Virus record (IMG/VR): IMGVR_UViG_3300042894_000388
Location: 1-35,061 of that record
Strand: one strand, 5' to 3'
DNA from: a virus
Length of the DNA stretch: 35,061 nt
Shown here: positions 1-35,061 of the stretch, piece after piece
How positions within the stretch are numbered: position 1 is the first letter of the stretch
Layout of the letters: every line of letters begins with the position of its first letter
Notes under the pieces: generated by a model
Told to the model about the DNA's origin: nothing
Databases searched by the model: none
Seen by the model: the letters and a program-made list of their open reading frames with translations, nothing else
Translations under genes and position numbers: made by a program

Positions 1-22
1 TAGCGGTCCTTCATGTGGGGGT
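1..22 (-). promoter_or_regulatory. Ribosome-binding site of the gene following scaffold (probably coat)
   Basis: On the minus strand the scaffold stop at 25-23 is followed by a short stretch containing AAGGA at 11-7, and then six bases up to the window edge. A start codon would be expected at or just past base 1. P22-type gene order places the major coat protein here. An ATG at 14-12 also exists but has no Shine-Dalgarno upstream, so it is less likely. The coat assignment is inference from synteny only. Confidence 0.5.
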
Positions 23-886
23 TTAGCCCTTGGCCTTCTGCTTCTTATACTGGAAAACCTTGGAATAGTCGCCAGTCTTTTCTGCTTCAGACCGCAGGCG
101 GTCGAGGGTGCTGTCAACCGCGCCAGACGGGCGGGCGGTGCCGCTGATCTTGCGCTCGGGTGACGATTGAGCCTTACGGTTCGAGATCTTCAACTGCGTC
201 TCCAATTTCGCAACCGCGAAGGCGAACTTCACGGGATCGGTGATGGAAGCGATTTCCTTCGCTTTTTTCGGGTTCTTGCCCAGAGCATAAACGACAAGAG
301 CCGGGTTTTCGGCACCTTGCACAATCATCCCCTGCTGCATGACGCTGAGGGTGTCTTGAACGACATCCTCGGCAAACTCAAAGTCACGCACCTTCAGGCT
401 GGCCTTCGCCCCCTGATAGCCCTCCAACTTGCGCTCCCATTCTCTCTGAACAGCTTGGTGTTCAGACTTCATGGCAGCCTCACGCTCGTCGTGCTGGCGC
501 TTCTTGTCGTACCATGCGGTCAGTTCCCGCTCGTATCGGTCGGTGTCGTAATCGGCTTTCTCAAGCGTTGGCTTCGGTCCAAGGGGCGCGACCCCAGGTG
601 TGTTCCGCTGTTCGACCTGCGCTAGACGCTGTTCAAGTTCCTTGGCTCGACGTTTCTCCTCACGATACTGCTTGCGAAGGTCACGAACCCAATCGGGCGC
701 GCGGGCCTCCTCATCTTCTTCCGGGGCTGGCGCTTCCCCGTTAATCGAAATGACGACCTCTTCGTCTTCGGCCTCTTCTCCTTCGCCTTCAGCCTCGTCT
801 GCCATCTCGGCATCTTCGGCCTCTAGTTCAGTTTCTTCAGCCTCAACTTCAAAGTCCTCTTCGATCTGTTCTGCCAATTCAGTCAT
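23..886 (-). CDS. Capsid scaffolding protein (P22 gp8-like)
   Basis: This 287-residue protein lies directly downstream of the portal gene, the place of the scaffold in P22-type phages. Scaffold is expected to direct coat assembly into procapsids and to leave before the DNA enters. Residues about 4-60 are extremely acidic (Glu/Asp runs), residues about 70-100 are a charged helix, and the C-terminal 50 residues are basic and helical (TLDRLRSEAEKTGDYSKVFQ, then a Lys-rich end). That fits a basic C-terminal coat-binding helix-turn-helix as in gp8. It is close to gp8 in size. GAGGA lies five bases before the ATG. The family assignment rests on composition and position, since scaffold sequences diverge quickly. 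Confidence 0.8.
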   Translation of the reverse strand: MTELAEQIEEDFEVEAEETELEAEDAEMADEAEGEGEEAEDEEVVISINGEAPAPEEDEEARAPDWVRDLRKQYREEKRRAKELEQRLAQVEQRNTPGVAPLGPKPTLEKADYDTDRYERELTAWYDKKRQHDEREAAMKSEHQAVQREWERKLEGYQGAKASLKVRDFEFAEDVVQDTLSVMQQGMIVQGAENPALVVYALGKNPKKAKEIASITDPVKFAFAVAKLETQLKISNRKAQSSPERKISGTARPSGAVDSTLDRLRSEAEKTGDYSKVFQYKKQKAKG

Positions 887-911
887 GCGATCCTCGCGAT
901 TTTCTCACCCA

Positions 912-2981
912 TTACATTGTGCGGCTGGGCGGTTGCCGCATTCCGGTGGCGACGGTCTCTTGCAGAGCCTTCGCCGTGTTCACCACGTTGGTGCGCTCTT
1001 TCTGCTGAATGCCAGCAAGCACCTCAACGGTCTTGGCGCGGGTCTCTTCCGCACGCGCCAAGGTGTATTCTGTGTTGGCCTGAGCCTGGCCAGCCTTGGC
1101 CTGCGCTTCCATAGCGGCGGCCTGCAGGTAAAGCGCCTGCGGATCTGGCTGCTGCGCTGCCTGCATTTCGGCCAGCAGCTTCTCGCCTTCCTGCTCGGTC
1201 GGCTGGATGACGCCCATCTTGATCAGCTTGTCGCGGAAGTAGGCGCGCACCTCGCCGATGCCCTCGCCGTCCATGTTCATCATGGCCATCGATGTCAGCA
1301 CCTGCTGCGTCTCTGGATCTGGCGCGATCTGGATCATGCCCAACAGCGCGCGAACAGTGGCGCTGCGCTTGGTAGCCGAGGCCGGGCCGACATCCACAGC
1401 CACGTCAAACTTAGCGGTGGACAGGTCGTTTTCGTATTCGACTTCGCCGGTCTTGGGGTTGAGCATCGGCTTGCCGATCTCAATGCTGGACAACTCGCCG
1501 CCAAGGCCCACCGACTTCATCTTGCGGCCAGGCTCGACCACGATGTCACGCGCCATCGACAGCCAGACTTCACCGCAACGCTTCACGGCTTTGGCCATGT
1601 TAGACATGTAGATGTAGGTCTGCATATCCAGGCGCTGCTGGATCAGTTCCACGGCCTTGCCGCTGACGTTGGAAACGATTTCCTCGGCGGCGTCGGGCTT
1701 GCCCAGCAGATCGCTCATGTCCTGCTCGGTGATCTGCAACAGGCCAGCCAACGCAGGCGGGATCTGCGGCGGCTTGGTGTAACCGACCGGGCCGGCAAGT
1801 GTCTCACCGCCGTTGGCGTCGGTCACGGTGTTCAGGAGCAGGTAGGGATAGTTTCTGAGGTTGTCCTCGGACCACATCATCTCGTGGCCGGCCACCTGCT
1901 CGGGCGTGAAGATCGGTTTCTCAACGGTCGAAAGCGCGCTGATCTCGCCCAGCTTGGAAAGCTGCATGTTCTTCAGCCGCTGGGCGTCCTTAGCCAAACG
2001 CACATGACCCATGCACCGCTCGACGTTGTCCACGAACCAGCGCTTGCCATAGACGGGGATGATCGGGATCTGGTCGCCGGCAATGTAGCCGCTGTCTTCC
2101 AGAACCTTGCTGCCGCTCATAATGTACTTGCGCACCTTGCGGCGCTTCACGCGGCGCTGGCGGACCTCTTTGGTGCCGACAGCCTCAAGCATCATCTCCA
2201 GTTCTGGATCTTGCTCGAAATCGCGCTCTGAATACTTTTCTTCCTGCCCGTCAAGGGTCTGGAAAATGCGGATCAGTTCCGACGCCTCTTCGACGCGGTA
2301 GACCTCGGCCACATAAACGACATCAGGTGTCGCCCAGTCGAACGCCACCTGCTCGATGCCCTTGGGCCAGGTGGTCGGGTCATCTTCCCAGACTTCGCGG
2401 TAGGCATCGGGCGTCATCGCCGTCAGAACATAGCACATGCGCGCGTCCGACTTGTCTTGGCGCTTGGCATCCAGATCAAAGAACACGGTCGTGTCAGCGT
2501 CATAGATCGGCTCAATGCGGATGCGCTGCTTTTCGTTCTCTTCGTCGTACTCGTCTTCGTAGACAGCACGCAAGCGGAACGCACCAAAGCCACCGCCGAC
2601 AGCCTCCTCGAAGGCGTTGTCGTAGGCTTCATTGGCGCCGCTGTCCTGCTCGTCAGAACGGAACAGGCCGTCGCACACGTCGGCCATCTTGTCGTCGTCG
2701 GTGCCGTCCTTGCTCACGAAGTCAACCGTGATGCGGTTGTTGCGGTATTCGTTGATGATCCGCATGACGGCCAGGTGAACCTTGTTCACCTCAAACTTGG
2801 GCTTGTTTAGATATTGCTCATAGAGGCTTCCCTCCCACTGCGCGCCCGAGATCGAGTAAAAGCGGCGATCCTCCAAGCACTGCAAACGCTCATCGCGCAT
2901 GGTGCTTTGGATGGTGTCAAACTCTGACATCGCTTCGGCATGAACATTTGCAAGCCGCTGGTCTCTGGTCATGCGGGCCAA
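912..2981 (-). CDS. Portal protein, P22 type
   Basis: This 689-residue protein is the expected dodecameric DNA gate at one capsid vertex, which binds terminase during packaging and tail factors afterwards. Features seen are a charged N-terminus (RDERLQCLEDRRFYSI), the phrase GSLYEQYLNKPKFEVNKVHL, and a long helical Gln/Ala-rich C-terminus (about 600-680) suiting a barrel. The pattern and length match P22-type portals rather than the shorter lambda or SPP1 types. It lies between terL and scaffold, as in P22. The start is a TTG at 2981 with AAAGG eight bases upstream. The next in-frame ATG at 2972 would have that site 17 bases away, so TTG is preferred; the difference is three residues. Confidence 0.93.
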   Translation of the reverse strand: MARMTRDQRLANVHAEAMSEFDTIQSTMRDERLQCLEDRRFYSISGAQWEGSLYEQYLNKPKFEVNKVHLAVMRIINEYRNNRITVDFVSKDGTDDDKMADVCDGLFRSDEQDSGANEAYDNAFEEAVGGGFGAFRLRAVYEDEYDEENEKQRIRIEPIYDADTTVFFDLDAKRQDKSDARMCYVLTAMTPDAYREVWEDDPTTWPKGIEQVAFDWATPDVVYVAEVYRVEEASELIRIFQTLDGQEEKYSERDFEQDPELEMMLEAVGTKEVRQRRVKRRKVRKYIMSGSKVLEDSGYIAGDQIPIIPVYGKRWFVDNVERCMGHVRLAKDAQRLKNMQLSKLGEISALSTVEKPIFTPEQVAGHEMMWSEDNLRNYPYLLLNTVTDANGGETLAGPVGYTKPPQIPPALAGLLQITEQDMSDLLGKPDAAEEIVSNVSGKAVELIQQRLDMQTYIYMSNMAKAVKRCGEVWLSMARDIVVEPGRKMKSVGLGGELSSIEIGKPMLNPKTGEVEYENDLSTAKFDVAVDVGPASATKRSATVRALLGMIQIAPDPETQQVLTSMAMMNMDGEGIGEVRAYFRDKLIKMGVIQPTEQEGEKLLAEMQAAQQPDPQALYLQAAAMEAQAKAGQAQANTEYTLARAEETRAKTVEVLAGIQQKERTNVVNTAKALQETVATGMRQPPSRTM

Positions 2982-3042
2982 GTTGCGCGCCTTTCGCTGG
3001 ATATTTGGGCCGAAGTATACGGCAGGTTGATCTGAATATCAA

Positions 3043-4269
3043 TCACCGTGCCATCGGCATGCTGACGGGGACAAGGCGGGCCTTCGGCTTGTCCTGCTTG
3101 GCCACGCGACGGGCGCCCTCGCAGGCATAGCGCAGCGCGTCGATGACGTGGTTTTCCTTGTCCTCCAGCACAGGCAATATGCTGCCCGTGTCCCGGTCGG
3201 TCTTGTAGCTGTAGAGCGTCAGTTCATCGATGGTGTGCTTGCAGCGCGGATGCACCACGATGTCAAAAGACTTCAGCCACTCGACGCCCTCCTCGACCGA
3301 TTTCGGCCCCTTGACCGCCGGCATGATCTTCGGAAAGCCGTTCTTGCGCATGTGGCTGATGGTCTCGGGCCGCGCGCTGTCGGCCACCATCGGCCAGCGC
3401 TCAGCCTCGGGGATCGTCATGAACAGCGAAGGCGTGTCAACGATCTCGCAGCCCACCTGATAGGCCTCATGGTCAATATATAGCTTCCGTCCTATAATGT
3501 GGCAGCGGATGCCAACGGTCGGGTCGGTGGCAAAGCCCCAGTCAGCGCCGAGGCGATGGACTGCATCGGGCGGTGCCTCGAAGTCCTCAATGGCCCAGTT
3601 CTTAAACACGCGGGTTTCGCTGTTGCGGACATATTCGCCCTTCCAGACGTGCAGATATTTGTCTGGATCGCGCCGCTTGTCGTATTCCATCTCGTCCTTG
3701 AGAACGTCAGGGAACCACGGGTTGTCGGTATAGTTCACCTCGACGATCACGCTGTCCGGCGGCGGGTTGGTGCCACGCAGCAGGCCCTCGATCGGGTCTG
3801 TGTCGAACCGTGGGTTCCAACTGAACAGCAGTTGCGAGCCGGGCTTGCGGATGGTCGGGCGCAGGAGATCCAGCGAGAACTGGCTGATTGACTGGGCCTC
3901 CTCCACCCATGCAATGTCGAACCCCTCCAGCGACTTCACGCTGTCGGCTGTGTGGTTCTGCATGCCCTGGAAAATGATGACGCCGCCGTGCGGGCATTTG
4001 ATCTCGGCCTGCTGCACCTGAAACAGATGACCGACGCCCAGTTCCTCGATCTTGTTTTCGATCAGCTTCTTGACAGACTGCTTCAGAGACTTCTGCACCT
4101 CGCGCACGCAGACCACGTCGGTCTTGCGCATCACGCAGCGCTCCACGATCCATTCGGCGAAGAAGGTTGACTTGCCAGATCCGCGCCCGCCGAACGCCCC
4201 GATGTAGCGGGCGCTCTCGCGTTGCAGGATCGGCAGCGCCCAGCGAGGCGTGTTGATGTTGAGGTTCAC
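3043..4269 (-). CDS. terL: Terminase large subunit
   Basis: This is the packaging motor and nuclease, 408 residues. The N-terminal ATPase has a Walker A (GGRGSGKST, residues 27-35) and a Walker B with catalytic carboxylates (IAWVEEA, 119-125). The C-terminal half has the RNase H-like nuclease acidic residues in GADWGF, VADSARPE and NHVIDALRYA. The pattern matches PBSX/Terminase_3-type large subunits and the length is normal for that group. The start is a GTG whose bases overlap the TGA of the 55-residue gene upstream (GTGA), so translation is probably coupled. Portal follows 61 bases downstream. The terminase family alone does not reliably give the packaging mode; headful packaging is likely from the P22-like context. 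Confidence 0.96.
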   Translation of the reverse strand: MNLNINTPRWALPILQRESARYIGAFGGRGSGKSTFFAEWIVERCVMRKTDVVCVREVQKSLKQSVKKLIENKIEELGVGHLFQVQQAEIKCPHGGVIIFQGMQNHTADSVKSLEGFDIAWVEEAQSISQFSLDLLRPTIRKPGSQLLFSWNPRFDTDPIEGLLRGTNPPPDSVIVEVNYTDNPWFPDVLKDEMEYDKRRDPDKYLHVWKGEYVRNSETRVFKNWAIEDFEAPPDAVHRLGADWGFATDPTVGIRCHIIGRKLYIDHEAYQVGCEIVDTPSLFMTIPEAERWPMVADSARPETISHMRKNGFPKIMPAVKGPKSVEEGVEWLKSFDIVVHPRCKHTIDELTLYSYKTDRDTGSILPVLEDKENHVIDALRYACEGARRVAKQDKPKARLVPVSMPMAR

Positions 4270-4433
4270 TTGCCCTGCTCAGGATCTCGCTTCATCATGC
4301 CGGTGATGTACATGTCCTGCGCGCTATCGCCGCGCTCTTGCGCAGCGATCTGATCACGCAGAGAACGGGCCATCGGGCTTTTGCCCTCACCGTTGGCCAT
4401 TAGACGTTGCAGTTGGCGCTCCAAGTAGTCCAT
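4266..4433 (-). CDS. Small hypothetical protein between the 1038-residue gene and terL
   Basis: This short gene encodes 55 residues, beginning MDYLERQLQRLMANGEGKSP and ending KRDPEQGK. GAGAGGG lies about ten bases before its ATG at 4433. Its first 47 bases overlap the end of the 1038-residue gene in another frame, and its TGA overlaps the GTG of terL. The protein is charged and probably helical with several Met, Gln and Arg residues, and has no membrane segment. I recognise no family. The overlap at both ends and the good ribosome site argue that it is translated and couples terL expression to the upstream gene. A shorter version from the ATG at 4400 is possible. Confidence 0.65.
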   Translation of the reverse strand: MDYLERQLQRLMANGEGKSPMARSLRDQIAAQERGDSAQDMYITGMMKRDPEQGK

Positions 4434-7400
4434 CGTACTGATCCCTCTCGATCACGTTTGTCTCATAGTGCATGAGGTTTGCAGCGCTTATGCCCTGCTC
4501 TGTTTTCTGTATATCGTTTGCGATATTCGTGAACAGATCTTCGACCTCGTCGATCTTTGCTGCCTTTTCGGCAGGCGACATTGCCGCCCACGCATCCCTA
4601 CCCATATCGAATTCTGGGATGTATTGGAAGCGCAAACCATTGATGCCGGCGACGGCCTCGTCTGCCATCCCAGCCTGCGCGCTAGGGCGATCCATCACGC
4701 GGCTGTCGGTGACAAAGGTGAACCCATCGACACCGTACTGCGTCAGCCTGTCGGACAGGCGGCGCGCGAAGTCTGGATCTTGCCGATTGCGGAAATAGAT
4801 CTCAACGCCCGGTCGGCTTTCTGCCGTGCGCTGCGGCATAACCTTGGAGATGAATGCCGCGTCCTGATCAGCCTCCTTGGCCACCTCAACCATGCGCCGC
4901 GTCACGCCGGCAGGGTCAAAGTTCTTTCTGACCACGAACTCAGCGTTAAACGCGCGCTCATCGGACTGCATGAAGCGGCCATAGGTGTTGTTGATCTGGT
5001 ACGTCACGACGCTTGGATCTGCCTTGGCAGGCTCGCCCAGGCGCGCTGCGATGTCGGCCTGCTGCACGTTGGTGGGCCGCATGCCAGGGCGCTCAACGCT
5101 GATGCCGAGAACATACCGGGCCAACGGGGCTTTCATCTCGTCCAGTTGCTTTTGAGCCGAGACGACGCCAGCACTGTGTGCCGCTCTCGCCTCTTCAACT
5201 CTTGCTGCGTACTCGGCTTCGGTCTCTTTCACCCGCTTATTCGGAGCCTTGAAGCTGGCGGTCGTTGCGCGGCGCAGTTCCTTAACTGCCGCTGGATCTG
5301 GCGCACCGGCAAGGGACGATTCAAATTCAAACGAACCGCCTTCGCCGGCTTTGTTCGTCCATCCGTTGTTGGTCCACTTTTCCTTCTCAATGAACCATGC
5401 AACGGCCTGGAGGTCGTCAGGGTTCATGTCCTGAAGGTTAGGCGCGACAGATCGGATGATGCCCTGCTTGTTGATCTGATCGGCAGCATCAGCCATGACC
5501 CTTTGACCAAAGCCAAACTCGCCGCCAATCTTTGGCTTTTCTAGCGTAGAACCCTTTAGGTGATCGCCAACGACACCTTTTTCGACCGGGGGCGGCAAAC
5601 GATCCAGGCCCGCAAGCCTGCGCAGATGGCGCGCTGCCCAAACGTCGATGGTGGCGGCGTTGGTGTATCCAATCAGGTTGCCGGTAAAGTTTGGCGTCTT
5701 GGGCGCCCCAGTAGCGACGCGGAACATGTCAAATAGTGCTTTGGTCGCTGCCGGGCTGTTGGCATTGAAAAGAGATCCTGCCGCGTTCGTAATGAGCCGG
5801 AACGGATTGTCAGGATCTTTGTGCATCTGCTGGAGCGCGGTTGGGTTTACTTTGCCCTTCTTCAGCATCTCATCGTACATGCGGAGTTCTTCGTCATATT
5901 CCCCGCGCGCAAAGCGGCGCATGACTTCAATGGCATTGTTCCAGTTCATCTCGACGCCTGTTTGGGCCGACGTTGCGCCGAGAACATCAGCGAAAACGTC
6001 GCCCATGCCACCGAATTCTTTGCGCAGACTGCTGCGCATTGCCCTGTACCAGTTCGCCTCATTGACGATGGCGATGGCTGCCGGATCTCCAGCCTTCACG
6101 CGATCAGCAAGCAGCTTAATCTCGTTGACCTGACGCGAGGCCATCGTGCGCTGCCAATCTTCTGGAGACACGCCCATAGGCGGCCTGTCGAAGCTGTACG
6201 GAACCTCTTTATAGGTAACCTCAAAGCCATCCTTTTTGGGATCAATCTTTGACACCTCCATGACATTGGCCCATCCATCCGCCGCCGGATAAGAGGCCTT
6301 CTGCCCAGCGACCTGCTCTTGAACAGGGGCCAGCTTGGCTTTTGGCACAGACGCCTTGATGATCGCCCTTTCAGGCTTGCTGACCAGGTTTGCCACGACA
6401 GGCGCAGCCACCTGCGGCGCAGGTTGTGCCGGGGCTTGGCGTAGCAACGCAGGCGGCGGAGCTGGCAGTGCATTGGGCGATGTCGGAGGCGGCGGCAGGG
6501 CTGCGCTCTCCATCGTCACCGGCGGCGCTGCTGTAGGTTCTGGTGCCATTGCCGGTGTGATGGGCGCGGCTGGTGCCTCCTGCATGGCGCGATCAACCTC
6601 ATCAAAGGTCAACGGCGGGCGGCCAGCACCTGCGCCCGTTTCAGGCGCGCGGACAGGCTGCGGCGGGATCGGCGGCCCGAAGACGCTGAACAGCGTGTTG
6701 GGGTCCATGCGTGATACGTTCCTGGCGATGCCCTCTGCAATCATCTTTCCAGCCGGGAACATCTCGGCCATGCCAGCGGCTGCCTGCACGGCGCCAAGAG
6801 CGGTCGTCAGAGGGTCACCTTGCTGATAGCCTCGCGACGCTGCTCTGCTCCCCTCTTCGACGTTGAACACGCCCGAGAGCGCAGCAGGCGCAGCAGCGAT
6901 TGCACGGCCAGCCATGCCAATTCCCTTTGCAGCTAAAGATGCGCTGCCGCCAAGCATCGAGGCGATGTCGATCAGCCCCATGCTTTCCAAGATCCCCTGC
7001 GCGTTGGGGTCACCCATCACACGGCGGGCATACTTCCCGGCTTCATATGCATCCATGCCGCCTTGCTGCATCAGCGCGTCTTGCAGCCTGTAGGTAGCTT
7101 CTTGGCGCATGGTGTAGTCTGGCGCTTGCAGAACGTCTGCCGGCGCACGCTGCCGATCCCGATCCATCTGCTGCGAGAACGGCATGGCAGGCTGGCCAGC
7201 GGTCGAAAACGCTGCAACTTCCATCGGGCTGTACCCAGCCGCCGCGATGTCCTGCGGGCTGTACGAACCCTGCATGCCGCGCAGATCCGATGCGTATGCG
7301 CTCATCTCGGCCATGCGCTGGGGCGATGCGTAAGCCTGCGGTCCTTGCATCGGACCGCGCGGCATCATCACGGGCTTCGGTCTCTCAGGCATCGCGTACT

Positions 7401-7503
7401 GCCGACCAGACGCAGTCCGATAGATCATGCGTCCAAGTTCGTCCTGGCCTACAGGCGTGTCACGCTCTGGCCGCGCGTCTGATGGAAGATCGAAAATCGC
7501 CAT
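4387..7503 (-). CDS. Large multidomain protein of unknown function, polyvalent-protein-like
   Basis: At 1038 residues this is the largest gene, sitting between terS and terL, where P22-type phages have no gene of this size. Residues 1-170 are Met/Gln/Pro-rich and disordered-looking. Residues about 175-270 include small-residue hydrophobic stretches (ASLAAKGIGMAGRAIAAAPA). Residues about 285-420 are a Pro/Ala linker. Residues about 425-740 form a compact domain with TSAQTGVEMNWNNAIEVMRR and NAATIDVWAARHLRR; I suspect similarity to DUF7178-type proteins, whose layout recalls helix-hairpin-helix glycosylases, but I cannot confirm it. The C-terminus contains RPGVEIYFRNRQDPDF and LRFQYIPEFD, phrases seen in large phage polyvalent proteins. 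The ATG at 7503 has GAAGGG about nine bases upstream. It might be packaged and ejected with DNA. Function unknown. Confidence 0.85.
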   Translation of the reverse strand: MAIFDLPSDARPERDTPVGQDELGRMIYRTASGRQYAMPERPKPVMMPRGPMQGPQAYASPQRMAEMSAYASDLRGMQGSYSPQDIAAAGYSPMEVAAFSTAGQPAMPFSQQMDRDRQRAPADVLQAPDYTMRQEATYRLQDALMQQGGMDAYEAGKYARRVMGDPNAQGILESMGLIDIASMLGGSASLAAKGIGMAGRAIAAAPAALSGVFNVEEGSRAASRGYQQGDPLTTALGAVQAAAGMAEMFPAGKMIAEGIARNVSRMDPNTLFSVFGPPIPPQPVRAPETGAGAGRPPLTFDEVDRAMQEAPAAPITPAMAPEPTAAPPVTMESAALPPPPTSPNALPAPPPALLRQAPAQPAPQVAAPVVANLVSKPERAIIKASVPKAKLAPVQEQVAGQKASYPAADGWANVMEVSKIDPKKDGFEVTYKEVPYSFDRPPMGVSPEDWQRTMASRQVNEIKLLADRVKAGDPAAIAIVNEANWYRAMRSSLRKEFGGMGDVFADVLGATSAQTGVEMNWNNAIEVMRRFARGEYDEELRMYDEMLKKGKVNPTALQQMHKDPDNPFRLITNAAGSLFNANSPAATKALFDMFRVATGAPKTPNFTGNLIGYTNAATIDVWAARHLRRLAGLDRLPPPVEKGVVGDHLKGSTLEKPKIGGEFGFGQRVMADAADQINKQGIIRSVAPNLQDMNPDDLQAVAWFIEKEKWTNNGWTNKAGEGGSFEFESSLAGAPDPAAVKELRRATTASFKAPNKRVKETEAEYAARVEEARAAHSAGVVSAQKQLDEMKAPLARYVLGISVERPGMRPTNVQQADIAARLGEPAKADPSVVTYQINNTYGRFMQSDERAFNAEFVVRKNFDPAGVTRRMVEVAKEADQDAAFISKVMPQRTAESRPGVEIYFRNRQDPDFARRLSDRLTQYGVDGFTFVTDSRVMDRPSAQAGMADEAVAGINGLRFQYIPEFDMGRDAWAAMSPAEKAAKIDEVEDLFTNIANDIQKTEQGISAANLMHYETNVIERDQYDGLLGAPTATSNGQR

Positions 7504-7506
7504 GCC

Positions 7507-7851
7507 TTAGCCCTTCGGATCGATGATGGTTCGCTTGATTTCGACCGGGATGGCGCCGCCGTCCGGGCCGGAGTGTTCAATCTCATGCTTCTCACGCCAG
7601 CCTGCCCGTGTCTTCATCCAGAAGATCATGGCGGCGGTGTCGCCCTTGGTGGCTTTGTTGAACAGCGCACCGCCGACCGATGCGTTAGCACGGGCGCGGG
7701 CTTGGTCCAATTCCTCGCGGTAGTATTTGGTCAGCGTCTTGCCGTCGATGCCGAGGATGTCGGCAATGACGGCTTGAGGCGTGCCGATGGTCGCATGAAG
7801 CTGGACAAGCTGGCGGCTTTCCTTTGATGGTTCGTGCGGGTTCCGGCTCAT
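7507..7851 (-). CDS. terS: Terminase small subunit
   Basis: This 114-residue protein is expected to recognise the packaging site on phage DNA and recruit the large subunit. The N-terminus carries a helix-turn-helix (TPQAVIADILGIDGKTLTKYYREEL, here split over about residues 24-48). It is followed by the phrase ALFNKATKGDTAAMIFWMKT and then AGWREKHE, which is characteristic of a widespread family of phage small terminases. The C-terminus ends in a basic segment (PVEIKRTIIDPKG). Its ATG overlaps the stop of the methyltransferase gene (ATGA). The large gene starts four bases after its stop, so terS and terL are separated by about 3 kb rather than adjacent. Confidence 0.9.
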   Translation of the reverse strand: MSRNPHEPSKESRQLVQLHATIGTPQAVIADILGIDGKTLTKYYREELDQARARANASVGGALFNKATKGDTAAMIFWMKTRAGWREKHEIEHSGPDGGAIPVEIKRTIIDPKG

Positions 7852-9059
7852 GCTGCGATCCTCTTACTTGCCAGCGCGTTAAACGTCTCGCCCGTCGCTT
7901 CCAGCGTTGCCTCTTGCCCGGTGAAGTCCTGCCAGCGCTTGACGATCACGTCGCAGTATTTCGGGTCAAGTTCCATCATGCGGCAGTCGCGGGCTGTCTT
8001 TTCGCAGGCGATCAGCGTGGAGCCAGAGCCGCCAAATAGGTCAACCACGCAGGTCAATCCGCTGCCCCAATTTTCAAAGAACCACAAAGCCAAGGCGACA
8101 GGCTTTTGTGTCGTATGCAGGCGGTCCTCGCCCTTTTCCTTATTCTTGAAGCCGCCCCATTGAAGCCAGCACATCTTGTTGCGCTCTTTGCGCGACCAAC
8201 AAAGCTCAAAGTCACCGTGCGGGTTCGCTGCTTCAGTCTCACGCTTTTTGTTCCAGACGATTATGCCTCCGCGCCCTAGTTTGTCTGGATAATACTGATA
8301 CCCCCAGACAAACATTTCCTTTGCGCTCTTAAACATCTGCACAAGAAACGACGGGTCAAAATCATCACCATCACCAATAATCATTTCTGCCTTGTTGCGC
8401 TTGTTTGTCACGCCAGCCTTGTTTCCCGCGAATTTGTCGCTGCTGTAGGCAATTCCATACGGCGGATCAGTGAACACCATATCAGCCTTCCGGCCCGCCA
8501 TCAGCTTGTCCACGGCGTCAATGCTGGTGCTATCCCCGCACATCAGGCGATGCCGCCCAAGCAGCCACACGTCGCCCTCGACCGTGACAGGCACCGCAGG
8601 CACATCTGGCACCGCGTCCTCGTCGGTGAGGCCCTCGGTTGGCTCGGCCAAGAAGTTACCGATCTCGTCGGGATTGAAGCCTGTCAGGCTCAGGTCAAAG
8701 CCCTCGGCGTCCAGATCCTGCAATTCAATCTTCAGCATATCGTTGTCCCAGCCGGCATCCAGCGCAAGGCGGTTGTCTGCGATGACATAGGCGCGCTTTT
8801 GCGCCTCGGTGAGGTGCGCGGCCTCGATGACGGGCAGCGTGGCCAGGCCCAGCTTCTGGGCTGCCATGACGCGACCGTGGCCTGCGACGATGCCGTTCTG
8901 GCCGTCCACGATGATGGGGTTTAGAAAGCCAAACTCGCGGATGCTGGCGGCGATCTTGTCCACCTGCTGCGGCGAATGCGTGCGGCTGTTGCGGGCGTAT
9001 GGGATCAGGTCGGCCACTGAGGCGGTTTTATAGTTCGGAAATTCTTTGTTCGCCGTCAT
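7848..9059 (-). CDS. ParB-domain DNA methyltransferase, probably N6-adenine
   Basis: This 403-residue protein is expected to methylate phage DNA using S-adenosylmethionine. Residues about 10-110 are a ParB/sulfiredoxin-like domain (SIREFGFLNPIIVDGQNGIV, then AGHGRVMAAQKLG). The catalytic motif TDPPYGIAYSS (around 197) precedes the SAM-binding DLFGGSGSTLIACE (around 340). That order is typical of beta-class amino-methyltransferases, with the target-recognition region between. DPPY favours adenine N6 over cytosine N4 but does not prove it. The ATG at 9059 has GAGGTGG six bases upstream; a longer in-frame reading to 9350 lacks sense and overlaps the next gene. No restriction enzyme is adjacent, so it acts alone, plausibly as anti-restriction. 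Confidence 0.92.
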   Translation of the reverse strand: MTANKEFPNYKTASVADLIPYARNSRTHSPQQVDKIAASIREFGFLNPIIVDGQNGIVAGHGRVMAAQKLGLATLPVIEAAHLTEAQKRAYVIADNRLALDAGWDNDMLKIELQDLDAEGFDLSLTGFNPDEIGNFLAEPTEGLTDEDAVPDVPAVPVTVEGDVWLLGRHRLMCGDSTSIDAVDKLMAGRKADMVFTDPPYGIAYSSDKFAGNKAGVTNKRNKAEMIIGDGDDFDPSFLVQMFKSAKEMFVWGYQYYPDKLGRGGIIVWNKKRETEAANPHGDFELCWSRKERNKMCWLQWGGFKNKEKGEDRLHTTQKPVALALWFFENWGSGLTCVVDLFGGSGSTLIACEKTARDCRMMELDPKYCDVIVKRWQDFTGQEATLEATGETFNALASKRIAA

Positions 9060-9106
9060 GTTTTCCACCTCATCTCGGGCAGTGCGGCCCGGTCGCTCGG
9101 CGCATT

Positions 9107-9328
9107 CTAACGCTTCACCGCCAAATATGCAAACTGTCCGACGCCCTCGCGCTTGCAGAAGAGGAAGACCAGCTTGTCGGTCTCGGCTCTGGCAGCCGCG
9201 TGGCGATGCAGGCCGCCGCAGAACTGTCCGATGTGGTAGACTATGCGGTCGCCCTTCTGCGCCTCGGCCAGCGCGTGGTAGAGGGCATCCGGCTTCGTCT
9301 CGCCGGTGATGTAGATCGTGCTGCTCAT
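9107..9328 (-). CDS. Small hypothetical protein, possibly winged-helix-like
   Basis: This 73-residue protein lies between the 192-residue gene and the methyltransferase. Its ATG overlaps the upstream stop (ATGA). It contains GDRIVYHIGQFCGG, then a His/Ala/Arg helix, then KLVFLFCKREGVGQFAYLAV with a basic end. A layout of G-D-x-x-x-Y-H-x-G, helix, then a beta-hairpin ending near the C-terminus occurs in many small phage proteins that look like single winged-helix domains. The comparison is from memory. It could bind DNA, but nothing here shows a target. Two cysteines (CGG and CKR) are too isolated for a zinc site. Confidence 0.7.
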   Translation of the reverse strand: MSSTIYITGETKPDALYHALAEAQKGDRIVYHIGQFCGGLHRHAAARAETDKLVFLFCKREGVGQFAYLAVKR

Positions 9329-9903
9329 TCGATGACATCCCCGAAATCAATTTCGTCTTCCAGATCCTGCGGCGCGCGTCTGACCGCCTTCACCTCTGCG
9401 CCGGGGAATGCCAGTTTCACCGCGTTCACCAGCCCGTTACGGTGTTCGTGCAGGGCGACAGCCACCTCGCGCATGGTGTGGATCGCGATGCCGGGCCGCT
9501 TGGCGTAGGCTGCCGGCCATTCCCTGCCATCCTCGATGATGCCGTAGACCTGGCCCTCGTATTCGTGTTCCCAGATCATCGGATCGGAAACGGGCCGACC
9601 GAGGCTGACGGCTTCGGCGTCCATTGCGGTCAGCCCGCGCAGACAGATCTCGACCCAGAATTTCACCTTGTCGGGATCTTGCGCGTCTATGGCGGCGTTC
9701 AGGCCAGCCATCGCCTTACCCCACTTTGCGGCGCTTTCGACCGAGACGAGTTCGGGCAGGCGGTCGATGCCCCAGCGTTTGTCCATCTCGCGCACTGCCT
9801 TGTCGAAGGGTGCCAGCGACAGGTCCGCTTTGATCTCATTTGCCGTCGCTCCTTTGTGCAGGATGCGGTCGTCTTTCTTCTGGCGTGTTGGTCTCTGTGC
9901 CAT
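9325..9903 (-). CDS. Hypothetical phage protein
   Basis: This 192-residue protein is probably cytoplasmic. The N-terminus is basic (MAQRPTRQKKDDRILHKGAT). The middle contains WGIDRLPELVSVESAAKWGK and WVEICLRGLTAMDAEAVSLG, then a W-E-H-E-Y-E-G-Q-V-Y-G stretch, and the C-terminus is acidic (DLEDEIDFGDVIE). The fold looks mostly helical with a short beta hairpin. I do not recognise a named family. AAAGGAG is eight bases before the ATG, which follows the G-rich repeat region at 9921-10068, so the leader of its message is unusually G-rich. It opens a tight run of coupled genes reaching to terS, so a role in late replication or early packaging is possible. Confidence 0.8.
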   Translation of the reverse strand: MAQRPTRQKKDDRILHKGATANEIKADLSLAPFDKAVREMDKRWGIDRLPELVSVESAAKWGKAMAGLNAAIDAQDPDKVKFWVEICLRGLTAMDAEAVSLGRPVSDPMIWEHEYEGQVYGIIEDGREWPAAYAKRPGIAIHTMREVAVALHEHRNGLVNAVKLAFPGAEVKAVRRAPQDLEDEIDFGDVIE

Positions 9904-9920
9904 CGTATTGCTCCTTTGGT

Positions 9921-10068
9921 TTCCCCACTCCCCACCCCACCTAGAGGCAGTCTCCTTGCATCACCCCACCACCACCACCCCCTAAAGGGGGATGGGTGGG
10001 GTGGGGAGGGTGTTTTTCCCCACCTTTCCCCACCTTTCCCCACCTGAAAAGTGCGAGGTGGGGAAGAT
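9921..10068. repeat. CCCCAC/GTGGGG repeat cluster with tandem 10-bp units and nested inverted repeats; candidate origin
   Basis: This 173-base gap between the primase-helicase and the next gene is dominated by C-rich (plus strand) repeats. TTTCCCCACC occurs three times in perfect 10-bp tandem (10015-10044). The last copy pairs with an inverted copy at 10056-10065 across a 10-base loop. A perfect 13-bp inverted repeat has arms at 9929-9941 and 9995-10007 and encloses a CCCCC-TAAA-GGGGG hairpin (9978-9991). Iteron-like arrays beside a replication gene suggest an origin or initiator-binding site. On the minus strand the same bases make repeated GGGG tracts that could form G-quadruplexes in the message. 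No T-run follows the hairpins, so an intrinsic terminator is unlikely. Confidence 0.75.
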
Positions 10069-10076
10069 TGAATATG

Positions 10077-12392
10077 TCAAATTTCATCGCCATTGATCCA
10101 CTCTCCGACGATGATGACGCTAGTCTCTCGGCCCTTCTTTTTGTCGAAGACCTTCTCGGTGGCCAGCACATTTGTCCGCATCCATGTCTTGATAATTGAC
10201 GAGACCTTGGCCCGTCCTTTCTTCTCTGTGATGTCGATGCCAAGCAGATCGGCGACAGGCACGCCTACCCATTTTGGAGACTGCGAACTTTCGCGCAGCG
10301 GCTCGCCGTCTGTGTGAGCGTCTGCAACGAGGCGCTGCACGGCCTTGGCATCCTTTCCGCTGACGCCGTCAAAGGCGTCTGGCAGCGTGTACGGGACGCA
10401 GACACCGATCCACTCACCGTTGTCGATCTTGACGCCTTCCATCTTGCGGTAGACAGCGGCTGCTGCTGGCGGGGCCAGGTTGGCCTTGCCGTCGTCCACC
10501 CGGAAGATGCTGCGCGCCTCGTTCTCGTCGATGCCCAGTTTGCTGGCATCATCTGGTGACATGCGGTTGACCACCCGCGCAGCCCGTGCCGCCCCGATCA
10601 GGCTGCCTGCGCCACGCACGCTGTCGATGCTGGCATCCTCTCCGTTGCCTTTGCGGATGTGGTGGACCAGGCCGATGGCTGATTTCGTCTCGTCAGCCAC
10701 GCGCCTTATTTCCGCCACAATGGCGTTCACCGCCATGTTGTCGTTCTCGTTGATGTTGTGGGCGCCGACGAAGGGATCGATGAAGACGCAGCCGATCTGC
10801 TTTTCGGGGATCTTGGCGCACAGGTATTCGACCAGCTTGGTATTGGGCAGGACGCCTTCGCGGGTCTGGATGCCGAACTTGAGGCTGAAGTCCCGGCCCG
10901 CGTTGACGAACAGGCGGCCCTCGACCTCGGCGGGCTTGATGCCGTAATGCCGCATTGCAGCGAGAACGCGGCGCTGGATCTCTTCGAGCGGGTCTTCAAG
11001 GTTGACGATCCACACGTTGGTGCGCTCTTTCACCTCCTCGCCCAGCAGCGGGCGGCCTGTCACGATGGCCAGCGCCTCGACGATCTGGAGGCTGGTCTTG
11101 CCGATTCCGCCTGCCGATGCCAGCACGCTGACGAAGGATCTCAGATAGTGGTGGGCGTATATCCAGCGGCGCGGTTCGATGCTGGCCTCGTCGAACATAT
11201 CGTAGAGCGTGGGCCAATCCGGGGCCGCCTCGGGGGCGTCTGGGGTGTCGAAGCTGTCCAGGTCTATGTCATCGGCCTGTGCGCTGGCAGGTGCCTCTGG
11301 CGCAGCCTGCGGGGCCACATAGTCGAAATCATCCATGCCGTTCTCTGGCACGTCGATCTCGGCTTTGGCCGGGCTGATCTCCAAGCCATAGGCACGCACG
11401 GCCTTGTCGAAATCCCCGTCATGCTCAAAATGCACATAAAGGTCCCATGCATCACCCCAGCAGAAGGAATTTTCGCCCAGCGATTTCGACCTGCCGATGC
11501 CGGCGGCTGCGTCAGATCCAGACAGGCTTACCCAATGCGATAAGAAGTTCTGCGTGGCGAAGCTGGGCGACGTTTGATACCGCGAACGGTAATGCTGGGA
11601 AGATCCGCGCCGCTCGTATTGGTAGCGGGCGAACAGATCCTCGATGGTGTGGTCTGCGTTGAAGGCGTCCACCGGGCTGACCTGATCGGGGAACTTCTGC
11701 CGACGCTCGGCACGCTGGCGCTCACGGTCGGCACGCGCCCGGTCGGCCTGCTCGGCGGCGAGGCGGTACTGCTCCAGCCTTCTGTCAATTTCTTGACGGA
11801 TGGCGCTGTCGGCATCCAGACGCAGCGTGCCGGCGCGGATGATGCGGTGCTGGTAGAAGATCGGGGTCAGATCGGGGTTGCGCTTGGCCAGAGGTACGTT
11901 GGGCAAATAGATCGGCTGCCCGCAGCGCGCCAGCGCGCCGTCTGGGTGTATGCCATTGGCATGCAGCAGATCGAAGAGGGCGGTCTGGGCCAACTCATAG
12001 TCAGCGCCTGACAGCGCGCCGGCCAGCGGCAGCAGGACACGCCATTTGCGGTTCTCTGGGCTTGCGCCTGATGATGAGTAAGCAAGCAGGCTGACAGGGC
12101 CGCAGACAGCCTCCACGGCGGCCAGCACGTCGTCCAAGCTGGGGTTGCCCTTGTCGATGTCGAGGGCCAGCATGCGGAAGGCGCCACGCTCGCGCTGGGC
12201 TTCGTGGGATCTGCCGTCGTGTTCACGGTAGGTTGAGGGAATGAAGAAATCGGCGTCGATCTTTTCTTTCGCCTGCGGTGTCGAAACCATGCGGGCAATG
12301 TCGCCCCAAGAGATGCCGGGATAAACCTGGCCGGGCTTGTCGATGAGCGTGTGGAAAGAGCCGGGGGCTGTCAAAAAGCGGATGTCAGACAT
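10077..12392 (-). CDS. Primase-helicase fusion (AEP-like primase plus RepA/DnaB-type ATPase)
   Basis: This 771-residue protein probably unwinds DNA and makes primers at the phage fork. The N-terminal third has LALDIDKGNP (about 75-85), the DxD pattern of archaeo-eukaryotic-type primases, with later SGASPENRKWRVLLP and RCGQPIYLPNV. A charged linker follows. The ATPase domain has Walker A SAGGIGKTS (about 423-432), a Walker B region IGCVFIDPF (about 537), and LVHHIRKGNGEDASIDSVRG, as in RepA/AAA_25 hexameric helicases. The C-terminus resembles a winged-helix tail. I chose the ATG at 12392; a GTG at 12416 adds eight residues but has no ribosome site. It overlaps a 15-codon leader peptide, suggesting coupled translation. 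Confidence 0.88.
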   Translation of the reverse strand: MSDIRFLTAPGSFHTLIDKPGQVYPGISWGDIARMVSTPQAKEKIDADFFIPSTYREHDGRSHEAQRERGAFRMLALDIDKGNPSLDDVLAAVEAVCGPVSLLAYSSSGASPENRKWRVLLPLAGALSGADYELAQTALFDLLHANGIHPDGALARCGQPIYLPNVPLAKRNPDLTPIFYQHRIIRAGTLRLDADSAIRQEIDRRLEQYRLAAEQADRARADRERQRAERRQKFPDQVSPVDAFNADHTIEDLFARYQYERRGSSQHYRSRYQTSPSFATQNFLSHWVSLSGSDAAAGIGRSKSLGENSFCWGDAWDLYVHFEHDGDFDKAVRAYGLEISPAKAEIDVPENGMDDFDYVAPQAAPEAPASAQADDIDLDSFDTPDAPEAAPDWPTLYDMFDEASIEPRRWIYAHHYLRSFVSVLASAGGIGKTSLQIVEALAIVTGRPLLGEEVKERTNVWIVNLEDPLEEIQRRVLAAMRHYGIKPAEVEGRLFVNAGRDFSLKFGIQTREGVLPNTKLVEYLCAKIPEKQIGCVFIDPFVGAHNINENDNMAVNAIVAEIRRVADETKSAIGLVHHIRKGNGEDASIDSVRGAGSLIGAARAARVVNRMSPDDASKLGIDENEARSIFRVDDGKANLAPPAAAAVYRKMEGVKIDNGEWIGVCVPYTLPDAFDGVSGKDAKAVQRLVADAHTDGEPLRESSQSPKWVGVPVADLLGIDITEKKGRAKVSSIIKTWMRTNVLATEKVFDKKKGRETSVIIVGEWINGDEI

Positions 12393-12432
12393 TGTGGCCA
12401 CCGCGACACTTGCCACCAGATATTGCGTGCAT
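12385..12432 (-). CDS. Putative 15-residue leader peptide upstream of the primase-helicase
   Basis: An ATG at 12432 is preceded by GCAGGAG, a strong Shine-Dalgarno at good spacing. It opens a 15-codon frame (MHAISGGKCRGGHNV) whose TGA overlaps the primase-helicase ATG (ATGTCTGA). The main ATG itself has only a weak site (GGTGG). The arrangement suggests that ribosomes load at the leader and restart on the main gene. The peptide has no recognised function and no run of one regulatory amino acid, so coupling is likelier than attenuation. It could be chance, since only 15 codons are open. Confidence 0.5.
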   Translation of the reverse strand: MHAISGGKCRGGHNV

Positions 12433-12467
12433 TATAGTTTCTCCTGCAAGGTTTCTCCGCCTGCAAA

Positions 12468-12493
12468 CGTAACCTGCTCCTCCCTCGGTTACG
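12468..12493. other. Stem-loop between SSB and primase-helicase
   Basis: CGTAACC (12468-12474) and GGTTACG (12487-12493) form a perfect 7-bp stem with a 12-base loop. It lies just before the orphan plus-strand terminator and, on the minus strand, in the leader of the primase-helicase message. Near it is an imperfect direct repeat on the minus strand (TTGCAGGCGGAGAAACC, then TTGCAGGAGAAAC), the second copy carrying the leader peptide's ribosome site. It may be part of a small plus-strand RNA or a control hairpin. Confidence 0.45.
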
Positions 12494-12505
12494 CCTGCCT
12501 TAACT

Positions 12506-12543
12506 GAACCCCGGCGCGTTGGTCTCACGCCGGGGTTCTTTTT
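12506..12543 (+). terminator. Intrinsic terminator in plus orientation, without an obvious plus-strand gene
   Basis: A perfect 11-bp stem (GAACCCCGGCG at 12506-12516 with CGCCGGGGTTC at 12528-12538) has an 11-base loop and is followed directly by TTTTT (12539-12543) on the plus strand. In the minus direction, the direction of the flanking genes, the hairpin has no T-run after it. It therefore terminates rightward transcription best, though it may also protect the 3' end of the SSB message. Confidence 0.7.
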
Positions 12544-12546
12544 ATA

Positions 12547-13200
12547 TCACCAAGGGATCTCGTCTCCCAGATCATCAGCAATGGCCTGACGCTTCTGCTC
12601 GGTCAAGGGCGCCTTGGCCTGCTCAAACGGATCTGCCTTGCTTTCGACGGTGTCGAAATCATCCATGCCGCCGTCGCCATAGCGTGCCTCGGTGACCTGC
12701 ACAGCGTCTAGCAGGAGGGAGATGCCGCCGTTGCCATCGGGATCGATCACAGCGACGGCCCACGCGCGCACAGTTCCTTTGGACCCGCCCCAGAAGGACA
12801 GATCGGCCAGCGGTTGCTTCTGCCCGTCGATGACGGTGGGTGCCTTGTTGGGCGTGCCGTCCTTCTTCATGCCGTTGCGCTTGGCGGCGAACTGCACGAT
12901 CCCCGTTTCGTTGCCGTGTTCGTCCTTCAGCTTCTTCATGCCGAAGATGGTTTTAAACTGAGGCATCTTGCTGTTGCGCGAGCGGCAGGCCTCATAGTGG
13001 GCGCGCAGTTCTTCATAGAGCGGCTTGGCCTGCTCTTTAGGCATATCGAAGGCAACGCTCCAAGCCGCGTTGGAAGCGGTTGGCGCGCAGGGTTCGCTGG
13101 CCTGCTTCTGGGTGTTGAACCGATAGGTCTGGTTCAGCTTGGGATACTGAAGGGTCACGTTCTTGGCGAGAACCTTGTGGAAGTCGTCGTTGTTAGCCAT
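12547..13200 (-). CDS. Single-stranded DNA-binding protein (phage OB-fold type)
   Basis: This 217-residue protein is expected to coat single-stranded DNA during replication and recombination. The N-terminal 190 residues contain beta-strand patterns (KNVTLQYPKLNQTYRFNT; GTVRAWAVAVIDPDGNGGIS; LLLDAVQVTE), as in phage SSBs of the DUF2815/T7 gp2.5-like type. The last 30 residues are acidic and end DLGDEIPW, resembling the acidic, aromatic-ended tails by which SSBs recruit partner enzymes. The gene lies 23 bases after the exonuclease gene and before the primase-helicase, the expected company. An alternative name is simply DUF2815-like protein; the SSB role fits context well. Confidence 0.82.
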   Translation of the reverse strand: MANNDDFHKVLAKNVTLQYPKLNQTYRFNTQKQASEPCAPTASNAAWSVAFDMPKEQAKPLYEELRAHYEACRSRNSKMPQFKTIFGMKKLKDEHGNETGIVQFAAKRNGMKKDGTPNKAPTVIDGQKQPLADLSFWGGSKGTVRAWAVAVIDPDGNGGISLLLDAVQVTEARYGDGGMDDFDTVESKADPFEQAKAPLTEQKRQAIADDLGDEIPW

Positions 13201-13223
13201 GGTTTGCTCCTCTCTGGCTTGGT

Positions 13224-14036
13224 TTAGAAATCGACGGTCTCGGTGAAGATGTCGTCTTCGGTGGTCTCGGCCTGCCAGCGTGGCAGATCGATAGTGTTAA
13301 TCAGCGGCCAGCCCGTTGTGAAGTCGGAAACGGCGATGGCGTTGCTGATCTTTTGGAGGGTCTGGGTCACGACTATGTCGGCTTGGTCCAAATATCGGAC
13401 AGTAAGAGCGTGCAGGCCGACAGCGTGCGGTGGCTCTTTTTCGACTGCGATGAAGATGAAGGCGTCGGCCTTGTAGCCAGCGGCACGCAGGGCGCGCAGG
13501 TAAAAGGCGGCCTGCACGTCGTATGCGTACTTTCGCAGTTCACGCGGGAAGCCGTCGGGGCTGGCGTCGGTGGTGGTCTTCAGATCGAACACAAGGCCAG
13601 CTTCGGGCAGATAGCCGTCTGGTCTGCATTTGATCGCCACGCCTGTTTCTGGGTCGATGCCGAAGAAGCTGGCTTCAGCGACAAAGGTTGGATCGGCCAG
13701 ATACATGGCCGCGACCGGGTGGGCCTTGACGGCATCGGCGATGCGCGCGGCCAGATCGAAGTCCCCCTCGGGCAGGAGGATGACGCCATCCAGATCTGCT
13801 TCAAGCTGGGCTTTCTTCCACTTGTCACCGCGGCGATCTTCCGGCCCACGGCGGACCAGCTTTTTTTCCGGCTCCAAAACAAGCGCGTGGACGGCTGACC
13901 CCATGGCGAAGGCGCTGCTGGGTTTGCGCGCCTTGCCCTTCCAGTGGGCCAGCGACGTTTTGTAAACCGCCTTCACGTCCGAGGACGAGATCGCGGCGTG
14001 GGCGTGGTATTCCTTGTTGGTCAGGTCGGTTCTCAT
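13224..14036 (-). CDS. PD-(D/E)XK exonuclease, RecE/RecB-like (DUF3799 type)
   Basis: This 270-residue protein is a probable double-strand DNA exonuclease that makes 3' overhangs for recombination. The N-terminus has YHAHAAISSSDVKAVYKTSLAHW, and then FAMGSAVHALVLEPE, typical of RecE-like phage nucleases. The catalytic core is GVAIKCRPDGYL followed by GLVFDLKTT (the D and D-x-K of PD-(D/E)XK), and the downstream YDVQAAFYLRAL matches the RecB-type QxxxY motif. I chose the ATG at 14036 because it overlaps the resolvase stop (ATGA) and has GGAG seven bases upstream. The longer in-frame reading to 14189 runs backwards through the resolvase gene and looks spurious. No annealing recombinase is recognised nearby. 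Confidence 0.88.
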   Translation of the reverse strand: MRTDLTNKEYHAHAAISSSDVKAVYKTSLAHWKGKARKPSSAFAMGSAVHALVLEPEKKLVRRGPEDRRGDKWKKAQLEADLDGVILLPEGDFDLAARIADAVKAHPVAAMYLADPTFVAEASFFGIDPETGVAIKCRPDGYLPEAGLVFDLKTTTDASPDGFPRELRKYAYDVQAAFYLRALRAAGYKADAFIFIAVEKEPPHAVGLHALTVRYLDQADIVVTQTLQKISNAIAVSDFTTGWPLINTIDLPRWQAETTEDDIFTETVDF

Positions 14037-14470
14037 TTCTTTCTCCATCCGTAGTATGCGATCAGAGCCGCCTCGGCCCTGCCGTCGTCTTTCTTGCGCG
14101 CCCAAAGATTCGACTGATCCGGGAACACGCTTGATGCGTATGCCCTGGAGGCGTCCTTGTCGGTGGACAGGCCGAAGTGCTTTTTCCACGTCGCCGGCGG
14201 CACTTCATTCGTTGGCACGCCCGCGTAGAACAGGCACGCTTTCATCTCGCCGTATGCCTGCGCGATGGTCACGGCGTTCTTGATGCCGATCATCCTCGGG
14301 AAGAACGGCTTTTCGATCCAGGCGCACCGCACGCTGCCGATCTCGGACAGGATGGCGCGCTTTTCCTCGATGGTGCCGGGCATGTCGAACACGCGCACGC
14401 TCATGTCGTCACCGTCCATAACCGCGATGGCGCCAAGTCGGCCAGGATCAACCCCAATATAAAGCGCCAT
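14033..14470 (-). CDS. RuvC-like Holliday junction resolvase
   Basis: This 145-residue protein is expected to cut branched DNA before packaging. The RNase H-like fold shows IGVDPGRLGAIAV (Asp8), AWIEKPF (Glu53), ending with DDGRAEAALIAYYG near residues 128-140, where further catalytic Asp/Glu residues of RuvC lie. MIGIKNAVTIAQAYGEMKA matches the conserved helix of the family. Its length is slightly below bacterial RuvC, as is usual for phage members. Its ATG overlaps the TAA of the upstream 69-residue gene (TAATG), and its stop overlaps the exonuclease start, so the three genes are coupled. Confidence 0.9.
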   Translation of the reverse strand: MALYIGVDPGRLGAIAVMDGDDMSVRVFDMPGTIEEKRAILSEIGSVRCAWIEKPFFPRMIGIKNAVTIAQAYGEMKACLFYAGVPTNEVPPATWKKHFGLSTDKDASRAYASSVFPDQSNLWARKKDDGRAEAALIAYYGWRKK

Positions 14471-14679
14471 TACTCAGGCTCCCCGCGTGCGTGGTCGATG
14501 GCGAAGCGGACGAAGCCCTGTCTGTCGCCGTGCATTGGCGTGCTGACCTGATACGATGTGACCGATCCTTGCGCCGTGCGGCCCGATCCGAAGCGGTATT
14601 TGAACCGCGCTTCCATGTCGCCGCCGTGGACATCGACCAAGCCGTCGATGATTGCTTTGAGTTCGTGCAGCTTCATCAC
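14470..14679 (-). CDS. Small hypothetical protein
   Basis: This 69-residue protein has a helical N-terminus (MMKLHELKAIIDGLVDVHGG) and then a beta-rich half (ARFKYRFGSGRTAQGSVTSY). It has no membrane segment or Cys pairs. The helix plus beta layout suggests a compact alpha/beta domain. I do not recognise the family. It overlaps its neighbours at both ends (ATGA with the DUF6378 gene, TAATG with the resolvase gene), which supports translation. Position within the recombination block suggests a nucleic-acid-related role, without direct evidence. Confidence 0.72.
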   Translation of the reverse strand: MMKLHELKAIIDGLVDVHGGDMEARFKYRFGSGRTAQGSVTSYQVSTPMHGDRQGFVRFAIDHARGEPE

Positions 14680-14990
14680 AGAGCCTCTCCCCTCAAGCCA
14701 ACCATCATCTTGGCCTGCATGTCGTTGTCCCTGTCAGCAATCTCCCCGCCGCAGGCCAGATATCCGCATCCGTCGACCCAGTTGTCCGCGTGTGCCGGGT
14801 TTGACTTGGCGCGTGCCAGCTTCAGCAGGGTCATCATGACGGCCACGTCGTGCGGCTTGATGTTGCGCCCGAGGTGGGCACTCCAGTAGCACGCAATCAG
14901 ACCGAAGTTGTTTTCCAGATCACCGTGCGTGCTGGCGCGATCCTTGGTGACGTACTCTTTGGCGGTGTCGAGGATTTCCGACCTGTTCAT
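14676..14990 (-). CDS. DUF6378 protein (all-helical, possibly MazG-like)
   Basis: This 104-residue protein begins MNRSEILDTAKEYVTKDRAS. It contains HGDLENNFGLIACYWSAHLG, DVAVMMTLLKLARAKSNP and NWVDGCGYLACGGEIA, the recurring pattern of phage proteins named DUF6378. The helices with charged residues recall MazG-like nucleotide pyrophosphohydrolases, so nucleotide clean-up is possible, but the function is unproven. I chose the ATG at 14990: GGAG is seven bases upstream and it overlaps the stop of the repressor gene (ATGA). The longer in-frame reading to 15179 overlaps the repressor gene and looks spurious. Confidence 0.83.
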   Translation of the reverse strand: MNRSEILDTAKEYVTKDRASTHGDLENNFGLIACYWSAHLGRNIKPHDVAVMMTLLKLARAKSNPAHADNWVDGCGYLACGGEIADRDNDMQAKMMVGLRGEAL

Positions 14991-15205
14991 GCTATCGCTC
15001 CATCGGTGATCCACTCTTCCTCGAAGCGCAGGTCTTCGATCCCCGTGATGTCGGCCAGCCTGTGGCGGTAGACCGCCGACGGCACGACGCGGCCCGTCAT
15101 CCACCTGGATAGACTGGATTTGGCAACTGGCACTTTGTCGGCGAGCCAGCCAAGCTTGCGCCCGTCCTTGGCACACCACTGCCTGATTTGACTTTGAGCC
15201 ATCAT
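14987..15205 (-). CDS. Cro/Xre-type helix-turn-helix regulator
   Basis: This is a 72-residue DNA-binding protein. WLADKVPVAKSSLSRWMTGR (about residues 20-39) is a clear helix-turn-helix of the Cro/CI class, followed by an SAVYRHRLADITGI helix typical of minimal Xre domains. There is no dimerisation or peptidase domain, so it is Cro-like rather than CI-like. It is the first gene of the leftward operon and lies beside the divergent control region, so it probably represses its own promoter and perhaps the rightward one. Two ATGs are adjacent (15205 and 15202); GGGAG is at suitable distance for either. Confidence 0.87.
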   Translation of the reverse strand: MMAQSQIRQWCAKDGRKLGWLADKVPVAKSSLSRWMTGRVVPSAVYRHRLADITGIEDLRFEEEWITDGAIA

Positions 15206-15233
15206 TGGCGCTCTCCCTTGTTTCGATGCTGTA

Positions 15234-15262
15234 GGCTTATGGTGTAAAAAAAGTTACGTCAA
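15234..15262 (-). promoter_or_regulatory. Leftward promoter with candidate operator
   Basis: On the minus strand TTGACG (15262-15257) matches the -35 consensus at five of six positions. A -10 candidate CATAAG (15241-15236, 15-bp spacing) or TAAGCC (15239-15234, 17-bp spacing) lies downstream. The spacer contains GTAA-N6-TTAC (15244-15257), an inverted repeat suited to a small helix-turn-helix dimer. Repressor binding there would block the promoter. The -10 is weak, so initiation may need mapping. Confidence 0.5.
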
Positions 15263-15276
15263 GTGCATTTTCTGGC

Positions 15277-15304
15277 TTGCGCGGTGCGCGGCAGGCTGTA
15301 TGGT
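15277..15304 (+). promoter_or_regulatory. Candidate rightward promoter
   Basis: TTGCGC (15277-15282) and TATGGT (15299-15304) are separated by 16 bases, about 33 bases before the first rightward gene. GCGC-GGT-GCGC overlaps the -35 and could be an operator. The match to consensus is modest; the case rests on position in the only divergent gap. Confidence 0.4.
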
Positions 15305-15337
15305 GGTCACACGAACTAGCAAACAAGGATGACCCAG

Positions 15338-15970
15338 ATGTCCCGTGGAACCTTTATCGAAAACGAAGCCCGCTACAACGACGCCATCCGGCGCAACATC
15401 CAGAACAACGCACGCAAGACCCGCGCAGCTAACTGGCTGGCCACCGCCGACGGCGCTCGCGCCAACGCGTTCCTGTTTGAACTGGACGAGTTCGAGCCGA
15501 CGTATCGTGAGGATGGCCGTTTCGACGCCATCCACCCGACCGTGAAGGCCTGCCTCGGTGACTTCTTCACCAAAATGCGCGAAAGCGTGAACGAGTGGGG
15601 CGGCCTGACCGAGGGCCAGACCAAGGCCGTGCTGGCCATGATCGAACGTGGCGAGGCCCGCGTGGCAGAACGTGCCAAGGCCCGCGAAGAGGCGCGTCAG
15701 GCCGACGCCGACAAGTCCGGCTGGGTCGGCGAGATCGGCCAGCGTCGCGTGTTCGACCTGACCATCCGCATGGTTTTCGAGATGTCGGGCATGTACGGCA
15801 CCAGCTACCTTCACGTCATGCACGACGCCGATGGAAACGTGGTCGTCTACAAGGGCACCAACCGTCTCGGCGCTATGCACGACGCGGTCTCGGTCAAAGC
15901 CACTGTCAAGGATCACGACACCCGCGACGGCGTGAAGCAGACCAAGATCTCGCGCCCGGTGACCGCATGA
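15338..15970 (+). CDS. Hypothetical protein with a C-terminal OB-fold-like domain
   Basis: This 210-residue protein is the first gene of the rightward operon. Residues 1-60 are basic and helical, residues about 105-130 form a charged helix (ERGEARVAERAKAREEARQA), and residues about 135-210 are a beta-rich domain with GTSYLHVMHDADGNVVVYKG and ending VKDHDTRDGVKQTKISRP. That C-terminal pattern (strand, dG-N-vv, then TVKDH...KQTkisR) recurs in many phage proteins and looks like a small OB fold, so nucleic-acid binding is plausible but inferred. I chose the ATG at 15338, with AAGGA eight bases upstream; the ATG at 15329 overlaps that site. Confidence 0.85.
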   Translation: MSRGTFIENEARYNDAIRRNIQNNARKTRAANWLATADGARANAFLFELDEFEPTYREDGRFDAIHPTVKACLGDFFTKMRESVNEWGGLTEGQTKAVLAMIERGEARVAERAKAREEARQADADKSGWVGEIGQRRVFDLTIRMVFEMSGMYGTSYLHVMHDADGNVVVYKGTNRLGAMHDAVSVKATVKDHDTRDGVKQTKISRPVTA

Positions 15971-16095
15971 CCGAACTAGAACTTCAACTAAGCAGGCTGG
16001 GCGTCATCGCCCAGCCAGCACCCCGCCCCCAGCCAGCGGCCTACGCGCCGCCCCAGTGGAAACCAACTTACCCCGGCGAAGAGCCGCCGTTTTAA
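15967..16095 (+). CDS. Small proline-rich protein
   Basis: This 42-residue protein has an amphipathic N-terminus (MTELELQLSRLGVIAQPAPR) and a Pro/Ala/Tyr-rich tail ending EEPPF. Its ATG overlaps the stop of the preceding gene (ATGA). The helix followed by a disordered proline tail suggests a binding peptide or adaptor rather than an enzyme. No family is recognised. It ends 12 bases before the membrane-peptide gene. The overlap and the lack of rival frames support it as real. Confidence 0.6.
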   Translation: MTELELQLSRLGVIAQPAPRPQPAAYAPPQWKPTYPGEEPPF

Positions 16096-16107
16096 TAGGA
16101 GAGAAAC

Positions 16108-16206
16108 ATGAAGATCCGAGAAATCATCGCAGAGGCCTTCGCCGTCATCGCGCTGTTTGGTGTGGGCTACGGCCTGCTGCTGATCGGCCACGGTATGGGG
16201 TGGTGA
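16108..16206 (+). CDS. 32-residue single-span membrane peptide
   Basis: AGGAGA lies five to six bases before the ATG at 16108, one of the best ribosome sites in the operon. The peptide starts MKIREIIAEAFAVIALFGVG and continues YGLLLIGHGMGW, giving one hydrophobic span (about residues 9-28) with a charged N-terminus. The next gene begins one base after its stop. It could be a toxin-like or inhibitory inner-membrane peptide, or a superinfection factor; neither is shown. Confidence 0.65.
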   Translation: MKIREIIAEAFAVIALFGVGYGLLLIGHGMGW

Positions 16207-16207
16207 G

Positions 16208-16789
16208 ATGAACCTGAACAAAACCCACAAAGAGCTGATAGTCCGCAAGATCATGGCTGACATCCCCATGATTGACTACGCCGCGCAGGCGCAGTCTATT
16301 CTGCAAGCCAAGGCCATCGAGAAGATGCCTGCCGAGGTGCGGGCGGTCTACGACAACCCTGACATGCGCCACTGGCTGGCTACGCGCTACGCCTCGAACC
16401 ACACCCACCTTTCTGGCTCCTACATCTTCTGGCAGTGCAAGAAGGGTGCTGGAGACTGGCTTTACGTCGCACGTTGCGGGAGCAACGACGACCCGGAGGA
16501 CCGAGAGCTTGTGGCCGAGGTCCACGATCAGATTTACGAGCTTGCCAAAGCCGCCGAGGAGCAGTGGAAGGCACGTCGCTCAATGGAGGACAAGCTCAGG
16601 ATGATGTTCTACGACATCCGCACCCTGAAGCAGGCCAAGACGCTGCTTGAGAAGGAGCTTCACAAGTACCTGCCGGAAGAGCCGCCCAAGGAACCCAAGC
16701 CCGCGCAGGCATCGACGGCGCTGGTGCCGTATGTCGTAGCGGGTCTGCGCGAGATGGGGTGGCCCAAGGACAAAGGGGAGGCTGCGTGA
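16208..16789 (+). CDS. Probable Nmad5 (nucleotide-modification-associated domain 5) protein
   Basis: This 193-residue protein begins MNLNKTHKELIVRKIMADIP, contains IDYAAQAQSILQAKAIEKMP and WLYVARCGSNDDPEDRE, and has a long charged helix (about 100-155) before a Pro/Lys-rich linker and a short C-terminal helix. The opening pattern (K-x-H/M-x-E-x-I-V-R-x-I-M-x-D-I-P-x-I-D-Y) matches phage proteins I recall as Nmad5, a domain predicted by gene-neighbourhood studies to go with DNA base modification. No catalytic residues are evident, and no partner hypermodification enzymes are recognised here, so the role is uncertain. It is one base after the membrane peptide and overlaps the next gene (TGATG). 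Confidence 0.6.
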   Translation: MNLNKTHKELIVRKIMADIPMIDYAAQAQSILQAKAIEKMPAEVRAVYDNPDMRHWLATRYASNHTHLSGSYIFWQCKKGAGDWLYVARCGSNDDPEDRELVAEVHDQIYELAKAAEEQWKARRSMEDKLRMMFYDIRTLKQAKTLLEKELHKYLPEEPPKEPKPAQASTALVPYVVAGLREMGWPKDKGEAA

Positions 16790-16986
16790 TGGCTGTCAAA
16801 CTTGGAGCAATGGATACCCACATCGTGCTGACCGCGCTGTGGGATTACCGCGAGACGCTGACAAATATTCCCGGAGACCAGCCGACACCGCACATTCAGG
16901 TCAGAGACAAGATCGAGCGCGTAGACCGACTTATCAAGCACTACAAGAAATCATACTTCGCCTTGGACAGATTGGGGATCATGTGA
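16789..16986 (+). CDS. Small hypothetical protein
   Basis: This 65-residue helical protein begins MAVKLGAMDTHIVLTALWDY and contains RETLTNIPGDQPTPHIQVRD, followed by basic residues (RLIKHYKKSYFALDRLGIM). Two helices separated by a Pro-containing loop are likely. The chosen ATG at 16789 overlaps the previous stop (TGATG) and has GGGGAGG upstream; an internal ATG eight codons on is possible. No family is recognised. Its basic C-terminus would suit nucleic acid or protein partners. Confidence 0.7.
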   Translation: MAVKLGAMDTHIVLTALWDYRETLTNIPGDQPTPHIQVRDKIERVDRLIKHYKKSYFALDRLGIM

Positions 16987-17171
16987 TGAGCAAGCAAGAC
17001 CTTCTCGCCTACATCGAACTGCGGCGGGAGCAGATCGAAGATCTGGAAAGGAAATATGGAACCGGGGTTCGCCCTGCATGGGTGGGTGAGGAAATCGGCA
17101 TCCTCGCTCATTACAAACGTGACGCCGAAAAACAACTCGCAGCAATGGAAGCCCAAGATGCAACAGACTGA
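16986..17171 (+). CDS. Small helical hypothetical protein
   Basis: This 61-residue protein, MSKQDLLAYIELRREQIEDL onward, is a likely helical hairpin: a first charged helix (2-24), a turn around GVRPAWVG, and a second helix (EIGILAHYKRDAEKQLAAME). Its ATG overlaps the preceding TGA (TGATG), and its last 14 bases overlap the next gene. Its size and paired helices resemble small dimerising phage proteins. No function can be assigned. Confidence 0.7.
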   Translation: MSKQDLLAYIELRREQIEDLERKYGTGVRPAWVGEEIGILAHYKRDAEKQLAAMEAQDATD

Positions 17172-17583
17172 AATCGTAATCACCAACATCCTCGCCACCA
17201 AGACGGCCTTTGCTGTCCGCTCGGAAGACATGACGGCGAATGTGTTTATCCCAAGCAAGCTGTCCCTGGACGCCGATCTGCGGCCCGGCAAGAAGATGAT
17301 GGCCAGCCTGATCCCTAACATCCAGCAGCCAGACAAGACGCCGTGGCTTTGCATTGCATTGCACGATGATGCGCCGATCCAGCCGCCGCAGCCGCAGGGC
17401 CGCCGCGATACGTTGGCAGAGTTGATCTTGGAAAATCTGGATCAGGGTCGCGCCACTGTCGAAGAGATCGCGGAAGACCTGAACATGTCTGACGAAAGCG
17501 TAGCCAACAAGCTGTCCGAGTTGTTCGCAACCGGGCGCGTCGTGCGGCTGACCTGCTTTGATCTGCCGGGAGATAAAGCATGA
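17158..17583 (+). CDS. Hypothetical protein with C-terminal winged-helix-like domain
   Basis: This 141-residue protein has two parts. Residues 1-70 look like a small beta barrel (EIVITNILATKTAFAVRSED, then FIPSKLSLDADLRPGKKMMA), recalling cold-shock/OB-type folds. Residues about 88-138 form a helix-turn-helix or winged helix (TVEEIAEDLNMSDESVANKL, then a hairpin GRVVRLTCFDL). A nucleic-acid-binding regulator is plausible. I chose the ATG at 17158, with GGAAG six bases upstream and a 14-base overlap with the upstream gene; the longer in-frame reading from 17056 lies inside that gene. Confidence 0.72.
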   Translation: MQQTEIVITNILATKTAFAVRSEDMTANVFIPSKLSLDADLRPGKKMMASLIPNIQQPDKTPWLCIALHDDAPIQPPQPQGRRDTLAELILENLDQGRATVEEIAEDLNMSDESVANKLSELFATGRVVRLTCFDLPGDKA

Positions 17584-17849
17584 GCCTTAGTCACAACATG
17601 ACAGATGCTCACTTGAAGGACTTGCTGGATGCCCTGCCGGATGAGATGGACGAGGGTGAACTGTGCGCCACGACGCTGACGATCTACAGCGTCTTCATGG
17701 ACGATCCGGCTCAGATCATGTCTGAGTTGATCGCCATGATATACATCCTCGGAAAGACGAGCGGCATGAGCCACAAGGATATTTCGATCAGCCTGCGGGC
17801 AAGTGCGGATGTGTACGATGCAGATCATCGCACGCAAACGAAGCACTAG
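17580..17849 (+). CDS. Small acidic hypothetical protein
   Basis: This 89-residue protein overlaps the preceding stop by ATGA. It is acidic and helical: DAHLKDLLDALPDEMDEGEL, then a hydrophobic segment (IMSELIAMIYILGKTSGM, about 45-62) and HKDISISLRASADVYDADHR. The hydrophobic stretch could be a buried helix rather than a membrane span, as it carries Glu and Lys. No family is recognised. Strong acidity in an early operon might fit a DNA-mimic or enzyme inhibitor, which is speculation. Confidence 0.7.
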   Translation: MSLSHNMTDAHLKDLLDALPDEMDEGELCATTLTIYSVFMDDPAQIMSELIAMIYILGKTSGMSHKDISISLRASADVYDADHRTQTKH

Positions 17850-17859
17850 GGAGAGAGAG

Positions 17860-18048
17860 ATGATCGAATACGTCGCAATCCTCTGGATCACGATGCACGG
17901 CGGCCCGCTCGACGGCAGCACCTACGGCATCCCGTTCCTGACCGAAGCAGCCTGCAAGAAGGCGATGGTGCCCGTGGGCGATGCCCTCGACTACGACTAC
18001 AGCATGGAATGCACCACCATGCCCGTTGAGGTGGAGATGCTGCCATGA
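17860..18048 (+). CDS. Small protein with hydrophobic N-terminus, possibly exported
   Basis: This 62-residue protein begins MIEYVAILWITMHGGPLDGS and has two Cys (CKKAM and MECTTM) in its second half, ending MPVEVEMLP. AGGGAGAG lies just before the ATG. The first 12 residues are hydrophobic but short, so a signal sequence is doubtful; a small alpha/beta domain with a Cys pair is an alternative. It overlaps the zinc-ribbon gene by ATGA. Confidence 0.68.
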   Translation: MIEYVAILWITMHGGPLDGSTYGIPFLTEAACKKAMVPVGDALDYDYSMECTTMPVEVEMLP

Positions 18049-18239
18049 CCGACCTAGACAAGCGCATGCACTTCCGCTGCGGAGACTGCGAAACCAACTT
18101 CAGCACCCCCGATGCGGTCTTCCCGATGGACACGCGGAAGCTGACCAAGCTGGTCCGCGAAACCAAATGCCCGACCTGCGGGGCCGGGTCGAAGCGGCTG
18201 TATCTGCGGGCGAATGTGAAGGCCGACGATGCCGCGTGA
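18045..18239 (+). CDS. Small zinc-ribbon protein
   Basis: This 64-residue protein has two Cys knuckles, MHFRCGDCETNF (about residues 8-19) and ETKCPTCGAGSKR (about 39-51), the spacing of a zinc ribbon that binds one zinc ion. The region between is basic (DTRKLTKLVRETK). Zinc ribbons of this size in phages commonly contact nucleic acid or transcription machinery, but the partner is unknown. Its ATG overlaps the upstream stop (ATGA), and its end overlaps the next gene by 11 bases. Confidence 0.8.
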   Translation: MTDLDKRMHFRCGDCETNFSTPDAVFPMDTRKLTKLVRETKCPTCGAGSKRLYLRANVKADDAA

Positions 18240-18417
18240 CCCCTCCAACAGCCCCGGAGCGAGAGCCTTGAGGCTGGCGGGATATGTCAAATGCCCGGCT
18301 TGGTGGCTGACCATCGAACAGTTCGAGCTATTGAAATACATGGCCGAGCAAAATCTACCAGAAATCAACAGGATAAAGGACAATGCCTATGTGGGGCAAA
18401 AAACGTATAACCCGTGA
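18229..18417 (+). CDS. Small hypothetical protein
   Basis: This 62-residue protein, MPRDPSNSPGARALRLAGYV onward, has a basic N-terminus, then KCPAWWLTIEQFELLKYMAEQ (an amphipathic helix) and a polar tail. AAGG lies six bases before its ATG at 18229, inside the end of the zinc-ribbon gene, and its 3' end overlaps the following gene by 35 bases. The paired Trp residues and helix suggest a compact interaction domain. No family is recognised. Confidence 0.65.
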   Translation: MPRDPSNSPGARALRLAGYVKCPAWWLTIEQFELLKYMAEQNLPEINRIKDNAYVGQKTYNP

Positions 18418-18700
18418 TATGATCCAAGAGGCAAAGGATTTGGGCCTCAATATAACTCAGGCGGCCCGTCGCTTTGGCATGCATCGGAGCAGCATCGCGG
18501 CAGCATGCGAAAGGTTCGGGATCGAACTGGCACTGTCGAAGTTCGATCCGCAAATGCCGTCAACGCGCAGCCGCTTCTGGCAGGAGACGGTTGAAAAACC
18601 GAAACCAAAGACGCCAGCCATCTGGTCGGCCAGCCCGGCGGCAGTCGAGAAAGCATTGGCTAAAATCCAGCACCAAAAGCGGTTGCAGGCGTTAAGCTGA
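18383..18700 (+). CDS. Helix-turn-helix protein
   Basis: This 105-residue protein is the last of the rightward operon. TRDMIQEAKDLGLNITQAAR, then RFGMHRSSIAAACERFGI (about 10-47), is a resolvase/transposase-like helix-turn-helix (Gln-Ala-Ala-Arg-x-Phe-Gly-Met-His-x-Ser-Ser). The C-terminal half is Lys/Pro-rich with a final helix. It could be a regulator of late genes or a small DNA-binding accessory. There are two possible starts, 18383 and 18389; AGGA is better spaced for the second. It overlaps the upstream gene by about 30 bases. Confidence 0.72.
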   Translation: MPMWGKKRITRDMIQEAKDLGLNITQAARRFGMHRSSIAAACERFGIELALSKFDPQMPSTRSRFWQETVEKPKPKTPAIWSASPAAVEKALAKIQHQKRLQALS

Positions 18701-18706
18701 CCCGCT

Positions 18707-18806
18707 AAAAACATCGTCGAGGGGCGCACACGAAACCTGCGGTTTTGTATTGGTCGAAGATCAGACTGCGCTACGGCTTATCATCCACCATCGCGCCCCT
18801 CACGAT
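18707..18806 (-). terminator. Long-range hairpin with T-run at the convergent junction (terminator or structured RNA)
   Basis: ATCGT-C-GAGGGGCGC (18713-18727) pairs with GCGCCCCTC-ACGAT (18793-18806), a 14-bp stem with one bulged C enclosing 65 bases. On the minus strand the stem is followed one base later by TTTTT (18711-18707). Inside the loop, AAACC-TGC-GGTTT forms a small hairpin. The element overlaps the end of the 53-residue minus gene and sits between convergent operons. An intrinsic terminator for the leftward late operon is the simplest view; the unusually long loop leaves room for a structured RNA. Confidence 0.55.
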
Positions 18807-18942
18807 CCTTCATCCTGCTGACCAAAGCCAGCACCAGGCCTCCGAATTGGCCGAATGGTATCACGCCGTGATACTGATTGATCGTCACCATCAAACCGTC
18901 GCGGGTCACGCGCCAGGATGCGATGGGCAGCTTATCTTTCAT
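18781..18942 (-). CDS. Small hypothetical protein at the end of the late operon
   Basis: This 53-residue protein begins MKDKLPIASWRVTRDGLMVT and contains INQYHGVIPFGQFGGLVLAL, followed by a polar tail (SRMKDREGRDGG). A beta strand pair followed by a short Gly-rich hydrophobic helix (about 30-43) is likely. It overlaps the metallophosphoesterase gene by 11 bases, so translation is probably coupled. Longer in-frame readings to 19095 lie within that gene and are improbable. No family is recognised. Its stop lies inside the terminator-like inverted repeat. Confidence 0.6.
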   Translation of the reverse strand: MKDKLPIASWRVTRDGLMVTINQYHGVIPFGQFGGLVLALVSRMKDREGRDGG

Positions 18943-20092
18943 CACGGTCAATCGGGTCCAGCGCACGCAGCACCAGCCCGTCCTGCTTGTGGAAGGTGAT
19001 AGACTGCAATGCACGCCTCGCGCCGTAACCCATGCCAGCGGCGTAGGCATCAGGCGGACAGAAAGCACGCAGGCTCTCAAACCGCAGCGGCCCAAGGTCT
19101 TTTGCTTGATCGTGATGGACGTGGCCTGTCAGGTAATGGCGGTGGCGCGTCTGCGACCAGAAGGTGCATACGTCGGATAGATACAGCGCCATCTGCGCGG
19201 GCTTACCCTTGTCCCCGTGGTGGGCGAAGATCGCGCACTTGCCCCATTGCATCATAAATAAATCGCGCGGCTCTTTCTCAACCATGATCCGAGGCTCATT
19301 GCGGTAACGCTCGGCCAGCGCGAAGTTGAGCGTCATGCTGGAGTGAATGTCATGGTTGCCGCGCAGCACACGCACCAGCACGCGAGAATGCTTTTGCAGA
19401 AGCTGGTGGACGGTTTCCGCGATGATGCCGATGCCAACGTCAAGCACCTTGAAGAAACGCCCGTCCACGTCCAGCTTGTGGCGGTTGGCTGGCGTTTCGG
19501 CCCGCGTGTCGTCGCTGTGGAAATAGTCGCCGCCGATAAGCAGGACGGCCTGCTCGGCGGCAGGCGTCAGCGCCAGCACCTTGGCGAAGGCGTGCCGCAT
19601 GTCTTTGGCCGCGTGGCCGAGGTCATAATCCTGCGCGCCTGTCTCGCGTCCCCACGCCATCATGCCGACGTGCGCGTCCATCAGCGGATAAACGGCGCAC
19701 AGATCGGCCATGACGGTTTCTGGGGCCACCACAGGCGCGGCAGGCACCATCCCCTCCAGCGCCGCTCTTATGCGCTCGGCGACGGCCTCTGGAGCCTCGC
19801 CATCGGGCCGCAGCATCACGGAATAGCCCGGCTCATCGTCTTTGGCCGGCACTTTCACCCATGCCAGCGACGGCGTCAGGTTGGTGCCAACTGCGGCCAT
19901 GCTGTCGGCGATGGCTGGATCTACGCGATACTGGGCGCGGGTCTCTGCGTCATAGCCAGCCCGATTTAGCATACGCTGAAGGTCACGGCGATTGATGCCG
20001 ATCTCTTTGGCCGCAGCGGTCACGTTGCCGAGACGCTTAACCGCCTCGACGGCTTCTTGCTGTCTCGGTGTCATGTCCGCGTCAGCGTGCAT
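18932..20092 (-). CDS. Helix-turn-helix plus metallophosphoesterase
   Basis: This is a 386-residue protein. The N-terminus has TPRQQEAVEAVKRLGNVTAA and AKEIGINRRDLQRMLNRAGY (about 8-47), a helix-turn-helix. The catalytic part has calcineurin-like metal sites: YPLMDAHVG (D-x-H), LLIGGDYFHSDD (G-D), RVLRGNHDIH (G-N-H-D), IFAHHGDKGKP and YLTGHVHHD (G-H-x-H). Such phosphoesterases cleave phosphodiesters or phosphomonoesters with two metals; fusion to a DNA-binding domain hints at a nucleic-acid substrate. It begins five bases after the endolysin stop, with GGGGTAGAGATC before the ATG. The substrate is unknown. Confidence 0.88.
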   Translation of the reverse strand: MHADADMTPRQQEAVEAVKRLGNVTAAAKEIGINRRDLQRMLNRAGYDAETRAQYRVDPAIADSMAAVGTNLTPSLAWVKVPAKDDEPGYSVMLRPDGEAPEAVAERIRAALEGMVPAAPVVAPETVMADLCAVYPLMDAHVGMMAWGRETGAQDYDLGHAAKDMRHAFAKVLALTPAAEQAVLLIGGDYFHSDDTRAETPANRHKLDVDGRFFKVLDVGIGIIAETVHQLLQKHSRVLVRVLRGNHDIHSSMTLNFALAERYRNEPRIMVEKEPRDLFMMQWGKCAIFAHHGDKGKPAQMALYLSDVCTFWSQTRHRHYLTGHVHHDQAKDLGPLRFESLRAFCPPDAYAAGMGYGARRALQSITFHKQDGLVLRALDPIDRDER

Positions 20093-20097
20093 GATCT

Positions 20098-20958
20098 CTA
20101 CCCCAGTAACTTGGCAAGGGTCTTCGGGCCAGCCACGCCGTCAGCGGTCAGACCGTTGGCTGCCTGCCACTTCTTCAGCGCAGCCTCCGTGCCGGGGCCA
20201 AAGTCGCCGTCGGCTACAAGGCCCAGCTTGGCCTGCATGCGCTTTACGTCGTCACCCTTGGAGCCACGGCGCAGAGTGCCGCCAGAGGCCGCAGGAGCGG
20301 CGGCAGGCGCACTGGTGTCGATCTTGCCACCCAACGCCGCCATCGCCTTCGCATAGCGTTGTTGGCGGTCAGATAGGCCGATGTCGCCCCCGTTAATGAT
20401 CTTCGTGAGCCGCACTTGGTCGCCAGTGTCGGCAACTTCGTTCAGGTTGCGGCTTCCCCAGAACCACAGCGCGCTCTCAAGTGCGCCCTTCTTGGTCAGG
20501 AGGTACGCGGCGGCTTCCTCGGCAATCATGCCAACGGTCTTGCCGAATGCAGTCGTATTTGCACGGCCAGTAACCTGCTTCAGACCTTTTCCAGAAAAAA
20601 GCCACCCGTCGCCTTCCTTCACATTGCCAAGAGCGCCGCCCTTGGAGCGGTTCTTGTCCATGTAGACGTAGTTGGCGATCTTCTCGGGCTTTCCAGCATA
20701 CTCTGCGGCGTTCTCTTTGCCGGGGCCAAAGTAGCGCGGGAACACCTTCAGGAGGGTGGCCTCCTTGTAGTTCAGGTTCTCCTGCAAGACGCGGAAGTCC
20801 ATGCTCTCATGGGCGCACTGGGCGATGAAGCCCGCGATCCGCTTGTCGGTGGTGATGCCGTACTTGGGCAGCATTTCATTAAGGGCAGCGCACCATTCGC
20901 CGACTTCTTTGTTGGTCGGGATCATCACAGCCAGTTGGGCTTCGGTCAGAAGGCTCAT
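20098..20958 (-). CDS. Endolysin: GH19 chitinase-like muramidase with peptidoglycan-binding domain
   Basis: This 286-residue enzyme is expected to break cell-wall glycan at lysis. The GH19-type catalytic domain spans about residues 5-205: GFIAQCAHESMDFRVLQENL has the catalytic Glu, and later DGWLFSGKGLKQVTGRANTT and RLTKIINGGDIGLSDRQQRY are family hallmarks. An Ala/Pro linker leads to a C-terminal PG_binding_1 domain (about 218-284: LRRGSKGDDVKRMQAKLGLV, DGDFGPGTEAALKKWQ). No signal peptide is visible, so a holin is needed for export. It overlaps the 71-residue gene by ATGA. Confidence 0.94.
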   Translation of the reverse strand: MSLLTEAQLAVMIPTNKEVGEWCAALNEMLPKYGITTDKRIAGFIAQCAHESMDFRVLQENLNYKEATLLKVFPRYFGPGKENAAEYAGKPEKIANYVYMDKNRSKGGALGNVKEGDGWLFSGKGLKQVTGRANTTAFGKTVGMIAEEAAAYLLTKKGALESALWFWGSRNLNEVADTGDQVRLTKIINGGDIGLSDRQQRYAKAMAALGGKIDTSAPAAAPAASGGTLRRGSKGDDVKRMQAKLGLVADGDFGPGTEAALKKWQAANGLTADGVAGPKTLAKLLG

Positions 20959-21170
20959 TTCTTTTTCACCTTCTTCAGGACAGCGCCCAACACAGCTTCC
21001 TTCGCCATGTCTTTGCCCATGCCGCCGAGAAGATCTCCGACGTTGCCCGTGGCGGCAATCTTGATCGCGTTCTCAACGGGATCTGGCAAGTTCACCTTAT
21101 CCAGCACAGCATCGACCGCCTTAGCCTTAGCCTTGCGGCCAACGAACATTCCAATCATCTTTCCAATCAT
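20955..21170 (-). CDS. Small basic protein in the lysis cassette
   Basis: This 71-residue protein begins MIGKMIGMFVGRKAKAKAVD and contains NLPDPVENAIKIAATGNVGD and a Lys-rich end (LGAVLKKVKKK). Its short hydrophobic N-terminus and amphipathic Ala/Gly helices could associate with the membrane but do not make a convincing span. ATGA overlaps on both sides tie it to the holin candidate and endolysin. Similar small proteins occur beside lysis genes in marine podoviruses as I recall; no function is established. Confidence 0.7.
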   Translation of the reverse strand: MIGKMIGMFVGRKAKAKAVDAVLDKVNLPDPVENAIKIAATGNVGDLLGGMGKDMAKEAVLGAVLKKVKKK

Positions 21171-21433
21171 TCTTGCGTCTCCTGCGGTTCGTCGCGTTTG
21201 CGGTTGTTGCCAGCAGCCATTACGCCGCCCAAAGCACCAGTGATAAAGCTGGCAATCGGGGTGAGGATGGCAAACAGCGCCCGGTCGTTCTCGCTGCTCT
21301 CTCCGAGAGGCTGGGTAACGAAAACCAAGCTGTATAGAATGATAAAGATGCTGCCGCCCAAGATCATGGTGAGCGAAACGCCGATAAAATAGCGCAGCTT
21401 ACTTTCCAGATAGTCAGGATCGTTCTTTTTCAT
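21167..21433 (-). CDS. Holin candidate (two membrane spans)
   Basis: This 88-residue protein has two clear spans, about 15-39 (RYFIGVSLTMILGGSIFIIL then YSLVFV) and about 51-74 (ALFAILTPIASFITGALGGV). The loop is charged and the C-terminus is polar and charged (NNRKRDEPQETQE), the layout of small class II holins or of antiholin-like proteins. It would open the inner membrane so that the endolysin reaches the wall. Position directly before the endolysin genes supports the call. ATGA overlaps link both neighbours. No sequence family is recognised, so the call is topology plus context. Confidence 0.65.
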   Translation of the reverse strand: MKKNDPDYLESKLRYFIGVSLTMILGGSIFIILYSLVFVTQPLGESSENDRALFAILTPIASFITGALGGVMAAGNNRKRDEPQETQE

Positions 21434-21621
21434 GGCGCGGCCCCTCCAGTTAAATCGTCAGCGCAATTCTTTGTACGAAGGCAGATCGGCGGCTGGCACT
21501 CAATCGCGCTCCAGTTTGCCGGATCTTGGCAGGGATACCTATACCAGCCATCGCCGCTGAACCAAAACAGCAAACCTATTGCCACTGCGCCGGCAGGCCA
21601 GATCCAGTGTTCAAGTACCAT
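21430..21621 (-). CDS. Small membrane-anchored Cys-rich protein
   Basis: This 63-residue protein starts at the ATG at 21621, which has AGGAGG six bases upstream; the longer in-frame reading to 21696 lacks this. One N-terminal span (about 8-22, AGAVAIGLLFWFSG) is followed by WYRYPCQDPANWSAIECQPP and ICLRTKNCADDL, with four Cys (CQ, EC, IC, NC) that could make two disulfides outside the membrane. Placed in the lysis cassette, it might be spanin-like or interact with the holin, but its length is short for a spanin and no lipobox is seen. Confidence 0.68.
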   Translation of the reverse strand: MVLEHWIWPAGAVAIGLLFWFSGDGWYRYPCQDPANWSAIECQPPICLRTKNCADDLTGGAAP

Positions 21622-21643
21622 CGTGCCCTCCTGAGTTTGCGTC

Positions 21644-21886
21644 CTACTTCGCCAAACTTCGCAGCAGCGCGTCGATCTTGTTGTCGAGGTTGTCAATGCG
21701 CGTGATGAGCATGTTCATGCTGGACTGCACGTCAGTCTTTGTGACGTAATCTCGCGCCATCTCTTCGCGCGTGCGATTAAGCAAAATCTGAAGACGCTGC
21801 ACCTCGTCTGAATGCCCCTTCAAGATCCACCCGACAAGGCCCAGAAGGGCGGAAAGTGCGGCGCTCCAGAGCATCTCGGGTGTCAT
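21644..21886 (-). CDS. Membrane-anchored coiled-coil protein (holin- or spanin-like)
   Basis: This 80-residue protein has an N-terminal span (about 6-22, LWSAALSALLGLVGWIL) and then a long coiled coil (SDEVQRLQILLNRTREEMAR; MNMLITRIDNLDNKIDALLR). This topology is shared by XhlA-like lysis proteins and the inner-membrane half of two-component spanins. Sequence alone cannot separate the two. It lies 22 bases before the Cys-rich membrane gene, and its ATG is separated by one base from the stop of the upstream gene. GGTG is about eight bases upstream. Confidence 0.7.
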   Translation of the reverse strand: MTPEMLWSAALSALLGLVGWILKGHSDEVQRLQILLNRTREEMARDYVTKTDVQSSMNMLITRIDNLDNKIDALLRSLAK

Positions 21887-21887
21887 G

Positions 21888-22184
21888 TCACTTCACCTTG
21901 TTCCGCTTCGAAATGGCCGCAGCCTTTTTCTTGGCATCTGCCTTGCTGGACGCGCCCCATGCCTTCAGAGACAGCAGCAGGCGCGTCGGTTCACCGTCTT
22001 TATACTCAGGCCCCGGCATGTTGCCCATGCGCGCGAGGAATGAAGCCCGGCGAGGATTGTCGCCAGACTTCACCGGGGCCTTCAGGTTCATGCCCTCGGC
22101 CTTCGCAGAGGCGCGCCCCTTGGCGTTGAGGCCGCCTTTGGGGTTCTTGCCCTCTTTTCTGGTCCAGGCCGGGGACTTCGCCAT
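21888..22184 (-). CDS. DUF6321 protein
   Basis: This 98-residue basic protein contains SPAWTRKEGKNPKGGLNAKG, then RASAKAEGMNLKAPVKSGDN and RRASFLARMGNM, the recurrent pattern of DUF6321 phage proteins, with an alanine- and lysine-rich C-terminus (ADAKKKAAAISKRNKVK). It is likely a small DNA-binding or virion-associated basic protein; the function is unproven. I chose the ATG at 22184, one base after the stop of the upstream gene; the longer reading to 22217 overlaps it. Confidence 0.78.
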   Translation of the reverse strand: MAKSPAWTRKEGKNPKGGLNAKGRASAKAEGMNLKAPVKSGDNPRRASFLARMGNMPGPEYKDGEPTRLLLSLKAWGASSKADAKKKAAAISKRNKVK

Positions 22185-22185
22185 A

Positions 22186-22494
22186 TCAGTAACGCGGCGG
22201 CCAGTTGTCGTAGCCATTCAGCGTGATCAAGACAGATCCAGCCGTATAGCCGCCCGTCTTGATGCCGGCCCGGTAGAAGTTTTTCATCGGATCGTAGCCG
22301 ACTTCCTCTGCCGAGGTGCTGACCCAGGTGTCAACGTCGCGCCAGACGGTGCCATCGGTGGAGCGTTGCGCTGTCACCGTGCCGCTGAACGCCGGCGAGG
22401 TGCTGGCCACGATGGAGATGTTAAAGTCTCCGATGATGAGAACCGCATCCGTGAAGGTGTTCTCAGCAGATAGCGTCTTGGTCGTTGCTGGCAT
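22186..22494 (-). CDS. Small beta-rich virion or tail protein
   Basis: This 102-residue protein is beta-rich: AVLIIGDFNISIVASTSPAF, SGTVTAQRSTDGTVWRDVDT, and YRAGIKTGGYTAGSVLITLN. The alternating pattern with S-T-D-G-x-x-W resembles immunoglobulin-like or jelly-roll appendage proteins common beside phage tail genes (compare the 111-residue gene at 30902-31237, of similar style). No specific family. It lies between DUF6321 and the tail-fibre-like gene. Confidence 0.7.
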   Translation of the reverse strand: MPATTKTLSAENTFTDAVLIIGDFNISIVASTSPAFSGTVTAQRSTDGTVWRDVDTWVSTSAEEVGYDPMKNFYRAGIKTGGYTAGSVLITLNGYDNWPPRY

Positions 22495-22505
22495 GTCTGC
22501 CTCCT

Positions 22506-23516
22506 TTATTGGATGACCGGCTTGAAGATTAGTCTAAAGATGCTTCCGAATACCGGGTACGGGATGGACAGAAAGTTCCAGCCATCGTTGTTCCCATCAT
22601 CAATGTTTCGGCGGTTTGTAAAGGCGTCCCAAGTCGCACCGCCTGTTGCATCGATGTCCTCGATGGTGAGATAAGAAGCGTTCACCCTTCCGCCCGCTTG
22701 CGTCAGCGTGGCCTGAGATCCAGAGACAGTTGAACTAAGGAACTTCTGTTCTGTGCTGGATGTCGCAAAGGCGCCGACCGTGCTTGTTACGCCGTTCTTG
22801 AGCTTTAATGTTCCGGCAGTGAAGGTGAAGGCTCGGGTTGATCCTTGCGTCAGGGCATCTGCAAAGTTGACCACACCACCGCTGGCCTCGGCTGGGATGG
22901 CGATGGGTCGATCAATGGTGACGCCATTTGTCGTGATCGTCCTAGTCGCGGGGCCTGTGAAGTTGACAACTTGGGTTCCCGCAACAAGCGTCATAGACGC
23001 GCTGAACGTCACGTTTCCAGTCAGATGCAAAATCGCTGGGGCAAGCGATCCAGAAAACCCAGTGCAGTTGAAGTTGTTTATGTGGGAAGTGCCCGTGATC
23101 GTAAACGTGCCAGAGCCTGCCGTGATGTTGGCGTTGATGTTTCTGAGAAAACCCGCAGTATATCCGATTACTACGGACCGAGCATTGGCTCCTGAATATG
23201 TGAAATTCACAGTTGGGACGGCAAGAAAGGTTGCCGTCGTACCTGCCTGCCAAAGAGGTGTCACGCCGTCGCCGACAATGTTGATTTCAAATGTCGATGG
23301 CTGAAACGAACCAGCGTAGTTGTTCCAAGTAATTCGGAAAATAGTGACTGTCGCCCCCAGCGTTACGATGCCAGTTCCAGAGTTTGCGTCAAAGATCGCA
23401 ACATCCGCAGCAACAGGAGCCGACGCACCGGGAGCGCCGCCAGTCGTCGCAGCCCAGTTTGCCGTGCTTGTGGTGTCCCAAGTTCCAGAACCACCGACCC
23501 AAAATCTGTTCGCCAT
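22506..23516 (-). CDS. Tail-fibre or appendage protein, beta-rich
   Basis: This 336-residue protein begins MANRFWVGGSGTWDTTSTAN, an opening that recurs in phage structural proteins of the RFWVGG type. The remainder is Thr/Ser/Ala/Gly-rich with regular short strands (NINANITAGSGTFTITGTSH; GVVNFADALTQGSTRAFTFT), consistent with a beta-helix or stacked sheet. There is no catalytic motif. Located between the tailspike and lysis genes, it is probably a surface or host-contact component of the virion; this is inference. Composition resembles autotransporter-like passenger repeats. Confidence 0.75.
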   Translation of the reverse strand: MANRFWVGGSGTWDTTSTANWAATTGGAPGASAPVAADVAIFDANSGTGIVTLGATVTIFRITWNNYAGSFQPSTFEINIVGDGVTPLWQAGTTATFLAVPTVNFTYSGANARSVVIGYTAGFLRNINANITAGSGTFTITGTSHINNFNCTGFSGSLAPAILHLTGNVTFSASMTLVAGTQVVNFTGPATRTITTNGVTIDRPIAIPAEASGGVVNFADALTQGSTRAFTFTAGTLKLKNGVTSTVGAFATSSTEQKFLSSTVSGSQATLTQAGGRVNASYLTIEDIDATGGATWDAFTNRRNIDDGNNDGWNFLSIPYPVFGSIFRLIFKPVIQ

Positions 23517-23536
23517 CGGAAAACCCTTTTTCTAGT

Positions 23537-23839
23537 TTAGGACCAAGGCACGCCGATAAGCGTGACGGGGTTTTTCTCGGCTTCGATCTTAGCTTCCAGA
23601 TTTGCCTCTATGGCTGTTTTGTCCACGGAACCCCAGACCCATGCCAGCACGTCGGCCTCGATCAGGTCGGCATAAGGCACAAAATTTGGCAAGGCCGGAT
23701 CAGGCGTGAAGCCCGTCATCCCGCAAAACGAAGCAGAATTCTCATCGGTAACGACAGTCACGTTCCAGTGCGCCGTAATCACGCCGCCGTCCGCTGCGTT
23801 GCGGTCAAGCTGGCTGATGCGCCATGTGATCGTTTTCAT
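23537..23839 (-). CDS. DUF7936-type hypothetical protein
   Basis: This 100-residue protein begins MKTITWRISQLDRNAADGGV, continues ITAHWNVTVVTDENSASFCG, and includes VLAWVWGSVDKTAIEANLEA, which matches the phage family I recall as DUF7936. It is probably a small alpha/beta protein. These occur next to tail fibre genes; the function is unproven. The ATG overlaps the upstream stop (ATGA), with AAGGAG suitably placed in the end of that gene. Confidence 0.72.
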   Translation of the reverse strand: MKTITWRISQLDRNAADGGVITAHWNVTVVTDENSASFCGMTGFTPDPALPNFVPYADLIEADVLAWVWGSVDKTAIEANLEAKIEAEKNPVTLIGVPWS

Positions 23840-23982
23840 TTGGTCGTCTCCTTTTCATGTGACGCCAACTCTACGCGCCAACCGACAGGGCAATTGCGAT
23901 CTGCCGTCATGGCAAGGTCAGGCCGATCTGTCTGCCATTCACGGACAATGTGGCCAAGGCTGTCGATAAGTCTGGCTGTCAT
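23836..23982 (-). CDS. 48-residue hypothetical protein
   Basis: This short gene (MTARLIDSLGHIVREWQTDR onward, ending HEKETTK) has GGAGG eight bases before its ATG and overlaps both neighbours by ATGA. Its own last codons contain the AAGGAG that serves the next gene. One Cys and three Trp-neighbouring positively charged residues are present; no motif is recognised. Probably a small tail-assembly or accessory protein by position. Confidence 0.6.
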   Translation of the reverse strand: MTARLIDSLGHIVREWQTDRPDLAMTADRNCPVGWRVELASHEKETTK

Positions 23983-24107
23983 TCTTTTTCCTCCACAGGC
24001 TTGGCCTTACGGATTTCGACGACCAAAGGCTCAACCTCGGCCATCGGGCGTGTCACCAGATAGTCGTGGACAGCCTGCACAATTTCACGAGGAAGTTGAA
24101 GCATCAT
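23979..24107 (-). CDS. 42-residue hypothetical protein after the tailspike
   Basis: This small protein (MMLQLPREIVQAVHDYLVTR onward, ending KAKPVEEKE) starts at an ATG that overlaps the tailspike stop, and its own TGA overlaps the ATG of the 48-residue gene. The N-terminal 20 residues form a helix; the tail is charged with Lys/Glu. It has no membrane span. Tight overlap at both ends supports translation. No family is recognised. Confidence 0.6.
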   Translation of the reverse strand: MMLQLPREIVQAVHDYLVTRPMAEVEPLVVEIRKAKPVEEKE

Positions 24108-25618
24108 GCACCTATCAAACCGTGAGTGGTCAGATCGTCAATCAGCGCCTTCACCCGTTCTGCCAACTGTGCTGTCGTAACCGTGGCCGTGTCGAATGTG
24201 GTGCGAGCGCTCGTGCCGGTGGGCGCGGTCCAACCTGTTTGACGAGATGCGATGACTTGCGTTCCATTGACCCTAAGAATGCCAGTAGAGGTGTTGATCC
24301 CAAACCTTTCGGTTGCGCCGTTGTAGAAGCCCCAGATTGCTGCGGTGATGCCCCAAGAAGTTCTTATGGCCCCTGTTGCCTCCATCGCAATGTTCTGGCC
24401 CGAAGCGAGACGGACAGCATTACTCGTTATCGTCCCACCCGAAGTATTCAGACCAACAACACAAGTTCCAGAGACACGCAAACCGTTCGCAGGAGATCCT
24501 ACAACATCAAACCCAGCCCCGGTAGCCGCTGAGGCGGAGGAAAAGTCCGCAGTTGTCGAGCCGAAGGCAGAGTAACCAATTAAATAAGTCGCGTTGGCGA
24601 CAGACCCCCCTTGCACGTTGACACGGACACCATAGCCTGCTTGGCAGGTGGCACCGGCAGGGTCGCCCTTCCCAGCAACAACATCTATACCGACACGGTT
24701 CAAACTTCCAGCGACAACACCATTTGCGAAAACATCAACTTCTATGCCTACAGTTCCAGATTTGCCGACACCAGATGTGTTGGTTTTGTCCTTCGCCTCA
24801 AACACACCGCCCCAAATAGGACCAGTTCCTGCATCGCGGTTGCCTTGGCCGTAGATGGACACGTTCTCACCAGCGTTTGATGAATTGTTGAGAACTGAAG
24901 TAATGCCCCACACGAAATCTGATACGTTTTGAGATACATTGGTATCCAGTCGGAGGTTGCTGCTCACATAACCTGGAGTTCCACCGTTATAGCTGAAGTT
25001 CTTAGACAGTTGGACCTCTGCAAACTCATTAGGACTGGATGCAGTCTTGGAGATCAGACGACGGTTGTTGATGGCCTGCTCGACATGACCGAGCAAAGAA
25101 ATGGGGCCGCTGCCAGCGGGGTTTAAAGCATTTCCACAGGTCCAGAAATACGAATTTTCGTTTACGATTGTGCTTTTGAGATACCTGCCGGAAGGAACAT
25201 ATATCGGGTTGCCCGGCCCTGCCTCCAAGGCTGCTGCTTGGAATGCTGCGGTGTCATCTGTCACACCGTCACCGACAGCTCCAAAATCTGCAACTGAAAT
25301 TAAACCAGTTTCTGGCGGAATACCGAAGCCCACAGGGCTATAAATGATTAAAGATCCGCTTTTGTCCCGCACCGTCGTTGAGAAACCACCACTTGCGTTT
25401 GCATAAATCAACGCAGGCGATCCGTTGCGCATAATGTAGCCGCTTGATGTCCGCAGGGGCTGTGCCGCAGGCTGCGTTAGCGCGGTATCATAATAAACCT
25501 GAACTGGGTTGGTTTCAGGGTTCTGGTTGGCAACTCCAACATAGACAAAACCGCTGTCAAGCGGATCACCGTTTTTATCAGTGAATACCAGATAAGGGGG
25601 GGCGATTTGCAGGCTCAT
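24104..25618 (-). CDS. Tailspike/tail fibre with P22-type head-binding domain
   Basis: This is a 504-residue receptor-binding protein. Residues about 1-105 match the P22 tailspike head-binding layout (PYLVFTDKNGDPLDSGFVYV, then NQNPETNPVQVYYDTAL). Next comes VADFGAVGDGVTDDTAAFQA (about 107-128), the start of a pectate-lyase-like beta helix. Further repeats of small residues run to about 430, and a helical C-terminus (TTAQLAERVKALIDDLTTHG) probably supports trimer formation. Whether the helix cleaves a host polysaccharide is not shown; no catalytic triad was assigned. AAAGGA is upstream of its ATG. Confidence 0.86.
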   Translation of the reverse strand: MSLQIAPPYLVFTDKNGDPLDSGFVYVGVANQNPETNPVQVYYDTALTQPAAQPLRTSSGYIMRNGSPALIYANASGGFSTTVRDKSGSLIIYSPVGFGIPPETGLISVADFGAVGDGVTDDTAAFQAAALEAGPGNPIYVPSGRYLKSTIVNENSYFWTCGNALNPAGSGPISLLGHVEQAINNRRLISKTASSPNEFAEVQLSKNFSYNGGTPGYVSSNLRLDTNVSQNVSDFVWGITSVLNNSSNAGENVSIYGQGNRDAGTGPIWGGVFEAKDKTNTSGVGKSGTVGIEVDVFANGVVAGSLNRVGIDVVAGKGDPAGATCQAGYGVRVNVQGGSVANATYLIGYSAFGSTTADFSSASAATGAGFDVVGSPANGLRVSGTCVVGLNTSGGTITSNAVRLASGQNIAMEATGAIRTSWGITAAIWGFYNGATERFGINTSTGILRVNGTQVIASRQTGWTAPTGTSARTTFDTATVTTAQLAERVKALIDDLTTHGLIGA

Positions 25619-25670
25619 TTGGCATCCTTTCGCGTGGCATTTAACACGAAATGCGGGGGTTTGGATAGGG

Positions 25671-27572
25671 TCATTGCGGGGCTGCCTGCGGCTGCTCTTC
25701 AGCGGCCTTCTCGGCGCGCAGTGCCACCGTTAGCTGCTTGATGAGTTCCTGCTCCTGCGGGCTGCCTTTGGTGGTCTGCGGCAGCTTCAACAGGATGTTG
25801 CGAACAGGCGCGCTCTCATACAGGCGGGCGATGCCGCCGATGGTGGCTCCGCCAACGATGCCGGCACCAGCGCCGCCTAGAATGTCGGTCAAGACAGCCG
25901 CTCCGACGACAGGGACAGCCTGCACGCCAGTCGGTGGCGAGACGCCAGCGCGCCCAGCTTGCTCGGTCATCTTCAGCGCGCGGGTCAGCCCCTCAACGGC
26001 CTTCAGATCCTGCCCAGAGAAAAACACGCCGATAGGAGATCCAAGGCGGATCAACTGACGCTTGAATTGATCTGGGCTTAGGTTCTCGAAGTTGCCGCCG
26101 ACCTTACTGAAGGCTTCCTGCAAAACAGCCGTGCGGGCGTTGCGCTTGCCTTCAGCGGATAGGCCGCGATAGAGCGCCTTGATGTCGCTTGGCTTGGCTG
26201 AGAACAGCATCGTGCGGATGACTTCAGGCGACGTGTCACCCTTCGCCAATGCGGCCTTCATCGCGCCAAGTTCTAGCTCACCTGCCATGCTGGCAAGCTG
26301 CTTGTTGGCGATGTTCCACTTGTCGAAATCACGGCGCTGGCCGTTGGCTTTGATGTAGTCTGCCATGTCTTCGCGCAGCGGCGCATAGATGCGGCTCAGA
26401 ACCTTCTCACCTTCGCTACGAACAGCGGCCAGACTTGGATCGGTGAACGCCTCGCCGATCTGCTTGCGCAGAACCTCAATGGTCGCCAGCGGCTGGCCCT
26501 GAACGACTGTCTGCTTCTGGCCGTTTGGAAGCGCGACCTCTCGGGTGCCGGTCAGGTCGTCACGCCAAGTGACCAACCGATCAACCACGGGCTTGAATTG
26601 CGTCGGGCTGATCTTGTTCAGGCGCGCGATTTCTTCGTCAATCTTCGCGACAGATTTTGCCACTGGAACAGTGCTATTCGGTTGCGACAGGCGGTCAATC
26701 ACCTCAGTCTTCATGCCGGTGTATTTGGTCAGGTTCTCGCCGCGACGGGCCAGAAGATCCTTCGCCACGTTTGAGATGATGGTGTTGTCTGCGGCTGACG
26801 CTTCGGTGACGCCGTAGTTGCGCAGAAGGTCAACAGATGCGTCGATGCGCTCTTGCTGCTGTGCAGCACGCGGGCCACCCGTGCCTGCCATCGGGATCAT
26901 CTCGCCAGTGCGTTGCAGCCAGCGACCTGCAAACGTCGTCGGCTGGCGCACGTCAGTGGTCATCACGCGGATGCCGACATCTTCAGCCTCGCGCACGGCG
27001 GCAGGCAATGCAGCCGATGGGGCTTCCGCACTGATGCCAGCGGCGCGCCCACCAGCGACACCGCCAGCCAAACCAGCCGCAAGTTGCGCGCCCGGTCCGC
27101 CGCCTGCTTCTGCAACAACCTGCGCCGCGCCGCCACCGCCACCGCCAGCAGCAGCCTGCGCGCCGGGTTGGGCGGCAAGCTGACCAGCGATGCGCTGCGC
27201 TCCAGTAGTCAATACGCGCTCTGCACCGCGCGCGATAGCGGCCTGACCGCCAGCACCAACGGCACCCTCACTGATGGCGCCAATCACGCGCTCGGTGGCC
27301 GTCTCAGGCTCAGGCACGCCAAGATCTGTTAGCGCACGCTTAACTTGCTCTCGCAGCGGCTGCGTCTCTGTCCCAAACAGGTAGTTCTGCACTGCAGCAA
27401 TCGGGTCATAGGCGAGGCCGACGATGCCAGCGGCGCCTTGAGCCGCAGCGCGCCCAGTCAACCCGAGTTGGCGCTCGAGATCGGCGGTTTTGCCTTGTGG
27501 CTCTTGCGCCTTTGATTTAGCCGTTGCCTCGGCAATTGCAGCAGCAAGCGCGATTGGGTCTAGATCTGCCAT
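25671..27572 (-). CDS. DNA ejection protein (gp16 position)
   Basis: This 633-residue protein is comparable in length to P22 gp16, and lies in the same place, third of the ejection genes before the tailspike. Residues 1-200 are Ala/Gly-rich with GGGGGG and several hydrophobic stretches. Residues about 220-520 are helical and charged. Residues about 575-605 (VPVVGAAVLTDILGGAGAGI, then VGGATIGGIARL) could enter a membrane, as expected of a protein helping DNA cross the inner membrane. I chose the ATG at 27572, which overlaps the upstream TAA (TAATG). Assignment rests on synteny and composition. Confidence 0.75.
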   Translation of the reverse strand: MADLDPIALAAAIAEATAKSKAQEPQGKTADLERQLGLTGRAAAQGAAGIVGLAYDPIAAVQNYLFGTETQPLREQVKRALTDLGVPEPETATERVIGAISEGAVGAGGQAAIARGAERVLTTGAQRIAGQLAAQPGAQAAAGGGGGGAAQVVAEAGGGPGAQLAAGLAGGVAGGRAAGISAEAPSAALPAAVREAEDVGIRVMTTDVRQPTTFAGRWLQRTGEMIPMAGTGGPRAAQQQERIDASVDLLRNYGVTEASAADNTIISNVAKDLLARRGENLTKYTGMKTEVIDRLSQPNSTVPVAKSVAKIDEEIARLNKISPTQFKPVVDRLVTWRDDLTGTREVALPNGQKQTVVQGQPLATIEVLRKQIGEAFTDPSLAAVRSEGEKVLSRIYAPLREDMADYIKANGQRRDFDKWNIANKQLASMAGELELGAMKAALAKGDTSPEVIRTMLFSAKPSDIKALYRGLSAEGKRNARTAVLQEAFSKVGGNFENLSPDQFKRQLIRLGSPIGVFFSGQDLKAVEGLTRALKMTEQAGRAGVSPPTGVQAVPVVGAAVLTDILGGAGAGIVGGATIGGIARLYESAPVRNILLKLPQTTKGSPQEQELIKQLTVALRAEKAAEEQPQAAPQ

Positions 27573-28750
27573 TACTGCCCCGTCTGCTTTTGATAGATTT
27601 CCCAAGCCATTTCTCGGACTTCAGGTGCCAGCGCAGCGACAGCCGGGTTGGCCATGAACGTGGCCTTTGCTTCGTCTGCGGCGGCTGGCGTGGTCCCAGG
27701 TGCTGGTGCGGCCTCTTCTTCGGCTTCACTTGGCGCGCCAAAAATTTGGTTTTCGTCTAGACCATACTGCCTGATGACTGGCATCAGAGAAACACGCGCC
27801 CGGGTTTCAGATTTCGCTGCGGCGGCAAACAGGTCTTCCGCCTGGCTCTTAAAGGACGCGCGCTGTTCAGGGGTCAGCCGTTCACCGGCGACTGCTTGGT
27901 TGTAAGTGTTTCTAATGGCTGTCGGGATGCCACCAGAGTTTTGAGCAGTTGAGAATTCACCCTCACGGACTGTCGAACCGGGATCAAGCATCTTCATATA
28001 GTTGAAGATCAGCGCAATGTCGCCAGGGCCTGTGTCCTGAGACGCTGCCACTCGGTCGAAAGCCTGCGCCACCGTTCTGTAGTCCTTGGTAAGATCGGTG
28101 TATTCCTTGCGCACCTGCTTCTCGCGCTCGAACAACTCTTTATTGTCGCCACCCTGCCCGGTCTCCTTGATGATCGCGTCCATGACGCTAGGAGGCAGCG
28201 CGCCTGAAGCCGTCAACAGCGCCAGCGTGGCCACGCCTTGGCCCTGCGGATCGATCTCCACCAGCTTGCGGTTGGCACGCAGGGCAGCGGCTTCCTGCGC
28301 GTCTCCTGCGTTCTCTGCGGCTGCAATGCGCTCGTCCAGCATGGCCAAGGCCACCTCGGGCTTGCCGCCCAGAAGACTGGTCGAAAGCTGGATGCCGAAT
28401 TGCGTGTCAGCCTCACGGCGCGGTGCTTCCATCGCCTCAAACGCACTCTGGAACTCGCCAAAGGTCGAGGCGTTGTTCAGCGCAAACTGGTTCAGCGCGT
28501 CGGTCGTCAGCGTGCCACTGATCGCCATGTCACGCAGGCCCGAAAGCTGCGCTTGCATGGCCTCGGTCTGCGCACGCTGGCGCTCTGCCTCGGCACGGCG
28601 CATTTCAAACTCAGAGGCAGCGCGGGCCTCCGCGGCGGCACGCATGTCCATAACCTGGCGCTGCTCGATGTCAGCCCGCCCAAGTCCATAGCCGCGCATG
28701 GCCTCCTCAATGGGGTTCTGCACGTCCAACATGTAGTTGATGGGTTCCAT
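27572..28750 (-). CDS. DNA ejection protein (gp20 position)
   Basis: This 392-residue, largely helical protein has an N-terminal charged coiled coil (about 25-70: QVMDMRAAAEARAASEFEMR, RRAEAERQRAQTEAMQAQL), a helical middle (LDERIAAAENAGDAQEAAAL) and a Pro/Ala linker before a C-terminal helix. It is second of the three ejection genes, in the P22 gp20 position, and somewhat shorter than gp20. It is probably packaged in the virion and released into the cell. It overlaps both neighbours by TAATG. Sequence similarity to gp20 was not established. Confidence 0.73.
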   Translation of the reverse strand: MEPINYMLDVQNPIEEAMRGYGLGRADIEQRQVMDMRAAAEARAASEFEMRRAEAERQRAQTEAMQAQLSGLRDMAISGTLTTDALNQFALNNASTFGEFQSAFEAMEAPRREADTQFGIQLSTSLLGGKPEVALAMLDERIAAAENAGDAQEAAALRANRKLVEIDPQGQGVATLALLTASGALPPSVMDAIIKETGQGGDNKELFEREKQVRKEYTDLTKDYRTVAQAFDRVAASQDTGPGDIALIFNYMKMLDPGSTVREGEFSTAQNSGGIPTAIRNTYNQAVAGERLTPEQRASFKSQAEDLFAAAAKSETRARVSLMPVIRQYGLDENQIFGAPSEAEEEAAPAPGTTPAAADEAKATFMANPAVAALAPEVREMAWEIYQKQTGQ

Positions 28751-29442
28751 TAGAACGCCCCTCCGCCGTAGAACATGCCCTGCCCGAAGGTCAGCGGTGC
28801 GCTGGCACCTTGCGGCGTGTAGCCTTGATACGCCATGCCGCGACCGATGGCCATGCCAGCGCCGCCTAGCAGATTGCCAAATGCTTGCCCTTGTGCCAGC
28901 GCGCTGCCAGCACGCGCGGCGCCCTGCTGCTGCATCAAGCTAGAGATGTTCTGACCAGTCTGCATGCCCGCCGTTCCAACACCAGCCGCTGCGTTCTGAC
29001 CAGCCGATGCAAGCCCTCCGAGACGGCTGTATTGCTGCTCAATCAGGCCAGACAGGATCTGCGGGCGGAACTGGGCCAGCGCGCCCTGCACGTTGCCACC
29101 ACGCAGGCCGCCCGTGGCAGCGGCGTTCTGCAAGATCGCGGTCTCACCCTGCTGCGCCAGCGCGGCAAACTCCGGGCCTTGCTCAATGGCTTGCAGCGCC
29201 GCACGCTGGGCATCCGCACCGCCGACGCCAGCCAAAGCCATCTGCTGGCCAAAAGCCGACGTTCCGCCAGTGACAAACGGCGCAAGAAGTTCGCGCACCG
29301 CGTCGAACTGGCGGCGCTGCTCATCGATGCCCTGCTGCGCGGAGGCAACTTGCGCCCGAGATCCTCTGCGTGCTGCGTTGGATTGTACGCCGGCGCTCAG
29401 AAGAGAGCCGCCAAGCAGGGCAAGACCTGTGCTAATGGCCAT
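28750..29442 (-). CDS. DNA ejection protein (gp7 position)
   Basis: At 230 residues it is close to P22 gp7 in size and first of the three ejection genes. The N-terminus is hydrophobic (MAISTGLALLGGSLLSAGVQ) and the rest is Ala/Gly/Gln-rich and helical (SAQQGIDEQRRQFDAVRELL; GNVQGALAQFRPQILSGLIE), with Gly-rich stretches to a GGGAF end. I chose the ATG at 29442, with AAGGA about eight bases upstream; it overlaps the acetyltransferase gene by 11 bases. The longer reading to 29532 lies within that gene. Similar proteins precede gp20-type genes in many podoviruses. Confidence 0.76.
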   Translation of the reverse strand: MAISTGLALLGGSLLSAGVQSNAARRGSRAQVASAQQGIDEQRRQFDAVRELLAPFVTGGTSAFGQQMALAGVGGADAQRAALQAIEQGPEFAALAQQGETAILQNAAATGGLRGGNVQGALAQFRPQILSGLIEQQYSRLGGLASAGQNAAAGVGTAGMQTGQNISSLMQQQGAARAGSALAQGQAFGNLLGGAGMAIGRGMAYQGYTPQGASAPLTFGQGMFYGGGAF

Positions 29443-29992
29443 GACGGATTTCCTTCGTGAATGTGCGCTCAATCGGCATAAAGCCGCTGCGGGAATAAAC
29501 GCGCTCCATCGTTCCCGCTCGCTCGTTTTCAAGCGCGATCATAAACAACTGGCTGGCACCGATCTGCTCGGCCCAGCCCTCGATTGCAAACATCATCTGC
29601 TTGCCGGCGCTAGATCCGCGCTCTGTCGGATCGACCCACCAAAACAATTCTTGCGCGACGGTCACGCTGGGCGCGAAATAAAGCGGAAAGGCCATTGCGC
29701 CCGCAATGCCAACCACGTCGCCGCCCTTTTCAGCCACCCAAACCTGCGCTGCGTCTGAAGCATCAGCGTAATCCAGAAACGCGCCGAAGCCTGCTTCATC
29801 GAAATCAACACGCTGGCCCATCGGAGACGCAGCGAAAAACGCCCGCGCCTGCTCAATCACGCCTGCCTTGTCTGATTTTTCAGCTTGGCGAACCAGCACC
29901 GGGCAACCCTCTTTGGATCTTGCCTGCTGGTGGGCCAAAGTCTCAGCGTCCGCATTATCGCAGAAATCGGTTTTTCGGGCAAGGCTCGTCAT
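29432..29992 (-). CDS. GNAT-family N-acetyltransferase
   Basis: This 186-residue protein is expected to move an acetyl group from acetyl-CoA to an amine. After a 45-residue extension, the fold shows PVLVRQAEKSDKAGVIEQAR, AQVWVAEKGGDVVGIAGAMA, LFWWVDPTERGSSAGKQMMF (the R-G-x-x-A-G acetyl-CoA loop) and RAGTMERVYSRSGFMPIERT. It sits between the transglycosylase and the gp7-type gene, a place where podoviruses often carry such an enzyme; the target is unknown and could be a virion protein or a host factor. ATGA overlaps the transglycosylase gene. Confidence 0.88.
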   Translation of the reverse strand: MTSLARKTDFCDNADAETLAHQQARSKEGCPVLVRQAEKSDKAGVIEQARAFFAASPMGQRVDFDEAGFGAFLDYADASDAAQVWVAEKGGDVVGIAGAMAFPLYFAPSVTVAQELFWWVDPTERGSSAGKQMMFAIEGWAEQIGASQLFMIALENERAGTMERVYSRSGFMPIERTFTKEIRHGH

Positions 29993-30534
29993 TGCAGGCG
30001 GAACCTTTCAAGGATGGCATAGGGATTGTACAGGGAAAGCGGATCGACGCGCTCCCCGTAAAGATCCGCCATACGGGTTGAAGGCTGATAGCCACGCGCG
30101 AAATCGCTCTCCTCAGCGCCACCAGGCATCGGGCGGAAACGGGATTGCGTGGGCGTTGTGCCTTGGCCACCGTACCCGCCCATGATCTTGGCGACATAGT
30201 TCTGCGTTTCTTCGAAAGGAGGGATGCCGCCGTATTTGCGCACGTTGCCTGGGCCAGCATTGTAGGCGGCCAAGGCCAAGTTCGTATCCCCGAACGTGTC
30301 AAGCTGCTGGCGAAGATACCGCGCACCGCCCCGCAAATTGTCCTCGTCATCGTAAGGATCAACGCCAAGATCGGCAGCCGTTCCCGGCATCAACTGGGCA
30401 AATCCAATCGCGCCGGCAGAGGATCTGGCATCTTGGTTGAAGCTGCTTTCAGCCTCAACCAATCGCGTGAACAGATCAGGGTCAACGCCCTCTTCGATGG
30501 CGATCATGCGGGCCATTTCGCGGTAATCCATCAA
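29989..30534 (-). CDS. Virion lytic transglycosylase
   Basis: This 181-residue protein has an SLT domain in residues 1-115. LVEAESSFNQDARSSAGAIG has the catalytic Glu, and is followed by FAQLMPGTAADLGVDPYDDE, GGARYLRQQLDTFGDTNLAL and AAYNAGPGNVRKYGG, all standard. The tail (about 120-181) is Pro/Gly-rich and may tether it to the virion. Placed in the tail/ejection cluster, not the lysis cassette, it probably opens the wall locally at infection. Its ATG overlaps the next gene upstream. Confidence 0.92.
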   Translation of the reverse strand: MMDYREMARMIAIEEGVDPDLFTRLVEAESSFNQDARSSAGAIGFAQLMPGTAADLGVDPYDDEDNLRGGARYLRQQLDTFGDTNLALAAYNAGPGNVRKYGGIPPFEETQNYVAKIMGGYGGQGTTPTQSRFRPMPGGAEESDFARGYQPSTRMADLYGERVDPLSLYNPYAILERFRLQ

Positions 30535-30902
30535 TCATCTCCTTCATGCGCCTGGCATGCTCGCAGGGCTGAACAGACGAAATCAAACTTCTTGCAATAG
30601 CCGCGACCGCCGCCCGAGGCGTCATAGTCCGTCACCGGGATGCTTTCCATCATGGCCTGCATCATCGGGTCAACGCAGAAGTATTCGCAGTTCAGGCACA
30701 TGCGACGGCGGGCTTCCTTCTCGTTCATGTCCCAGGCTTTGGCCAGCCCAGCCCAGAACGGCTTGTTGGCCTTCGGGTCAAGCGACGGATTGGCCGGGCC
30801 AAACTGCCAGCTATCAATCGCCACCTGCTTGTTCTTCTTGTTTTCGGCTGCGCTGGAGATCTTCATCTTCGGCAGACCAAACTCCATCATCATGTCGTCC
30901 AT
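30531..30902 (-). CDS. Hypothetical Cys-rich protein, possible metal-binding
   Basis: This 123-residue protein has a charged N-terminus (MKISSAAENKKNKQVAIDSW) and a Cys-rich C-terminal half: RRRMCLNCEYFCVDP (three Cys) and GYCKKFDFVCSALRACQAHE (three Cys and a final His). Six Cys in this arrangement can bind a zinc ion or an iron-sulfur cluster; the spacing recalls small Fe-S proteins but is not diagnostic. It is common in tail/ejection clusters of this phage type as I recall. It overlaps both neighbours. Confidence 0.75.
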   Translation of the reverse strand: MDDMMMEFGLPKMKISSAAENKKNKQVAIDSWQFGPANPSLDPKANKPFWAGLAKAWDMNEKEARRRMCLNCEYFCVDPMMQAMMESIPVTDYDASGGGRGYCKKFDFVCSALRACQAHEGDD

Positions 30903-31237
30903 TACGACACCTCCCGGCCTGAGCAGCGAATTGTGAGCGACGTGGCAGCACCGGCCAACGTCGAGATAAACCCGCCAGCTTCCAGCACATGGCCGACCAA
31001 CTCAGGGCAGGTGTAGGTCTCATCGGGCGCGATAGTGCGAGCGTCGATGATGAGGTTGGAAGCCCCCGCCGATCCGCTCACCGTCACAAGGTTGACCGAG
31101 ATGGCTACGTTGCCGGCGCTGGTGTTCGTCACCGTAAACTTGTCGATGATCGCCCGCACAGCCGTCGCGGTGTATTGTGTGGTCTGCGCGTTCTCTGCCT
31201 GCTTCGGCGGGATCAGAACCTTTACTGTGACTGCCAT
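30902..31237 (-). CDS. Small beta-rich structural protein
   Basis: This 111-residue protein begins MAVTVKVLIPPKQAENAQTT and shows alternating strands (RAIIDKFTVTNTSAGNVAIS; GASNLIIDARTIAPDETYTC; LAGAATSLTIRCSG). The pattern looks like a small beta-sandwich decoration or neck protein. It overlaps the Cys-rich gene (TAATG) and lies ten bases after the needle-position gene, so a virion role is inferred. No family is named. Confidence 0.72.
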   Translation of the reverse strand: MAVTVKVLIPPKQAENAQTTQYTATAVRAIIDKFTVTNTSAGNVAISVNLVTVSGSAGASNLIIDARTIAPDETYTCPELVGHVLEAGGFISTLAGAATSLTIRCSGREVS

Positions 31238-31247
31238 GCTGGCCTCC

Positions 31248-32471
31248 TTATTGCTGAACCTGCGTCACCGCGACCAATGCGGCAGGCGCGGCAGGATAAT
31301 CATTCGGCGCCGTACCACCAGCCGCTACAGTGGCCAGAGACACGTTGGTATCGTCAGACTGCCACCACAACTCAATATATTCACCAGCGGCAAGGCTGAA
31401 GAAGTCAGCCATTGAAATGGGAGAATAACCGTTGTTGATGTTAAGCGTAATGATGCGCGTTGAGTTTGGAACATTCGTGCCGTTCTTCTTATACCAGAAG
31501 CGAACCGTCTTGGCGCTGCTGCTTCCGCTAGAAAGCTGCAACGTAATGTCGAACTGGTACAGGCCAGAATCAACCACGGTAAGCCGCGTTCCAGAAACGA
31601 TGCTGATGCCGTTGGCGATCTCGACGTTATCCCACGTCATCGCATAAGACGTGTTGACGACGGCAGGCGAAACCGTCCCTGTCTTACTGAACTCGCCATA
31701 ATATTGCTGCTGCTCTATGGTCGGACGCACGAATATTTCGCCATTTACCGCATCGGCTGCCAGAACAGCCGCCACCGGGATTACGTTGTCGGGCGCGGTC
31801 GGTTTCGTCGCCGTAAACGCACCAGCCACCGTGGGGCTGGCATACAGAATGTCACCGACCGAGAACGCGCTGGTGTCGATCCCACGCACATGCCCCCAAG
31901 TGGTGCAGTAGCCCACCTCGCCGCTGTCGGGCAGATCATGCGTCAGCACGCCAAGAATGTAGAGCGACGACAGTGTGCCATCGGCCAGATATGGCGTGAC
32001 CGAAAGCACGTTGTTAGCCCCAACGCCGGCAAACCCAACCACCGTGCCGTTGGGGATCATCACGCCCGTCATGTTCTCGACGCGGGCGTAATACTCCAGA
32101 CCGATCTGCTGCACCACGTCGTATTCCATGCCCAGATCCAGCGTCTGGTCGGCATCGTTCCAAGCCAAGCGGCGAATGCGCGAGACGTGCGGCGGCGCAA
32201 TGTTGAAATCGATGTAGTCGGTCTGCGGGCTTTGAAACGGTGCAGGCGCGGTGGCCACCAGATCGGCCAGCCGCTTGCCATCGGTGGCCTCAGACAGCGC
32301 CACCTCGGCCACATTGCCAGCCGCGCCAATGTTTATAAGAAGGTCAATGATTTCCGCAGGCGTATTTTGTCCTGCCACCACGAACAAACGCTCAATCGCA
32401 CGGATTGCGTCCGGGTCATTCCCGACAAAGCGGGCGATCTGGTTTCGATTAAGCGGTGTCGGATCTGCCAT
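31248..32471 (-). CDS. Needle-position protein with C1q/TNF-like C-terminal domain
   Basis: This 407-residue protein follows the gp10-type gene, where P22 encodes the tail needle gp26. Residues 1-90 are helical (NQIARFVGNDPDAIRAIERL), residues about 90-250 are mixed strand regions, and residues about 270-400 form a jelly roll like C1q/TNF domains (GTRLTVVDSGLYQFDITLQL; FSLAAGEYIELWWQSDDTNV). The needle of phage Sf6 also carries a TNF-like knob, so a needle tip or adhesin is plausible. The long middle part without a clear coiled coil argues against a simple needle. It overlaps gp10 (TAATG). Confidence 0.75.
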   Translation of the reverse strand: MADPTPLNRNQIARFVGNDPDAIRAIERLFVVAGQNTPAEIIDLLINIGAAGNVAEVALSEATDGKRLADLVATAPAPFQSPQTDYIDFNIAPPHVSRIRRLAWNDADQTLDLGMEYDVVQQIGLEYYARVENMTGVMIPNGTVVGFAGVGANNVLSVTPYLADGTLSSLYILGVLTHDLPDSGEVGYCTTWGHVRGIDTSAFSVGDILYASPTVAGAFTATKPTAPDNVIPVAAVLAADAVNGEIFVRPTIEQQQYYGEFSKTGTVSPAVVNTSYAMTWDNVEIANGISIVSGTRLTVVDSGLYQFDITLQLSSGSSSAKTVRFWYKKNGTNVPNSTRIITLNINNGYSPISMADFFSLAAGEYIELWWQSDDTNVSLATVAAGGTAPNDYPAAPAALVAVTQVQQ

Positions 32472-33871
32472 CAGAATGCCAGCGGTTCGACCCGCGCCTC
32501 CAGCCGTGCCATCGCAAGTTGCGCCTCGCTGGTGCCACGGAACTTCTGCAAACGCCAGTTGCGCATGTGGCCCTGCTGAAGCCAGACCACCCGCTTGTTA
32601 TACTCTCCCAGCTTACCCACGCGCGCAGGTTTCTCAACGCTGTAGGTCAGGCCGTCCGTTGAATAGCTGGTCCATACGGTCGGATCGGCGCCAGGCTGCA
32701 CGCGGCCCGTCAGCGATACCAACTCCATGTCATGGAAGATCGCGCCACGGCTTTCGTTGTAGACGATGGTCGTGCCGAACTCCCATCCGATTGTCTCGCC
32801 CCAATGCGACGCGATGTTCTTGTCCAGATAGCCAACGTCAGTGTCGCCAGGCTTGCAGACGTTCCACCGATCATAGGCCCACACAGCATCGCAGACAGCC
32901 CATCGACCGAGGCCGACCAGCGAAGTGCGCAGGAAGAACCAGACAGGCTGCCCGACAGCCTGCGATCCTGCGGCATCGAACACAATGGTCTGGTCTGGCA
33001 AATGGATGTCGAGGAACTGGTGGCCCCCCTCGGTGCGCTCCTGCATAAACGAGGTGGAAAGCTGGGCTTCGGTATAGCCCGCAAGGATTTCCTCAATCTC
33101 GCGCGTGGCGATCTTTTGCACAGTGCCGTTGGCGCCGATATAGACCGAAATGTTTTCGTTGGTGCCACTGCCCATGAAGGCAATGTTTTCGCCCAGAACG
33201 CAGCAGGTGTGCGTGCCTAGAGTGCCTTTTTGCATTTGCGCGCCGGGGATGCGCTGGAACGGAAAGCCAGCCGTGCCGGTGTTGTCGAACACCTCGATGG
33301 TGTGGCGGTTCAGCGCGTAGATCTCGTTGCGCAGTTTCAGCAGGGCCTTCACCGGGTCAGGGTCAGCTTCCGAAGATCCATACTTCAGCGGATCGACGGC
33401 AAAGGGATTGTTCAATTCGGTGATGACGAGAAACTCGCCGTCGGTTGTCATAAAGTAACCATCGACCCAAACAACGGTAAGCGCCGTCCCAAGATCTGGA
33501 TCAGTGACCTGCGCCAGCGTCGTGCCGTCGTAAAGATAGAGCCGACCGCCAGATGTCACGGCCAGATAGTCAAAGCTGTAGGTGAACGTCACGCGGCCAC
33601 CGCTGCCGACATCGCCGATCATGATAACGGTGCCATCCTGCGCAACAGTCACCAAGCTGGTTCCCATGACGCGGTACAGCACGCCGTTCCAGTTGATGCC
33701 GCCCCGGTTGAACCCAGGCCCGTCACCAGTCTTCACAATGCCATCACCGGGGCGAAGATAGCCCTCCGAGATGCCCGTGGCCTTCGGCACAGGCACAAGG
33801 TTGACAGGATAGCTCGTCCGAAAGTCGGGCGAGCCATCCGTATAGATCCCGTTGATGATGCCGATCTGCAT
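32471..33871 (-). CDS. Packaged-DNA stabilisation protein (P22 gp10-like tail factor)
   Basis: This 466-residue protein is the tail hub component that closes the portal after gp4. SYPVNLVPVPKATGISEGYL, GIVKTGDGPGFNRGGINWNG and LYRVMGTSLVTVAQDGTVIM near the start are typical, followed by repeated beta-propeller-like strands (NEIYALNRHTIEVFDNTGTA; GENIAFMGSGTNENISVYIG). Length and order match P22 gp10 (472 residues as I recall). It overlaps the genes on both sides by TAATG. Confidence 0.92.
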   Translation of the reverse strand: MQIGIINGIYTDGSPDFRTSYPVNLVPVPKATGISEGYLRPGDGIVKTGDGPGFNRGGINWNGVLYRVMGTSLVTVAQDGTVIMIGDVGSGGRVTFTYSFDYLAVTSGGRLYLYDGTTLAQVTDPDLGTALTVVWVDGYFMTTDGEFLVITELNNPFAVDPLKYGSSEADPDPVKALLKLRNEIYALNRHTIEVFDNTGTAGFPFQRIPGAQMQKGTLGTHTCCVLGENIAFMGSGTNENISVYIGANGTVQKIATREIEEILAGYTEAQLSTSFMQERTEGGHQFLDIHLPDQTIVFDAAGSQAVGQPVWFFLRTSLVGLGRWAVCDAVWAYDRWNVCKPGDTDVGYLDKNIASHWGETIGWEFGTTIVYNESRGAIFHDMELVSLTGRVQPGADPTVWTSYSTDGLTYSVEKPARVGKLGEYNKRVVWLQQGHMRNWRLQKFRGTSEAQLAMARLEARVEPLAF

Positions 33872-34317
33872 TAGCCGACCCGATACCAGGCGTTGGTGGC
33901 GGCATCAAACCGCATCGTAAAGAAAGCGTTGGCGGCGGCCAAAGTGGTGGGCGCGCCGGTGACAGTTCGACCCGCGCCCGAGACGGTCAGCGAGGAAACG
34001 ATCTGCGTGCAGTTGACGCTCACCTCTTGCTTGTCGGTCGGCGCCGATGGCAGCACGATGGTGCCAGCCGCAAAGGTCGCCGTGGGCGTCAGCAACAGCC
34101 AAGTGTCGCCGGCAGCTACAGTCACCGAGAAGCCAGTGGCACTGGGTGCCGCGTATTGCGTCGTCAGCGAGCCAGGCAGCGTCAGGTTGTCCTGCATGAA
34201 GGTCAGCAGCAGGTTGATCGAGGCTTTGCGCGTGTCGCCGTTATTCGTGGACCAGACGGCGAGGAGATCGCCAAGCTGGATCGTGTCAAGCGAAGAAAGC
34301 TGGTTGATGTTGGTCAT
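33871..34317 (-). CDS. Hypothetical tail/virion protein
   Basis: This 148-residue protein begins MTNINQLSSLDTIQLGDLLA and contains WSTNNGDTRKASINLLLTFM, a short amphipathic start, followed by a Thr/Ala/Val beta-rich domain (GFSVTVAAGDTWLLLTPTAT; IVSSLTVSGAGRTVTGAPTT) that ends AATNAWYRVG. Proteins with this opening and closing pattern recur beside phage gp4/gp10 genes and are probably virion parts. No family name is secure. It lies four bases after the gp4-type gene and overlaps gp10 (TAATG). Confidence 0.75.
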   Translation of the reverse strand: MTNINQLSSLDTIQLGDLLAVWSTNNGDTRKASINLLLTFMQDNLTLPGSLTTQYAAPSATGFSVTVAAGDTWLLLTPTATFAAGTIVLPSAPTDKQEVSVNCTQIVSSLTVSGAGRTVTGAPTTLAAANAFFTMRFDAATNAWYRVG

Positions 34318-34321
34318 CGCG

Positions 34322-34810
34322 TCATTCCCATGTCAATGCGCTGTCCGGGCCAACCGTCAGCGGGTCAATTGGTTGACGCAGGAATGCGTCGTTGTAATAG
34401 CGCCAGCCCTTGTTGCCCTGGCCGCTCGGGATCGTCATGTTGCCAAGCTGCATTTCGGTCGGGAAGGTCGATCTGGATAGCAGCGCCTTGTAAGACATTT
34501 GAGCGTTGGCCTTCGTGTCTGGTGAAACTGTTTTACCATAACCCGGCGCGATGCGCACCGCCAGATTGAGGTGCATAGCTTCAAGCGCGTCATCAGGAAC
34601 GCCGATCACTTGGTCCAGATCGCTGGCAGCGTTGGAAGACGGCAGCGGATAGCGCAGGCGGATGCCCTTGCCGTTCCACGTTGCCATCATCGCGTCAAGG
34701 CGCTGCAAGGCACCTTCCAACTGCTGCGGGGCCAAGTCAAAGACATAGCCAGCGAGGCCGATCTCTTCGAATGCCCGGTTCACGATGTCGCGCTTGGTGT
34801 ATGCCATCAC
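34322..34810 (-). CDS. Tail accessory factor (P22 gp4-like)
   Basis: This 162-residue protein is the first factor to bind the portal after packaging. AYTKRDIVNRAFEEIGLAGY, then QLEGALQRLDAMMATWNGKG and IRLRYPLPSSNAASDLDQVI, is the characteristic start. The middle helix (DDALEAMHLNLAVRIAPGYG) is also conserved in the family, and its length agrees with P22 gp4 (166 residues as I recall). ATGA overlaps the 75-residue gene upstream. It should be distinguished from the muralytic activity reported for P22 gp4, which is not evident here. Confidence 0.93.
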   Translation of the reverse strand: MMAYTKRDIVNRAFEEIGLAGYVFDLAPQQLEGALQRLDAMMATWNGKGIRLRYPLPSSNAASDLDQVIGVPDDALEAMHLNLAVRIAPGYGKTVSPDTKANAQMSYKALLSRSTFPTEMQLGNMTIPSGQGNKGWRYYNDAFLRQPIDPLTVGPDSALTWE

Positions 34811-35034
34811 AGAGCCTCAGATTTGCGCGTGTGGCCACGCTTTGGTTTAGCCTTGGCCTCGGGTTCAGGATCTTGCGCAGCACCGCTGGCGGCTGCGATA
34901 GCCTCGCGCACGGTGAAGTGCCAGCCAGCCTTAACGGTGGCTTCAATCTCGTCATCTTCCACGATGCACAGATCAAACGTCTCGGTCGCGCTCCGCTTGA
35001 ACGCGCCGGGAGATTTGTAAAGCATGGTCGTCAT
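34807..35034 (-). CDS. Hypothetical protein upstream of gp4
   Basis: This 75-residue protein begins MTTMLYKSPGAFKRSATETF, continues DLCIVEDDEIEATVKAGWHF and TVREAIAAASGAA, and ends in a basic tail (KAKPKRGHTRKSEAL). The core looks like a small alpha/beta fold with a basic disordered C-terminus. Genes of this style often sit between coat and gp4 in P22-like phages of this kind, suggesting a virion or head-completion role. It overlaps a partial upstream gene (ATGA) and the gp4-type gene (ATGA). Confidence 0.72.
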   Translation of the reverse strand: MTTMLYKSPGAFKRSATETFDLCIVEDDEIEATVKAGWHFTVREAIAAASGAAQDPEPEAKAKPKRGHTRKSEAL

Positions 35035-35061
35035 TTTTTGCCCTTCTTGGCTGTCTTGGCC
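35031..35061 (-). CDS. 3' end of a gene (partial), Lys-rich C-terminus
   Basis: Only the last nine codons are inside the window: AKTAKKGKK and a TGA that overlaps the ATG of the 75-residue gene. In P22-type order this would be the coat protein or a small gene just after it. A Lys-rich end is not typical of the HK97-fold coat, so a separate small basic protein between coat and the 75-residue gene is as likely. Identity cannot be judged from nine residues. Confidence 0.5.
   Translation of the reverse strand, partial: AKTAKKGKK

What the first reader, a model, noticed from the sequence alone, without database searches (positions are those of the whole stretch)
4387..7503. 1038-residue multidomain protein inserted between terS and terL
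Terminase subunit genes are normally adjacent in P22-type phages; here 3.1 kb separates them. The protein has a disordered start, a Pro/Ala linker, a central compact domain with TSAQTGVEMNWNNAIEV and a conserved-looking TIDVWAARHLRR, and a C-terminal part with LRFQYIPEFD. These traits resemble polyvalent proteins that are thought to travel with the DNA. The central part may be DUF7178-like with a helix-hairpin-helix glycosylase layout, which would suggest base excision or an anti-defence activity. No function is known for this arrangement.
Basis: partly seen in the sequence, partly recalled or inferred. Interest (0 to 1): 0.68.

Follow-up and report, generated by a model that had tools for sequence, protein, structure and literature searches.

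The report
Virion-module protein with glycosylase-like domain
In this uncultured phage a large protein of a family otherwise encoded among virion and DNA-injection genes is wedged between the two DNA-packaging genes, and its middle domain looks like a distant base-removing (DNA-glycosylase) enzyme, suggesting that such phages may inject a base-excising enzyme together with their DNA.

Summary
In detail: a 1038-aa ORF (minus strand) lies between terS and terL in a P22-type packaging module. The closest annotated relative by TerL (MW202867.1) has the same methylase-TerS-TerL-portal order without it, so it is an insertion. The family is large (462 IMG/VR contigs in one scan, none among 50,697 annotated phage records). 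Wherever its neighbours could be named they are virion genes: TerS|TerL, portal|scaffold, beside portals, or most often between T7-gp15-like and internal-virion-protein genes. Relatives are fused to SLT transglycosylase, glucosaminidase, InPase, ART-PolyVal, PBECR5 and LPD22, parts of 'polyvalent' injected proteins. The central domain (430-742) is homologous to DUF7178 and to ~200-aa solo phage proteins, some annotated 'N-glycosylase/DNA lyase'. It keeps an invariant Lys602...Asp620 pair with the 18-residue spacing of EndoIII-type HhH-GPD glycosylases and a 'SAQ' motif. Profile comparison reaches HhH-GPD only through the solo intermediate (score 39, E 4e-5; 60 shuffles peak at 20). The confident AlphaFold model has no significant PDB match. 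Best reading: an extra, virion-delivered polyvalent protein with a divergent HhH-GPD-like N-glycosylase domain plus an unidentified C-terminal domain. Packaging, activity and substrate are untested. New variant of a known kind.

The parts
4387..7503 (-). 1038-aa virion-module protein, the insert between terS and terL
   Evidence: Open frame; homologues in 76 and then 462 IMG/VR contigs
6709..7503 (-). Variable N-terminal part (residues 1-265): polar start, then Gly/Ala-rich hydrophobic stretch at residues 170-262 (membrane-interaction-like)
   Evidence: Composition and hydropathy; poorly conserved and gappy in the family alignment
6313..6708 (-). Pro/Ala-rich linker (residues ~266-397)
   Evidence: 23% Pro over residues 262-400
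5278..6216 (-). Central domain, residues 430-742; DUF7178 superfamily, HhH-GPD-like motifs: SAQ 512-514, K602, D620
   Evidence: A5 alignment of 92 sequences with invariant K and D; AlphaFold pLDDT 89.7, pTM 0.85; hhalign to DUF7178 E 1.2e-6, to the solo family E 1.5e-14
4414..5136 (-). C-terminal alpha/beta domain, residues ~790-1030, ferredoxin-like topology, many invariant polar residues, function unknown
   Evidence: Alignment A1; AlphaFold pLDDT mostly 70-93; only weak PDB matches, to ferredoxin-like proteins
7507..7851 (-). Terminase small subunit, 114 aa
   Evidence: phrog_309 1.6e-20
4266..4373 (-). 35-aa ORF between the insert and TerL, overlapping the TerL start by 4 bp; conserved in close relatives
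3043..4269 (-). Terminase large subunit, 408 aa
   Evidence: PF04466 2e-35
912..2981 (-). P22-type portal protein
   Evidence: PF16510 2.3e-158

Best explanation
The gene encodes an extra virion-associated polyvalent protein: a cargo that is packaged with, and injected alongside, the phage genome. Its variable N-terminal part, with a hydrophobic Gly/Ala segment and a flexible linker, would serve packaging and passage through the portal (inferred). Its central DUF7178 domain is a divergent HhH-GPD-superfamily N-glycosylase: a SAQ loop as in EndoIII, Lys602 as nucleophile (beta-lyase) and Asp620 as the conserved catalytic acid, as in EndoIII/OGG1. It would remove a base (damaged or modified, in DNA) at the start of infection, either to clean the incoming genome or to act on host or modified DNA as counter-defence. 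A second, C-terminal alpha/beta domain probably adds another enzymatic function. Shown here: insertion site, virion-module context, fusions of relatives to polyvalent domains, DUF7178 homology, invariant K/D pair with EndoIII spacing. Inferred: packaging, injection, N-glycosylase chemistry. Unknown: substrate and benefit.
For: Census of 211 distinct central domains: every neighbour that could be named is a head, portal, terminase, tail-tube or internal-virion gene; the commonest setting is gp15-like | internal virion protein, 49 loci (neighbours identified). Fusions in relatives: SLT 7.7e-28; glucosaminidase, InPase 3.2e-40 and ART-PolyVal 9.1e-20; LPD22 3.4e-20; PBECR5 9.4e-17. DUF7178 giants carry InPase, LPD38 and ART-PolyVal. 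hhalign central vs DUF7178 score 52 (100 shuffles peak at 20.9); vs solo phage family score 101, E 1.5e-14 (60 shuffles peak at 24.5). Solo relatives are annotated 'DNA glycosylase' or 'N-glycosylase/DNA lyase' in several records. Solo plus central profile vs 49 HhH-GPD proteins: score 39.0, E 3.9e-5 (60 shuffles peak at 20.0), with LSxQ, K and D in register; a divergent Q_salvage protein as positive control scores 39.1. K602 and D620 invariant in 92 of 92; K-to-D spacing 18, as in 30 of 37 EndoIII-type proteins. The window phage also has its own P22-type ejection genes, so this is an addition rather than the conduit itself.
Against: The central family alone is not significantly similar to HhH-GPD (A5 scores 17.1 and 21.3, within shuffles), nor does the PDB profile search return a glycosylase. 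Foldseek of the confident model against the PDB gives nothing below E 0.98; the only coherent superposition is human QNG1 at TM 0.38, E 8.7. The glycosylase names in GenBank are transferred annotations, not experiments. The window's protein has no fused named polyvalent domain itself. A gene's position among virion genes does not prove packaging. No product has been assayed or found in virions.
Confidence: 0.55

Rival explanations
1. It is a packaged polyvalent protein, but the central domain acts on nucleotides or RNA (an N-glycosidase of a free nucleotide, tRNA or an immune signal nucleotide) rather than on DNA.
For: The only coherent PDB superposition is QNG1, a queuosine N-glycosidase (TM 0.38/0.36); DUF2419 is described as structurally similar to DNA glycosylases (PMC9406330). 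Frequent fusion partners InPase and ART act on nucleotides or NAD (PMC5512222).
Against: The QNG1 hit has E 8.7; no sequence similarity between the central profile and a Q_salvage protein. The SAQ motif, which belongs to DNA glycosylases, is retained.
Confidence: 0.2
2. It is a structural or ejection-conduit protein of the T7-gp16 kind whose domains scaffold DNA passage; conserved residues serve DNA binding and not catalysis.
For: Position of relatives in the gp14-gp15-X ejection operon; SLT and glucosaminidase fusions typical of ejection proteins; hydrophobic Gly/Ala segment.
Against: The window phage already has gp7-, gp20- and gp16-like genes, and T7-like relatives have a separate internal virion protein next door. 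The same domain occurs as ~200-aa solo genes among small non-structural genes of actinophages. The K/D pair is invariant.
Confidence: 0.13
3. It is a terminase accessory or packaging regulator recruited between terS and terL.
For: Three bp from terS and close to terL in the window clade.
Against: Relatives sit at many other places (portal|scaffold, ejection operon), and MW202867.1 does without it.
Confidence: 0.04
4. It is a selfish insertion (homing-type element) that happens to sit in late genes.
For: Found at several positions and absent at the homologous site of MW202867.1.
Against: No homing-nuclease-type family matched; nameable neighbours are confined to virion modules; fused to effector domains.
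Confidence: 0.02

Closest known systems
Large uncultured-phage proteins in BFVD (A0A6J5PV58; A0A6J5RG41 'Inorganic pyrophosphatase domain-containing protein')
   Same: Same core fold and 30-32% identity (E 7.7e-31 and 2.0e-27)
   Different: Larger multidomain proteins; function not described
DUF7178 (PF23802) and solo actinophage/cyanophage/roseophage proteins (e.g. Gordonia phage Culver gp178, Rhodococcus phage Shagrat gp113 'DNA glycosylase')
   Same: Homologous central domain with shared invariant K and D motifs (hhalign E 1.2e-6 and 1.5e-14)
   Different: Solo forms are ~200 aa and stand among small non-structural genes where looked at; the central domain here has insertions and a C-terminal partner domain
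HhH-GPD DNA glycosylases (EndoIII/MutY/OGG1, PF00730)
   Same: K-to-D spacing of 18, SAQ motif, motif order
   Different: No HhH-GPD Pfam match, no significant fold match, no canonical LPGVG hairpin and no cysteines for an Fe-S cluster in the domain
Phage polyvalent proteins (Iyer et al. 2017, PMC5512222)
   Same: Multidomain, virion-gene context, relatives fused to InPase, ART, PBECR, LPD domains
   Different: That paper's text names no glycosylase; the TerS|TerL location of this clade was not found described
T7 gp16 / P22 gp16 ejection proteins
   Same: Operon position in many relatives; SLT fusion in one
   Different: No detected sequence similarity; the window phage has separate P22-type ejection genes

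Membership tests
DUF7178 (PF23802) | Pfam match above gathering score (27 bits) | tested here: not met
   17.1 bits for the whole protein and 21.6 for the core; all 34 relatives match weakly, best 1.7e-5
DUF7178 (PF23802) | Homology and shared conserved motif | tested here: met
   hhalign prob 90.7, E 1.2e-6, score 52 vs shuffle maximum 20.9; K, F, D, W, R shared
HhH-GPD superfamily | Catalytic Lys/Asp pair with about 18-residue spacing | tested here: met
   K602/D620 invariant in 92 sequences; spacing 18
HhH-GPD superfamily | Significant profile similarity | tested here: inconclusive
   Alone no; with solo intermediate E 3.9e-5, score 39 vs shuffle maximum 20
HhH-GPD superfamily | Fold match to solved HhH-GPD structures | tested here: not met
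   No PDB hit below E 0.98; only QNG1 superposes coherently, TM 0.38. Helix N-termini at K and D agree with the layout
HhH-GPD superfamily | N-glycosylase / AP lyase activity | not testable with these tools
   Needs an assay
Polyvalent proteins | Several distinct domains, fused with known polyvalent domains | tested here: inconclusive
   Two conserved domains plus variable N-terminus here, no named polyvalent domain in the window protein; relatives fused to InPase, ART-PolyVal, PBECR5, LPD22
Polyvalent proteins | Encoded with virion/portal-terminase genes | tested here: met
Polyvalent proteins | Packaged and injected | not testable with these tools
   Needs virion proteomics
T7 gp16-type ejection protein | Sequence similarity to internal-virion-protein families | tested here: not met
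   No PHROG of internal virion proteins matched this family

The most novel reading that the evidence does not exclude
Many aquatic podoviruses carry a virion cargo, found at several places in their late genes, that injects a base-excising HhH-GPD-type N-glycosylase with the genome, as counter-defence, host attack or genome clean-up: an unrecognised class of virion-delivered base-excision enzymes, the mirror image of the bacterial anti-phage DNA glycosylases.
Probability: 0.38. Interest if true: 0.8.

Novelty: new variant of a known kind. Interest (0 to 1): 0.6.

Why it matters
The family is found in hundreds of IMG/VR contigs yet absent from 50,697 annotated phage records, so it is common and unnamed. 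If the central domain is an injected N-glycosylase, base excision joins the list of tools that enter a cell with phage DNA, the counterpart of the bacterial glycosylases reported to provide antiviral defence (title and abstract of PMC11078745). The invariant Lys/Asp pair makes this directly testable, and the link to the ~200-aa solo genes of culturable mycobacteriophages, Gordonia phages and roseophage SIO1 gives genetically tractable relatives.

Tried and rejected
HMMER against Pfam, PHROGs and the PDB gave no confident match for the window protein. The first AlphaFold model of the whole core had poor confidence around the K/D motif; a 92-sequence alignment cured that. Direct hhalign of the central family to HhH-GPD: not significant, register right with one profile and not with the deeper one. 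QNG1/Q_salvage homology: only one divergent member could be fetched, no similarity. SAM-lyase or HPPK for the C-terminal domain: weak ferredoxin-like matches only, E about 0.1 or worse, not claimed. tblastn of four family members against annotated phages: no match. The domain is rare in bacterial chromosomes (1 of 398 genomes, the one already known), so a host gene captured by chance was rejected. No held paper mentions DUF7178; a literature search for phage N-glycosylase/DNA lyase found none.

Full report
WHAT IS THERE. The window is 35,061 bases of an uncultured P22-type podovirus (virus record), coded mainly on the minus strand. In transcription order: primase-helicase 10077-12416, a 192-aa gene, ParB-like/DNA methylase 7848-9350, TerS 7507-7851, the 1038-aa gene 7503-4387, a 35-aa ORF 4373-4266, TerL 4269-3043, P22-type portal 2981-912, scaffold 886-23.

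INSERTION. In close relatives the order TerS - this gene - TerL is kept (L001, L003, L010, L011). The best annotated relative by TerL, MW202867.1 (72.8% identity), has methylase (44%) - TerS (41%) - TerL - portal - scaffold with TerS running into TerL, and no homologue of the insert in the record. Xanthomonas phage PBR31 and two other records also have TerL right after a small gene. So the gene (with the 35-aa ORF) is most simply an addition at that site.

FAMILY AND PLACES. One scan of IMG/VR found 462 encoding contigs; none of 50,697 annotated phage records matched four family members by tblastn. Among 211 distinct central domains, every neighbour that could be named belongs to a virion module: gp15-like | internal virion protein (49), other halves of that setting, TerS|TerL, portal|scaffold (L089), beside portal-like genes (about 20), between two head genes (L017, L078). 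In T7-like relatives the order is major head protein - tail tubes - gp14-like (phrog_418/805) - ~570-860-aa protein - this family - internal virion protein (phrog_6651) - tail fibre. Many neighbours, above all on short contigs, could not be named, and the names came from a reference set built from virion genes, so the census shows consistency and does not exclude other places. Complete homologues range from 391 to 3913 aa; 39 of 150 exceed 1500 aa.

POLYVALENT LINK. Relatives carry, in one polypeptide with the central domain: SLT transglycosylase (L015, 7.7e-28); LPD22 (L081, 3.4e-20; L226); glucosaminidase, InPase and ART-PolyVal (L253); PBECR5 (L241). These are domains of the polyvalent proteins of Iyer et al. 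(PMC5512222), which those authors argue are packaged and injected. The window phage also has P22-type ejection genes (gp16-like 25671-27605, 27572-28750, gp7-like 28750-29532), so this protein adds to them.

CENTRAL DOMAIN. With 92 diverse sequences, AlphaFold gives a confident helical model of residues 430-742 (pLDDT 89.7, pTM 0.85). K602 and D620 are invariant in 92 of 92. K602 starts one helix and D620 immediately precedes the next. The domain is homologous to Pfam DUF7178 (hhalign E 1.2e-6; score 52 against a shuffle maximum of 20.9). DUF7178 itself occurs in 2,000-3,600-aa phage proteins with InPase, LPD38 and ART-PolyVal. The domain is also homologous to a ~200-aa solo family in mycobacteriophages, Gordonia, Rhodococcus and Streptomyces phages, cyanophages and roseophage SIO1 (hhalign E 1.5e-14, score 101, shuffle maximum 24.5). 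Several solo members are annotated DNA glycosylase or N-glycosylase/DNA lyase; this is annotation and not experiment.

IS IT HhH-GPD? The motif order SAQ...K...D...R matches EndoIII-type glycosylases, and the K-to-D distance is 18 as in 30 of 37 such proteins here. The solo profile against 49 HhH-GPD proteins gives score 34.4 (shuffle maximum 21.2); solo plus central gives 39.0, E 3.9e-5 (shuffle maximum 20.0), both in the catalytic register; a divergent Q_salvage protein, a known glycosylase relative, gives 39.1 as positive control. Against this, the central family alone scores within shuffles and the structure search finds no significant PDB match, with QNG1 (DUF2419) the only coherent superposition at TM 0.38, E 8.7. 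I rate an HhH-GPD-like origin about 0.7 and N-glycosylase activity on DNA about 0.45-0.5.

C-TERMINAL DOMAIN. Residues ~790-1030 form a fairly confident alpha/beta domain with strings of invariant polar residues. PDB matches are weak ferredoxin-like proteins. It is absent where the protein ends after the central domain (L083), so it is a separable partner. Function unknown; probably enzymatic.

MECHANISM. Most likely the protein is packed with DNA in the head, leaves through the portal, and once inside excises a base through K602/D620. Packaging, ejection and chemistry are inferred. Which base, and whether this repairs the incoming genome or attacks host or modified DNA, cannot be decided here. 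Rivals are a nucleotide or RNA N-glycosidase, and a non-catalytic ejection protein.

NOVELTY. Polyvalent proteins and phage glycosylase-like proteins are known kinds; a virion-module protein with a DUF7178/HhH-GPD-like domain, inserted between terS and terL in this clade, is a new variant. The text of the polyvalent-protein survey contains no 'glycosylase' and no held paper names DUF7178.

Noticed in passing
window 4266-4373 (-): 35-aa ORF (MARSLRDQIAAQERGDSAQDMYITGMMKRDPEQGK) between the large gene and TerL, overlapping the TerL start; conserved as protein in eight close relatives.
   Followed up: partly
window 7848-9350 (-): ParB-like N-terminal domain fused to a DNA methylase directly upstream of terS; same order in MW202867.1.
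   Followed up: partly
window 25671-30534 (-): P22-type ejection set (DNA transfer protein, DNA ejection protein) plus a short separate transglycosylase gene at 29989-30534.
   Followed up: partly
L418:4887-5516: ~200-aa solo DUF7178-like family in 152 phage records, inconsistently annotated (hypothetical, repressor, glycosyltransferase, N-glycosylase/DNA lyase); roseophage SIO1 gp9 and cyanophage 9515-10a gp9 belong to it.
   Followed up: yes
L067, L056, L076, L004: The family gene is split into two adjacent frames in a few contigs, by frameshift, sequencing error or real splitting.
   Followed up: no
L084 (Euryarchaeota MAG contig PBMS01000049.1): 2557-aa relative in a T7-like late operon in a contig binned to an archaeon; host assignment doubtful.
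   Followed up: no
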